64,000 nt of DNA from Emydura subglobosa (taxonomy: Eukaryota > Chordata > Testudines > Chelidae): positions 4,874,597 to 4,938,596 of the forward strand of contig ML679973.1 of the NCBI GenBank assembly GCA_007922225.1, read 5' to 3'. Both the position numbers and the translations under genes were made by a program. The notes beneath the pieces were generated by a model. That model had not been told where the DNA came from. It saw only the letters and a list, made by a program, of their open reading frames with translations, and made no database searches. Below, in pieces: positions 1 to 64,000 of the stretch; positions within the stretch are counted from its first letter, which is position 1; each line of letters begins with the position of its first letter.

Positions 1-1196
1 TTGCTCTTCAGTAGATGACAGCAGAGAATACCGTTGATATTTAAATGAGGTACTTCCTCATTCAGTCAACGCAGCGGATGCCATCAGAGAGCTGAGCTCA
101 CTCAATTACTTCCCTTCTCTCCTAGGTGTCAGGCCACAGGGCTTACTTTGGGGTTTGGCCCATTGATTTAAACTGCAGTTTGCTTGAATAAGAGCAGAGT
201 GAAAAAATGAGCATGTGTCCCAATAATAATGTTATGGTGCCAAGTGTTAATGTCATGTGTATTATCAGTGTGTGCATGCAGGAGTGTATCTGAGTATGTT
301 ATGAATCATTGATGCATAAATACTCAGGGTGAACTCATTGCACCCAGACAATGGTTAAGAGGATTTTGTGTGTAAAGCACCCTTTGTCTGGGTATTCAGA
401 CGTTTTTGAGTTTCATTTGTATTGCAAAGCAGCTGCACAAAAAGAGGGTTGATGCCCAGGCTTAACTTTCCAGACCACATGATCCTAGGTGGGCTGAGGG
501 TTTATCAGTTGAAAAGTCCAGGGACTGAGGGAAGAACAAGGAACAGTGACTGTGTTTAAACTGTGGGATTCCAGGAGAGGAGAGACCAAGACAGACAGAG
601 GCTCAAGAGCAGCCTCTTGGTGAAAGGACAGTGGTGCTTTAGCTGAAGTTTCTGGGGGGAAAAAAGAAAAAAAAAAGAGTTTCTTGCGGGCAGTCTGTGA
701 CCAACACTGTTCAGGGAAACAAGACAAGCATAAATTCTGTACATAAACAATACACACTCAGAAAATACCTGACTACATCACTGATTTCTTCTCCAATGTA
801 AAACTATCCTGCAAGGCTGTTAACACTACCACCACTCAGCAAAGATGCAACATTAATATGTTTACTAAAATGAACCACACTCTGATATTGCTTGGACAAA
901 AATTCCAATATTTTTATGTGGCCAGAATGCAGTAACAACCCAGGTTTCTTCATCAGTGTCTTTTCCTTGCATAAGAAACCTTCCATTATGAATTTATGCA
1001 CCTGAGGGAAGATTTTTATGATTCATAAAGGAAGTTGAAGGTGATCATATTTTTTGTCCAGTTTCATTGCTTCCTGCTGTGCAAAGTAACCCAGTTCCCC
1101 AACTCAATGCAATGACATAACTCCACATGCTATGTATTATATGTCCCCCTGCAGAATGGAAGGCTTTTTAAAATTGCATCCCCTGAAATGGCTATT
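1..1196. other. intergenic, no gene seen
   Basis: AT-rich non-coding sequence. The open frames here are short, without splice context or recognisable protein similarity. An A-rich run lies near 660-680. I see nothing functional that I can support. Confidence 0.5.
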
Positions 1197-1474
1197 ACTT
1201 GGGCTATGTCTACACTAGAGAGCTTACAGCAGTACTGCTGTATCAATGTAGCTGCACCACTGTAAAATCTCTTGTGTAGCCACTCTATGCCTATGGGAGA
1301 GAGATCTCCCATTGACAAAATTAAAACACACCAATGAGTGGCAGTAGCTATGTCAGCAGTTCTCCTGCTGACATGCGCTGTCCACACTGACATTTCAGTG
1401 TAACTTACGTTGCTCAGGGGTGTATTTTTGCAATGTAAAAATTGCAAAAATGGTAGCGTAGACATAGCCTAAGT
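1197..1474. mobile_element. non-autonomous DNA transposon (MITE) with terminal inverted repeats
   Basis: The left end reads ACTTGGGCTATGTCTACACT and the reverse complement of the right end reads ACTTAGGCTATGTCTACGCT, a terminal inverted repeat of about 20 bp with two mismatches. The 278 bp element has no coding capacity. The 'GTCTACAC' end type is shared with other short elements in this window. I could not settle the target-site duplication, so hAT versus Harbinger is open. Confidence 0.8.
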
Positions 1475-3450
1475 TTATAGACAACAGCGTGAGGGCTAAA
1501 ATTAGTGGCTCTTATTGTTGGAGCAACTGTTCCTTGATCTCATCCAAACACTAGATACTGTTAACTATGATTTTACTGTTTGAACAACTGGAATCCCCGG
1601 AATGGTTGGAAAAAGACATAGATGCTAGCTTGCACTCACATGAACAATTCACAAGTGGAGATGGGCCTAAACTGCAAAATACAGGTTGAGACCAGGATCT
1701 AAATTTCCTCAAAGTTTGGGAGTGGTTGAAGCCAAGGTTCTTGTTCAGATCCAAGGTTCTAGTTCTTGTCATACATCACAGGGGGGCTTAGTATGGATGG
1801 AAAAAGATCTAATCCTGGATAGACTGATTTTTAAGGTGAGAGAAGATGCAATTGGATTCTGTCTGGTATGCATTTAATATAGATCAGTTGATCTAGGCCC
1901 CATGCTCAGAAGGAAACTAGAGTCATACTGTGCTATGTTTTCATCTTGCCTGAGCCAATCCTTGTGGTGCTTTCTGGATGTTTACTCAGTTCCTACAGAA
2001 TTCAATGAGAGTTTTGTCCAAATAAGGAGTTCAGGCTTTGGCTGACAGAATAAACTTGTTTAAAGGGATTTTGGCAAGTAGTACAGGCTCCCAAATATGG
2101 GAAGGGAGGAGAGGAAGAATGTGTATGTGGAAGGGTTTACAACAATGGTAGATCAGTGACCAATGCATTCAGTTCTCCCACCATCCTGGCAGAGGTGATG
2201 GTCACTAAAAAGGCTACCTTTGCTGACAGATGTAGAAACAAACATGATACCAAAGGCTTGAATGCACAGACAAGACAAATTCAAGTCTCAGGAAGGTGTT
2301 GGGTCTCTGACAAATGGAAATAATTTATTTAAAAAAACCTTACATTTTTACAAGTTTAAAAATATAAATGTAACCAGCTTTTTGGAATGTGAATTATTCC
2401 TCTGTTGTTTTGGGAACCCAAACATGGCTGAACTGCGCAAGAGAAGCAGAAAGAACTAGTTTGACTGTCCCTGCTGGAAAAAGGCACAAAAAGCAGCTGT
2501 CTTAATTAACATTGGTAAAAGTAAATTTGATTTTGAAAATGTTAAAAAGTGTTATAAGTAACAGAAGTTGGAAATATTGGTTTGGTTGTTTTTTAGCTGT
2601 CAGTGAATTCACACATACACACAGAACTTGTTTATTCTTTACTAATGTGATTCCAGAAACAAAAGATCCTTCTTTGATTTTGATTAAAACTAAAGGAGCA
2701 GACAGTCCATCTCCCTTTAGCAAACACTGATGTTTTGGAAGCAAGTGTCTTAGTTTTATGATTTCATACATTTTCAAAACATCTGCCAAGAAGCACTCAT
2801 TTAATTTCACTTAAAAATTTTAAACATCTCAAATGCTCACATTTTGAGGGCAGTGTTTTAAAAGAAATTGTATAACTTTTAAGGAGTACACAAAATGTGC
2901 TATATACCAGTGCAAAATCCCTGTTGAGATCAGCAGCACTCAGAACTCAGCTAGACGCATAGCTAATGAAGTAAATATTCTCCACATGTACTGGAACCAT
3001 AGAAACATGCATAGTATCTGGGACTGGTCAAGAAAAACAGAACCCTTTTTAGGCATTCCGATATCGACCACACCTGCATTGCATCAGTTTATGATGAATT
3101 ATTAAATGTTTCTAAAGCAAATACAACATCGATATAACAATATTGATATATGAAACACAGTACAATGAGTCAGAATAGCTGTCAAGTGTAACTAATTCAG
3201 CAAGGGACAAACTAATTATATAAACAGCAAAACATAATGGATTCCTCTGAGAATCGGTGAAAGTTCTTAGGCCCCAGTGTTGCAATGGGCCGCCCAATGG
3301 GACTGCTCACACAGTAAAGTTAACATGCATAAATCTTTGCAAGGTTGGGGCCTCATTATCAGAGAATGATAATCATTTGAATACACTATTTTTTGCTTCA
3401 ATTGACCAGTGATGCAATGGTGGTTTCTTGAAACATATGACACATTGGCA
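1475..3450. other. intergenic upstream of B4GALT4, no gene seen
   Basis: AT-rich sequence without recognisable exons or RNA genes. The longest open frame on either strand is about 100 codons and has no family resemblance. It probably contains diverged repeats that I cannot name. Confidence 0.45.
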
Positions 3451-3559
3451 TGTTATGTCACACTGAGCACAACAGGGATATTATTATTAACGATTATTTG
3501 ACTAAAATTACACGCTGGCAAAACAAGACGCTGGTTGGCCAAATAATTAATAATTGGTG

Positions 3560-4900
3560 CACGCTAGATAAATTCGGGGAGGTGAGCAGGCTATTCCGCA
3601 CCCAGTTGCTTCCCTTCCTGTGCTTTGGGGGGCCCCATGGCTCAGCCAAGGAAAAGGCCTCCCCGTTGGCTTGCTGCAATCTCTTTCAGGGTAGGTGCCC
3701 CCCTTGGGGAAGCCAGGATCCCTGGGTGACAGCGAACGGAGCCAGTTCAGCTGGTGCTAGATGGGGGGAGGCGCACGGGGCGCCAGGCCTCGACTCCGCC
3801 GGCCGGCCCCACGGGCGGGGACTGGGGAAGTGACCCTGAAGAGCGGGGCTCAGTGCCCCGGCCGGAGGGAGGGGCCTGGGCTGGCCCCGCACGCGGGGCA
3901 CAGGGGCGCGTGCGGACGCACACCAGGGGTTCCATCCGGAGCTGTCACGAGGCGGGGCGGAGCCAGGCGCCTAGCGGGGGGAAGCGGGGTGGAGGAGAGG
4001 GAGGGTCGCTCTATCCCTCCCTCCTCCGGGGTCTGTGGTGGGAGGCAGGCGGCCGCTCTTGCTCCGCCCTGCCCTCCTCTCTATGGTCGCCGAGGGATGC
4101 GGTGGGTACGGGTTAGTACCGACACCGCCGCGGAGAAGGCAGGTGAGGAGCGGCCCAGCCGGGGCCCCCTTCCTCCGGGGCTCTGAGGCGGGGCCGGGGG
4201 TGGCGCAGCTCCCCGGAACTGGGGACTGAGCCTAGCCGGCCCGTCACCAGCCACGGGGGCCCCGCCCCGGACCAGGGGTGTCCCCCGCCGTGCCACGGCT
4301 CCGAGGAGCGTCCAACCGCCCGCCCCGCCCCTCCCCCCTCCGAGCTATACCACTACTGAGCCGGGCGGGGGGGAGGACAGCCAGTAATACCGGTCCCCCC
4401 CCCCGGAATAGTGCTGCTGGCGTAACACGGTGACGCAAGCGAGCCACGCGCGTGGGCGCGCGCTCCCCCGCCTGCCTCCAGCTTGGGTGGGGCTCGCCTC
4501 GCCTCGCCTCAGCCGCGTGCTCAGGGAGCTGGGGTGGTTTCCTGCAGCGCTCAGCCGAGCCGTGCTCAGCACCGAGCTGTGCAGTTTTTTTCCAGCCAGC
4601 AAGCAGCGCACGTGGCGGCCCGGAGCCGGCTGCCTGCTCTGGGAGCTGCTGCTCCCCTGTTCGCGGCGCTGTGAATGTGCCCAATGCAGGCGAGGGGTGG
4701 CCAGGCTGTGGCTCGTGTGAGCCGCGTGCAGAGCCCCCTCTAGCACGCCCCCTTCGCTGCCTACCAGACTGGGGCGGGGGGAACTTGGAGGCTAGAGCTC
4801 CTGCCCTTAAGGTGGCGGGGCGAGAGGATCCCGCCCAGCGAGGAGGGAAATCTTGGGGCGTCAGTCAGTCTGGCTACCTAACGCGGTGTATGGGCCACTG
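3560..4900 (+). promoter_or_regulatory. B4GALT4: CpG island and promoter of B4GALT4
   Basis: Base composition changes abruptly from AT-rich to very GC- and CpG-rich at about 3,560 and back near 4,900. Several GGGCGG-type GC boxes are present (for example near 3,950 and 4,363), with a TGACGCAA ATF/C-EBP-like site near 4,430, and no clear TATA box. This is the usual design of a broadly expressed vertebrate promoter. It holds a strong splice donor at 4,142/4,143 on the + strand, and the next + strand gene is B4GALT4. The open frames of 100-155 codons here result from GC richness and are not genes. Confidence 0.75.
4080..4142 (+). other. B4GALT4: probable 5' untranslated exon 1 of B4GALT4 (3' boundary defined)
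   Basis: The sequence GGCAG|GTGAGG at 4,138-4,148 is a near-consensus splice donor inside the CpG island. The start of transcription cannot be placed; the left coordinate is only nominal. The exon contains two ATGs (4,083 and 4,097). The second opens a frame without a stop to the end of the exon, and it would be in frame with the main B4GALT4 start if the acceptor at 28,968-28,969 is used (see findings). Assignment to B4GALT4 is inferred from strand and order. Confidence 0.5.
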
Positions 4901-4930
4901 GCTGGGCGTTGTGAAGTAGTTGGGGCCCTA

Positions 4931-4972
4931 GTGTGTGTGTGTGTGTGTGTGCGCGCGCGCGCGCGTGCACTT
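4931..4972. repeat. (TG)n followed by (CG)n alternating purine-pyrimidine tract
   Basis: About ten TG units run directly into about eight CG units at the 3' edge of the CpG island. This is a simple repeat and a strong Z-DNA-prone sequence. Confidence 0.95.
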
Positions 4973-5204
4973 GACTGTGCGTGGCCCCAACTGAATTGCG
5001 GTGTTTTCGCCTGGCTCATCATCAGGACAGGAGTTGGGGTGTGTGAGCAAACCAAGTTGAAAGATAGAGTCCAAGGTGGTGGTTGGCTTGTCAATCAGCA
5101 AAGAGACGGCCTGTGTGTTTAAAGGGTGCTGTCAACGCAAATTTGGCCCAAAGTTTAGACTCTGTGAAAACACAGTTCCTTCAAAACTTAAGAATAGTAT
5201 AAAT

Positions 5205-5560
5205 CGGTGATACTCAAACTATCGTGGTTCAGGAGCCAAATTAGCCATCAGCATTACCCAAAAGAGCCACAGTGGTGTGAATTAATTCTTTCATTTACTA
5301 TAGTACAATTCATATTTAAACAGGTATTTCCCCTCTCATACTATCTATCTAACATTATTCTCACAGCAAGTAAGTTAATAATTTAGTGCAAGTCCATAAC
5401 TTAATTGGTTAATAACATAGTAAAAGCTTCCTGATTGGTTAATAGCTTAGATTGGTTAAAATTAAATCACACAACCTTTTAATATCATGTGCTGCAGAGA
5501 GCAGCAGGAGACACTTTAAAGAGGCGCTTGTGGCTCCGAGCCACAGTCTGAATATCACTC
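5205..5560. mobile_element. hAT-type non-autonomous transposon with 8-bp target duplication
   Basis: The left end (CGGTGATACTCAAACTATCG) and the reverse complement of the right end (GAGTGATATTCAGACTGTGG) form an imperfect terminal inverted repeat of the hAT 'CAGTGnTTCTCAAACT' type. The flanks are GTATAAAT (5,197-5,204) and ATATAAAT (5,561-5,568), matching at 7 of 8 positions, the duplication length expected for hAT. There is no transposase frame inside. Confidence 0.85.
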
Positions 5561-5949
5561 ATATAAATATTTGCATGAATTAAAGAAAGAATGAATTCCT
5601 GTGGAGATAAATAAGCAATGCCCTGCAGTGTATGTATAAGGAAACTCATGTGTTGCAGCAATGGGAAAAGGAAACAAACTATAAACAAAATAGTAATGGA
5701 TTTCATGGATATATCCTTGCCTCAGTTGGGAGAAATGTAAAAAGTAAAGCAATAACATAATGACATGTAACTACCCTTTAAAATTATTCTAAGTTGTTGG
5801 CAAAATAGGTAGGGAAACTTGTTTAAAAATGATTAACACTGGAATGTTCAGCATATTCAAAGCACTTTATTAGCATTGGTCCCTCTCTTGCAGTTGGACT
5901 AGGTTGACCCTTGAGTCTTCAGAGAGTCCCAATAAATTCAACATTAGCA

Positions 5950-6080
5950 TTAATTAGACCCTGATCCAGCAAACACTTATATACTTGTATAACTTTATCT
6001 CTGTGTAGTGTCATTGGCCTCACTTGGTAAATGGTAAATGACATATGTGCTTAAATGTCTGCAGGATTTGGGCCTAAAAT
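5950..6080. repeat. short palindromic interspersed repeat
   Basis: The ends 'CCCTGATCCAGCAAACACTTA' type and '...CTGCAGGATTTGGGCC' are inverted relatives, a pattern common in reptile and bird DNA. A related copy lies at about 16,570-16,645. No coding capacity. Confidence 0.5.
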
Positions 6081-6149
6081 TATGAGATTATGTGGTTACT
6101 TTGGTAGTTTGTGGATGCACCACCAAGGTGTTTGAATCTACAAGTCATG

Positions 6150-6410
6150 TCTAAGTTATGGGGCTATAGCAGCATAGCTATGGGATAACCCTGTAATGCA
6201 GATACAGCAATGGAAGGGGTTTTTCTGTTGGTGTAGAAACACCACTGCCTTCGGCGATGCTAAATTGATGGAAACGTTTCTCCATTGACTTACCGTATCT
6301 AAACCAGGGGTTAAGTCAGCATAGCTATGGCGTTTAGGGGTGTGGGTTTTTCACACTCTTGTGTGTCATAGCTATGTTGACCTAAATTGTAAATGTAGAT
6401 CAGGCCCCGG
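6150..6410. mobile_element. MITE remnant
   Basis: The sequence has repeated 'CATAGCTATG' modules (near 6,170, 6,318 and 6,365) and ends in 'AAATGTAGATCAGGCC', which resembles the inverse of the 'GGCCTGATCTACA' end of turtle MITEs. The left end is less clear. No frame is present. Confidence 0.55.
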
Positions 6411-6550
6411 ACTCACTGTGATTTTTGAGCACTTCACTTCTCTAACGTCAGTTCCCCATTTGTAAAATAGAGAGGATGGCAACAATACTTTCCTGCATCT
6501 AAGGTGAGGGATATTGTGAAACTTCATTTAATTAAACCTGCAAAGTGCTA
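6411..6550 (+). repeat. MIR-family SINE fragment
   Basis: The order 'cacttcacttctct ... cagttccccatttgtaaaatagag' followed by 'aaagtgctacaagtgc' is the diagnostic MIR core and tail, diverged. Confidence 0.75.
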
Positions 6551-7554
6551 CAAGTGCACTGAATAAAATGCAGATAGAAGGGGAAAGTATTCCTGATAGA
6601 CAACATTTGCGTGCGAATCTCATAAGATATTGCACCCTCATAATGCCAGTTATGTCTGATTCATGCTGACATCCTATTGCCACTCTTAGCATGTGTCTTA
6701 GTTTAACTTTCACGATATCCCTTTAGTCTGTTGGGCAAGAATAAACAAATTGCCCGGCTTTAGGAACACAATACGTGTGTTGAAGGAAGGGTTTTTTTCT
6801 TTCTGGTTTCGGTTGCCATGTTCCTTTTTATTTTACTAGTATTGTGGAAGCAAAGTTTGTAGCTAGCGGGGTGCTTAGTTCTTATCAAAAGACTGTAAAG
6901 AGGATATGCATGAGTTTGGAGAACTTGGGTTTTTGCTATTTAGGAGGTGATAAGCTTGCAGATTCTGAAGCTCAGTCAGATATCTAACTGTCTGCGGCAA
7001 GGGTTCAGCACAGGAATTGTTTTGTTGGTTCAGTTCTGTCTGTGTAGGCCGGATCTCTGCATGCTTCTTAACTGTGTTCACTCCATCTTAGAGCACCATG
7101 TTTAACCAAGGGTTTGAACCGTGTGTCTAGGTGGGACCTTGGGAGTGTTTGTAAGCATTAAGAGAGAGTTTAATTTGTGTGCAGATCCACTTCTCTCCCT
7201 CATTTCCTCCTTTATACCTTTTAACCTCCTCTGTTAACAGCTTGTTTTATGCACACTGCCTCTTGAGCATGTCTTTGCTTAGTGGGCGTTTGTTGATTAC
7301 CTGAAATGGTTGGTTCCTTTGCTTGCCCTTGCTACCAGTTCAGTATCTCCATAAAGGCAACTCTGTTTCTACCAGAGCTGTTCCAGTGCATCTATACGCA
7401 ATTCTCCTGTCATTTTTGTACTGGTGTGTTCTAGGTCTCTTCAAATCCCTATCCCATATGCTCAGTATTGTTGCTAGGAGCAGGGACTTTTGGGAATTCA
7501 CAGATATGAGGCACTACATTGGGTAATGGGTTGAGGAGGATTGGATGAACTAAA

Positions 7555-7764
7555 TGTGAGGGTTTATATTCAAGTAATCCACCAGTCTTAGTAATAATTA
7601 ATTGCTAATAATTTAATAGTCTTTATTAGACAGATACCTAGTTAACATATGTACAGAGTGTCTTAACTCAGGTCACTCTAACATTAGACCAATTGCCTTT
7701 TCCAGCTGTCAGCTTCAACATCTTGGAATTCTATTAATTCTCTTAAAGCCACAGTAACACCACA
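7555..7764 (-). repeat. 3' LTR of the gypsy element
   Basis: On the minus strand it starts TGTGGTGTTACTGTGGC and ends CCCTCACA. A minus-strand AATAAA lies near 7,621. It is preceded (7,765-7,785) by a purine-rich stretch suitable as a polypurine tract. It shares about 170 diverged bases with 11,590-11,734. Confidence 0.75.
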
Positions 7765-8464
7765 TCTCCTGTCTTTTAAGTTTTTAGCACAAATGTGTCG
7801 TGTGTGTATCAGAATTACCATAACAGTTTTCTTTAAGTCTTATAACAGGTTTCCTTTGACACGACTGTGTGTCTTCTATATCTGCTGTATTATTGAAGTT
7901 CTTATTACTTAGAGGAATGATTTCATTTTCTTGCTGCGCTCTATTGTTTCTTCTTTCAGCTGAGTTCAGTCTCGCAGGTAACAATTGCAAATGTCTCCAA
8001 TTTCATCTATATACTTAATCATTATTAGCCATGACATCATAAGATTGTGGCACTACCTTTTTTGTTACAGTGGCTTTCTGAGCCCAATTTCTACCATTTT
8101 AGGTACATACTCTATCATTTGGTTTCAAATAAGACAGTTTATGCGGTCCTCTATCATAATAATTCTTTTGATACAAACTTGACTGATATTTATACTTTCC
8201 TTATATCCTTCTCGAAAAAACATACATAATATGTTTCTAACCTTTCAGTTAAACAACACCTGTGCAGATGATAAACCTTGTTGTAATGGCAATGTTCTGT
8301 AATTTAATAATGCCAAATATTAATCAGTATTCATTTCTTCAGATTTTGTTAGTAATCTTTTTATCATTTTCACCTAGCCCATTAGATTATGGGTAACGTG
8401 GACTTGATGTAATATATTTGAAATTATATGCTATAGTAAACATTTTAAACTATTGACTATGAAA

Positions 8465-8800
8465 TTAAGGTCCATTATACTGTACTGGGAATGCCATGCC
8501 TTGCAAAAATTGATTTAATTTTATTAATGACTTGTTTGGTACATAAAATAATAGAATGAGATTTAATCTAAATCTGCTATGCTGTAGTTTGAACCCATTG
8601 TTTCTTGTTCTGCCCTCTATGGCAAGAGAGAACATCTTTTCTCCATCTTTTTTATGGCAATCTTTCAAGTGTTTGAAGACTGCTCTCATGTCCCTTCCCC
8701 CATTGCCTCTTTTCCAAACTAAACACACTCAGTTCCTTCAGTCTTTGCTCATATGGCTTGCATTCCATCCCTTTGATTACATCTGTTTTCTAGTATAGAT
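8465..8800 (-). mobile_element. CR1 LINE fragment (antisense) inside the gypsy element
   Basis: The plus strand reads as the reverse complement of the CR1 3' coding end, with the usual 'ttaaagcacttgaagac...cactcagttccttcagtcttt...catatggcttgc' pattern. The minus-strand translation gives DMRAVFKHLKDCHKKDGEKMF, typical of the CR1 C-terminus. It is truncated at both ends. Confidence 0.8.
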
Positions 8801-9171
8801 ATTTAAAAAAAAATGCAAGAAATAATCAAGATTATAAAATGCATGTCCTTTATATTCAAACAGATCTAAACCTATTTTAAAGACTAAGGTCTTAAGCTTT
8901 CTCAAATAAATGTGATAGGTTGCTTAGACTGAACATATCAATATTTTTGACATATGTCACATTATTTTATACAAATCCTCTGTTTGGCTCATTTGTGACC
9001 AATACAGAACCTCTCTTGCTCTGTCTGCATTTTTCGATGCCTAAATATCCCTCATGTATGCATTTCAACATCTCTGCTTTTAACCCTAAAGGAATTACTG
9101 TTGTTACCTTAAAAACAGAAGTCCTTTAGTTACTGATAAGTCTTGAATAAATTGATTACATGGGTTTGGTA

Positions 9172-9173
9172 TC

Positions 9174-9212
<39 letters not shown>
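9172..9212. repeat. (ATT)n microsatellite
   Basis: A T-run followed by about ten ATT units, within the gypsy element between the spacer and RNase H remnants' downstream part. Confidence 0.95.
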
Positions 9213-9330
9213 CCTCTTTCAATTGCTGTAATACCCTTTGTAAATTCTCATCCTGTCTGGTTGCTTGTACAGTTTCTTCCCATGCACTTTCTGATACAGG
9301 AAACAATTTAAGTACATCTACATGTATCAC
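9213..9330 (-). pseudogene. gypsy polyprotein fragment between RNase H and integrase
   Basis: The minus-strand frame reads DVLKLFPVSESAWEETVQAT then RQDENLQRVLQQLKED. This is the segment that follows RNase H in vertebrate gypsy polyproteins. The adjacent microsatellite interrupts it. Confidence 0.5.
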
Positions 9331-9523
9331 ATTATCATCTTCAAATACATTGGTTACATCACATGCTATAGAAGCAGTATCAGTAACAATTAACTATTTG
9401 TGTAACTGATATTCTAATTTTAGAATACATAAATACAATTGAAAAAAATCATCTTTGTAACTGAGGTGGTATGTCTGTCATGTTTCTTTTTGAAGTATTA
9501 ACTAATGGTTTAGATCTGTATTG

Positions 9524-9793
9524 TCAGAAACAAATCATACCATATATATATAGATGTGACATTTTTTGCATGCAAAAACCAATGCCAAAGCTTCTTTCTA
9601 ATTGAGCATACTGACGTTCCGTTTTTGACATAGCTCTAGATGCATAAGCAACCAGTTTCCATAGATCTCCGTACTTGTGTAATAGAACTGCTCCTAGGCC
9701 TTGTTTGGATGTATCTGAAGACAGTTTTTTAAGTCTGTTACTATAAAATAGTTTTAATATTGAAGCTGTTTTTATTAGTTGCTCATGCTGCAT
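9524..9793 (-). pseudogene. gypsy RNase H fragment
   Basis: The minus-strand frame contains SDTSKQGLGAVLLHKYGDLW followed by VAYASRAMSKTERQYAQLER, the RNase H core of Ty3/gypsy elements (first catalytic Asp in SDTS). The end of the frame is scrambled and stops early. Flanking frames are broken. Confidence 0.85.
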
Positions 9794-10119
9794 AAATTCT
9801 TGTTGATGTTGACTGTCTCCTGTCCATTGATTATTTTTAGAAAGTAAAGCCCTTAAATTTGTTTTGTTCTGTTCTACATGGTTAGGTACATATTTTCCTA
9901 CAAAATTAACAATATCTCAAAATTTCTGTAGTGACTCCTTATCTTTTGGGTAAAGTGATGTTATCAATCCTTGCATTCTTTGTGGATCAATCTGTAATTC
10001 TTTACTGGTCAGTTTTTCTCCTAAAATTGTTAATTCTTGCACTCTAAATTTACATTTTTTTGTTTTTTTGCTGTAGGTAAAGTTTTAGTTAACTTTAGAA
10101 GATCATGATATATATCCTA

Positions 10120-10490
10120 TCATCTATGTACACTTGTGTGCCATTTATATTTACAAAAATTCATTTCATATTGCTCTACAAAATACCTCTGGAACTGAAC
10201 ATAATCCAAAAGGTAATCCTTTAAAACAGTAATGTCCAAAAGGTGTGTTAAATGTATATAACATTGACTTTCTTGCTCCAGTGGTATTTGCCAAAATCCA
10301 TTTGAAGCATCTAAAGAAAAGTATTTTGCTCCTGACATTTCTCCAAGTAGTTCTTCAGATATTTTAAAATGTTGCCTTTTAATGTACTTATTTAAGTCTT
10401 TTGGATCTAAATATAAATGTAAGGATTCATTTTTCTTTTCTACTCTTACTAGTGAATTCACCGATTCAGTCAACTCTTCCACTCTATCTT
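10120..10490 (-). pseudogene. gypsy reverse transcriptase fragment
   Basis: The minus-strand frame includes VRVEKKNESLHLYLDPKDLN and AKYFSLDASNGFWQIPLEQE, the N-terminal finger and first catalytic motif (LDASNGFWQIPL) of Ty3/gypsy reverse transcriptase. A residue before LDA is missing compared with family members (K/S LDA), and the sequence degenerates after it. The YxDD region is not readable. Confidence 0.85.
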
Positions 10491-10849
10491 ATCTAAATTA
10501 ATAAACCTTTCAAAATTCTTGCTCCTTAAAGCCAAGGGCATTTTTCTAGTTGGGTGTGTAACTGGTTTCTTTGTTTCCTTTAACTCTATTTTATACATTG
10601 TATTCAATTAGCAATGTCAGTGAATAACTCTGTAAATTGATGTGCTATTTCTAGTGTTTCAGAATCCTGAATAGTCTGAATTCTAAGGATTAGATTTGGT
10701 GCTAAACATGTTTCTAAATCTAGAATAGAAATACTTTGTCCTTAACTACTACAAATTGTATGTTTTCTAAATAATCTTAACTATGACCTATAATTCGCAA
10801 ATACCCATGACAGGAATTTTTTCACCACAGTAAGATTGTTGTAAATTAT

Positions 10850-10985
10850 TGTGTTTGTTCTCGTCCTACAGGTGTTACTATTAGACATTTTATAATTTCT
10901 TCTGAAATTACATTAGCTTTTGCACCTGTATCTACTACATATGAAATAAAAGTTCTGTTAGTAGACAGTGTAACTGTCCAATTCT
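10850..10985 (-). pseudogene. gypsy aspartic protease fragment
   Basis: Translating the minus strand gives ISYVVDTGAKANVISEEI, the DTGA active-site motif of a retrotransposon aspartic protease, in a frame open for about 40 codons. It lies upstream of the reverse transcriptase remnant in the minus direction, as expected. Confidence 0.75.
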
Positions 10986-11559
10986 CCTTGTAGTTCAGAG
11001 TGAGATTATTTCAAAATACCCAGAAACAAATTTTCTTCATTTGTAACGTCAGTTATGTATTCCTTATTCGGTATTTTCAATGAGGCTTTCAAATTTTGAA
11101 CTACATACATGTTTTTAAGTTTTTCCAGTCTTCTCTGTTTACAAACTTTTGCAAAATGATTCTTTCTTGCAGATATATGGGTTTGACCACATGCTTGACG
11201 TTATCTAGGTTGGTGCTTCCTTCTATATCTAGAACATTATTTCATATGCTCATATATTTTGACTTTAATTCTTTCACTCTTTTTTCCTCCTTAGACCTGT
11301 TTTATTTCTTTTTCTTAAGTCTATATTCACCTTAGCTTTCTTTCTAAACTGAGCAATCATTGTTGATTCAGTTCAGCAGTGTGGCAAATTCTCACTGCAC
11401 TTTCCAGATTTAGATTTGTCTCCTCTATCTGTTTTTTTCTGACACTGATATCTTTTTACACCCATCAAAATTTGATCTCTTGTCATTGACTCAGATTCTG
11501 GAAACTGCATGTCTGACTTATCTTTAGATCTGTTAAAATGATTCAAAAGTATCTTCCTC

Positions 11560-11734
11560 CGTTTGATTTCTTAAGTGAAACTGAAATCTTTCAGATGTTT
11601 TAATTTATATACATAGTTAACATATACAGAGAGCATCTTAACTCATGTCAATCTGTCTAACCTCAAATCTCCAGATGTCAGCTCCCATACCCTGGAGATT
11701 CTATTCATTCTCTTAAAGCCACAGCAACACCACG
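11560..11734 (-). repeat. 5' LTR of the gypsy element (diverged)
   Basis: Positions 11,590-11,734 align with 7,600-7,764: the shared pieces include 'GTTAACATAT', 'CATCTTAACTCA', 'GATTCTATTCATTCTCTTAAAGCC' type sequence and 'ACAGCAACACCAC'. The inner end is not well defined. Confidence 0.65.
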
Positions 11735-11739
11735 TAGGG

Positions 11740-12790
11740 CAGCCACAATACTTTTGATTTCTTGCCCACACTGAGGAGAAGCTATTGTAGACTCCATCCT
11801 TTTTTGCAGGACCTGAACTAAGTACCTTGTCCCAAGAGTTGCAGCCAACTAATGCAACCAGCACTCGAAAATTCCTAGGACAGCTGTTGCAAATTAATTC
11901 AAGAATTCATAAGCATGGATCAATTGAAGTATCAGTTGTTTGCAATACTTTTTTTTGCCAACTACAGACAAGACTTTGCCACGTATTTGAGAGCAGAGAA
12001 TGTTGTCCCGCTGTAAGATGATGAGATCAGTAGACTTTGGACCATAGCTGAAACCAGATCTGTGCTCTTAGATTGTCTCCATCTCAGAAATGTGTTTTCT
12101 TTTCAGGCATAGTGCTGCTGCAGGTATAAGGATCATGCCCTGAGGGGTAGCAGCTTTGATAAATTTTGCCCTCTGCTGACTTCTTGAAATGTAGTCATAT
12201 CTGGGGTGGAACGTGGCAGCAGCACTGCCTGATGTCTTAGGATAGGATGTGAAGAATGTATAGTCAAATTAAATGACAGGAGAAGGAATGTAATTATCCA
12301 ACTTGGAATTTGGTGAAGACACTAACCTTAACACTTCTATTTTTGTGGAAAGTGCATTTGGATCTTTAATGACTACAGGTTGCTGGGGCCTCAGTTTTAT
12401 GTCTCCTTCAAATGAACTAACAGAATTGGGAATGTTTTTGGCTCTTGAATCCACCCTAAGAATCCTAGAAGCCAGAGAGAGTATTAAATGAGGAATGTAT
12501 CATTGACTTTCAGAATTAGACTGGATGGAGTATCCAATTAGTTACCTGTTGGTTTTGTTCTGGGTTTGTGTCCTTGCTGTCCAAGTTAAAGTCAGCTTAC
12601 CTGGAATATCTACAATTTGATTTTTTCCAGGAGGTGAGGTTTGTTCCTCAGTTGTATTCTGGTTGATTCCTTGCTGCCCACTTCACTTTTCTTGCTTACA
12701 AGATTTTTATTCTAGATCAAACTTGAAAGAAGAGAACATTGATTCCTTTGTAAATTTTCTATAATTTGCCACTTATTTTTAATGTTCCTC
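11740..12790. other. intron 1 of B4GALT4, no recognisable feature
   Basis: Single-copy-looking or strongly diverged sequence. Short open frames lack protein similarity that I recognise. Confidence 0.4.
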
Positions 12791-12794
12791 TTTA

Positions 12795-13215
12795 ATGTGG
12801 GTTGGGAGTGGGAAGAAGAAATATCTTTCCCCTCCCCCAGCATGTAGGGGAGGAGGAGCAGGCAGCCATGACATTTATTGGGCACCTGCTAGCCAGTCGC
12901 TGGGATGTAAAGTGGAGGCCCCCCGTAGGGTACAGTGGAGGGTCCCAGAGCCCTGGCTTCAGCCCAACCTGATTATCTACACTGCAATTTTATAGCCCCA
13001 CAGCCCAAGCCAGCTGCCGGTGTTTTTATTGCAGCATAGAGACATATGCAGTGACAGCACCCTTTTAGGAATCCCAGAATCGCCGCCTGTTCCCAGCAGA
13101 CTTGAGTTGGGAAGGTGGGCTTCTCACCAGGGCATTCCCCTAAAACCATATGATGAGCCCCCCCAGACATAAGAGGTGGGGAGACCCCTTTGTACGCCTG
13201 GGTGGAACCTAACTT
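12795..13215. repeat. probable diverged MITE
   Basis: A GC-richer block with 'TCTACACTGCAATTTTATAGCC' type sequence at about 12,975-13,000 and 'CAGCCCAAGCCAGCTG' next to it, sequences frequent in turtle hAT-like MITEs. The ends are not paired convincingly. Confidence 0.35.
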
Positions 13216-13344
13216 AGTTAGAACAGCTTTTTTACAGTATTCATACTGAAATACTTAAATCAGAAAAAAAGCTAATAGAACCAAATTCTGCCATCCATTA
13301 CACCTTGTAAACATTAGAAACTAATGACATTACATGGATGTGGC

Positions 13345-13570
13345 AGAGGCCTTGTCTACATGAGGAAATTGTATTACATTTAGAGACTGATTTAGTTAAA
13401 TGGATGCAATCCCCTAGTGGGAACGCTCTTATTTCAGTGGAATGGTGTGCTATATAGACTTCTTCACTGTCTTAAAATAAATGCATGTAAGGCACTCTTA
13501 AACCAAAATAATATCTACAAAAGGGGGTTGCACCAATCTAATTTCAGTTTCTAAACCAGTTAAGTTAAAT
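13345..13570. mobile_element. hAT-like MITE
   Basis: It starts GGCCTTGTCTACATGAGGAA and has an internal 'TTTAGTTAAA' / 'AACCAGTTAAGTTAAA' arrangement typical of a turtle and archosaur MITE family. The right end is ragged. No frame. Confidence 0.55.
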
Positions 13571-14452
13571 AGGTAAAGTTTTCTCACTTAGAAAAAGTAC
13601 GAGAGAAAAATTTGACCTGAAATGTGTTGAATATTTGTTTTTTGGCTAGAAACTGGCTTGCAGTCTTGACATCTGGCACCCATAATGGCTGATGTCACTT
13701 TGTAGCAAGACAGCTACTGCCTGAATGAGACCCAGAATTGTCAAGTTGAATCTAAAACTTTGTTTTCCAGTATACATGAGGATTTTTACATGAGCAGAAA
13801 TACTTATGTGGATTTTTGTAACATTACATTGAGAATAAATGGGGTGTGTTTCTTACTTGTGATCCATCTTCTATATAGCAAGCAGATGGTTGTGTGGTGT
13901 GTCCTCAGTTCTCTCTGTCTTATTCTATGTGCTTGGGGGCACACTGTCTGACAACGTTCTCTGGTGAAGCAGTGAGGTCAGTGGCTCTGCCGTAGTTGTC
14001 TAACAACTTTCCTTGGCCTTGAAAGACTGGATTGCATTTCTTCCCATAAAATCAGAGTGTATATTTCTTACTAAAGAGAATGCTGTACTGGGCAGTATTG
14101 GAATGACACCTACTTGCTTGGGCTGTACTAGAGGATGGTGTTGAGTCATTTGCAGGAGAGAGACTGTGCATACTTAATACTAGAAGTCATAGGGTCTTTG
14201 TTAACAATCAGAGGTATTCTTGATGTGATACTCCAGGAGTGGATCATTTTGCCTAGAGTTAGGCCTCTGTCTTGTCAGGAATCTTAATAACCTAAGTGAA
14301 ATGTGACTATGCAAAAATGGCTGCTGCTTCTTGCTGATGGATGTATGTTCACAGTCATATTTGCACTCTCAAGTGTCAAAAATGGAGAGCCAGCTAGATG
14401 GAGAGAGAACTGAAGTCTTTTTATTTTTCTTGCATATCAACAGAATTATTAC

Positions 14453-14696
14453 TCAGGGCTTGTCTACAGGGAGAAACTGGCGTAGATATAGAGGAATAAT
14501 TATACTATTACAGGTATGCCAGTATAACTCCCTTTGTGGACACTATCCATTGTAGAAGTGGAGTAAAGATACCAGAATAGTCACCTTTATTCTGGAACAG
14601 GATGTCCTCATGGAAAGTTACACTGCCATAGCTGCTGTGGTATATTATTCCACTATAGCTGTGCTAGTCAGTTTCCTTGTTTAGATAAGACCTGAG
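14453..14696. mobile_element. MITE with 'CAGGGCTTGTCTACA' ends
   Basis: The left end CTCAGGGCTTGTCTACAGGG pairs with the reverse complement of the right end CTCAGGTCTTATCTAAACAA. The 244 bp element has no coding capacity. A matching target duplication was not found. Confidence 0.7.
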
Positions 14697-14892
14697 TTTT
14701 TCAGTCAGTTACACCTGTGCTGACTCAGCATCATAATGAGAAGACGGTGACATTGCATAGATTTAACTGAGAGTCCAGTATGGCTGGCCTTTTGTGGCGT
14801 TGCACAAGATGGAGAGATCCCTGAGTTGGATGGCAGGGCTGGTAGTTGGGAAAAAATATACATATTGAGCACATTTGAATGGCTAATCATAA

Positions 14893-16497
14893 AGGGTGAG
14901 ATCCACAAAGGGACTTAGGCATTGTGATGCTCAGCGTTACAATGCTTATCTTTTAAGTGCCTAGAAGGATGTGTGCTAAGCGTTGCCCCTCTCACGGAGA
15001 TAGGCACCTAAGTCTGGGGTGCAGCGAAGTGCCTGTCTCTGCCTATTGATCCAGCAACTGGGAGAAGATAGGCACTCCTTTGCCTACCTCATGCATGGGG
15101 CCCAGTCTGGTGGGTATGCTAAGAGGCCACCCAGATCTGTACACAGCAGTGAGGGGAGGAGGGACCAAGATTGGGGAGAAAATTTCTCCCTTTCAACCTT
15201 TAGCTCCAGTAGTTAGAGCACACCCCTGGGGTGTGGGAGACTACTGGTTCAAGTGCCTTCCCTGGCCTGAGGAGGAGTAAGAGTTTGAGGGATCTGCACC
15301 TGCTCAACTCTCTGGCTCAGTTAATATATAATTAAACACTTATTTAATTTAAAGTGGAACAACTTCAATAGGACAGACCGAGGGGACTCTACATCAGAAT
15401 ATCCCATAGTTCAGCGGTCAGAGCATTCACCTGAAAAATAGCAAATTCTTGCTCAAATCCCTTCTCATCAGGCAGAGGAGAGAGTTGCACCAGTGGTCTC
15501 CTATGTACTGTGTGAGGGCTCTAACCACTGGGCTAGAGGTTATAAGAGAGGTGTTGGTCCTCTCTTCCTTCTCCACCTCCCCCTCTGCCTTGCTGTTTTG
15601 TGTGGAGTTAAGTGACTTTTGAACATGTCTGTTAGAAATAACCAAACTGGTTGTCCTGGGGGTGGATTGGGGAGACAGAACCCTTTATTGCCTGCTCATT
15701 CCACCTCGACGCCGCGAGTGAGCAACGAGGGAGTTACTTTACAATTCTTTTATCCATAACGGTATGTAAATGTATACATTTCCAGCAACTCCCCGTAGAC
15801 CCTTATTTGGTTACGTTGATACCTATAAAATGAATATTAACAACTACATAATGAATATAATCCTACCCGCCCCTGTTTGTTGTTTACAGGATTACCATAC
15901 AGAGGTCAGGCACATCACCTTAAAACTTATAAATTTTATACTAACATTCTTTGAAGTAAAGGTATGCCAGGGAAAGAAGGAAGATACTTTCTTCCCACCA
16001 AGGCCTTACTCAGGAGTGATGAAAGGGATTTTATTAGCCTCATTCCCAGCACAGATGGCCAAGAAGGGAGGAAAAGAAGAGAGACGATAAACTCTAACTA
16101 GAATTCACACCAATTAACAGAAACAAGGTTTGCCCGTGCCTTGACCCCGTTCCCTGTAACTTAAGCCTGACCACTTATCCAGCTTTTAACTCTTTACTCT
16201 CCTACAATGTCTATTGAATTAGGTCCCACATACAAGTTAGGCAAAGGAACTTGCATCTTCCCCTGGTTCATGGATTGACCTGGGACTTAGGCAGGAGATA
16301 AGTGACTGGACACCTGAAGGGAGGCAGCAGTGTGCATGCCCAGAGGCAGAAATTTAAGGCACCAGAGAGAACTTCATTAAAAAACTTTGATGCCTACAAG
16401 GTTAGGTGCCCTCTGTGTGGGAGTTCTGTAGGATGCAGGGACACCTAAAAACAGGATTTAGGTGCCTAAGTATCCTCATGTATCTCACCCTAAGACC
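14893..16497. mobile_element. TIR element interrupted by a solo LTR
   Basis: The left end reads AGGGTGAGATCCACAAAGG and the reverse complement of the right end AGGGTGAGATACATGAGGA; both continue into ACTTAGGCA. Without the LTR at 15,630-16,206 and one target duplication the original element was about 1,020 bp. Its inside has several open frames without similarity that I recognise, so it is probably non-autonomous. Confidence 0.7.
15630..16206 (-). mobile_element. solo LTR of an endogenous retrovirus-like element
   Basis: The 577 bp unit begins TGTTAG and ends CTACA on the plus strand and is flanked by a perfect 5-bp target duplication ATGTC (15,625-15,629 and 16,207-16,211). A minus-strand AATAAA lies near 15,690, close to the end expected for R-U5, so the LTR points to the minus strand. 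No internal viral genes remain, so it arose by recombination between the two LTRs. Confidence 0.85.
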
Positions 16498-16569
16498 AGA
16501 ACCTCAGTTCTAAGTAGTAAAATGTCTTTTCTAGTTTTATCCTAAAAGGAATTATCTAATGGGTCACTT

Positions 16570-16645
16570 TCAGGGCCTGATCCTGCAACTCTAATGCTAA
16601 TAGGTCTGTTGACTCCTATGGGATAATTAGTGGGAGTTTCAGGGT
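16570..16645. repeat. short palindromic interspersed repeat
   Basis: 'CAGGGCCTGATCCTGCA' at the left is inverted as 'CAGGGTCAGGTTGCAG' near the right end. Same family type as 5,950-6,080. Confidence 0.5.
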
Positions 16646-16649
16646 CAGG

Positions 16650-19600
16650 TTGCAGTTTGTAACATAATTAACCTAAGGGGCAAATGAAGCGAAAAGAGGT
16701 TGGACTAAGCTGTAGTATTCTTTCTCTGTACACCTACTTTGTTGCTCACATTCCCCTACAGGTTGGAAGTAAGTGTTAATACCTACCCATCATAAGATCT
16801 TGCGGGAGGTCCCGTGATATTAATGTGGCAAGTTATAATTTCATAATTGAAGGTCACATAAGTCATCTGCTATAGGAACAGTGAACTTTAATAACAGGCC
16901 ATGTAATCGTTAGCTGATCATTATGGCACGTGAATGATCTATCTGTGTCAGCTATCATGGTAGGAGCACAACTTACTTTCACATTTTTATGTCAAGAAGT
17001 TTTTGCAATGGAAGTGGCAGACACTGCAGTGTAACTGCAATGTGGGGAAGGGAAGGCAGGTGGTTGGTAAAAGTGTCTTTTTTTTTGTTTTGTTTTTTAA
17101 AGACCTTGCCCTTTCTAATACCAAGAACCTAGTCTATTATTTTGATTCCTGGCAGAGATCCTATGCAGATAAAAACATTCTTTAATTTGTGATGCTTTTT
17201 TGGGGGAGTGCAGTTTTTATTGTAAATATTTGTGCACCTATCAAACCCTGTGCTATTAACAGAGTGTTTAATATCAACTGCCATTTTTTATTACAAACTG
17301 GAATTCTGGATTGAACCTTTCAGTTCAATTTCCTGCACTATCAAATAATTGAAGTATAGAGCACAAAACTCTGTCCTTGATGGTGCTCCACTGACTGACT
17401 TTGACTAGCTGATACTGAGAGAGATGTAAGGAGTGCACTTCTCAGGACATAGTGACAGTGTGAAGGAGAGGTCTTTGGGCTTGTCTGGGAAGGAGGGCTT
17501 GGAAGATGGTGCTAGGCAGACTAACCTAGGTAAGGATGATAGAAGCAGCACCTGAAGAATTTCCATAAGGACAGAGGCTATGGGGGCTCAGTTGAAAATC
17601 CTTTGTTTTTGAGGCTCTTAAATCTTTTGTAACTCAGACCTCTTACTATTATTATTATTATTTTGTATTGTGGTAGTGCCTTTGGCGTGCTGCCCTCCTT
17701 GATCTGTCTGAATGCCTCTAAGATAGACTACACTGTGTGCTTTAGAAGATAGAGAGAGAAGCTCTCTGCACACTCAGAAAAAAGGTGGGGTGGGGAACAG
17801 GGAGGAGGAGCAATGTGTAGGAAGGAACAAGGGAGTGTCCTGTGGGGTGGAAAAAAGCTGAAAGTGTTGACTTTTTTTTTCCCCAGTTGTGTCTGCAGTG
17901 TTGAGCTGACTCTTTCTGCCGTGTGCAAGAAGGAACAAAGGTCTCTTTGTGGTGTGGGGTTTCATGGCCGAGAATCATCTGCCATTCACACAGGAATCTC
18001 CATAACTCTGCAGAGTGACTCCTCTACGGGAAGCAGAGCAGTAAGTAGATCTAATGTGCTTGCTTCCTCTTGGTTTTAAAAGATAAAAGGAGGGGGTGTT
18101 GGTTTGGTGGGGGTTGTTAGAAGCTTAATAATCAGTGAATTCACTTCTCCCTTTCTGGGTGCAGGCTGAAAAGGCTGTTTGAAAAGATTTTCTTTAGGAA
18201 AAGGTGGTGAGGAAATTTAAGCCTAGTGTGTAAGGAAGGCTCCTAAAGGGCACTGATTAGGGTAGTGTAAAGGCAAGCTAAAAAATGAATTGACCTAAAA
18301 AGCCTGTGAGAAGGAGCAAGAATAAGCATTTACAATATTCAGGAGCTTGGACTGTCCTGCATGCTAAGCAGACGCCATAAGTCAGTATTTCTACTGAGTC
18401 GCCTGTAAGAGATCAGTTTCTCTTTGGACGGTGTGAGCCAGAATATCATTTAATCGGTCTGTGCTGTTTCTACTTTGGGATCCAGTTTGAGTTTAGCTGT
18501 TGAATTGTAAACTGCACAATCCCGATCTGATAAATACTGTCCCAAGAACTCTTTGGTCCCTGCTACAGCATGTGTGGACTAAATGTGTTTTTCAGTATGG
18601 GTTGACTTTTATCCCTCCTTCTGCGGGTGTAGAGGGCCCTCTTTCAGTGGAACTGGTATGTTTCCACTGAGCAGGATATGTTTGACATTCTCTGCACAGC
18701 ATGGAGCCCATCTTCATGGAGCTGTCAGCATGCTGTCACGCAGGACACTAAGCAGACAGAGGTTGGAAGGCTGGGGTTGGGTTGTGCAGAAGTGATTTGA
18801 GTCTGAGAATTTGCTGCTGGATAATACCCGAGTTGCTCTGCTGCTGCTCCATATCTGGGTTGCTGTGTGGGACTCTCTCCCCTCTCCAGTGCTTTTCTGA
18901 ATTACTTGGGCTAGACAGTCTCATTACTTGGGCCCATATCTTTTCTTTGCAGGAGCTCCTTGTGCATACATGACATCAGTGTGTCAGTATGCGGATGACA
19001 CTGTTTGTTTGTGTTGTACTTGGAGGCTGGGCAAATTAATTTGTTTGGTTTGTCATGCTTGGTTGCAGATTTATATATGTGGTTTGCAATACATATACTG
19101 TTGCTTTTTTGTCTTTAAAAAGAGGGTCTGACACTTACAGTTATCAAAAATGCCATGACGCTGTAAAGCCGTTTTGGTGTTTTGGCTAAATTCAAATTTT
19201 GAATAATTACGTTCTACTTCCTTGTATTTTCCCATGGTGTTTCAGTTGGGGACAGTGGTGTTTTTTGCTTGCTATACTAAACTGCAGTGTGTTTTTGCTT
19301 TGCTCTACTACACATTCTATCGCAGTTGTGGTTACACTTCACTGGTATGGGAAGTGATTCCTTTTCATATAGTTTGTGATGATGTTGTACAAAATGAATA
19401 AAATTTTAAGTCTATATGTTTCTCAATTATCGCTGCCTATAATCAAATCCAGCTAGATGCAGGTATATCTGTTGTGGGGGGAGTTTATTTAACTATAAAG
19501 CCATCAGTTATATCTTGGCATCCATATTTATGAGGAATAAATGCCAATCATATCCAGAAGCTCCGGTGTGCTCCAAGCAGTTGGTGATGGAGCCATCGTG

Positions 19601-19780
19601 GTCAGCTGGGAAGAAGAAATGCAAGCCCTCCACGCTGACCAAGCAAGAAGGAAGTGGAATTTCAAAAATTCCTGGGACTTTAAAGGGGAGTGGTGGGTGA
19701 CTGCAGAGCGGCGGAGTTCTAACTGATGGCCAGAGGGGTCAGGATGGGCATTGTGGGACTCTTCTGCAGGCTGTTTACCA
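16650..19780. other. intron 1 of B4GALT4, nothing recognised apart from short simple repeats
   Basis: Contains an (ATT)n stretch near 17,645 and T-runs near 17,080 and 17,870. Open frames up to 88 codons have no recognisable domain. Confidence 0.4.
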
Positions 19781-19789
19781 CGACATAAC

Positions 19790-19975
19790 CAGGTGCGGTA
19801 TCTTTGTTGCTAAAGGTTTAGCGCAAAAAGCTCTATGCCTCTCATCGAGGTGGTTTTATTTTGTCAGCAGGGGGTGGGTGAGTGGTGATTGCAGCGTGTA
19901 CACCAGCACTGTTTTGTTGAAAAAAGCTGACTTTGGTCGACAAATCAGTCTAGCATAGACCAGACCTAAGATAAT
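19790..19975. mobile_element. Harbinger-like MITE, right end
   Basis: The right end 'GTCTAGCATAGACCAGACCTAA' is the inverse of a 'TTAGGTCTGGTCTATGCTA' terminus, and the interior 'GTGTACACCAGCACTG...AGCTGACTTTGGTCGACAAA' resembles short Harbinger derivatives. The left end is not found. Confidence 0.5.
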
Positions 19976-20004
19976 TGGGAGAACACCAACGGAACCATTT
20001 ACTA

Positions 20005-20340
20005 TGAATAAGATAAGTTAGGAAAGTAGAGATGAGGTAGAGAGTAGGTCTTGCATGGACAGAGCATGTTGTGCAGGGATTGGTTCCTGCAAAGTAACTA
20101 AGCCAATCCAAAAATGTGTAATGCAATGTATAGGAAAGGTAATGAGATGTATATAAAAGGAGAGGATTTCCGTGTAACTTTGGAGCTGTTATGTACCTTG
20201 CATCCGCCCCCCTGCATTTCAGTCTGATTATCTCAGCATAGCATTGCTGTATGCTGAATAAAGATACCTTAGTGGTGAAGTCTGGAGTTGAACTGAGTCG
20301 GGAAGCTGAATGGAAAGAGGTCTTGGAGGGAATCACAACA
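20005..20340 (+). mobile_element. solo LTR, retroviral type
   Basis: A plus-strand TATAAAAGG box (near 20,153) is followed about 100 bp later by AATAAAG (near 20,258) and a U5-like tail. This is the order of a retroviral LTR. Possible boundaries are TG at 20,005 and CA at 20,340, with flanks TACTA and TACTT (4 of 5 equal). The boundaries are less certain than the LTR call. Confidence 0.65.
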
Positions 20341-20430
20341 TACTTATATAGAAGTAATGTTCTTTTTAATTTGTTCCACATTTGCTAGTCCACTCTGTGG
20401 AGAAATGGGGAACTTTATTTTTATGACAGA

Positions 20431-21125
20431 ATATGTGACTGGTTCCCCTCTCATCTTATATTGTTACCTACCAGGTGGGAAGGGTTTAACCTCTTTCTTG
20501 AAACAAGACAAGCACTGAGAAGAAGTCACTAAGCACAAATGGACTATAGAGAGCAAAGTTCACTAGGAGGGTAATTACTGCAAATCTCTAGACAGATAAA
20601 CAAGAAGGGGGGAGGGGAGACTGCGTATACTAATTTTGAGTGGGTTTAAGAGGTTCAGCAGACAAAGAACTGAGAATTGTATTAAGTGTGCAGCCTGCTG
20701 TAGAGGAGGAGTTCTCCCTCACACATCCAAGAACCGATGTGAGACTTGAACTAAGAGGGCTAGGGGAGTTTGAAGGACTCTGTGTGGAAAATGGGTGTCA
20801 CCCTCGTAAGCTTGGCATGAGTGTAGACTGTTTATTGTTTTTAAGATAGGATTGCTCTATAATGTTTCTGTTCTGAATAAATACTTTTGCTTTTGGAAGG
20901 CTGGCTGGTCACTGGTTAACTCTGTCACTGTCCCTGAGAGAGCAATTGCAGAAATAAATTCAGACTTGCTAAGATAATCAGTGAGTTGCAGGATGGAATT
21001 GTAGCCTAAATCCCCAGTCTAGAGAGAGAGATATGGGTGTTACCACCCTGAGAAAGGTGATGGCTTAAGTCATGAGACCTGAGTGAGGCCGTAAAGTTGA
21101 CTCAGAGGTTCCGTACTGTGACACG
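20431..21125 (+). mobile_element. probable second LTR
   Basis: It starts TGTGACTGGTTCCCC, has AATAAATACTTTTGC near 20,876 and a roughly 240 bp tail to 'GTACTGTGACACGCACA'. The polyadenylation signal followed by 'GGCTGGTCACTGG' is typical of a turtle retroviral R-U5 region. I did not find a target duplication, and the right end is approximate. Confidence 0.5.
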
Positions 21126-21129
21126 CACA

Positions 21130-23860
21130 CATTTCAGGAATGGGTGGCTATTTTACCTCGTTTAAAGGAATACATTTTCTGAAGTGAAACCAGAGATTAC
21201 AGATGAGTGTAGTAAGTTGGTCTTGGTCAAATGCCTTTAAACAGAGTAAATTTCCAGTATGTTAAGAGTTATGTAAAGATAACTATTTTATTTAACTTAT
21301 CATTCCAAGGTTTCCCCAGACCTCTTTGCAAACCACTCTATATATAGTGATGATGTCACCCATCAATTAAGGGAAACTATCTCTTGGGAGAAATGTATCA
21401 GTTGTTTACGATGCACTGCAACACAGTTTATGAAGGATAGTGAACATGAATATTGTATCCGGTAGAAACTAGAGGGAGGATTTAGGTAGGCAAAATGTAA
21501 ATATGTGAACCGAAATTTGGCCTGAACCCCAGGGTTAACAATCCCTCATCTGTGTGAAATGCCATATGACTTTTGATGACACATTGGGAGTCAGGCTATC
21601 ACGTGAAATTTTACTTAGGTGAGTAGCACAGTAGGAATGACAGTAACACTAGAAGAATAGAAATATCAGATAAGGCAAAACTTATTAAAATGACAACTGA
21701 ATGGGACTTGAAATTTGTATGAAGGGAACACAGTGATATTTCTGCAAGCAATATTAAAGAATAAATGCTACTCTGTTAACTTTGTGAGGAGTGATTTGAC
21801 TCAAGTTGTATCAGTCACAATATTTGCCTTTGCCTCCTATTACCCTCCTCCTGCAAATTTATTGCTATGGCATGTCTTCTGGTGAGACTAACCAAAACTT
21901 GGGAAGTGACTTTGTTACTGAGTATTTCACTGCAGCTCTAAAATCTCAGCCTTTTGTTTCCTCCTTGTTTTCCCTTTTCTTTTTCCATTGCTTCCTTGCC
22001 TTCTTTCCGTACTTTTCTTGTTTTTTCTGAGAGAGAGGTGGACTTGAATCATGATTTTTTTTTTCACCCGGATGTGCATTTTCTGAGATTTGGGGGGCTT
22101 GGTCCAGCCCATTACAGAGATGGATTGAGTTATGAAATTTGGATCCAGGATTTGGGGTAGATTCTAATCTGGTTTTGATCTGTGTTCCGTTTTGGGCTGA
22201 CTTCTAATTCATTCTGTATTAGTCTTCTCCTTTCTGTTTATTCCTTTTCTTTTTAATTGAAAAAAATATTTTCTTCTTAGCTGTTGTTGTTTTCTACAAA
22301 CCGGAGTATTCCCTTCTTGTTTTGGGATCTCTCCACTTTTCTTCTCATCTGCTGTTGCCTCTCTCTCTTTGTTTCTTCCTGACTGAGTTTTCCTCTATCT
22401 TAGCTATTGCTTTCTCTGTTCAAAACCTGTGCTGGGCATAGAGGCCACTTGATTGTGTGGATGAAGAGTCCTGAGCTGCTTAGACAGAATTTCTGAGCCA
22501 GAATTCAGTGGATGCCTAGCAGGGAGCTTATGAATCCCAGTCTTAGAAAAGGCAGCTGCTGAACTATTTCCCAGCAGGAAGCTCAAAGTGGCTCTACTTA
22601 AGTATTGTTCACTTGGCACATGCTTCAGGTGACTAAGTGAGCAGGAAGTGTTCTCTGTCTTTGATTATCATAATATTCCCCTTGTCTGATTTTATTTCAA
22701 ATCAGTGAGTCTGTCAAGATTTACAGGCTCAGGAGATGGTCTGATGATTCTGTGTCAAGAGGGAGATACTCTTGCCAACAGGCCTGACATTGCTAAGTGC
22801 AGGTAATACTTCATGCTCTAAACAATGCAGTGGCACCTTCACCACAGAACCGTCTGCAGGGTCACCACCTTGGACACCAGTTAAACAGAGCCACCGCACA
22901 TAATGGCTGCAGATCTGCGGTAGAGCGTAGCCAGAGTGGGGTTGGGAGCCACACTAAAGAGGAGCACTAGAACAGCTGGATTCTTGGGTCTCATGGGAAT
23001 CCCAAAAGCACACAAGCAGTGTTTGTATTTCATGAACCAGGGTCAGAGGCGTGTCAGTGACTTGCCATCTGACCTGCCGTAATTGTGGCCCTTTCATCAT
23101 TCAGTCAGTATCATTTCATACCATTTTCAGTGCCAGGAGTGGCAGACAAAAGTTTCTTCAACTCCCATAATACGGAGGCTGCGGGAGGTTCTAAGCAGAA
23201 ACTCTGCAGTGAAGCAGAGACACAGGCATCATATCTTTAGTACTGTCTGCCTTCTATTAAAACAGTGTTGTATTCCTTGTCAGCAGGAAGTGAGTCTGTA
23301 ATTCTGACATTGCCACATAAAGTGCAGGGCAGAAATAGACGGGGGCCCAATCAGTGTAGTGTATTTGTAATTTCCCACTTTCCTGTCTACAGACTAATTA
23401 GTCTAAAAAAAAAAAAAGTGCTCAAGAACTTAATCTATATTTATTTGGAGAATAAGATCTTAAAATCCAATTTGTAAAAGAAAAAGCATTACACTTAGAA
23501 AATAAATATAAGGATCTATTAACCTGAAGACTGCTTTTTAGATCTGCACTCCATAAGTATGCTTAATAATTAAAGACCTGTAATTTATAAAATTCTCAGC
23601 ATCCTGACCCTCAGTTCCCTGTATGGATAGGCCAAGAATGATATTTCTCTGACCCTCTTGAGTTCCATGTTTCTTTGTCACTTTTTTGTCAAGGGTTTTG
23701 AAGAACCAGTTGCTGGGGAGAGGGAGAGAAGTGTTGCATTGATGAAGATCAGCTTCTCTGTCAGTTCTGGATGGGGCAACAGTCAGAAGGGGATTGGGTT
23801 TAGCATGATTGGAGGTAGCACTAAAGTGGGGGAGCAATAAAAGTCAAGGTTTTGAGAATG
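21130..23860. other. intron 1 of B4GALT4, no recognisable feature
   Basis: Includes a CT-rich stretch (about 21,955-22,030 and 22,230-22,410) and an A-run near 23,405. No exon or repeat family that I can name. Confidence 0.4.
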
Positions 23861-23867
23861 AAGAACT

Positions 23868-24610
23868 CTATTTATTCCGAGCATGGGGACTTTGGAAGAA
23901 GGGGGGGAAGGGAGGTGCAGTGAAACTGATGCAACAGAGGGATTGGTGTGGGAAAGCGCAACACAGATAAGCGGCATACATTACCTGTGTTCCTAAAGAT
24001 GTGTATGTCATGCACCTTTCCTGACCATCCACATTGATGTTGGTGAAACACCCGCTGTGATCCACCAGCACTTGCAATACCATTGAAAAGTATCCCTCTT
24101 GGTTTATGTACTCTTTGACAAGGAGGGCTGGTGCTAAGGTAGGGATATGCGTGCCATCTATCGCCCACTGCTGTCAGGGAACCCCATCACTGCAGAACCA
24201 TCCACTATGTCCTACATGTTGCCTAGAGTCACTGCCCTTCTTAGCAGAAGTCGATTAATGGCCCTGCACACTTGGATCACAACCGCTCCCATGGTGGATT
24301 TACCAACTCCAAATTGATTCCCCACTGACTGGTAGCAGTCTGGTGCTGTAAGCTTCCATAGAGCAATTGCCACTCGCGTCTCCACTGTCAGAGCAGCCCT
24401 CATTTTAGTGTTGCTGCACATCAGTGTTGGGGAAAGCTTTGCAGAAAATTCATGGAAAATGGCCTTCTGCATTCAGAAGTTTTGCAGCCACTACTCGTCA
24501 TCCCATACCTGCATAATGATGCGATCCCACCAGTCAGTGCTCATTTCCCGGGACCAGAAACAGCACTCCACTGTGTTAAGCTATAGCACGACTGCTAAAA
24601 GCAACCGGGA
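23868..24610 (-). pseudogene. Harbinger transposase fossil
   Basis: On the minus strand a frame at 24,472-24,212 reads RAALTVETRVAIALWKLTAP and then GNQFGVGKSTMGAVVIQVCR, the helix-turn-helix part of HARBI1-like transposases. Downstream, MVLQVLVDHSGCFTNINVD and, in another frame, GKVHDIHIFRNTGNVCRL match the DDE nuclease part (V-D-H then the G-W-S-G-K-V-H-D region). A stop and frameshifts separate the parts, so no active enzyme can be made. Confidence 0.85.
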
Positions 24611-24959
24611 ATTGTTGGTTTGATGGCTTGCAGCACAGCTGCTTGACTGACAACACAGCGGCTCCTGTCTCAGCTCTGGAAATACTGCAGGATAAGGCGC
24701 GAAGTGTTTGTAATGCTCATAACATGAGTGCACAGCTGAGCAGGGTCCATGCTTCTCAGGCTATCATGTATGCACAGCTGAGCAAGGCTTTTGAAAAAAG
24801 ACGTGAAAAAGTATCAGTTTGTTTGCCATTGATATCAGGGGAGGGAGGGAAGAAACTATCATGGGAGGTGGAAGCCACATTCCCATTTTCCCCCGCGATA
24901 ATGTTTTGGTGCTATGAGGCATTGCAAGCCCTCTCCAAATTCCCTGCGGCTATTTGCAT

Positions 24960-25145
24960 TGTGAGATAGCTACCCACAGCAAGTACACTGCTCTGTAATC
25001 TGTGCATCAATGAAAGCGCTGCTAGTGAGGACTCACTTCACTGACGCGATGAGCGTGGTGTGGACACGCCCGACCGACTTAATTACTGCGGTGGCTGGAT
25101 GTCAATTTAAGTCAACTTAACTTTCTAGTGTGGACATGCTCTCAG
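24960..25145. mobile_element. terminal part of the same Harbinger element
   Basis: The end 'CTAGTGTGGACATGCTCTC' is the inverse of a 'GAGAGCATGTCCACACTAG' terminus. The inner 'GTGTGGACACGCCCGACCGACTTAATTA' and 'AGTCAACTTAACTTTCTAGTGTGG' are of the kind found at the transcript-side end of Harbinger transposons. The opposite end, expected below 23,868, is missing or too diverged. Confidence 0.6.
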
Positions 25146-25149
25146 TGGG

Positions 25150-26200
25150 GACACAGGGCCAAACAAGGCTAGTGAGGACATGCTGAACTGTTTGTGCTTC
25201 AACCTGTTCAAATTCAAGTGTCTACTTTGGATGAGACAATGGTGAATGAGGGATGCAGCACGTAGTTCTTGTGCCCTCCCTCTGCACAGGCTACTTCAGT
25301 CACAAATAAGAAAGAGATGGGAAGAAGTTGCTACTGAATTGAGCAGGAGTCTTGTAACCATTGCAGCCTGCCTCTCTCAATGCCAATGCCTGTCCCTCTC
25401 ATCAACTATCTATAGTTTGAAGACCTTAATCCAATACAAAATATTACCTCAGCTACCTTGTCTCATTGTTTTGAAGAGTTGGTACTGTGAGGGAGCCCCT
25501 TCCCCACCAACTAAGAACCTCTTCTCCCACCTAATCCTCTAAGATCTGTTAGGGGAGACCCACCTACCTCAGAACCAAAGGGATCCTTTCTTCACTGTAT
25601 CACTCAGCCTTTCTATCAGAAGGAACCTACTCCCACACCACCCCAGCTCTGTGCAACCCTTGCATGTGGGCTGGTTGGTTGGAAGAATTCATGATTTGTA
25701 GGGGAGAAGAGTAAGGAATTGATGGATGTTTTTGCGGAAGAGTGTTTTCCCCAGAGAATGTTCCATATGTTGCTAAGTGAGGTAGAATGTTTTTCAGAGA
25801 ATCCTCATTAAAATGTTGGCAGCACATCGCTCTCACTGGGGGTGGGGGAGGAATGCAAGTTGCATTTTAAAAGTTTGGCCTCTGTGGTGGTGTCCCCATG
25901 CTTCACAGTTGGCATCCCCAAGCCATTCTCTTCTCTGCATGTGCCTCATCACCAGTAACAAGGATTCTGCAGTTAGAATTTAGTTAGCTCTGAGGAAACA
26001 CCAGGAGAAATAAACTCCACCTCAATGTCTCTTGTGTTTGCTCTGTATGAGTAAAAAGCTGTAAAACGGTGTGCTCCTCACTAAAGCCTGTAGATGCATG
26101 AATCAACATGCACAGGGAGGAGATGCTGAAATGCCATTATTATATAGTTATTTTATGACTTTGCGCCTTCAATGTTAGGGGAGTGGTCTCTGCTGGATAG
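25150..26200. other. intron 1 of B4GALT4, no recognisable feature
   Basis: Non-coding sequence with no repeat family or exon that I can support. Confidence 0.4.
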
Positions 26201-26204
26201 CGCA

Positions 26205-26400
26205 GAGGCTGGTAGTTGGGTCTCCTGATTTCTCTTCCACACAGTTAGTGAGTGATTGTGGGACCAAAGTAAATTATTTCTCCCTCTGTGCTCCTGTTTA
26301 CCAATCTGTAAAATGATATACACCTCACAAGGGTGCTGAGAGGTTTAATTTGTTTGTAAAGTGTTTTGAGTTGCATTGCATTTTACCAGTGTTCTTATTG
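26205..26400 (+). repeat. MIR SINE
   Basis: The succession 'gtgattgtgggaccaaagtaa', 'ttctccctctgtgctcctgt', 'ccaatctgtaaaatgatat' and 'gtaaagtgttttgag' is the MIR core and tail. Confidence 0.8.
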
Positions 26401-26824
26401 TTCAGGCTGATCTTTACCTGCCTCCTCATATTTCTTTTCCTTCTGCAGTGTAGGTGGAAGTTGCAACTTCCAGCTCAAGGAGACAACCCTGCTAGATCTG
26501 ATTGAGAGAGTGCACTAAAAATGGCAGTATAGCTATGGTGGTGCCAGCAGCAGGAGAGGCTACCCATCCCAAGTACACGCTCATCCGAGACCTTAGGTGC
26601 ATACTTGGGCAGCGAGCCCACCCTGCCATCTGTGCCTTCATTCTATTTTAAGTGCACTAGCTTAGTGCTAGTGCCCCATATTGGTTACAGCACTGCTGTT
26701 GGTATCTGGTGCTCTATAATGACCATAATGACATCAACAGCTTTTTTTTTTTTTTTAGATGAGCTCGATATTTCTGTGTGTAAAGTTTCGCCTACGATCA
26801 AGGTGTGGGGCTGAAAGGGATCAG

Positions 26825-27227
26825 CATAGGCGTGTGCAGCACATTTCATCAGGGTGTTCACCCAGGGAATTTTCATTAGGGTGTGCACCCAGGGTCTTTA
26901 TCGGGGCAGGCATGTCAAACTCAATTCCACCAGCGAGCCACATTTGAATTTCCCGCCGCGTCCTAGTCTCCGCCAAGAAATCTCACGATGAACGGGATTT
27001 CGGCGGCAGATCGCGGCATGCTCCCGTCTGCCGCAACATCGTGCGGCTACTTCATTTTCAGCGGCAGCTCGCTTTCTATTGCCATCCGCCGAGAAATCGC
27101 GCGCGCCCTCTACTCTTTTGGCGGCAGCTCTACCGGCCCACGTCAAAAAGATTCGCAGGCCGGATAATAAAGGTTTGACTCCCCTGCATTAGGGTGTGCC
27201 TGGCACACCCCGTGCACACGCCTGTGG
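26825..27227. mobile_element. outer MITE carrying a nested hAT MITE
   Basis: The left end ATAGGCGTGTGCAGCAC pairs with the reverse complement of the right end ACAGGCGTGTGCACGGG (11 of 12 core bases). The arms also share 'GGGTGTGC' units. The middle is occupied by the hAT element at 26,907-27,186. Confidence 0.65.
26907..27186. mobile_element. CpG-rich hAT MITE (nested)
   Basis: The ends CAGGCATGTCAAACTC and, reverse complemented, CAGGGGAGTCAAACCT are the hAT-Charlie-type 'CAGGGGTGTCAAACT' termini. The interior has 'GCCGGCAG' and 'GGCGGCAG' repeats and an unusually high CpG density compared with the AT-rich surroundings. No transposase frame. Confidence 0.7.
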
Positions 27228-27674
27228 TGATCAGCAGTGAGTGACTCAGTGGATTATTTGTACGTCATTTGTTCTCCTTGGTGCAAGTTTTATTTCTCTC
27301 TGAACCTCAAAATAGAACAAACCGGTTCCTCCCGTTCTCAGAGGTCATTGCAGAGACTAGTGCTGTTCAGACACACAATGTTCTAGTGGTTTTCCTCTTG
27401 GAATTCTGGGGCCCAAGCAAACTCAGCTGTGTCCCTGTAATGGTGAGATGTAGACAAAGGCGGGCTGTTGAGTAATCCACCAAAGTACACATGAGATCAG
27501 TGAGTATGGTCCAGACAGCATAAAAGAGATTCAGTTTCTCCTTGTCAGGGATTTTTATCCCTTCTACTCCAGAGTCCAATACTGATGGAATGAGTTAATG
27601 CATAGGTCTCTTCTTCGTGGAGGAAGTTAGGAGTGCAGTCAACAAAGTCTCTGTCCTTTGAAGCTACAATATAT

Positions 27675-27775
27675 GTCAATACGGGGTTGGACTAGATATA
27701 TTGCCAGGTGTTGGACTAGGTGACCTTCAGAGGTCCCTACCAACCCTAATCTTCTATGATTCTATTAATTGCTTT
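27675..27775 (+). repeat. CR1 3' end
   Basis: 'GGTTGGACTAGATATATTGCC', 'GGACTAGGTGACCTTCAGAGG' and 'TCTTCTATGATTCTATTA' are the signature 3' untranslated tail of CR1 with its short terminal repeat. Confidence 0.85.
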
Positions 27776-28429
27776 GAATGGGCTATTCTTGTATGCAGGG
27801 CCAGCGCTTTATCTTATCGGAGCTTCATTTCCTGTTTGAGTTACAGTTAACAGAGGTTTATAATGCAAACACTCAATATAACTTTGTGCCACAGGCTGTA
27901 GACCTTATAAGTGAGATCAATTCATCCAGCATCCTACAAACATTTTATCAAGTCTAAACACGTTCTTATCTACTTACCATCTAATATCTGTTGATATTGC
28001 TGATAATATTGATGATGATGCATAGGTTTCCGGCTATGCATGTGTAAGGATTCAGTGAGGGCTGAAGCCTTGGCATGAACTGGCAGCTGGTTTGTCAGTA
28101 TCACAGGATCCTTGGGGGAAAATCTTGCTTGAAAATGAAACTCCCACTCAGGAGAAAAAGGATAACTTGCCTCCAAGTTAGTTCTTCAACTTTCTGAGAG
28201 CAGATAAGAAGAAAGTGGAGGGCAGAGGTGCTAAGTGGCTGACGGGGAAGGAAAGAATTCTGACGCAAAGGAAGCATTGTGTAGCTCACTCCTGGGGTGC
28301 ATCCCTGAGAATCTCCCTCCTTAAAGCAAAGCAAGTTTCATTTCGCAGAGGTCATTTCAACTGTGCCTCACTTCTCAGGAGTATGGCTAGACTGCCTTGC
28401 AGTTGCTGTTAATTATTTGTACTGAAATA

Positions 28430-28680
28430 GTTCTAGAGACCCCAACCAAGGTCAGGGCCCTGTTGTGCTAGGCACTTGTGCACACCTCTAGTAAGAGACC
28501 ATTCCTGCCAAGCTCATAATCTAAATAGGACTAGACAGAGTGAGTGGGAGGGGAAACAGAGGCCCAGAGTGGAAGAGATTTGACTAATGTCACACAGCAG
28601 GTCAGTGGCAAAGCTGGGAACAAAACCAGCTTTGTCAACTTCCTGTCTGGTGCCCTACCAACTAGATAATGTTGCCTCTA
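28430..28680 (-). repeat. long MIR-type SINE, antisense
   Basis: 'AACCAAGGTCAGGGCCCTGT', 'GGCACTTGTGCACACCTCTA' and 'ACAGAGGCCCAGAGTGGAAG' followed by 'ACACAGCAGGTCAGTGGCAAAG' are the reverse-complement order of a MIR core SINE common in turtles and archosaurs. It ends about 350 bp before the first coding exon of B4GALT4. Confidence 0.75.
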
Positions 28681-29034
28681 CTTGTAATGCTTTGGCTCTC
28701 TGCTCTCCATTAGCACCGCTGTGCCCCATGTTCTTTTAGTGAATTTGGGGGTGGGGGAGGGCACTGCAGTGCAGCTGTGCTGGGGGAATATAAAATAACC
28801 TCTTTTCTGTTTTGGACCAGGGTGAGTCGTAATGTTTGCCTTCCAGCGATCACTGCACCAGAGCTCCATGATTTCCAAAGCAACAGGAGGCTTGGCAGCC
28901 TGTAATATCTCCCCGCTTCCTGCCTTATTGTGACATTCCTTCTAGGCTCTTTATTTTCACCCTTCTGAGGTGTACAGAAGAGGGGCTGCATCAGGAACAT
29001 TGCTGAGGGAGCAGCTTGCAAACAAGGGAGGGCC

Positions 29035-29305
29035 ATGGGCTTGAGCTCTGGCATCCTTCACCTCTCCTACAAGTTCAAGCTGCTGCTGCTGTTCGCCTTG
29101 TGTGTGATGGTGGTGGGGTGGGCCACCTCCACTTACCTTGTGGATGCTATGCAGGAGACTCCCAAAGCAAACCGCTCGGTGGAGAATTTCAGAAAGGCAA
29201 CCACGCTGAAGGAGGAGGAGAATCAGAAAAAGGTCTTGTCAACTGTAGACGTTTCCACAGTGAAGTCCACCATGAGTCACTGCCCTGCTCTCTCTCCCTA
29301 CCTGC
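29035..29305 (+). CDS. B4GALT4: B4GALT4 coding exon 1: tail, membrane anchor, stem
   Basis: Encodes residues 1-90 plus one base. The donor is CTGC|GTAAGT. The acceptor of this exon lies in the 5' untranslated part; candidates are after 28,945, 28,969 or 28,977, of which the one after 28,969 has the best pyrimidine tract. Confidence 0.95.
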
Positions 29306-32300
29306 GTAAGTGGCTCAATCTTCAGCACCTGTAACAAATGAAATCTGCTTTTGTGCTACTGACTCTCTGGTTCCCCTCTGGCCACCTCTCACCCAGGTGC
29401 TTTTCAAACTCAAAGCTGTTGCATACCATGTCCTATAGACAGCACCCTCTCAACAGTTAGGTATCAGTTCACCCTAGAAATACTTGAGGTATAAAGAGAT
29501 GTGTAGGACAACTTAATACATTGTGGGGAGAGGTTGTTGGGTCCCCCCATACCCCATGGTGCTTTGACCAGGTGAGTTAAACAAACTAGCTGTGGTAGCT
29601 CATGCATTACTACATAGCTGTCCCCCTGCCTCCATTCTGAAAGACTAGCAGAAACCCAATATGCCAACACTGGAAAGAGAGGAGTGAGGGCATTCATACT
29701 TGCCTCTGAAACTAGTCTGGCCCATATGTACTTACTGGCTATGGCATCCAGTTAGACCGGAATGGAAACCCCATCAGAAATAGCTGCAGCAGCCTGATAA
29801 TCTGGACGCTATGCTCCATTGGCAGCTGTAGGTACCTTGTTACTGGGCTTATTACGGGTCCCATGCTCTGCTCTTCACTGTTTAATCTGTGAAGTCTGCA
29901 GTACTTGAGTGCAGCTCATCCTCTAAAATGCATATTGCAACACACTGAACTCCAGAATGATAATTTAGAAGGAAATGGGTCTCTGCCTCTACCTGTCTTG
30001 TTTGCTGGTTCCACTGCTTCACTCTTTCTTTTATGCTGAATCCTGCTTATGTTTTAAGAGATTTCCCTCTTCCTCAAAACCCATACACTTCCCCTTTCCA
30101 TCTCCATGGCAGATTTGAAAATCCCGGTGAGAAATGAAATGCCATTTCATTAGTGCACCTTCCTTTGACAAAGACTGTGACTGTTTTGGGGACTAATGCT
30201 GTCTTTGAGTCAAAATGACATCTCCAGAGGCTTCCTTAGCCTGGCCATTTTTATTAGTATAATAGCTCTATGTGGAACCTTGAGGTTCACCATATTGGCC
30301 TATCTACCTTTTTCACCTTTACTGCCATTGGATGACTTCTGTGTTAGCAGCACAAAGCTTCGATACCATGTTGTCTTCCGTGTACGCCCGTGCTCATGCA
30401 AGCTGGTTGGGGGATGCTGAATTTTTTTCCTTCCCAAAAATTAGAAAAAAAAAGTCATTTTTTCTTGGGGAAATTTTTTTTTCCAGTCAAAACTTTGCAA
30501 CCATTTCTAATCACAGTTGTTGGATTTTTTCTCTTTCAAGTGAGCTTTCTTTGTGTCAGAAGCGGGTATGATGAAAGATCTGCACAGCAGCCATTGAAAA
30601 GGTCTCATTTGGTCATGAGGATGTAAGATTTGTAAGAACCATTTCCTGCTCTAAGTTGATGTCTGGCCCTACAATGTTTACGTCCATGGTTAAAGCCATC
30701 ATGAATCCCTGCACTCCTATTCTCATATCTCTCAACTCTTGTTCCTCCCCTTCCCTCCCATTGAAGGCCACGTTGAAGCCATCACTATCCTTCTGATTGA
30801 GTGCGACTCCTTTTATATGTCATTGGCATTGCTCCTTTCAGTAAGTGAGTAAATGCTAAGCAACTCCAAGTACCCTCTCCCTCCAGGACCCAGGTACTGA
30901 CTTTACTGCACTCCCCATTCCATTTGATCTGGGAAGCAAGATAAATTAGAATTTGGGATTGAACACAAGCTTCTCGTGCTGTTCTATGGTTTGTGTTACA
31001 CAGCAGGTGAGACTAGATGATCATAATAGTCCCTTCTGGCCTTGGAATCTATGAAAGCTGGAGTGCAGAGCACTCCCATGACGGCAGTGAGCTAGCCTGA
31101 AACCAGAAATGAATTAAGAATGCCTCCTGTGCTTCTCCTGCAGAGGGCACCAGCAAGCTCAAGTTCAAAGAATCTCTCACGTTGGAAGAGGTACAGAAGG
31201 AGAACCCTGAGGTGGCAAAAGGCCGACATCACCCTGCAGATTGCTCAGCACTGCAACGAGTGGCCATCGTGATCCCACACCGCAATCGAGAGAAACACCT
31301 GTTGTACCTGCTGGAGCACCTCCACCCATTCCTACAGAGACAACAACTGGACTATGGTATCTATGTCATCCACCAGGTGAGGCAACCATGAAAGCCAGAG
31401 AACTACCTGCCTGAGAGGAATGGGAGATTAATTAAATTCCTACGCATCCCAAATTCTTCTGCCCTACAGATATTCCTTCTGGCTTTGTAATGGTGCCTCA
31501 GGGCTGGTTGTCTCCTTTATTGGCTACAGCATCCCTTTCACTCAGAAATCCCATCTGAATTAGAGAAACTTTTTAAAAACGTCCCACCTTTGGTAATACC
31601 AGTTCAGCTCTCTGCCCGTTAACAATGTTGCAAGTTTCAAGGCAGACTGGCTGCCAGCTACCTTTTGTGCTTTAAACTAAGTGCCATCCAAGCCTGCTCA
31701 GAATAGGTTTGGTTGTTATGGTGCTAAAATGGCTGTGGGAGCAAGCAGCCGGGCAGCCCTTCTGTGTTGGTGCTCCCACTATTGCTAATACTGGGGAATC
31801 TGGACTATTTTTAGAAAATTTCCTTGATGTAGCTAGTGCCTTCAAAATCATAGGTAGGAAGCATTTGCCAGCCTGAATAAACAATGAAATGTATTGTAGC
31901 TTATTTTGCATTTCTGAGCTAGGGCTTGAAATGACCATCCTAATAATGTTTGTTACTGAGAAAATGAACTTACCAGCATATTAAACTTACACATCCAGGA
32001 TGAAATGTTCTCATCAGAATTTTGGGAGGCTCCATATCCATACCCAGCCTATATGCATGCCTGATCTTCCCTAAGGCTTACCATCCTCTGGATGTAAGAA
32101 GAGCCAGCTTCTTCAGACTCCTTCCCAGAGCACCTCTGTCTCCCTGGATGGCTTCTGGCAAGTGAGCCCTCCTCTTCCACTGGAGAAGGGCTTTTAAACT
32201 CTTAGTGTTTTGACCTCCAAGCTCCCAGCTTTGACAAAACAACTCTGACACTTCAACCTGGAGACAGGATCCTAGAAGCTAACAGCTTGTCCTGCATTGT

Positions 32301-35300
32301 GTGCTGGAGGCTGCTCACCCTAGGCTTATTGGGTTGCTTTCCTGTTTGTTCTCCCTACAGCCTGTTATTAATTTAGATCAGAATAGTCATACAGGAAATT
32401 CTATTAACTCACCATAGTTACACAATACATTTACCTCCCTGACCAGGTCATTTACAATATTCGTACTATTATTGCGTGTCAGTATTCATAGATTAATACA
32501 TTGCAGCTTATTGTCTGTCACAACTGAATCTTGTGTGTGTGCGTGCGCGCGCGCGCTGCTTTGTCTCCAGGCAATATATAATAGCTTGGGGTTAAATCCA
32601 ATAGCAACTGATAAATAATATTGATCCTAATTCCTTAGCAGATGATTTTATAAAAATAAATATTGATAAAGATGGAAAATAGGCAACTTCCTTTTTAAAG
32701 GGAATTTTAACTGTCATTCTCTTTCTGTTTGCACTGCTGGTTGTTGTTCATACAGGATGCATTTGGCAAGCTAGTGTGTGTGGGTGTGTGTACTTGTGTA
32801 CGCAAATGCATGCATGCTTACCAGATGGCTGCATCGTTACTCTGACGTGAATTTTGTCACCCTCAAAAGCTTATGAAACTGGCTACAGCTTAAAATTACT
32901 GAGCTACAATTAAAATAAATCTATAGAAACTGATACTTCTGAGAAGGGAAGAGGCACCAAACTATAGCAAAAAGTAAACACATACAATCAGTTTAAAAAA
33001 AAAATCCCAAGCCAGTAGTCTGGTACAGCACTGTGTATATAAGACAGTGTGTGAAAATTGTGAATAGAGTACCAGACTGGATGTTAGGAGTACCACATTT
33101 TCCCCCCAGCTCTGCCACATAGTGTAACCTTAAGCAAGTCACTTAACTTCTCTGTGCTTCAGCTTCTCAATATGGAAATAGTAATATGTTCCTGCCTTAT
33201 AAAGTGCTCTAAAATCTATAGAAGAAAAGTGCCAAGTTTTATAATACATTTATTTTTATGTAACTCATGATAACAGTTGCATTTAGAGTCAGCACTTTCT
33301 TCTGCTTCCTAAGCTACATGGCCGTAGCTCTTCCATTACCTTGTCTGATGGAAATTCTAAGATCAGTAATAGGAGTAGATTCATGACAGGTAGGGAATGA
33401 AGAAATACTTCACAATATTGGCTGCTTTGATGCCCACTTGTAATGTCAAGGAATAGTGTGGTGTGAGAACTTGATACAATATAAAGGCTGTGAGCCATGA
33501 AGAATACTGTAAACTATGTGATTAGGATGGAATCCAGGCAGGTAGCAAATCAAGTTTAATGGGGTTGATGTATGTCTTGTTTTCCTTTCTTTTTTCACAG
33601 GCTGGCAACAGCAAGTTTAACCGAGCTAAACTGCTGAACGTAGGATACCTGGAGGCCCTGAAAGAGGTGGAGTGGGATTGTTTCATTTTCCATGATGTGG
33701 ACCTCGTGCCAGAGAATGACTTTAATATATACATGTGTGACAAACAACCAAAGCACCTTGTAGTTGGCAGGAACAACACTGGGTACAGGTAGGAATGGAA
33801 GAACTTGGAGAATATTTTGACTGGTAATTGCCAGGTTATTGGAAACATTCCCCTTTCTACAGGATCCTTAGTTTGGTGCATTCCCTGCCATCTGATATGG
33901 TACTGTGCCCTTCTATCGTGCCTTCTATCCAAGGAGCTTTACAAACATAAATTAACTTAGTTTCACAAATCACCGGTGCGGTAGGTCACTGTTGTTAGCC
34001 CTGTTTCTCACATGAGGAAATGGAGATTCTGAGTGCGCTAAGTGATGTTTTTGGTGGTTATGCGTAGACACTGTGGCAGAACCAGAAATTCATTTCAGGT
34101 CTCCTGGTCCTGTGATTTAACAGGATCATCCTCCCTAAAGTTGCTCTAATAAAGTTTCTTCTGTAAGATCTCCATATCAGACCTTCTTCTGTAGAAGAGG
34201 TAGCTTTATTAGAGCAACTTTAGGGAGGATGATCCTGCCTCTCATTAGCTGTTTATACAGCTCATAACACAGTAGGGTTCTGATGTGAATTGGGCCCTCT
34301 AGGTGCTACTGTAATACAAATAATATATCTAGAGTGTGAAATAGGAAATCAAGTCCTACTCACCTCAAATAAAAGAGGCCATCAAATCTGGCATGAACAC
34401 TTAGAGGAGTTGAAGTAGGAATGCTGTATCCAAATATTAATGATAAAAATTGTGCTATTCAAAAACTGAGCTGCAGTGTGTGAAAGTAAAACTCTTATAC
34501 CCTTTACAAAGAGACAGGGAGAAGACTTGGTGTGCAAATCATTAAACAGAATAAAAAGCCTCTTACCATATCTTTCCCAGACCTGAATAAGAGTTCTGTG
34601 GAGCTCCAAAGCTTGGCTCTTTCACCAACAGAAGTTGATCCAATAAAAGATATCACCTCATCCACCTTGTCTCTGTCACCACTTAGTCAGTCTAACCCCA
34701 GGATTCCACCCAGAAGAAAACCAGACTCAGAACAGATTTCTGGAAGTACTGCACTTTGCAAAGAGAATACCAAGGGCCTGAAGACGGTCCACTGAACACA
34801 GCAGGAGCAATAACCCCAGTTGTTCAGGAGACATTTGGATTCTAGAAGAGTAACAATGGAATGACCCTGGAGGCACTTGAATGACCTCAGATGTCCTAGT
34901 TACTGCATCTGTTTTGACTAGTGAATCACAGATGAATTTTTGCTCTTACTAGAGATTTTCTTAGTTAATTTTCTAAGCCTTCTTTTTGTCTCTGGGAAGG
35001 AATGGCTAGTTTTCATTTATCTAACCGTAGAAAGAAAATACAAGGATGGGAAAATAGGTGGGTGCCCTTTTATTGGTCATTGGTGGAAGACTTCCATGTT
35101 GGGCATATTAAAGAAATGAATAATAGCCCTAGGATCTTCTAGGCTGAATTTACTTTGCTTATCTTCTGTATATACTGTAATTGACACCTTCTTCTAGTCT
35201 CTTCAGCTTATGCGTTACATCTACTTAGACTCACACACACACATAATTTATAGCCACTTGCATATCACCTGAGAGGTTGTGTTTGTAATCAATGCTTTGA

Positions 35301-38300
35301 AGGCCAGAGGAGAGAAGTGTCAGGAAAAGCAACTAGTAAGAGAGTAGAAGGTCAGTAATGTGGGTCACCTCCTAATTGGTGTAATTTCCAGGACAGAGGA
35401 GCTAGAGGAAGCTGAAATTAATCTCCTTTAGAGGCAAGCTTCCTTACACTAATTTACCAATGTGTAACTTACACTACCTTACACTTTACAGTATATTACA
35501 CATCACCTCTGAATTTGTCCTGTAGTGCCTCTAGCTCCGTACTGTTGCAATCAGTTTTTCATATCTAGTCTTCAAGACTTTACCATCAAATTGTAATACT
35601 ACTAATCCACTGATTAGAAAATAGCTATCCTTCCTTTCAGTAGGTCATTGTTAAGGTTAAAAGTCTGTCACAGGTATTTTTAGTAAAAGTCAGCAACAGG
35701 TTGTGGGCAATAAACAGAAATTCACAGAAACCCGTGACCTGTCCCTGACTTTTATTAAAAACACTCTGGGAGGTGGGGAGACAGTCTCCCTCCTGTTTCT
35801 GTGGCAGGGGTGATTGCTGCTGCTCAAGACCCAAGGGAGCTGACCCAACCCCAGCTGCTGCTCCAGCCCTGTGGCCACTGCTTCAGCAGCTCCAGGGCTG
35901 ACAGCAGCTCCAGCCCTGCCCTAAAAGTCACAGAATCCGTGACAGAATCATATCCTTGTGTAGCCTTGCTACCTCCCTTCTCATTTGGAGCCCTTGGGAT
36001 ACAGAGCCATCTTTGACTGGCAAGGAGATATTCAGAGTTGAAAAACAAAGTAAAGACTGCGCCAGGCTGCCAGTTGGAGAGAGAATTGTTCTGATTAGCA
36101 CTCTGAAGCGAATCATAGTGTTGTGGAGAGAAATGGGCCGATCTGAACACCTTTGAATTTTGGAGAAAGTTCAGACCTTGGTTCAGACTTCGCAGCTTGG
36201 GCTCAAAGTTTCAGGGCTGTATTTTTGTATTAGCTCTTAAATTTCATGTCACTTCTATTTTTCAATTTTTCACTATACCTTCTTGTATATTTCTAGGTTG
36301 CGTTACCAGGGATATTTTGGAGGAGTAACTGCTCTAACAAGGGATCAGTTTTCCAAGGTGAATGGATTCTCTAACAATTACTGGGGCTGGGGTGGAGAGG
36401 ACGACGACCTCCGAATCAGGTAACCAAATGGCTAGAGGGAAATGGGTGTGTATCGTATGAGGTGTGGATGAATCGGATATCTGTGGATAATACTCCATGT
36501 GTGACTTAACATGAGAACTTCTCTGCAGATGGAATAGTGAAGGGAATGTACCACTGGAAGTCCTTGAGATATGAAGAGTAAACGAGTTAGGGAATTTGCA
36601 ATGTGTATGGCAGGGTATTACTGGCTGATCAGCCAGCATTACTGGGTGCTGGAATCAAGATAACACTTCATTGTGCTTGTCTGGCACTAGCATACTTGCT
36701 GTGTTCTGTGGGGTGATAGTGAAATTATTGATTTCATTGAGAGCAGAGGTGTTAATTCTGGGAAGGATTTTCAGTGCTGTTCTGTGCATCCAGAAGAGGG
36801 GCATCCCTTTAGAATCCTTCTCAGGGCTACAGTGGAAGGAATTACATCTGTATTCTGCTCTTTGCCTCTGTGTTAAACATACTGCTCTTCTTTGAGCCTC
36901 CTTCTAAAGCAAGTCTCATTAAGAGAGTTTGAGGATACAAATCGACAATTTACTGCCGTATTCAATCATCAAGAAGTCTCAGGGCTTCAACTCCTCAAAC
37001 CCTATTCAGTTTTCTGACTTGCCAGCTAGTTGCTCAAATAGCCCCGAGTATTCAGTTCTGTGGCCATGAAATTTGCTTTCAAAATCCCCATTTGCAGGAA
37101 AATTCTGCTCCATGACCTTTTATTTAAAAAAACAAAACACCCAAAATATTCAAAAGTGGGTGCTTGCAGTTGTATTTTAGGCACTTCAGGTATCTAGCAC
37201 TCATTGCAAAGAGAACCTTCAAAATATAAAGAGGTTAAATTGATGTGATGTATGCTGACAGCCTGAAACAATAGTTCAGAGAGCTGTCAACTGCCCAGTT
37301 ATCGCAATAAGATGTTCACTCTGAACCCCATTGATTAATGAGAACCTATTGACTTCAGTGCATCAATATTATTTCCTTGTCCGTGTGTTTTGGTCCTTCT
37401 AACAACACCAGCTCATGTGTTTGTCCTGCTATGCTAAACTGCCTCCCCATTGCCAAAATCCACAATTGTCCCCTACCTCAGTTGGAAGCCTTTAGCTTCC
37501 CTCCAACAACTTCTTCAATGCCGTTTTTGTGTTTCTATATAAAAGTCTGTAGCTCATTGAAAACGGAATGGGCAATGTAAAATCATGTGAATTTAATATC
37601 AAAATCATAATGGCAATAAACATGCAATTCAATCAAGACAGACTAGACAGTGTTGTTTTTAATTTTCCTGATGATACCCCAGAATCTCCAGCTGCCACTC
37701 TAGGGCCTTGCCACCGAAATTAGGCCACGTTCATTGTAGAATGTATGAGGCCATGCCATAGACTCCCTGGATGAATATAGCCAACATGAAACAGGCCACA
37801 AGGCTAGAGAGAATTGCTGTTTGAATGCTGTTGTATAATGTGTTTAACTCCCAAAATAAGCCCATACCAGTTTAACAGTTAATTGCCTGTGGTCAAAAGG
37901 AATGGGAGCCCTATCTGAATCTGCTTTGGGAAAACAGAAGTTTGCTGGGCTCCATTTCTATGGTGGACTGTGGTGTGGGGGAGAGGGGAGGGTGTGTCTG
38001 AGTTCTCTGGGGTGTGGCACTCTGTCTATAGACATATTTTGGCTCCCCAGTTATCCTCCAGATGCTCTAGACAAGTCTGTAGCCTTCTTCTTGCCTTGGT
38101 GCTGAGCTTACCGCCTGCAATATTACTACTTCCAGGGTTGAGATGCAGAAGATGAGGGTGATGCGGCCATCCCCTGATGTAGCCAGGTACACTATGATCT
38201 TCCACACAAGAGACAGAGGCAATGAGGTGAATGGAGAGAGGTGAGTCAGGACTAGAACTCCATTTCACACCCTTTCCCCACATAGGATGGAGACAGAAAG

Positions 38301-39031
38301 GACGGATGACACAGTACAAGAGGTTTGCGCTGCCTCTTTCCTGCTAACACAGTCTGGGAAAGTGTGCTTTCTGAGGTGTCCTCCTCCCACTGAACATTAA
38401 TGTGACTGTGAGCCATACAGGAGAGAGAGAGGCTAACTAGCTAGGCTCATTACTGGAGACCTTTGCATGGTATCTGAGCACCTCTTAAAATTGTGTGCAT
38501 AAATGGCCCCACACAAACTAAGATGGAGTTACAGTTATGGGCACATACCATCATTTGGGTGCACATTATTTTTCAAAGGTTAGAAAGCCAGGAGTTTTCA
38601 TGAAATTATAGATAAGCTCCCTGTGTGTCTGTGTCTGATCCTGCTGAGGGAAGGGAAAGCAGGAATTTGTGGTTCCCAATACACACGCACACAAGAGAAT
38701 AGATGTAAAACTGGTAACAGGAATGCAGTCTTCTAAAGTGCTCTCACTTCTTCAGATCCACCAATAACACGAGTGCACGATAGAGCTTGATGCTGCTCTG
38801 CTGTGACTTTTAATGGCATCTCTAGCTCTGAAGTACGGGTTTCCCAACTTCAGTCCTATAAATATTTTTTTCTCTGACTATATCCTTAGGATGAAACTCC
38901 TGCGGCAGGTGTCCCGAGTGTGGAAAACAGATGGGCTAAACTCCTGTTCCTATAAATTGCTGTCAGTGGAGCACAACCCTTTGTACACCAACATCACAGT
39001 GGATTTCAGCATGCCACCCAAGATCTCGTAA
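29035..39031 (+). CDS. B4GALT4: beta-1,4-galactosyltransferase 4, six coding exons
   Basis: A type II Golgi membrane enzyme that transfers galactose from UDP-galactose to GlcNAc, with 6-sulfo-GlcNAc a preferred acceptor of the human protein. The coding exons are 29,035-29,305, 31,144-31,376, 33,601-33,788, 36,297-36,419, 38,136-38,240 and 38,890-39,031. All splice sites are GT-AG, and the product has 353 residues (human 344). Seen in the protein: short cytosolic tail, membrane anchor at about 16-36, stem with an NRS glycosylation site at 46-48, PHRNRE nucleotide motif (exon 2), [10 protein letters not shown] (174-183), DVD metal motif (200-202), WGWGGEDDD (260-268), metal ligands Met292 and His295, and the NITVDF end. 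The start at 29,035 has a strong Kozak context (GGGCCATGG). The membrane region and the [10 protein letters not shown] stretch resemble human B4GALT4 more than the other paralogues. No lesion is seen. It is convergent with the paralogue at 43,471-54,395. Confidence 0.95.
30955..31062 (+). repeat. CR1-type 3' end
   Basis: 'ACAGCAGGTGAGACTAGATGATCATAATAGTCCCTTCTGGCCTTGGAATCTATGAAAG' type sequence, here in pieces, is a CR1 3' terminus. It lies about 80 bp upstream of B4GALT4 exon 2. Confidence 0.75.
31144..31376 (+). CDS. B4GALT4: B4GALT4 coding exon 2: start of catalytic domain
   Basis: Acceptor TTCTCCTGCAG, donor CACCAG|GTGAGG. Encodes 91-168, including [32 protein letters not shown] and [15 protein letters not shown]. 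This is the UDP-binding part. Confidence 0.95.
32533..32560. repeat. (GT)n-(CG)n tract
   Basis: GTGTGTGTGCGTGCGCGCGC and further CG units in intron 2 of B4GALT4. An alternating purine-pyrimidine sequence. Confidence 0.9.
33060..33245 (+). repeat. MIR SINE
   Basis: 'AAGCAAGTCACTTAACTTCTCTGTGCTTCAG' type core (in pieces) followed by 'AATATGGAAATAGTAATATG' and 'AAAGTGCTCTAAAATC'. Clear MIR in intron 2 of B4GALT4. Confidence 0.85.
33601..33788 (+). CDS. B4GALT4: B4GALT4 coding exon 3: DVD motif
   Basis: Acceptor CTTTTTTCACAG, donor TACAG|GTAGGA. Encodes 169-230 plus two bases. It contains [15 protein letters not shown] and [13 protein letters not shown]; the second Asp of DVD is a metal ligand in the family. 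Confidence 0.95.
33890..34118 (-). repeat. MIR SINE, antisense
   Basis: 'CCAAGGAGCTTTACAAACA', 'CACATGAGGAAATGGAGATT' and 'CAGAACCAGAAATTCATTTC' followed by 'AGGTCTCCTGGTCCTG' form a reversed MIR-type SINE. A further antisense piece (34,255-34,330) follows on the other side of the inverted repeat at 34,121-34,237. Confidence 0.65.
34121..34237. repeat. perfect 34-bp inverted repeat with 49-nt loop
   Basis: The left arm is 34,121-34,154 (starts CAGGATCATCCTCCCTAAAG) and the right arm is 34,204-34,237 (ends CTTTAGGGAGGATGATCCTG). All 34 positions pair. It sits in intron 3 of B4GALT4 within a MIR-derived stretch. In RNA it would form a long hairpin. Confidence 0.95.
34555..34800 (+). repeat. 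interspersed repeat common in reptiles (family not named)
   Basis: 'GACCTGAATAAGAGTTCTGT', 'AGCTCCAAAGCTTGGCTCTT' and 'CAACAGAAGTTGATCCAATA' followed by 'AAAGATATCACCTCATCCACC' is a sequence I recognise as abundant in turtle genomes. I am not sure of its class. Confidence 0.55.
35640..35965. mobile_element. non-autonomous transposon with 'GTCACAGA' ends
   Basis: 'AAAGTCTGTCACAGGTATTTT' at the left is related to the inverse of 'AAAAGTCACAGAATCCGTGACAG' at the right. The interior holds CAGCTGCTGCTCCAGCCC-type GC-rich repeats. It lies in intron 3 of B4GALT4. No transposase frame. Confidence 0.55.
36297..36419 (+). CDS. B4GALT4: B4GALT4 coding exon 4: WGWGGEDDD catalytic loop
   Basis: Acceptor TATTTCTAG, donor ATCAG|GTAACC. 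Encodes [14 protein letters not shown] and [16 protein letters not shown], with the small-loop Trp (262) and the Glu-Asp pair intact. The length of 123 nt equals exon 4 of the paralogue. Confidence 0.95.
38136..38240 (+). CDS. B4GALT4: B4GALT4 coding exon 5: metal ligands and long flexible loop
   Basis: Acceptor ACTTCCAG, donor GAGAG|GTGAGT, 105 nt. Encodes residues 273-306 with [17 protein letters not shown]; Met292 and His295 correspond to bovine Met344 and His347. Upstream codons translate in frame from the arginine split with exon 4. Confidence 0.95.
38890..39031 (+). CDS. B4GALT4: B4GALT4 coding exon 6: C-terminus
   Basis: Acceptor ATATCCTTAG. Encodes [33 protein letters not shown] and a stop at 39,029-39,031. 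The last residues (SMPPKIS) differ from the human end and are nine longer. Confidence 0.95.
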
Positions 39032-39567
39032 CACTGTTTCCTGTAGATTCTAGGAGACGGGAATAGATCTTCCACTTGTGGTAGCTGCCGCAGTGCCTGG
39101 AAACGCAGGGTTCTGACTGAAGGGGCTCCCTAGCAGCACAGAGAGTGCAGAGGAAATAGCTTCTTTCTAATCCCTTGGCTAAGAATTTTGTTTTGTGGCA
39201 GTGCTGTGCGGTAAGCTGGAGACCTGGTGGATGTTTTGCCATGCCTGGTTTTTTGTTTTCGTTGGGCTATTTAGAAAGTCCGCTTGTTTGGGCTGTAGGC
39301 TTTTCACTGGCCCTGATGGGAGCTTGATCTACATACAGTGAAAATTTCAACTCCAGTAGCTGTTTCCAAACCTTCTACCTTAAGAGAGCAGGACACAAGC
39401 CAACACTGCTGTGTTTTCAAAAGGAGTGAGACTGTGCGCTCATCCAAAGCACAAGAATATTTCATAGAATGTCTTGTTGAAAAAAGGCTGATTTCCTCTG
39501 AGCCTGGGTGTGGAAAGGAAGGAATCCTGTTAACTGTAGCCACGTTGAAGACAATGTAAAAACTCTC

Positions 39568-39573
39568 AATAAA
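39568..39573 (+). terminator. B4GALT4: polyadenylation signal of B4GALT4
   Basis: The first AATAAA downstream of the stop codon, giving a 3' untranslated region of about 560 bases. Confidence 0.65.
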
Positions 39574-39599
39574 ATCCAACCCATTTCACTCCAAAGGAT

Positions 39600-42500
39600 T
39601 CCCTTGTCCTTAGCAGCTCAATTCAGTACCCAGGGGGAGTGCTCAGGAGTCCTGTGGATATATATAAAAGGCTCACTTAATTCTGCAGCAAACCCGTGTT
39701 ATAGACAATAGGATGGTTAAAACCTTCCTACTGTGCCAGTCTGGGATGGGCATTGAGGGAATACACACAAGTAACAGTCCTGTGTCAAATGGATTAAGAC
39801 TGTTACCTACTGTTCCTTGCATCCTCTAGACACTATTAGCCTGGTGCTCAGTGTGGTATAAACACCCAGCCAGACAACAACTTGATTATCTGTAGTTGCT
39901 GCTTTAGAAAAATGGGGGAGATTTGTGGATAAACCAGTTAGCAGTGACAGTAAATTGCAGGTTTTCCATTGCAAATGCATGGGAGTGTTGTAAATGTAAA
40001 ATCATAGTTTTCACAAGCAGAAAAGCTTTGATTCTTATGTATGTTATATTCATTTCTCTAGGAAGCAGTAATTTATTACCTAGAAACGTAAATGTGAAAA
40101 AATCTGCTTCTGGTAGCATGAAGTCTAAAGAATTATTTCCTCTAGCTAGTAACTAAGCATATTCATTCTGTCTTGCACAGGACAGACTCAAGCTGTTAAG
40201 GCTTACTGCTTATAAGAGCAGTGTCCATCCTGGCCCCTGAATTTGCCAACTGTATCCATTTGACTTTCAGACTAGCTCTAAAATTATTAATATTTTGGAA
40301 TGTAGCAAAAATTGCTGAGACTTTAAAACTACAGTGTCTGAGATTTCTCACTTCTGCTCTTTTCTGCTGATGGGCAGGTGGTTTTGAGGGGAGAGGGAAG
40401 AGACACCCATTGTCTGTCTATCTCTATGTAAAACTACCTCAAAAGTGGCCCTTGGTCCTGCCATCTTCCAGGCACTTCTTCAATCTTAAAAATGAGTGTA
40501 AAAAAATCTTTTCCCTCAAACCAAGCAAGTAGGCCAGATTTTACATTTCAGTCATTCTTGCCCTATCTGTGTTGTGTGCTTAGAATGGTTTAAATTGGGA
40601 AAAGCGTGGAACGTTTTCCTAACTTATTCCTCAAAACCAAGGATTTTACTTGGGGAATTTTTGTTTTTTTAATTCTGCCAAAGAGTGAGAGATGTGAGGG
40701 GAGGGAATGGCATAAGGAGGATGGACAGACAGTAAGGAATGGGGAAGTCGTTGAGGTAAAGGGGTATTTCCCTGACAGAGATGTTTGTAATTTCCAAATG
40801 CTGTATAATTTGAAATAGATGCTTGCTATCATTAATGTTCTACAAGCTATGAGACACTGCTCCACCATGAACACTTTGAAAGGGAAATTTTGTCATAAGC
40901 TGCCATCTGCTGTTTCTTCCTGAACAGGGCAGGGATAACAGCTCCTTTTAATAAGGAAGTTGCAGCTGTCGAAAGTATCTGTTTCATGCAGGAGGGATCA
41001 GCAGCTCAGATGAACTCTATCCCACCACAACTTCTGTTGTGGCAATATTACAAAGACTTCATGTTGGGGCTGGTACACTGCATAAGGGGGAGAGTATGAT
41101 ATAGACTGTAGCTTGAAAACAAAGTAGTTGTGCTGGAAAAGTGATATTTTTGGAGCAGACTAATAGGTAGGGCCACCTAATGATTAAAGGAGAATAAACT
41201 GTATTTTCATTTATCCACCCCGCAGAATGCCAACAGTCTCTGCTGAACAGTGAGTGCAGAAATCAGCAGCCTTTATTTATGGTATTTCTCAGCTGGTCCT
41301 ATTTGCCAGAGTTTCAGCTTTCTAGTTGGTTTCTAGATGCCATCCTCAAAGCTGGTTGTGATTAAATCCTGTTTTAATAGGCACAAGATGTTAACCAGAG
41401 CAGCTTGGTAAGATACAAAGAAAGAAGCAAACATCTGAAATCAGCTGATATGTTGAGGCTTTTAATCCTAAAATGTATCATGTCCTGCTAGGGGAAAGGA
41501 ATTAAATAGGTCCTTCCCCTGAGACTGCCAGGCCTGAAAGAGCCAGTCTGTTGATTATCAGGACACAATACGAAGCCTGTGTGTACTTCAGCCTGGTTTA
41601 AGGGGTGTGAAAAATTCAGTTTGCATTAAGTAACAGGACAGGGTCACTTCAAGTCATGCTACTGCAAATGTATCTAAATGTATTGAGTCTTTTATAGACA
41701 ATCAATCGTGGGTGATCTACAATGTCTACCTCTAACTACTTCTCCTTCAGGCTGGGTAAAAGCACAGACCAGTACTACAATCTGTTCTTATTCCCATTGT
41801 TAAGTAGTTTTTCCTTGTCAACATCTCTTCCTATCCTACAACAGAAAGGATCCAAAAAGAAAGGTAGTGTGAAAAAAGAAAGATAATGGGCTTAACCTTA
41901 GCTGGCAGTTAAAGATTCTACAACCCAAGAGACTGGTCTAATTAAGATTTCTTTATTGCCTAGCACAGCTGCAGTCCCTCTCTTCCTCTCCCCCACAAAT
42001 GAGAGTAACACATTTAGTAGTGACCTCTAGACTACAACTACAAGGAGAAGGGGATTATTTAAATATCTTCAAATGATTAGGATTTCAGACCACTTTCTTC
42101 ATAGATTACCTCTTCTAAGGGCTACAGTGGGAGAGAAAGGACTTTAGATTTATGGCAAGGTGTGTTCTACAGTCAGCTAAGAATGAATGGCTGGTCTGTG
42201 ACATTAGCTACCTTTCTCCTGGATTCTGACAAATTCATTCGCTGTCTCACATGATCTGTGAAAACAGCAGCTGGCTGAAAGGACAAGGGCCTTTAACCTC
42301 TAGAGTCTTAGCCCAAGATTAGTGACTAAAGTTTCAAGAACTAGCTGAGAATGTACATAGTGAAGAAGTGTCTATTACAAAAGCAACAGGTTCCCTGTTG
42401 ACTGCACTAAGAGCTAGGCCAAGGACTGAATGGGCTGTGGTGACTGAACTTCCCTTAGACATTTCTCCAGGGCACGGGTGAGGTGGTGGCAGGAATTTAG

Positions 42501-42950
42501 GGAAGCCCTCCATACCTTCTGCCTGAATGAGAACTTCAGGCTTTACAGTAGCACTATGGCCTCTTCACCTGCTCCATTGCCACTTTTCCATTTCTTTTTC
42601 TGGGCTTCTTGTCATTGATTTAGCTTACCAGCAATGTAAGGGGGAAGGGGGTAGTTTTGATGATGGACAGTCATCTTATGGTTAAGGTAACCCTTTCCTA
42701 GCTGTTATACATATATGCAGGGTTTTATTCTACCATCAGTCCCACACTGAGTTTAAGGAGTGTTTCAAGTGAATATATTTAATCATCAATGCTGGCAGAG
42801 ACAAAATGCAGGAGGTTAATGCCCAGGTTCTTGCTCTACCCCTGACTAGACAAAAAGCCTTCTGGCATACCAAACCTCAGCTACTTGTGGAGAAACTCAT
42901 TTATAGAGCAATGGCTCACATAAAACAGGAATTAAGAGGGCTCTTAACTT
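39600..42950. other. spacer between the two convergent genes
   Basis: Sequence between the polyadenylation signals of B4GALT4 and of the paralogue. I recognise no exon, RNA gene or clear transposon. It is poorer in recognisable repeats than the introns and the right flank. Confidence 0.45.
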
Positions 42951-42957
42951 TCAATCT

Positions 42958-42963
42958 TTTATT
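42958..42963 (-). terminator. B4GALT3-like: polyadenylation signal of the B4GALT3-like gene
   Basis: AATAAA on the minus strand, about 510 bases past the stop codon. Other weaker A-rich signals are possible. Confidence 0.55.
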
Positions 42964-43470
42964 TAAAATTCCTGAATAATATTTACAAAAAACAGTTGGC
43001 AATAACACTTTCTTGAAATAAGTTTTGTTTTTCCTTAAAGATTGCAATGAGAGAATGTTTTCCGGTGGGACAGGTTTCTGTCAAACAAAACACAAAACAT
43101 ACTGATTGGAGAGTGACTTCAATCCCAATTACCCATTTAAAATAGTAAGCTATTTTACTCATAGGGGAGAGGTTATGTAGCTGGCATCCAGCTAATGGGT
43201 CATGTTGATTTAAGAGTATGCAAGTTAGAGTGGATGTCTTGTGATGAATAATGATCCACCAGCCTCAACTGCAACCGTGAGTACACGTAAAGGACTCAGT
43301 AAGCATCAATTTTACAATGCTTTAAGGGATTCTCTTTACAACAAACACAGTATGAGCTGTTGTGCCTGATTCCTGAAGACTTCTCTACGACCCCTTGTGT
43401 GTTTAGAGGAGAGGTGACCAAGTGTAGGCTGGCACTTCCTGTGTGGCACAATTTGTACCAAGCCCCCTAC

Positions 43471-43642
43471 TCAAGCTCTATTGTCTTTGGTTTTGTCCTT
43501 TGGCGGCAATGTGGGAGCATTCCCAATGTCTACAGTGATGTTGGTATAAAGAAGGTGTTTCTTTCTTGAAAGGAGTTTGAACTCTACAGAATTCATTCCA
43601 TCATCCTTCCATGTTTTTCTGGTGTTGTGCAATGGAGCAGGC
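43471..43642 (-). CDS. B4GALT3-like: B4GALT3-like coding exon 6: C-terminus
   Basis: Acceptor CTCCCTTCAG, 172 nt, stop TGA at 43,473-43,471. Encodes [37 protein letters not shown] and a lysine-rich end DKTKDNRA. The DGMNS and YTNIT-DIG signatures are those of the family C-terminus. Confidence 0.93.
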
Positions 43643-46600
43643 CTGAAGGGAGGAGAATACTGTAGTTAGATAAAAGGACAGCACGGACACATTCCCATCT
43701 TTGTCTAGTCAATTACAATACAAACTGAGAAATACACAACAATTTGTGAATATGATCAAGAGGCATAAGCAGGGAGGAGAGGCACTTTCACGTAACATTG
43801 AAGTAAGATGTAGACAGGCCTATAGGGAAGCTCTTCCAGGTGGTAGAAGCTTTATAGGTGAAGTCTTCCCCCACAGGCTCTGAGAATGTCCCTTTGCCCA
43901 AAGGAAACCGAAATAATTGTATGGCATTTATAAACAAGGATCATTTGGAACTGGAGCCTGAACTGAATAGGGGACAGGTGTTACTTATGCTGGGTGGAGA
44001 CTTTTCACCTGGTACGTAAATACATCCTGGGGGATTTAAGTTAGCACAAAGGCATCCACCTTCCTCAAGTCAGCTCTCAGATTTCTCATTTTTAATAGGT
44101 CTGCATACATCTTAGTGATTGACTGCTAGCATAATTGACAAAATCTTAGACATTTAGTTTGTCTGAGATGTACATAAAAATCGGGGGGTGAGGCAGGAGA
44201 TCAAGCTTGATTCTTAATATTCCAAGATACCCGGAGATGACTAAATTGGCTTGTTTCTTCATTTGAATAATTTGACTATTTATTCATATTTAAAACTACA
44301 GTATTAGTGTCTAGAGCCCTAATCATGGACTAAGACCCCATTGGGCTGGGTACTTATATAAAACTCTTGCTCGCAACTGCTTATCGAAAGACTAAGCTTA
44401 CTGCCACAGCCTTCAAACAAAGTGAACTAGTATTAAAGCATCTACACTAAACATTTAATCATAGAAAGTGAGGTTCAGTTGCAATTGGCTTTTGACCAGA
44501 CATGTGATTGTGCTGATATCACAAACGTTCTTTTTTCCCTGTGAGGCCAGAGGCTGCCAGCAAGTCTGCAGGAATTCAAGTTATAATAAAAACAAATCAA
44601 GCAAGTGTTTCTACCCTGTGAATTTCCTAAACTCTGTGCTGAACAAAGCTAGAGACAGTTTCTTTAAATAGGAGCATTTAAAAGCAGGATGATGATAAGC
44701 AGCTTCTTGGACTGTGCTTTCTGCCCTGCATGAGGAGAAAGGTGATAGCACTCAGGCAGCAGGCTGTACAGACACGGGATTGGTCAGGCTGGAATTTGGA
44801 CAACTTGAGGACAGAGCCCTCCTACAAGAGTTACCTTCTCAGGTGCTCTTCACTCCCTGGGCGTTGCTCAAGATCCACTATTTTGTAGCGTCCAAGATGA
44901 AGAGGGGTCCTGACTATTTTCATTCCTGCTAACTGAATCCTTTTAAATGAAAACAGAGCAAAATCTCAGTTTAAACAAGGATGCCATTTTTAAACTCCTC
45001 TTTAGGCTACAGAAAGTGCAAATAGAGATGTTTCCTGGTAGAAACACAACCAAAGCAAAATATACAACAGGGATGAAAAGACAATACTTCAAATTCAAGA
45101 AGCAGGAGTGCAATTATGGTACTCAGTGATACCCATTGACTTACAACATAACACACCACTGACTTGGCCAACACTGCTGGGGGAGACTGTGATTGGACCA
45201 CTTACTTTACCTAAAACTAGTGGTACCTAAATATGAGTGGGCCAGCAGCAGAGTATTATGCTACCATTCAGGTAAGCTAGGGTGGGAGCATTCCAGAGGC
45301 AGTAGCAACTGTTATGTCAAAAAAAATATATAGTCCCAGTGCTACCACCAGTGGAGTGAACCGTTGGCAGTTCTAGATAGATCTTAAGTGTAGCCAAGGC
45401 TCCTACAGCCAGATCCATTCCTACTAAGGTGTTTAGTTTGGCAAATGAACATCTTTGAAACTTCTTTCTAGTCAATTTCTTTCAATAAAAGTTCTGTTTG
45501 GGAGATAAGAGCTGGGGGTAAATAGCAACAAGCTATACTGCAAGGTTTCTGCTCCCAAACCATTAGGGAAAGGCCAGAGTGCCAAAAATAATTAGACTAG
45601 GATCAAATAAGCCCACAAAAGGTATTCATTCAGTGAGAGCGTGTATTAGCATTTGGTAAAGTACCATTATCTCAACCTGGGCAGTAGCAAAAAGTTTGTA
45701 TGTTTGCATTCAGAAAACATTTCATTGCACATTCATTCAAATAAAAACTGAGAACTGCAAAAAAGCTGAGCCATCATTGCTGTTGGACTTGAAGTCTGGC
45801 ATTGCAAGATTAATTGTAATGCAGCTTTAAATACAAAAAGTTATGTTAATGCAACAATAATTGGGTTGTTTTGTTTTTTTTTTAAAAAGAGAACACCCCC
45901 AAGAATGTCACTTTTAAATGGTTCCAATTACATTTTGAAGCTCACATCTTATAGGAGGTGAATGAGAAGGAGATAGGTTCCTACTGAGACCAACAGTGTC
46001 AGCTAGTCCTGTTTAAACATTGAACTCAACTTGGCTTCATTATACCCATTAGATAACGCTGGTCCGCAGTGAGTTGGACAACTCCGCTATTTAAAGCTTT
46101 ATTATATTAGAACACACCTAGAAAGAAGCCAAGGGTTCATGCCAGATTTCAAATTTGGTTTTACTGTTCTACAGCATGAGTGCTCAGTCCTTTCTAAAAC
46201 ACAGCTCCCTTTTAGGTGTCAAGCTGGTCACTCAAAAATCAAAGCACCCAAAATCACTACAAAGTATTGAAAATGTAGGACTGTTTGGTGGTTAACAAAG
46301 AATCGTTATTAGCCTCCACCACTGATAATCTGCCACTCAGGTGGATGTGGTGGTTATCAGTTATTTGTAGCATGTAATTCTCACAGGATGTTGCATGGGA
46401 TTTACTTTCCTCCAAGGAAAGTATGGTTTGGGGCCCATGCAGGCTAACACTGCCCCTTTTCCAGATTTGGTTCCTTAAAAATAAAGTGCACTTTAGTGCA
46501 CAGGACTCCAGTATGGCACTTCTCACCCCTAGTACCCCAGCTGAGACCCATGTTAAGAGCTGAAGCACTGCAAAAAGCATCAGGGTGAGTTTCCTAGTTT

Positions 46601-49600
46601 TTAGAAATTCAAGAAACTGTACCCTGCTCTTCCATTCATCCAACAGTACCTTGATTACCTTTAAAAGTAATTACATTCCTTTAATAAGATTTCTCTGATC
46701 AAAGGAACTAACTTTGTTAAATACTTCACTTTCCATTCTCAAGAGCACAATGCTTGGTAAGACTCTCCGTTCTCGAACAGAATGTTCCACTGAAAATTAC
46801 ATAACCTGTCATACTGTGCAGAGCTGAAAACATGATTTTTTTTACTGCCAGCTAAATAGTATAACCTCCTCAACAGTCTGACTCAATGTCCATTAATAGA
46901 GCTGTACCATTGGTGAATTACAGCTACAATAGTTGCTAAGGCAGGCAAGGCCAAGGGGTCTTTACTCTGTACTCTACAGAGCTGCATTGGGTACAACTGA
47001 TGTAATTAAACTCCCTGTATTCACACCCACAGTACGTCACCTTTCTAGCACCAAAAAGATCACATTGTGCCACACTGACTCATATGGTACTTAAACCTCT
47101 ATGATATGTCACACAACATGTCTGATGGTTCAAAAATGGGAATCTGGATTCTTTAAGTTACTAGCTCCCCAAATACCGGGTACTTACTGAAACAGTCTTT
47201 CAGGGGGTAAATGCCACATCCTGAAACTCCTCCTATTTTTAAATCTAAAGCATCAATTAAAATCACCTTTCTACCTTGGCCGCTGAGTATTCTCTCCTAT
47301 ACAACAATTATTTCAGTGAGAGTCAGCTCTCAGTCACTGTTGGTTTATATAGCTCTTGGAAGAACCCCAGAGACAGAACAAGGGTATTCAACACCACATT
47401 CTCTCTAGCACCTGAAGTCCAGGCTAGCTGAAGAAAGCTTCTAACTTCTCACTGTACAAAAGTGATACTTTAAACAAAATTATTAGAGCTAACATATCCT
47501 GACCCTATCACCTTTGAATGTAATGTCTCCAGTACTGAATTCTGGAAGGATGTTCATACATTGGAGAGGGTTCAGAGAGGAGCCACAAGAATCATTGAAG
47601 GATTACAAAATATGCCTTACAGTCATAGATTGAGTTCTTCAAGTCTATTGATAGCTCAACTTTAAGGGGTGCCTTCATTACAGTCTATAAGTATCTACAT
47701 GGAAGAGCCTATTATTAAATATATCTTTCTCTACTAGATAGAGAATAGCTAACAGGCTAGCTTCAACTTCCAGCCATTTGACTAATTCAGTCTGGAAATA
47801 AGGTGTAAAATTTGAATAGAGAGTGCAATTAACCATTGGAACAATTTACTAAGGGTTGTGGTGGATTCTACATCACTGAATTTTTAAATCAAGATAGGAT
47901 TTTTTTTTAAAAGATTATAGTCTATAAATTATTTTGGGGAAGTTCTGTGGCCTGTATTAGGCAGGAGGTCAGACTAGATGATCATATGGTCCTTTCTGGC
48001 CTTGGAATCTATCAATCACACCAAGTTAAAGAGGTCCAGAACCGATTAGCTCTTCTTGAGTTACTCCTGCTGGGCTAATGCAGGACCATGCAATACGTTA
48101 CTTTAGAACTTCATTTCATTCTGTTTTAAATGGCTCTGTCCTACCCCTGAGTACCTTGCAGCAATATCATCATCTTCCCCAGGACTGCCCCAGTAGGTGT
48201 TTGGAAACCCATTTATCTTCATGTAATGCTCTGGAGTCAACGCAGACACCCCTCCGAAAAAGGACCAATATGGCAAACTAGAGAAGAGAAGAACAAATTG
48301 TCAAAATTGAGAGTGTGTCAGTCCCTTTACAAATGGTCTTACACCACAGTGATGAGTCACATGCATCTCACTCTCAGCTTATTGGACTTGTATTGCACAA
48401 GAAGCTTCATATTTACTGTGGCAAATATTGAAATGAAATAAAATATAGCCTGTAGAAAGTTTTAGTCACTGAATAAGTGGGAAATTAAGACTTCAGCACA
48501 GAAGATCAGACTGGCAAATTCAACTTAGATTCCTTCTAACCAGCAAAATTCAGAGACTAACTGTTTTGCAATTGACATGCATTTTTTCCTCCATTGTGAG
48601 GGAAATACTGTACTCCGCTCACAGAAGAAGGAAAAAATTAATTACCCATCAGTCACAGGATAATGAGTTTGTTTGCTTTGAGTAGCTGCTGAAAGCAAAA
48701 AGGGGCCTCAAAGGACTGGGTTTGCCCTGGTGTGTCATAAAATGATCGATGATAATTACAAAGCTGTTGAAAGTGATGTAGGTTACGATATTATCAACAT
48801 CTCCATGTTGAGATCCCTACGCAGCAGTAGTACCATGTCACATGTGTGCTGCCTAATGTTCTCCATCCTGCATCTTTTGGAAGGACAGAACACAAAAACC
48901 TGTCAGTTTCAATATGGGTGCATGGTAGAGAGGCAGGAATCCTTTGATTACAACTCGGATGCATGTCCCTTCCTGCAACAGGAAAACATTGGGGAAACAT
49001 TGAAGTAACATCCTTCAGCGTCCAGGCCTAGACTATGCTAGATGTTCTATCAAAACGGTCCATCCCAAATCCAGTGCAGGCCTTTACCTGTATTGGAATT
49101 TGTCTATGGCACTGGCAATATGTTTGGGGTAGTATTCATCACACACATAGAGGTTATAATCATTCTCAGGAATGAGGTCCACATCATGCAGGAGCAGGCA
49201 GTCCCAGTCCTCATCCTTCATGGCTTCCCGGACACCAACATTAAGGAGCTTTGCTCGGTTAAAAGTAGCATTCCCAGCCTAGAAAATAGAACATGCAGTT
49301 TACTCACCAAATCCTGAAGTGCAGCATTCCAGGGTCTAATTCAGCTCGCACTGAAGTCAATGGCAAAATTCCCATGGATTTCAATGTGAGTGAGATTGGA
49401 ACGTGATGCTGGGTAAAATTTTCGGAAGTGCCTACGGCCCACTCCTAAGTCCTTTAGGTGCTTTTGAAAGTTTTATCTGCTGCCTTAGCATAAGAATGGC
49501 CATATGGGTCAGATTAATGGTCCATCTAACCCAGTAACCTGTCTTCCTACAATGGCCAATGCCAGGTGCTTCAGAGCAGAGGGAATGAATAGAACAAGTA

Positions 49601-52600
49601 ATCATCAAATGATCAAGCAACTCTACGAACTTTGGAAAGTTAGAAGTCTTTTGCCTCTGGGCATAAAGAGAAAAAGGATTCTACCCTCTTTTCTTGATTA
49701 ATATAGATCTTCAACAATACATCCCTGCACACAGATATTGCCCTTATCCCTCTTTAGAAAGAAGCCAGAAATAAAAAACACACATCTTAGTTACAGACAA
49801 CTGAAAAAGATACTCCCCTTCCTAACTAGCCATCAGTTGTCACCACTAGTTAATTTCCCCCTTCTGGGGATCCTTCACAACACCAGACCGCATCAGTAAC
49901 ACCAACTGTTTGGCCTATGTAAGTCTGACCCAGAGTAGGATCGAATCAGTTTGTATCTCACTCCAGGCATATAGTAAGGATACGCAATTTCGCTCTGGCA
50001 CTGCTTTCTGTCTGACTCAGAAGCAGCTCTGATGAGCTCGAGAGAAGACATATTCAGCCCTCTTTGGGCTCCTCAAAAAACCCCAAACGTGGAACAGTAT
50101 CCAGTGCTAAGATACAACTATAAGAAAGAGTAGGTTAATTATGTGCCATTCTACGTTTATATTCACAAACTCCATATTTGTCATGGAGTACTTGTGTGTC
50201 TGCTTTTCATTCACAGCCAAACCATTTCTTAACTGGAAATCTGCACTGCAGCGATAGAGACACGTGGTTTTGATTTACCTGCTGAATCAAGTAGATGCCA
50301 TAGTGAAGCTGCTGGCGCTGCAGGAAGGGATGAAGATAATAGAGAAGGTGTCGCAGGTGCTTCTCCTGGTTCTTGTGTGGTACAATGATGGCTGATTTGT
50401 AACGAGCCAGGCAGTGAGGAGGGCTGTAATAGCCTCCAAACTGAACAAAGGGATTTTTTTTAATGATCATTCTTTCACTGGGGAATGCATTGAAGGTGAT
50501 GGTTAATGGACCAACTGTAAGAATGAAGGAAAGGAACAAAAACAAAAAGTGAAAATTTGGTGAATATAAGGTTGATTCAAATCGCCATTCAGATCCATCA
50601 TAATAAAACCTCAGATCTACTGCAGGAAACACTTGATCTGTATCCAACAGGGAGCTATTAAGAACAATGTACTGGGGCACCTGTCTCATTATGGGTTGGA
50701 ACCCATGAGGGAGGCCTTTCAGTGGGCTCCTCCACAGTCCTGTTCTGACATTTGCTGCTCTCCATTCACACTAGCAGAGAAAACCCAGACCCCCGTGGAA
50801 GCTCCTTGTGAAAGTAGACCACAAGGGTGTCTTGATAAAAGGCAAGATATTTACCAATGCAGGATAGTTGTAGAAACAATCACATCTGCCTTCTTCACAT
50901 AAATGGAAAAAGGCAGTATCAATGCCTCATTTCAGGGACAAAATGATCTGGAGGAATTGTGGTGACTACTCAAACTATTTTGGAGAAAAACAGAACTTAA
51001 AGGGAGGGGTACTTTCTCCTCAGTGCAGCCCGTGCCACCCAAAGATCAATTCCCCTTCTGTTCTAATGACAATCTGATAGTATTTAGCAGTAGGTGGGCT
51101 GTTCCCTACTTTCAGAGTTCACAGCCAGCTCCCAGTCCATTCTGTTGTGAGCAGGGGCTCTGTCACCACCTTAGTATCAGGAAATCAGATCCTTGCTACC
51201 ATACAGTTTATTTCAGTGGCTTCTTTTCCCTTCTCATGCCACTTTTCCCCTGAGTGCTATCCTATCTGTACATTTCTATTATACTGTTTTTATATTTAAA
51301 ATAAAAGTTACATATGAAAACACTTAAAGTAAATCCTAAAAGCTTAAACCCTCATCACAAAAAATGCCCTTGCCTATTTTTTCCCTTTAATTCAAACAAA
51401 AGCATGATCCCTAATAGAAAAGCATCAGTTAGACATGACCACAGGGACCACTCATTATTACCACAGCAGATGGGCATGCTCCTAAGAAGGCTATGACAGA
51501 TGGTAGTAAGAGGGAGGGACTATTTTAGAAGACATTGGACCAAGTTTGCTCTTGGTATAACCCTATTTAATTCAGCATTACACAAGGGAAGAATCTGACC
51601 TATCAAGTATTCTAGAGCCAAATCTAATCATTCACACATGAGGACAAAGTGGATACTGCCAAAAAAAATTCCTTGCTGAAAAAAAAACTTTCAAAAACAA
51701 GCTTCTGGCACAGGCAAAAGATGCATTAGGAGAGAGAATGCACTGAACCACATTGCTTCTGTAGATATTACAAGCAAGGTGCAAAAACACAGGACTTTGA
51801 AGTTAAATGGCTTCAGTGGATTGAGCATACTAACTGTAGATTTGCCTTTGACAAACAAAGTAGCAGCAGACAACTGATTTTTGCTTAGACAATCTTCAGG
51901 ATGGAAATAAAGTTAGTTGTTCCATATAGTAAAGACGACACCGGACATTTAGCGCACACACAAATGAAGAAAGGCCTGCAATTCACAGAAGGCTTGATCC
52001 AAAGCGACGAATTACCCATCTCCAACTTGGAACTTGAAGAATTACATTTGAAGTCTGATTTAATGGAGACCACAAAATGAGTATTGGAAGGACAGGTATT
52101 TCATTCCATATGTGATGTTTTTAATTGTGATGAGACTCCTGAGTTTTTATTACTAAATAATTTGTATATCTATTTAGTTCTTTCTAAGGAGAAGAATAAA
52201 TGCCTTTTACAGTAGCATATGTTTAAAAGGGTTCATTTATGAGGTCTGTACACAATAGGTCATGAGTATCTGGAGAAAAGAATTTTTTTTATGCAATGAA
52301 AAAAGTGTTATTGGTTAGGAAGTTAGTAAATTAAAGCAGAATCTTATTTCACAAACTGCAGATGTTCCAATACCACTAAGGTTGCCTTTTGCAGTGTGAC
52401 ATTGTTTCAAATGCAGAGTTCTAGTTTCCTCTAGTGGTTTCCATAAATGTTAATTACTCTAGAGTAATTAATCTACTTAAATGCCATCTTTAATTTGCTC
52501 TCATTTTGACAGCTCCATATAAAGCATCATTCTCTGATTATCTGATGGCTGAAGGGCAAGTTGTACAGTGCTCACAATTTGTTTGTTTGGAGGTTAAAGA

Positions 52601-54395
52601 TAAAGTAAAGCCTCCTATTTCAAGAAAGCCTTTTAAGGGGGATTCTTGTTAGTGTTTTCGGAAAGGGAGCACAAGCATCCATTCACTAATCTACATCCTG
52701 GGTCATAGCGACTGAAAGTTCTTACCATCTAGCCAAGCGTTCTTACATTAATTGGTGAGCTCTAGTCTGCTCCAGACTGAGTCCATACCTCAAGAAACAA
52801 TTACTGGCATCTGTGCCAATAGGCTCACAGACAAAGATTTCAATGGCTATGAGGAGAGTTACTCACCAACAGAGGTGGCTGTTTCCAAGAGAGGAGTGAG
52901 GCATACAAGCAAGACAGCATGAGTGACAAACCACATACATTGCCCCCACACTGCCTGTGTTTATCTCAGTGACAGAAAAAGAAACAAAGGATGATCAAAC
53001 ATGATTATCAAGCCCATAGAGATAGTCTAAATGCCAATCCAGATAAGTAAATCCATGTTTTCTAACTAAATCAAGCACCTGTTCCACCAGACAGCTGTGT
53101 TGTGCCCACACAGTAGCTTTTTAAAAAAACACAATTACCTGGTACCACTCTTACCATGCTGCCTGACAGTGTTTGCATCACTACATCTCAGAAAATCTGG
53201 ACAGTCGTCATATAGTGGCTACTGTACACGAAAGACATACACAGGACAGCATCTGCAACATGTGGGGCAATTGACTCTGCGGTGCCCTACCACTGTACAG
53301 AAATGGGAGGAGGGCTGGCTAAACTGGTTACACAGGCAGTTAGGAAGTGTCTCAGTCTGCACATTTTGTACATGTTGTGATGTAGCTAAATCAGCTACCG
53401 TCAGTGCAAGCTCTAACGTAGTCTAAACACAGTTTAGTTTTTGAGGTTGTTCTTTTTTTAAAAAAGTCAGTCAGTCAGTCACTGGGTCACCTAGCCCTGC
53501 TTAGAGCTCTGTCTGATTATTCATTGTCAAGTCACCTATCAGGCAGAGCTATGAGAAGGACTAGATGACACCAGTAACTATAGCATAGTGCCCAATCTAC
53601 ACTGTGGCTGCTGCAGTGCTACCTACATCCCCGCTGGAAAACTAGCGCAGAATTTCCTTGTGTCCAAACAAACCAACAGCATTACAAAAAAAACAAACAA
53701 ACACACACACCCCCCCCCAAACAAAGAGTGTAACTAACTGGCAACAATAAGAATACATGCCAGTCAAGGCCTCTAGGAACACAAAACACTCAGCTGCCAT
53801 GGTTACTGAGTGTTAACCACCTTATGTGTTGACAAAACACAAAACAATATTTACTGCATGCCACAGGGCTAGCTCTAAGGGCTTACAAGCTCACTAGGAA
53901 GTTGTAGCACAGACAGGGCCTAAGTTTACACTAAACAAAACCACCTCTATGGTTTGATGGCTTCACCTGCTATGAAAGAATCAGTAAATGTCCAATATCT
54001 AGATTTAAGATGAAAGGAAGGGATTAGTCTAGCCCAGAGAGTGGCAATGCTAGTAGGCACTACGGTAAATTAATGACAAACGTGGGTTTCACTTTTGTCA
54101 AGTGAAAAGTATCAGTACACTGAGGCAGGAGTTCAGGCACTAGCAGTTTATACATACCAAAGATTGGTGACTGGGCTGTGCAATATGGCATCGTTTCTTC
54201 ATTAGAAGCTCGAGTGAACAAGCTGAGGTTTGTATACACATCCTGTGTTTTGGAGTAATCCCAGGGCTGAGCTGCATCTAAATATCCCCGAAACACACTA
54301 GATGCGCCACCTCGGTACAAAATCAGGATAAATATTGCTTGAAAGACAGCTAGGAAGAGCAGAAAACAAGGATTTTCAACCCGAGACAGGGACAT
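43471..54395 (-). CDS. B4GALT3-like: B4GALT3-like protein, probable pseudoenzyme, six coding exons
   Basis: Coding exons on the minus strand are 54,395-54,158, 50,514-50,279, 49,278-49,088, 48,277-48,155, 44,939-44,835 and 43,642-43,471. All junctions are GT-AG and the joined frame is open for 354 residues. Kept: membrane anchor at about 11-27, stem with NLS glycosylation site (56-58), [14 protein letters not shown] (164-177), DVD (190-192), EDDD (256-259) and YTNITVDIG (330-338). The stem DYSxxxDVYxNLS, VREA and the DWDCLxLHDVDL context resemble human B4GALT3 (393 residues, longer at the C-terminus). Lost: small-loop Trp (WGSPG at 251-255), metal ligands Met and His (Ile283, Leu286), the RDKxNE loop, and the PxRxR arginines (PHKNQ, 125-129). 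These residues are needed for galactosyl transfer in B4GALT1. The intact frame argues against a simple pseudogene. Function unknown. Confidence 0.9.
44835..44939 (-). CDS. B4GALT3-like: B4GALT3-like coding exon 5: metal ligands lost
   Basis: 105 nt, in phase with exons 4 and 6. The acceptor is CATTTAAAAG, with an A-rich run between pyrimidine tract and AG, which is unusual. Encodes IQLAGMKIVRTPLHLGRYK (264-282) and IVDLEQRPGSEEHLR. Compared with B4GALT3 (VRLAGMKISR...YKMVKH), Met is Ile283 and His is Leu286. Confidence 0.9.
44940..47500. other. intron 4 of the B4GALT3-like gene, left part
   Basis: No recognisable repeat or exon apart from a T-run near 45,880. A minus-strand frame of 128 codons (46,257-46,643) has no splice context or family similarity and is treated as chance. 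Confidence 0.45.
47500..48020 (+). mobile_element. CR1 LINE fragment
   Basis: 'GAGAGGGTTCAGAGAGGAGCCACAAGAATC' type sequence (the C-terminal coding part of CR1) runs to the CR1 3' end 'AGACTAGATGATCATATGGTCC' and 'GGCCTTGGAATCTATCAATC'. 5'-truncated and mutated. It ends about 135 bp from exon 4 of the B4GALT3-like gene. Confidence 0.85.
48155..48277 (-). CDS. B4GALT3-like: B4GALT3-like coding exon 4: altered small loop
   Basis: Acceptor TTCTTCTCTTCTCTAG, donor GCAAG|GTACTC, 123 nt. Encodes SLPYWSFFGGVSALTPEHY and NGFPNTYWGSPGEDDDIAA. The codons for the usual Trp-Gly are AGT CCT (Ser-Pro). The Tyr equivalent to bovine Tyr289 is Phe228. Confidence 0.95.
49088..49278 (-). CDS. B4GALT3-like: B4GALT3-like coding exon 3: DVD motif kept
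   Basis: Acceptor CTATTTTCTAG, donor ATACAG|GTAAAG, 191 nt. Encodes [40 protein letters not shown] and AIDKFQY. The DVD metal motif and the Lys equivalent to bovine Lys279 (Lys218) are retained. Confidence 0.95.
49325..49410. repeat. short palindromic interspersed repeat
   Basis: 'ACTGAAGTCAATGGCAAAAT' followed by 'CCATGGATTTCAATGTGAGT' is an inverted pair found widely in sauropsid DNA. Confidence 0.55.
49430..49640. repeat. interspersed repeat common in turtles (family not named)
   Basis: 'TTAGCATAAGAATGGCCATA', 'GGTCAGATTAATGGTCCATC' and 'TAACCCAGTAACCTGTCTTC' followed by 'AATGGCCAATGCCAGGTGC' and 'GGGAATGAATAGAACAAG'. I recognise it as an abundant repeat; its class (CR1 tail or SINE) is uncertain. 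Confidence 0.65.
50279..50514 (-). CDS. B4GALT3-like: B4GALT3-like coding exon 2
   Basis: Acceptor TCATTCTTACAG, donor CAGCAG|GTAAAT, 236 nt (B4GALT4: 233). Encodes 81-158: VGPLTITFNAFPSE, SAIIVPHKNQEKHLRHLLYY and LQRQQLHYGIYLIQQ. In the nucleotide-binding motif the usual PHRxRE reads PHKNQE. Confidence 0.95.
50520..54157. other. intron 1 of the B4GALT3-like gene
   Basis: About 3.6 kb with MITE-like debris (about 53,550-53,900), CAGT repeats near 53,468 and an A/C-rich low-complexity run at about 53,685-53,722. No other exon recognised. Confidence 0.5.
52450..52471. promoter_or_regulatory. perfect 22-bp palindrome with homeodomain-type half sites
   Basis: The central 20 bases are TAATTACTCTAGAGTAATTA with one further pairing base on each side. 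Each half carries TAATTA, the core of many homeodomain sites. A regulatory role is only inferred. Confidence 0.4.
54158..54395 (-). CDS. B4GALT3-like: B4GALT3-like coding exon 1: tail, membrane anchor, stem
   Basis: Start ATG at 54,395-54,393 in context AAACCATGT. Encodes 1-79 plus one base. The anchor FLLFLAVFQAIFILILY is followed by an Arg. The stem contains DYSKTQDVYTNLS and a PYC motif. The donor is TTTG|GTATGT. Confidence 0.93.
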
Positions 54396-55345
54396 GGTTT
54401 GAGGCTATCCCCCGGGACTAGTCCTGCCGGGCGTTTAATGCTCTACAACCACCGGCCATTTTTCCTGCAGGGCTACATTTGTGCGTGTAATAACCGCTCG
54501 TCCTCTGCGCAGGGCTCAGCAAAAGGCGACCGCAGTGCATGTCCGGCTCCTGGCTTCGTGAGGCTCAGCCCCAGACGCTAAACGTTAGCGATCCGGCGTG
54601 CGTCGCTCTCCATTCCTCGCCCACGGCCAATCTGCAAGGCAAAGTCAAGGGGGGGGAGCCGACGGGTTACAGTGATTCCAGCAACTTTCCCGAGCGAGCG
54701 CTGGCGGCCTAGGGCCGGGCCGGGAGTGGGACGCCGCCCCTCCGCCATTAACCCTCGCCTTGCCGCGGGAGCGGACTCGTTTCATGCCCCGCCCGGCGGG
54801 CTGGGCTGGAGGCAGAGAGCCCGGAGCCAGCCGCCCTCTGAGGCGAGGGCAGTCCGGGCTCAGCCGCCAGGCCGGGCTGCTCCCCCGTGTGGACGCTCGG
54901 ATTCTCCCCCCAAACCGGTTTCACGCCGGCTCCAGGAGAACGCGGGGCTCGGGGGGGCGGGAACCGGAGTCGGAGCGTCCACACAGGCGGCGGCGCGAGC
55001 ACGTAGACACAGGCTCTAGTCAGAGCAGGCGAGCGGCCTGCGGGGGCTGGGGCAGCCTCCCTAGCGGCTCCTTTGGAGCCCCCCCCCAGCGCCGGGCTGT
55101 GGGAGGGGCCGCAGGGACACACCCCCACCTCGAGCAGCGGCGGGGACCGGGCCGGGCCGTCTCCGCCCTCGTCACCCTCGCCGCCAGAGCGAGCCCGGCC
55201 CCGCCGAAACCCGCCCTCAGTCACCTCCGCCTGAGCGAGGAGACAGCAGCAGAGCGGGCGCTTCCGTTAAACCGCCGCCACCCGCCGGGCCGCGCTGGCC
55301 ACGCGCACTCCGCGTAAGGCAGCCCCGCCCCCTCTCGTTCTTGTC

Positions 55346-55353
55346 ATTTGCAT
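55346..55353 (+). promoter_or_regulatory. octamer ATTTGCAT (POU site)
   Basis: A perfect octamer at the upstream edge of the CpG island, between a GC box and the ZNF143-type motifs. Role inferred. Confidence 0.45.
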
Positions 55354-55400
55354 AAAACTGACCCCATCCGCCCGCCGCTCCAAACTCGAGGCGAGATACA

Positions 55401-55417
55401 TTCCCAGCATGCAACGC
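55401..55417 (+). promoter_or_regulatory. ZNF143/THAP11-type half motif
   Basis: TTCCCAGCATGCAACGC matches the right part of the ACTACAATTCCCAGCATGC promoter motif bound by ZNF143 and THAP11. Confidence 0.55.
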
Positions 55418-55429
55418 AGCTCAGCGAGG

Positions 55430-55453
55430 ACTACAGCTCCCAGCATGCAACGC
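55430..55453 (+). promoter_or_regulatory. full ZNF143/THAP11-type motif
   Basis: ACTACAGCTCCCAGCATGCA, followed by ACGC, agrees with the ACTACAATTCCCAGCATGC consensus except at two central bases. Confidence 0.75.
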
Positions 55454-55533
55454 GAGCCGCGGGGGTGGGAGGGGCGCGCTGAATTCCCAATATATATTGA
55501 AGCCCCTTTTCCCCTTGTACTCATATGGAGCAG

Positions 55534-55558
55534 TGCATGCTGGGGGAGGGATGGTAGT
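55534..55558 (-). promoter_or_regulatory. ZNF143/THAP11-like motif, opposite orientation
   Basis: On the minus strand: ACTACCATCC, then CTCCCCCAGCATGCA. The two parts of the consensus are present but with a longer spacer. Confidence 0.5.
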
Positions 55559-56269
55559 CTTTAAGGGCTCCACATTGAAAGGCGGGAATAAGGCTTGGCT
55601 ATAGTTGTGTGGGCCCTGGGCTTGTACCAGGCACCATCTGCCCATCACACAGGGGCGGTGCTATCCCAGACTGAAAGGCCCCCAGAATTGCAGAGTTGCT
55701 AGCTATCATGCTGGAGCCCCTCATGAGCCCCGCTCCCAGGAGGTCTGGGTGGGGAAGGGGCATTTTGGACATAAACACTAGGGTGGATCGTCTAACCCTG
55801 CTCTGAGCAGGTGGTAACAACACCTGAGCCCTCTCGGGGATGCCAAACCTGAGCATTCAAAACCAAGAGTTAGGGCCCCCAAAAATCATGAGCTTGGCTG
55901 AATGTAAAGTAAGGTTTAGGATTCGTTTTATTTACCTTTTGGTTCTGGAGCCTTCCATGTGCCCTAGCTTCTTGTTGTCAAGCTTATCTCTGTGATCATG
56001 AGGGCTAATGACTTACTGGGGGGAAAAAAAAGCTGAGAGACTCTCAATCACATGACTCCCACAGCTGGAGTTTTACGAAAAACACCAAATATCACAAGAC
56101 TCGTGATAAAATCCTGAGTTGGCAATACTGCTCCCACTAAAGTGTGGGTTCATTTTTATCATTTTCTCTACAATCCATTCAGTGTGAAAAGGACACTATA
56201 GCACCTGATGCAACAGCTATTTATGGCAAAGACTGTCCAGATATTTCCAGTCTAATGGTTTAAATCCTT

Positions 56270-56400
56270 TGGAAGATGGAACTAGGCTTAAGGTCCCAGT
56301 TGGGAGTGAGGCCACATTATGCTCGGTGCTCTACATGCCCTCATGGCTTACAATCTAAAGACACAAACAGATGAAGGGTAGGGTATGGGGATATAATCTA
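56270..56400 (+). repeat. MIR-type SINE fragment
   Basis: 'TTAAGGTCCCAGTTGGGAGT', 'TGCTCGGTGCTCTACATGCC' and 'GGCTTACAATCTAAAGACAC' resemble the long MIR-type SINE at 28,430-28,680 in the opposite orientation. Confidence 0.5.
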
Positions 56401-56554
56401 CAAGGAAATGAATATGGGGAATAATTGGCACAGCTTTGTTAGTTACTTGAATTGCAGTTTTTTGTTTTGGGTTTTTTTAACTGGGCGTAAAGATGGGAAG
56501 GGAGAACTAAAATGAAACAAGGGGAAGATATACAATCACAGGTTGTCACATGCC

Positions 56555-57645
56555 TAGCCATGGATTGGATGAATGGACTATAAAATGGATAGAGAGCTGG
56601 CTAGATCATCGGGCTTAACAGGTAGTGATCAGTGGCTTCATGTCTAGCTGGCAGCCAGTAACAAGCGGAGTGCCCCAGGGGTTGGTCCTGGGGCCAATTT
56701 TGTTCAACATCTTCATTAATAATCTGGAGTATGGGGTAGATTGCACCCTCAGCAAGTTTGCAGATGACACTAAGATAGGGGGAGTGGTAGATATCCTATA
56801 AGGTAGGGATAGGATACAGAGTGACCTAGACAAACTGGAGGATTGGACCAAAAGAAATCTGATGAGGTTCAACAAGGACAAGTGCAGAGTCCTGCACTTA
56901 GGACGGAAAAATCCCATGCACAGCTACAGACTGGGGACCGACGAGCTAGGCAGCAGTTCTGCAGAAAAGGATCTGGGGGTTACAGTGGACAAGAAGCTGG
57001 ATATGAGTCAGCAGTGTGCCCTGGTTGCCAAGAAGGCTAATACCATATTGGGCTGCATTAGTAGGAGCATTGCCAGCAGATGGAGGGAAGTGATCCTTCC
57101 CCTCTATTCGGCATAGGTCAGGCCACATTTGGAGTATTGTGTCCAGTTTTGGGACCCCCACTACAAAAAGGATATGGACAAGTTGGAGAGAGTCCAGCGG
57201 AGGGCAACAAAAATGATTAGGGGGCTGGAGCACAAGACTTATGAGGAGAGGCTGAAGGAACTAGGCTTGTTTAGTTTGCAACAGAGAAGAATAAGGGGGG
57301 ATTTGATGGCAGCCTTTAACTATCTGAAAGGGGATTCCAGGGAGTATGGAGCTAGGCTGTTTTCAATGGTAGTAGATGACAGAACAAGAAGCAATGGTCT
57401 CAAGTTGCAGTGGGGGAGGTCTAGGTTGGACATTAGGAAAAAGTTTTTCACTAGGAGGGTGGTGAAGCACTGGAATGGGTTACCTAGGGAGGTGGTGGAA
57501 TCTCCATCTTTAGAGGTTTTTAAACTGTGGCTTGACAAAGCCCTGGCTGGGATGATTTAGCTGAAGTTATCCTGCTTTGAGCAGGGCGTGGGACTAGATG
57601 ACCTCTTGAGGTCCCTTCCAACTCTAATCTTCTATGATTCTATGA
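56555..57645 (+). mobile_element. CR1 LINE, 5'-truncated, 3' end intact
   Basis: Encodes reverse-transcriptase motifs ([11 protein letters not shown], then FADDTK) and the CR1 C-terminus ([40 protein letters not shown]). It ends with the CR1 tail 'GGGCGTGGGACTAGATGACC', 'TTCCAACTCTAATCTTCTAT' and the terminal repeat 'GATTCTATGA'. A stop at about 57,114 and a frame break near 56,800 show that it is dead. It is the best preserved LINE in the window. Confidence 0.95.
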
Positions 57646-57659
57646 TCAGCAGGCTGTGT

Positions 57660-58265
57660 TTTGTAGGCATCATAGTTATATAGAATTTAAGACCAAAAGG
57701 TACCACTGAATCAGCTAGTTTGACCTCCTGTGTATCATAGGCTATTAAATTTCACCTAGAGACCTAGAGACAGGCTATTAAATTTCACCTAGAGACCCCT
57801 ATACGGAGCCCAAAGACTTTAGTTAGACCAAAGTATTTCAGCCCTCAAGCCAGTGTGCCATAGGCAGAGAACAGGAGATAGCAAGCTGCCAGCAATGCAT
57901 GAGGCCCTGCAATGGCAAGGAATTGATTAGATGAGATATGCCCAGATGACTCAGGAGGCAAACTGCCCCATGCTCCAGAAAAAAGTGAAAAATCCAAAAG
58001 GTGTCTGTCAATCTGACTGGGGGTGAGGGGAAGAATTCCTTCACATCCCCAGCTCTGGTGATCAGTTTGATCCTGAGCATGTGTGTGCAAAACACACCAG
58101 CCAGGCACCTAAGAAAGAAGATTTTCTTTACCATCTCAGAGCACCAGCCCACCTCATCCTGTGTCCTGTCACCAGCTGTGGCCAATCTCTGATGCCTCCG
58201 AGAAAAGCGAACCTCCCTTCCCCCAAGCCCCAGAATACATACAGCCAATTATGCACGGAGGGCAA
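57660..58265 (-). mobile_element. CR1 3' end with long untranslated region, antisense
   Basis: The plus strand starts 'ATCATAGTTATATAGAATTT' and 'CCTCCTGTGTATCATAGGC', the reverse complement of a CR1 3' tail, and continues through the type of 3' untranslated region found in turtle CR1 subfamilies. It contains a local tandem duplication of about 33 bp at 57,739-57,800. Confidence 0.7.
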
Positions 58266-58409
58266 AAAAAATCCTTACAGGCTCCTGCAGGTGACTGACT
58301 GAAGCATAAAATATGATTATATTCATAATCTTAATACAAATGTTATGAGCATGGTGAAAGCAGGGATGGTAGCCTGTATTCCCCATGGCCCATGAAGAAA
58401 GAGGTGAAC

Positions 58410-59345
58410 AGGGGGATTCATAGAGTCAAAGATTCTAAGGCCAAAATTGATCATTCAGCTTAAACTCAGCACCCCCACAGGCTGTAGAATTTCTCCCAGA
58501 AGCTGGATTAAAGCCTATATTTTAAAAAGCTATCTAATCTTGTCTTGAAGACTCCAGCAATGGTGAGTTCACCATCTCCTTTGCTAAAATGTTCCAATGT
58601 TTAATTACCTTCACAACTAGGATATTGCATCTTATTTCAAGGTTGAATTTATCTAATTTCAACTTCCAGCCACTGGATCTGGTTATGTTTGTCGGAAGGG
58701 TTGAAAAGCCCGCACTCTCAGATATCTTCTTCACGTGCAAGTATCTATACACGGTGAGATACCTCTCAAACTTCTTTTTGATAAGCTAAATAGGTTGAGC
58801 TCTTTAAGCCTCACTTCATGAGGTGTGTTTTTCAGGCCCTGGATCATCCTTGTGTCCCTTCCTTGAACTCTCTGCAGTATTTCTACATTCTTCTTGAAGT
58901 GCGGACACCAGAACTGGACAAAATATTCTAGTAGCAGTCTTACCAATGCTGTGTACAGAGGCAAGATCACTACTGCTTGATGGTCCCCTTTTCATATATC
59001 CAAGGATTGCTGGCATAAGCCCTTTTTGCCACAGTATTGCACCGAAAGCTCATTTTGAGTGGTTATCTGAGATGACCTCTAAATCCTTCTCTGAGTCACT
59101 GCTTTCCAGCACAGAGGCTCCCATTCTGTAGGTATAATCTGTGTTCTTGATTCCCAAAAGAAATACCTCACATCTGGAAGTATTAAAATGCATTTTGTTG
59201 GATTGTGACCATATAACCAGACAATTCAGATCACCTTAACAGTCACCCATCCTCCTCATTATTTACTATCTCACCAATCTTGATATCGTCCGCAAACTTT
59301 ACCAGCAAAAACGTATATCATCATCTAGTTCATGGCAGAGGTGAG
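58410..59345 (-). mobile_element. CR1 LINE fragment, antisense
   Basis: Minus-strand frames read [20 protein letters not shown] and [17 protein letters not shown], the CR1 C-terminus. The region starts at the left with the reversed 3' tail ('GATTCATAGAGTCAAAGATT') and runs right into reversed coding sequence including 'TATCGTCCGCAAACTTTACC' (FADD region). Mutated. Confidence 0.85.
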
Positions 59346-59690
59346 TCTTAAGGAGGGAATTTGAAGGAGGATAAAGTAGTGGCTATTTGCCGGATATTCA
59401 TGCTAGAATGATGAGCAGTGAAATCGTTGATATTTAAAACTATGATCTTTATGCTGGGGTGAACAGGAAACTTCACGTCTATCAGAGCTCTTGTTTCAGG
59501 CTGATTGCAAGTTCATGCAGACATCACTGTTTTTGTTAATTCAGGCCATGTTTTCAAGCTTTTTCTCCACAATCCTAATGGCTACAAGCATAATTGTTTT
59601 TAACCGAAAGTGTAGAGCCTGGAACACAATTCTACAGCAGGGATAGGATCCTGTAACTGCCTTAATTAGAGATATAATGTGGTCTAGGGA
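59345..59690. other. no recognisable feature
   Basis: Non-coding sequence between repeats. Confidence 0.4.
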
Positions 59691-59696
59691 ATTGTA

Positions 59697-59850
59697 CATT
59701 CACATTGGACTCAGGACGCCTGGGTTCTTTTTCTGATTCTGCCACTGACTCACTGTGTGAGACCCTGAGCCAAATAACCTTCCATGTCTGTGGCTCAGTG
59801 TTCCCATCTGTAAATGGAGAATAATAATACTGATCCACCCACATCTGGCA
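59697..59850 (+). repeat. MIR SINE
   Basis: 'GGACTCAGGACGCCTGGGTT', 'CTGCCACTGACTCACTGTGT' and 'CAGTGTTCCCATCTGTAAAT' in MIR order. Confidence 0.85.
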
Positions 59851-60539
59851 TCAAGAGGATTCACCTGTATCTGATTATCACCACAACCTGGTGACATTAA
59901 GACATGTTTGTTGAGGAGTGCAGTCATATATTTCCCTAGTTTTATATATGAGGCCTCATTTCCATCTCGTGACAGTTTTATACCAGCACAGCAAGTGGAG
60001 TTACCCTTGATTGACACCAAAGGGTGAGTTGAATGTAGATATCTCTTTCAAGCACAATATCACACACGCCATGTTATTTGATCCCTCTGAGTCTGGGCAA
60101 TAGTATCTTATGATATGATACGTAACAATAACACTGCTGTGATTACAGGATGAAGGGTTTCTTTTCAACAAGAAGGGCTACAAATTTACTTTCAATGAAA
60201 GCTGAGAAGCTGTAGGAGACAACACACGCTGCAGGAAATCCTCAAGGAGACCCAAAATAGGCAGCCTTGGATTTTTCTTGCCTGTGAATTCCACTCTCCC
60301 TGCTAATAACTCACACTGTCCTGCATGACATTTTGTTCTGTGGTCAGTAAAACAAAAAGACATTCACTGTGCTCTTGAAACCCCAGATGATTGGAATTCC
60401 AACTGCCCAATTCTCCCCATTGTGAACTCTGGAAGGAATTCCTCTCTGTACCAGTCTTGAACCCAGCACATAGACTAAAGAGGTGGTGACCTATGTCTCC
60501 TCTGTCCTGGGGCTGTTGGTGGTGACTGGCTCAGGACCT

Positions 60540-61330
60540 GGTGGGCAGACTTGAGGACTGTCCATATTTATGCTTTGGATGCAATAGCCCTCATGTTGAT
60601 GGGTCATTGTGGAATAGTCAGGGAATAGGAACATGCTGGCCCTGCCCTCTCTCTCCTCCACACACCCTCTTGGAAGGAGGGCCAGTGGGCCAGTCCATAC
60701 TCCACTCTGGTCCCACAGCCTGCTAGAGATATTAGCTGGTGGCGTCTTCACAGCGCTGTGAGCATGGGCGTGTACCTGCTGTGGTTTATGCATTCCCTTA
60801 ACACCAGTCCCTTTTATTATGAGAAGGAGACCCTGGTGCACATCTGTGTGGAATGCATCAGATTGCAGCCCCTCTTCTGGCTTCTCCAAATCCTCTTACT
60901 GAGGTTCTTGCTGCACTTCTCCTTGCACCTCCTGATCCACTCACACCCCATCCGTGGCCCCACCAAGTTGTGAGACCTCCTTGACAACCTCCTCCTGGGG
61001 CTGGCCAAGGTGGCCATTCATCACACCAGGAGGATGAAGCTGGACGGGGGTGGGAGGAGGGATGCTCTGCGACTGTGGGACCTATTTCCGGTCCCTTGTC
61101 CAATCATGTATCCAGGCAGAGTTCCTCTGGGTGGTGTCCACTGATTCCCTGGATGCCTTTGAGGCGCAGTGGGCATTGTAGGGGATTCTCTGCTCAATGT
61201 CTCCCTTTGGAACTCTCTCCTTTACCTCTGACCTTACTCCTATTTCTTTCATTTGTTGTCCCCCATACTCAACTGAGGCCTGGGCCCAGCGGCTCCTCCC
61301 CCTCAATTGATGGGGAGGGCCTTTAGTGTC
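60540..61330 (+). mobile_element. LINE C-terminal fragment (not CR1)
   Basis: Plus-strand frames read ETLVHICVECIRLQPLFWLL and FLLHFSLHLLIHSHPIRGP, then after a stop 'LLGLAKVAIHHTRR', 'CDCGTYFRSLV' and 'SFGALGG'-type remnants. I recognise this as the C-terminal end of a LINE (L1-Tx1-like or related) found in turtle genomes. The 3' end carries a T-rich untranslated part. Dead. Confidence 0.6.
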
Positions 61331-61689
61331 AGGCAGGCCAACACCTGCCCATCCCAAGTGCTTCAAATAGTACATCCCCTTGGAATGGATCCTAGGGAGG
61401 GTAGCAGAGTGCTAGATACGCTGGATGCAGATAGAGGTGCATCCTAAAAGCAGGGACTCACAGCCAGCCTAAAATGGCCATTGCACACTCAGTGGTTGCA
61501 GTAATAATCACTCTTGATCTGTTCTCAAGCACTACCCGCCAATGGGGAAGACAGCAGGCCACCTGGTCTCCACCTCAGCCCATGTGTATACATTGTGAGG
61601 AATTTAACACGTTAGTTGCTAGATTAACACCAGGCAAAGCAGCCAGATAGCACATGCTGACTCCTGTAACCCTTCTGCAAGGTGAAGTC

Positions 61690-62510
61690 GACAGCAAAGA
61701 GGGCCAAGTTCCATATCATGGGGTTCCTCTTAACAATACAAAGCAGAACTGGCTCAAGCTCCCACCCAGTAATCGGGGAAAATTAAACATTGCCTCTGGG
61801 CATCTGTAAGAGGCAATACTTCCCCACCCGCAAGCACCATGTCTGTGTATTGCAAAGAAGAGGTTTAATAAACAGGGAAAAGAAACCCAGCATTCATTTG
61901 GAAAAACACCACCCCCAGGATTAGAAAGCATATGTCCATAAACAAATACCCATGCCAGAGTACGCTGGGCAGTGTCCTTTGCCTCAGTGTCTCACCTGGT
62001 GGTGGGAAAGTCCGACGACTAATGTTCCTTTAACACGCCATTCCGCTCTCCCACTACCACACCCCACTCACAGTGGCTGTCCTTGGTCAGCGGCGATCCA
62101 GAGTTCAGAGGTGCTTTCACGTGAGTTCACCTCCCATGCCCGGAGGAAAAGCTTTGAGCAATGCCTTAGTTACTGCGCCGCCACTGCAACTGGCCGCTGT
62201 TCACTCTGTCATCACTGGCCAGTGCTCTGCTACCACCATGGCTACCGTGCTATCAGCCGCTGCACCATCATACACGCCGCTGCTGCTGTGCCATCGCCGC
62301 CACACTCTGCTACTGCTGTCTCTCCGCTGCAACATCATGGTCTGAGGTTCCACCACTTTGCCCAGCTCCTGGGATTTCAGAGCGTGGGGGTGAACCTCAC
62401 TGCTAGTGCAGGCTGTGCTGGCTCCTACTCTGCAACACTGCCGCACAGCAGATCTAAGGCTCAGCAGCTGGGTTATCAGCGATTTCAGCTCCAGTGATCA
62501 TTGAACAAAA
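61690..62510. repeat. unclassified repeat-like block with CTG/CCG-rich core
   Basis: The core at 62,160-62,345 is rich in GCCGC, GCTGC and CATCAT-like units and CpG. A TTTAATAAAC lies at about 61,863. It may be an LTR or a decayed transposon. The long open frame (61,952-62,497) has no recognisable domain. Confidence 0.3.
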
Positions 62511-62944
62511 GGAGGACACTCAATTGAGCCTAATCAGTCTAAACAGTGGAGAGAGAAGAGTCAGATTGTGTCTCAGACTCCTCAGGCAAAACCCACACCA
62601 GCAGATAGGAACATCTCTCTCCACCACTCCTTTTCACTGGGATTTGGCAATCCCAATTTAACCAGTGACGTTCAGATGAGGGGAACCCCTCAGTCAGGAC
62701 AGGCTAAGTACAGTATGCTATCCATACAATAAGGATAACAACACTAAAGTGATTTGTAATCCAACACCATCCAAAATCGATCATTTTGGCAAAGCAGCTG
62801 CCTCTGCTGAATACCTAGGCAGAGTAGGTGTGTTTATGCAAATACAGTCTATTCCTGAAGTCTTTTCCCCCAGCACATCACTAGATATCAGGGAAGAGAA
62901 CTTATTCAGACCCTGCTTGCACTCTTATGCATATTATTATGGGT

Positions 62945-63475
62945 TGCGTTAGATCTTGTCGAAGCTGGTGGGTGTAACAATTGCCTTTCATTCAGGATAA
63001 GCAACTGAGCTCCTTTATGGAAGCATGTAGCTGAAACAATGGAAACATCACCCAAAACCCAGGCACATGGCAAGGTCTGAGCAGAAGCTAAATCATGTGG
63101 ACCAATGGGCTTCCTTGGGGACTGATACAGCAAATGCAGAGGCTGTGGCATTGACTGACCGAGCTGTGTGGGTCTACGTGTGAGCAGCAGTGAGAAACAC
63201 CAGACAAGTTGAGAGAGAAGTAGCAGAAAGCTAAGGACACAGCCACAGATGCACTAGTAACATGATCCTGAAAGAAAGTTAAGAAAGAGCTTTTGGGCTA
63301 GTGCTGGCTGGAAAGGGACTTGGAACTGTGAGGAAAGAAACTGTCTCCTGTTTGATTCCCTGTGTTCAAGAAAACAGGACTTTGTACATTCTTTGTAAAT
63401 AAATGATTGCATCAAACAAATACCTGACTCATATTTCTGCTCCTAATGGTAACAACACACAGGACCCTGAAAACT
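62945..63475 (+). mobile_element. probable LTR
   Basis: Contains a U3-like region and AATAAATGATTGCATC near 63,398, preceded by 'CAGGACTTTGTACATTCTTT', followed by a short U5-like tail ending in 'GGTAACAACACACAGG'. No internal genes seen and ends not fixed. Confidence 0.4.
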
Positions 63476-63479
63476 GGCT

Positions 63480-64000
63480 AACTGCTTGGGTCAAAAAGGG
63501 GCAGCACTATAACACTATACTGCTAAGATGTTTGAGTCGCTTTGAACCTTTGCCCCAAGCTCCTATTAAACCAGAAACAAGACCCATTTTTTCCCTCCGC
63601 CGTTCTCTCTTTAATGGCTGAACCAGAATCTCTCCTCCACACATTCCCCAAATAGTGAGGAAGTCTGGATTAGGGAATCCGAATCTGGGTCAGAAATTCA
63701 CGGCTCCATCCCAGACTGAATCACTGAGCCTTTTGAAGGTCACCATTTCCCACTCTGAATGCCACTTTAGAAACCTGCGATTTCTGGAATTATAAATTAA
63801 CTCGACTGCTTTAAAAAAATTAACTGTCTCCACTGAACTATGCCGGGAAGATGGCAGGCATTTTAAAATTGCCAGAGCTGAGCTGCAGTGGTCTGGGAGG
63901 GGAGGAGGGTACAATGCTGGAGTGGATAGTTAAGCACCAGGTGCAGGGCTATCTTTACAGCCAAAGATCCGTCTTTCTCATTTTCATGCATCTGCCTAAG
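63480..64000. other. no recognisable feature
   Basis: Non-coding sequence to the end of the window. Short frames only. Confidence 0.4.

Follow-up and report, generated by a model that had tools for sequence, protein, structure and literature searches.

A B4GALT3-like gene beside B4GALT4 in Emydura subglobosa

The window that we analysed, a stretch of 64,000 nt from the turtle Emydura subglobosa, carries two paralogous GT7 genes. B4GALT4 is on the plus strand (28969..39022), and a B4GALT3-like gene lies tail-to-tail beside it on the minus strand. Splicing the latter from the window yielded a complete gene of six exons that extends over ~11 kb, with a coding frame of 1065 nt for a protein of 354 aa, zero internal stops, and GT/AG borders at all five introns. 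Exon 1 (54158..54395, minus strand, as are all the exons that follow) comprises 79 codons plus 1 nt and provides the start codon, a short cytosolic tail, a transmembrane helix, and the stem. It was assigned from the ATG, the hydrophobic segment, and the donor site G/GTATGT, and it agrees with the N-terminus of the turtle ortholog P0002; its hydrophobic helix is a putative membrane anchor. Exon 1 and the DNA upstream are covered by a CpG island (54251..55750; GC 0.58-0.75 and CpG observed/expected 0.68-0.90 in 500-base windows), which is likely the promoter of the B4GALT3-like gene.

In exon 2 (50279..50514) the motif VPHKNQE stands in place of the family's PHRNRE, with Arg189 replaced by Lys and Arg191 by Gln (bovine numbering, here and below unless stated otherwise). 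Exon 3 (49088..49278) retains FNR and the metal motif DVD in E. subglobosa, the latter at residues 190-192 of the window protein, so the ligands Asp252 and Asp254 are present. Exon 4 (48155..48277, 123 nt), which alone scores 55.5 bits against PF02709, encodes the Trp loop YWGSPGEDDD, in which Trp314 is changed to Ser and the adjoining Gly to Pro, as well as Phe at the position of Tyr289. The lid loop, RYKIVDLEQRPGSEE, is encoded by exon 5 (44835..44939); here Met344 is Ile, His347 is Leu, and RDKGNE is gone. Exon 6 (43471..43642) contains the well conserved C-terminal part of the catalytic domain, including NTRKTWKDDGMNS, and the stop codon. Phe280 and Tyr286 are also retained in the window protein.

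The initial annotation had placed exon 5 at 44835-44939, with its length of 105 nt and its phase kept. These bounds are exact in the spliced gene, on the minus strand, with an AG acceptor, a GT donor, and phase 2 at both entry and exit. Its assignment of Ile283 and Leu286 to the places of bovine Met344 and His347 proved equally exact in the spliced gene and the alignment, and the lid given above bears out its remark that the RDK signature has disappeared. It had also described Y-x-M-x-x-H as the family motif; the Met and His are indeed the family's invariant residues, but the Tyr is not universal, since human B4GALT1 reads C-R-M-I-R-H. Given their lengths, skipping of either exon 4 or exon 5 would leave the frame intact. 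A second canonical exon 5 was not found in the window by tblastn with five exon-5 peptides as queries, the matches at E < 0.1 being exon 5 itself (5/5 queries), a B4GALT4 exon (4/5 queries), and nothing else. Between 43.4 and 48.3 kb of the minus strand there was no usable YxMxxH either; the strings at 45658 and 48095 run into a stop within a few codons.

B4GALT4, with a canonical WGWGGEDDD and a canonical lid, serves as a control inside the window. Its first coding exon lies inside the open frame 28969-29331, and the other exons correspond to tblastn ranges, which are not exact exon bounds, at 31146-31379, 33586-33789, 36295-36420, 38134-38241, and 38873-39022 (all plus strand). As the same annotation had indicated, a B4GALT4 exon carries the lid motif, which is encoded within 38134-38241. 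A search of the E. subglobosa genome with PF02709 returned 15 matches, of which the seven strong ones represent exon 4 of B4GALT1-6-type genes. Six of these seven copies, that of B4GALT4 included, keep WGWGGEDDD; the B4GALT3-like gene is the sole exception.

Orthology and age of B4GALT3-like

The turtle ortholog P0002 matched PF13733 with 192.6 bits and PF02709 with 82.5 bits (cut-offs 27 and 23), and this domain order was common to the sauropsid and non-sauropsid B4GALT3-like proteins among the four tested. Most of the best 120 of 2518 protein matches to the window gene were named 'beta-1,4-galactosyltransferase 3-like', and some plain 'galactosyltransferase 3'. At the top of these 120 were three turtles with 93-94% identity, a doubtful Pelodiscus model with 81%, and gharial, tuatara, birds, and lizards. 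Amphibians, gar, bowfin, and sharks came next, for the most part before B4GALT3 proper.

A maximum-likelihood tree was built from 73 proteins with the active-site loops excluded and was rooted on one long-branched outgroup, the B4GALT4 of the window. It separated 54 B4GALT3-like rows from 19 rows of B4GALT3-type or other paralogs (100/98, bootstrap/SH-aLRT), joined all 31 sauropsid rows in a single clade (100/99), and placed the window gene in a turtle clade with three other rows (98/96). The non-sauropsid B4GALT3-like rows of the tree comprised 15 from amphibians, four from ray-finned fish, and four from cartilaginous fish (two assigned by tree position). Because such rows range from cartilaginous fish to amphibians, the gene is as old as the jawed vertebrates. 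We conclude that the window carries the turtle ortholog of B4GALT3-like, which is itself a paralog of B4GALT3 dating far back in jawed vertebrates.

The sets of rows used below were as follows. Among the best 120 matches we counted 43 sauropsid B4GALT3-like rows, of which 13 (P0005, P0032, P0043, P0049, P0053, P0058, P0062, P0064, P0070, P0084, P0091, P0100, and P0102), being fragments, exon-lacking isoforms, or doubtful models, entered neither the trees nor the counts over 31 rows. They re-enter the counts over 41 and 40 rows where the residue is present; of the 44 sauropsid rows, with the window gene included, three are without a residue at the Trp position and four at the His position. The non-sauropsid rows in use were 23 of B4GALT3-like and 18 of the B4GALT3 type or other paralogs, some of the latter taken from a further protein search, and the non-sauropsid rows outside the tree include further frog B4GALT3-like rows and P0028, a Tetraodon fusion protein. 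Turtle counts refer to five rows, one of which is P0005, a doubtful gene model.

No mammal-named B4GALT3-like protein occurred among the best 120 matches of each of three protein searches, and judging from these matches the gene was likely lost in mammals. No teleost B4GALT3-like protein was recognised among the best 120 matches either, leaving aside the Tetraodon protein P0028, which lies outside the tree. In prokaryote genome contigs, seven stretches fit the search pattern and none encodes a relative; with a vertebrate gene this was to be expected. We found no earlier description of sauropsid B4GALT3-like, or of its pseudoenzyme state, in the titles and opening abstract lines of the open-access papers searched. 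Under the gene's names, these included a single paper, on skates.

Loss of catalytic residues across sauropsids

According to PMC6198961, closing of the B4GALT1 lid brings its Met and His over the donor, where they complete the Mn site; the Trp flips inward and binds both UDP-Gal and the acceptor. In the same paper, the substitution M340E cuts B4GALT1 activity by 94%, leaving ~6%.

The initial annotation had mentioned an altered Trp loop, and we find that this alteration extends to the whole of the sauropsid set. In an alignment of 121 rows (the window gene plus its best 120 matches), Trp314 is kept in 0/41 sauropsid rows covering the position versus 77/77 other rows, and His347 in 1/40 versus 75/75, the single keeper being the gecko protein P0007. 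Trp314 requires one change on the tree and His347 two, whereas Met344, Asp318, Arg191, Asp252, and Asp254 require four to six each. From these few changes, both Trp314 and His347 were most likely lost on the sauropsid stem, and the other catalytic residues would have gone separately later. No single residue has replaced Trp314; eight different ones are found at its position among sauropsids. The lid signature RDKGNE is gone in the sauropsid branch as well.

The later losses differ between lineages. Asp318 is changed in 12 of the 14 bird rows, and the DxD motif in 10 of the 12 lepidosaur rows and two of the 14 bird rows. In the same count, no turtle, gharial, or bird row retains Arg191, and 5/12 lepidosaur rows have lost it. 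Over the 31-row sauropsid set, Asp318 is kept in 14/30, Asp252 in 20/31, Asp254 in 25/31, Arg191 in 7/31, and Met344 in 11/31. Tyr289 is Phe in all rows but one (30/31), and Pro is found at human position 356, within the helix that the lid forms on closing, in 25/29. The loop-1 acceptor residues Phe280 and Tyr286 are kept in 22/31 and 28/31 rows, respectively, and Phe226 and Leu255 of the hydrophobic UDP pocket in 31/31 each.

All five turtle rows share the losses of His and Trp with nearly all other sauropsid rows, and all five keep DVD, Glu317, Asp318, and Arg228. Four of them also keep Met344, Ile occurring only in E. subglobosa, which on the evidence of these five rows makes the loss of Met344 a recent event within turtles.

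Constraint on the scaffold and predicted structure

For a comparison of catalytic and other positions, we selected 100 alignment columns that are invariant in non-sauropsid B4GALT3-like and at least 90% identical in B4GALT3-type rows; 16 of these hold substrate or metal residues, taken as those named in PMC6198961 and mapped on the alignment. Fewer than 90% of sauropsids retain the residue in 8/16 of the substrate/metal columns versus 14/84 of the others (Fisher one-sided p = 0.0067). The window gene itself keeps 12/16 and 79/84, respectively.

Outside the four active-site loops, catalytic domains had a mean pairwise identity of 0.78 among sauropsids, 0.75 among amphibians, and 0.77 among B4GALT3 proteins; this and the other identities given here are raw values, uncorrected for divergence time. 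The corresponding values were 0.69 versus 1.00 and 1.00 for the Trp loop, 0.43 versus 0.65 and 0.86 for the lid, where sauropsids were at the lowest value among the segments compared, and 0.76 versus 0.70 and 0.71 for the C-terminal part. In the active enzymes of the group, too, the lid is less conserved than the remainder.

In a quick tree, the stem branch of sauropsids measured 0.23 versus 0.05 for amphibians, the mean crown length 0.37 versus 0.47, and the mean root-to-tip distance 0.60, slightly above the 0.53 of amphibians. At twelve positions, at least 80% of sauropsids share a residue that is rare in other B4GALT3-like and B4GALT3-type rows; among these are Phe228 (bovine Tyr289), His239, and, in the lid, Asp285 and Pro299. 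The history of the gene thus appears to be one of rapid change along the stem, with new constraint setting in afterwards.

Thirty sauropsid clusters, with representatives of 299-406 aa, sum to 583 member sequences. Two bird proteins, P0011 and P0012, contain the whole protein with the altered exon 5 and derive from source sequences of at most 2,357 bases, compared with a gene of ~11 kb here, which points to spliced RNA if the bird gene is of similar length. On that condition, B4GALT3-like would be transcribed and spliced in birds.

The AlphaFold model of the turtle ortholog P0002, rather than of the window protein, has a mean pLDDT of 80. Its TM-scores against crystal structures of B4GALT1 are 0.90-0.93 (normalised by target), and the B4GALT fold is thus predicted to be intact in this ortholog. 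Within its catalytic domain, pLDDT falls below 50 in the lid (288-298) and in part of loop 1 (220-224), and the model of the canonical-looking Xenopus ortholog P0047 has no such stretch in either. For the lid blocks 281-290 and 291-300, pLDDT was 80 and 68 in P0047 versus 68 and 46 in P0002, a hint that the turtle lid may be the floppier of the two.

The pseudoenzyme pattern proposed in the initial annotation therefore applies well beyond one turtle: as judged from sequence, the loops drift, the scaffold is constrained at the protein level, and birds and lepidosaurs have lost more catalytic residues. The sauropsid proteins show the pattern of a conserved pseudoenzyme, and this state, which would date to the sauropsid stem, appears far older than that annotation supposed.

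Probable loss of catalysis and alternative explanations

With neither the Trp nor the His, the lid-closing cycle can hardly run. Classical Mn-dependent galactosyl transfer, which the initial annotation had judged improbable for this one protein, has very probably been lost in sauropsid B4GALT3-like as a whole, given that both losses are common to the sauropsid orthologs. Turtles keep DVD, Glu317, Asp318, and Arg228, and so a weak or altered residual activity is possible in their proteins.

This retention also argues for a protein that is still an enzyme with altered chemistry, whether metal-independent or weakly metal-dependent, using another donor or acceptor, or hydrolysing UDP-sugars. The window gene has Phe280 and Tyr286 in addition; some GT-A enzymes work independently of metal, and 4ayj, which Foldseek gave as a distant match, is titled as one of them; and Tyr289, replaced by Phe in nearly all sauropsids, is termed a donor-specificity residue in PMC6198961. 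However, the same source reports that Tyr to Phe at this position leaves activity unchanged, and the change is therefore no sign of a new donor. Lineages have lost different residues, DxD in most lepidosaurs and Asp318 in most birds, as would be unlikely with one conserved chemistry, and neither the eight residues at Trp314 nor a lid identity of just 0.43 suggests a refashioned active site. We consider altered chemistry unlikely, if worth keeping in mind. A somewhat smaller chance attaches to a lectin-like protein whose former acceptor or donor site would bind glycans or nucleotide sugars and no longer catalyse a reaction. The acceptor residues Phe280 and Tyr286, largely retained, and the invariant Phe226 and Leu255 would suit such a binder; the Trp314 that helps to anchor the acceptor is missing in all rows covering the position, though, and in the acceptor helix position 360 is Pro in 25/29 and position 363 is variable.

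It is quite improbable, in our estimate, that the gene is simply relaxed and decaying, its active site drifting on the way to the loss that seems to have occurred in mammals. The lack of mammal-named B4GALT3-like proteins among the best 120 matches of each search and the long sauropsid stem would both fit such decay, but 30 clusters with 583 members speak for retention, the crown branches are no longer than those of amphibians, and conservation of the core equals that in active relatives, with a slightly higher value still for the C-terminal part. Finally, an artefact of sequencing or of the gene model, with another exon 4 or 5 being the one truly used, deserves almost no credence. Predicted isoforms elsewhere do lack exon 4 or 5 (e.g., P0084 and P0070), and skipping keeps the frame. 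Against this, the window holds no alternative canonical exon 5 that we could find, the same losses recur in other turtles, gharial, tuatara, lizards, snakes, and birds, and P0011 and P0012, with their probable origin in spliced RNA, encode the whole protein with the altered exon 5.

A possible role as a partner subunit

We propose instead that B4GALT3-like was ancestrally a canonical-looking UDP-galactose enzyme, as it appears to be in non-sauropsids, that Trp314, His347, and the RDKGNE lid signature were lost together on the sauropsid stem, and that the protein was thereafter retained as a membrane-anchored, presumably Golgi, pseudoenzyme. As a structural partner, which we regard as the best explanation for a conserved but inactive transferase domain, it would pair with an active Golgi transferase and tune the stability, location, or acceptor choice of that enzyme, in the manner of CHPF with CHSY1/3. 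Such a partner subunit, born as a pseudoenzyme on the stem, is a conjecture by analogy to which we give an even chance.

The dimer interface of B4GALT1 offers some guidance on how a partner might be bound. Its rim salt bridge Glu317/Arg334 (human Glu313/Arg330) is kept in 28/30 and 30/31 sauropsids, respectively; since Glu317 is a donor-binding residue too, its conservation need not reflect dimerisation. In sauropsids the lid-side contacts (human 356, 359, and 360) are changed; at positions 271, 277, 318, and 322, almost every protein of the B4GALT3-like group departs from human B4GALT1. According to PMC6198961, H343A abolishes B4GALT1 homomers, and the loss of the His in sauropsids could thus weaken rather than favour dimerisation of the known type. 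Taking the changed lid-side contacts and the need for this His together, a heteromer formed through another surface seems more likely than the known homodimer.

The broadest form of our proposal is a one-time conversion at the base of sauropsids to a dedicated Golgi subunit with no catalysis of its own, through which galactosylation by another enzyme would be controlled, kept in turtles, crocodilians, birds, and lepidosaurs and lost in mammals. We advance it tentatively, its chances being a little short of even.

Relation to known systems

Many of these proteins go under the name galactosyltransferase 3 or 3-like in databases, and glycan-pathway models of birds and reptiles may therefore count a probable non-enzyme. 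An entire ortholog group without the Trp loop, in which the protein is kept nonetheless, stands against PMC6198961, which states that WGWGGED is strictly conserved throughout B4GALT1-7 and the orthologs of these enzymes in animals. The group also offers a natural experiment on the non-catalytic work of Golgi transferases, in which canonical-looking amphibian and shark orthologs can be set against the altered sauropsid ones. If the proposal is true, one of the two amniote branches would possess a lineage-specific tuning of glycans that is comparable in kind to that by alpha-lactalbumin in mammals, and B4GALT3-like would be, to our knowledge, the first dead branch of the B4GALT1-6 family.

The closest relatives for comparison are the non-sauropsid B4GALT3-like proteins of sharks, bowfin/gar, bichir, and amphibians, which are orthologous and have the same order of PF13733 and PF02709. 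The rows used here keep the Trp loop WGWGGEDD and the M..H of the lid, whereas sauropsids have lost Trp314 and, with one row excepted, His347. B4GALT3 and the neighbouring B4GALT4 are GT7 paralogs. Among pseudo-glycosyltransferases that serve an active relative, C1GALT1C1 (Cosmc) is of the GT31 type; it thus belongs to another GT family than GT7, and its likeness to sauropsid B4GALT3-like is by analogy only. CHPF, which shares the fold, is a nearer precedent than Cosmc. As described in PMC12748766, the GT7 domain of CHPF has neither the DxD nor the His present in CHSY3, and the main contribution of CHPF is to stabilise the complex. CHPF and CHPF2 resemble sauropsid B4GALT3-like in having a ligand-less GT7-type domain, which, in the same source, is needed for complex formation with CHSY1/3. 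They differ in that they are two-domain proteins of another GT7 branch whose loss was independent, and in that the partner role of the sauropsid protein is a proposal.

UDP-binding stretch and in-frame exons of the B4GALT3-like gene

In the minus-strand B4GALT3-like gene, exon 2 (window 50279-50514) encodes, at protein residues 125-130, the UDP-binding stretch that is PHRNRE in the family. When aligned with the B4GALT3-like proteins of the databases, turtle and gharial sequences have PHKNQE at this position, and many bird sequences have AYRNQE. Judged from these aligned sequences, the stretch is an additional site of lineage-by-lineage decay in this gene.

Entire exons are also absent from some of the aligned database proteins. 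Exon 5, which encodes the lid (105 nt), is missing from P0070, P0095, P0096, and P0100, while exon 4, which encodes the Trp loop (123 nt), is missing from P0084, P0091, and P0102. Skipping of either exon preserves the frame, so that lid-less forms of the B4GALT3-like protein may exist, amphibians included.

Genomic surroundings

A CpG island (54251-55750) covers exon 1 of the B4GALT3-like gene; another GC- and CpG-rich stretch of the window is located at about 3501-5000. Near the intron 4/exon 4 side of the gene, there is a repeat (47500-48030) that we take to resemble the tail of a turtle CR1 LINE. In addition, open frames at 56700-57560 (plus strand) and 9527-10488 (minus strand) resemble, as judged by eye, pieces of retroelement reverse-transcriptase or pol genes. 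Another open frame, at 28969-29331 (plus strand), contains the B4GALT4 exon in which coding begins, with the start codon and a hydrophobic segment. B4GALT4 and the B4GALT3-like gene are arranged tail-to-tail, with ~4.4 kb between their coding ends.
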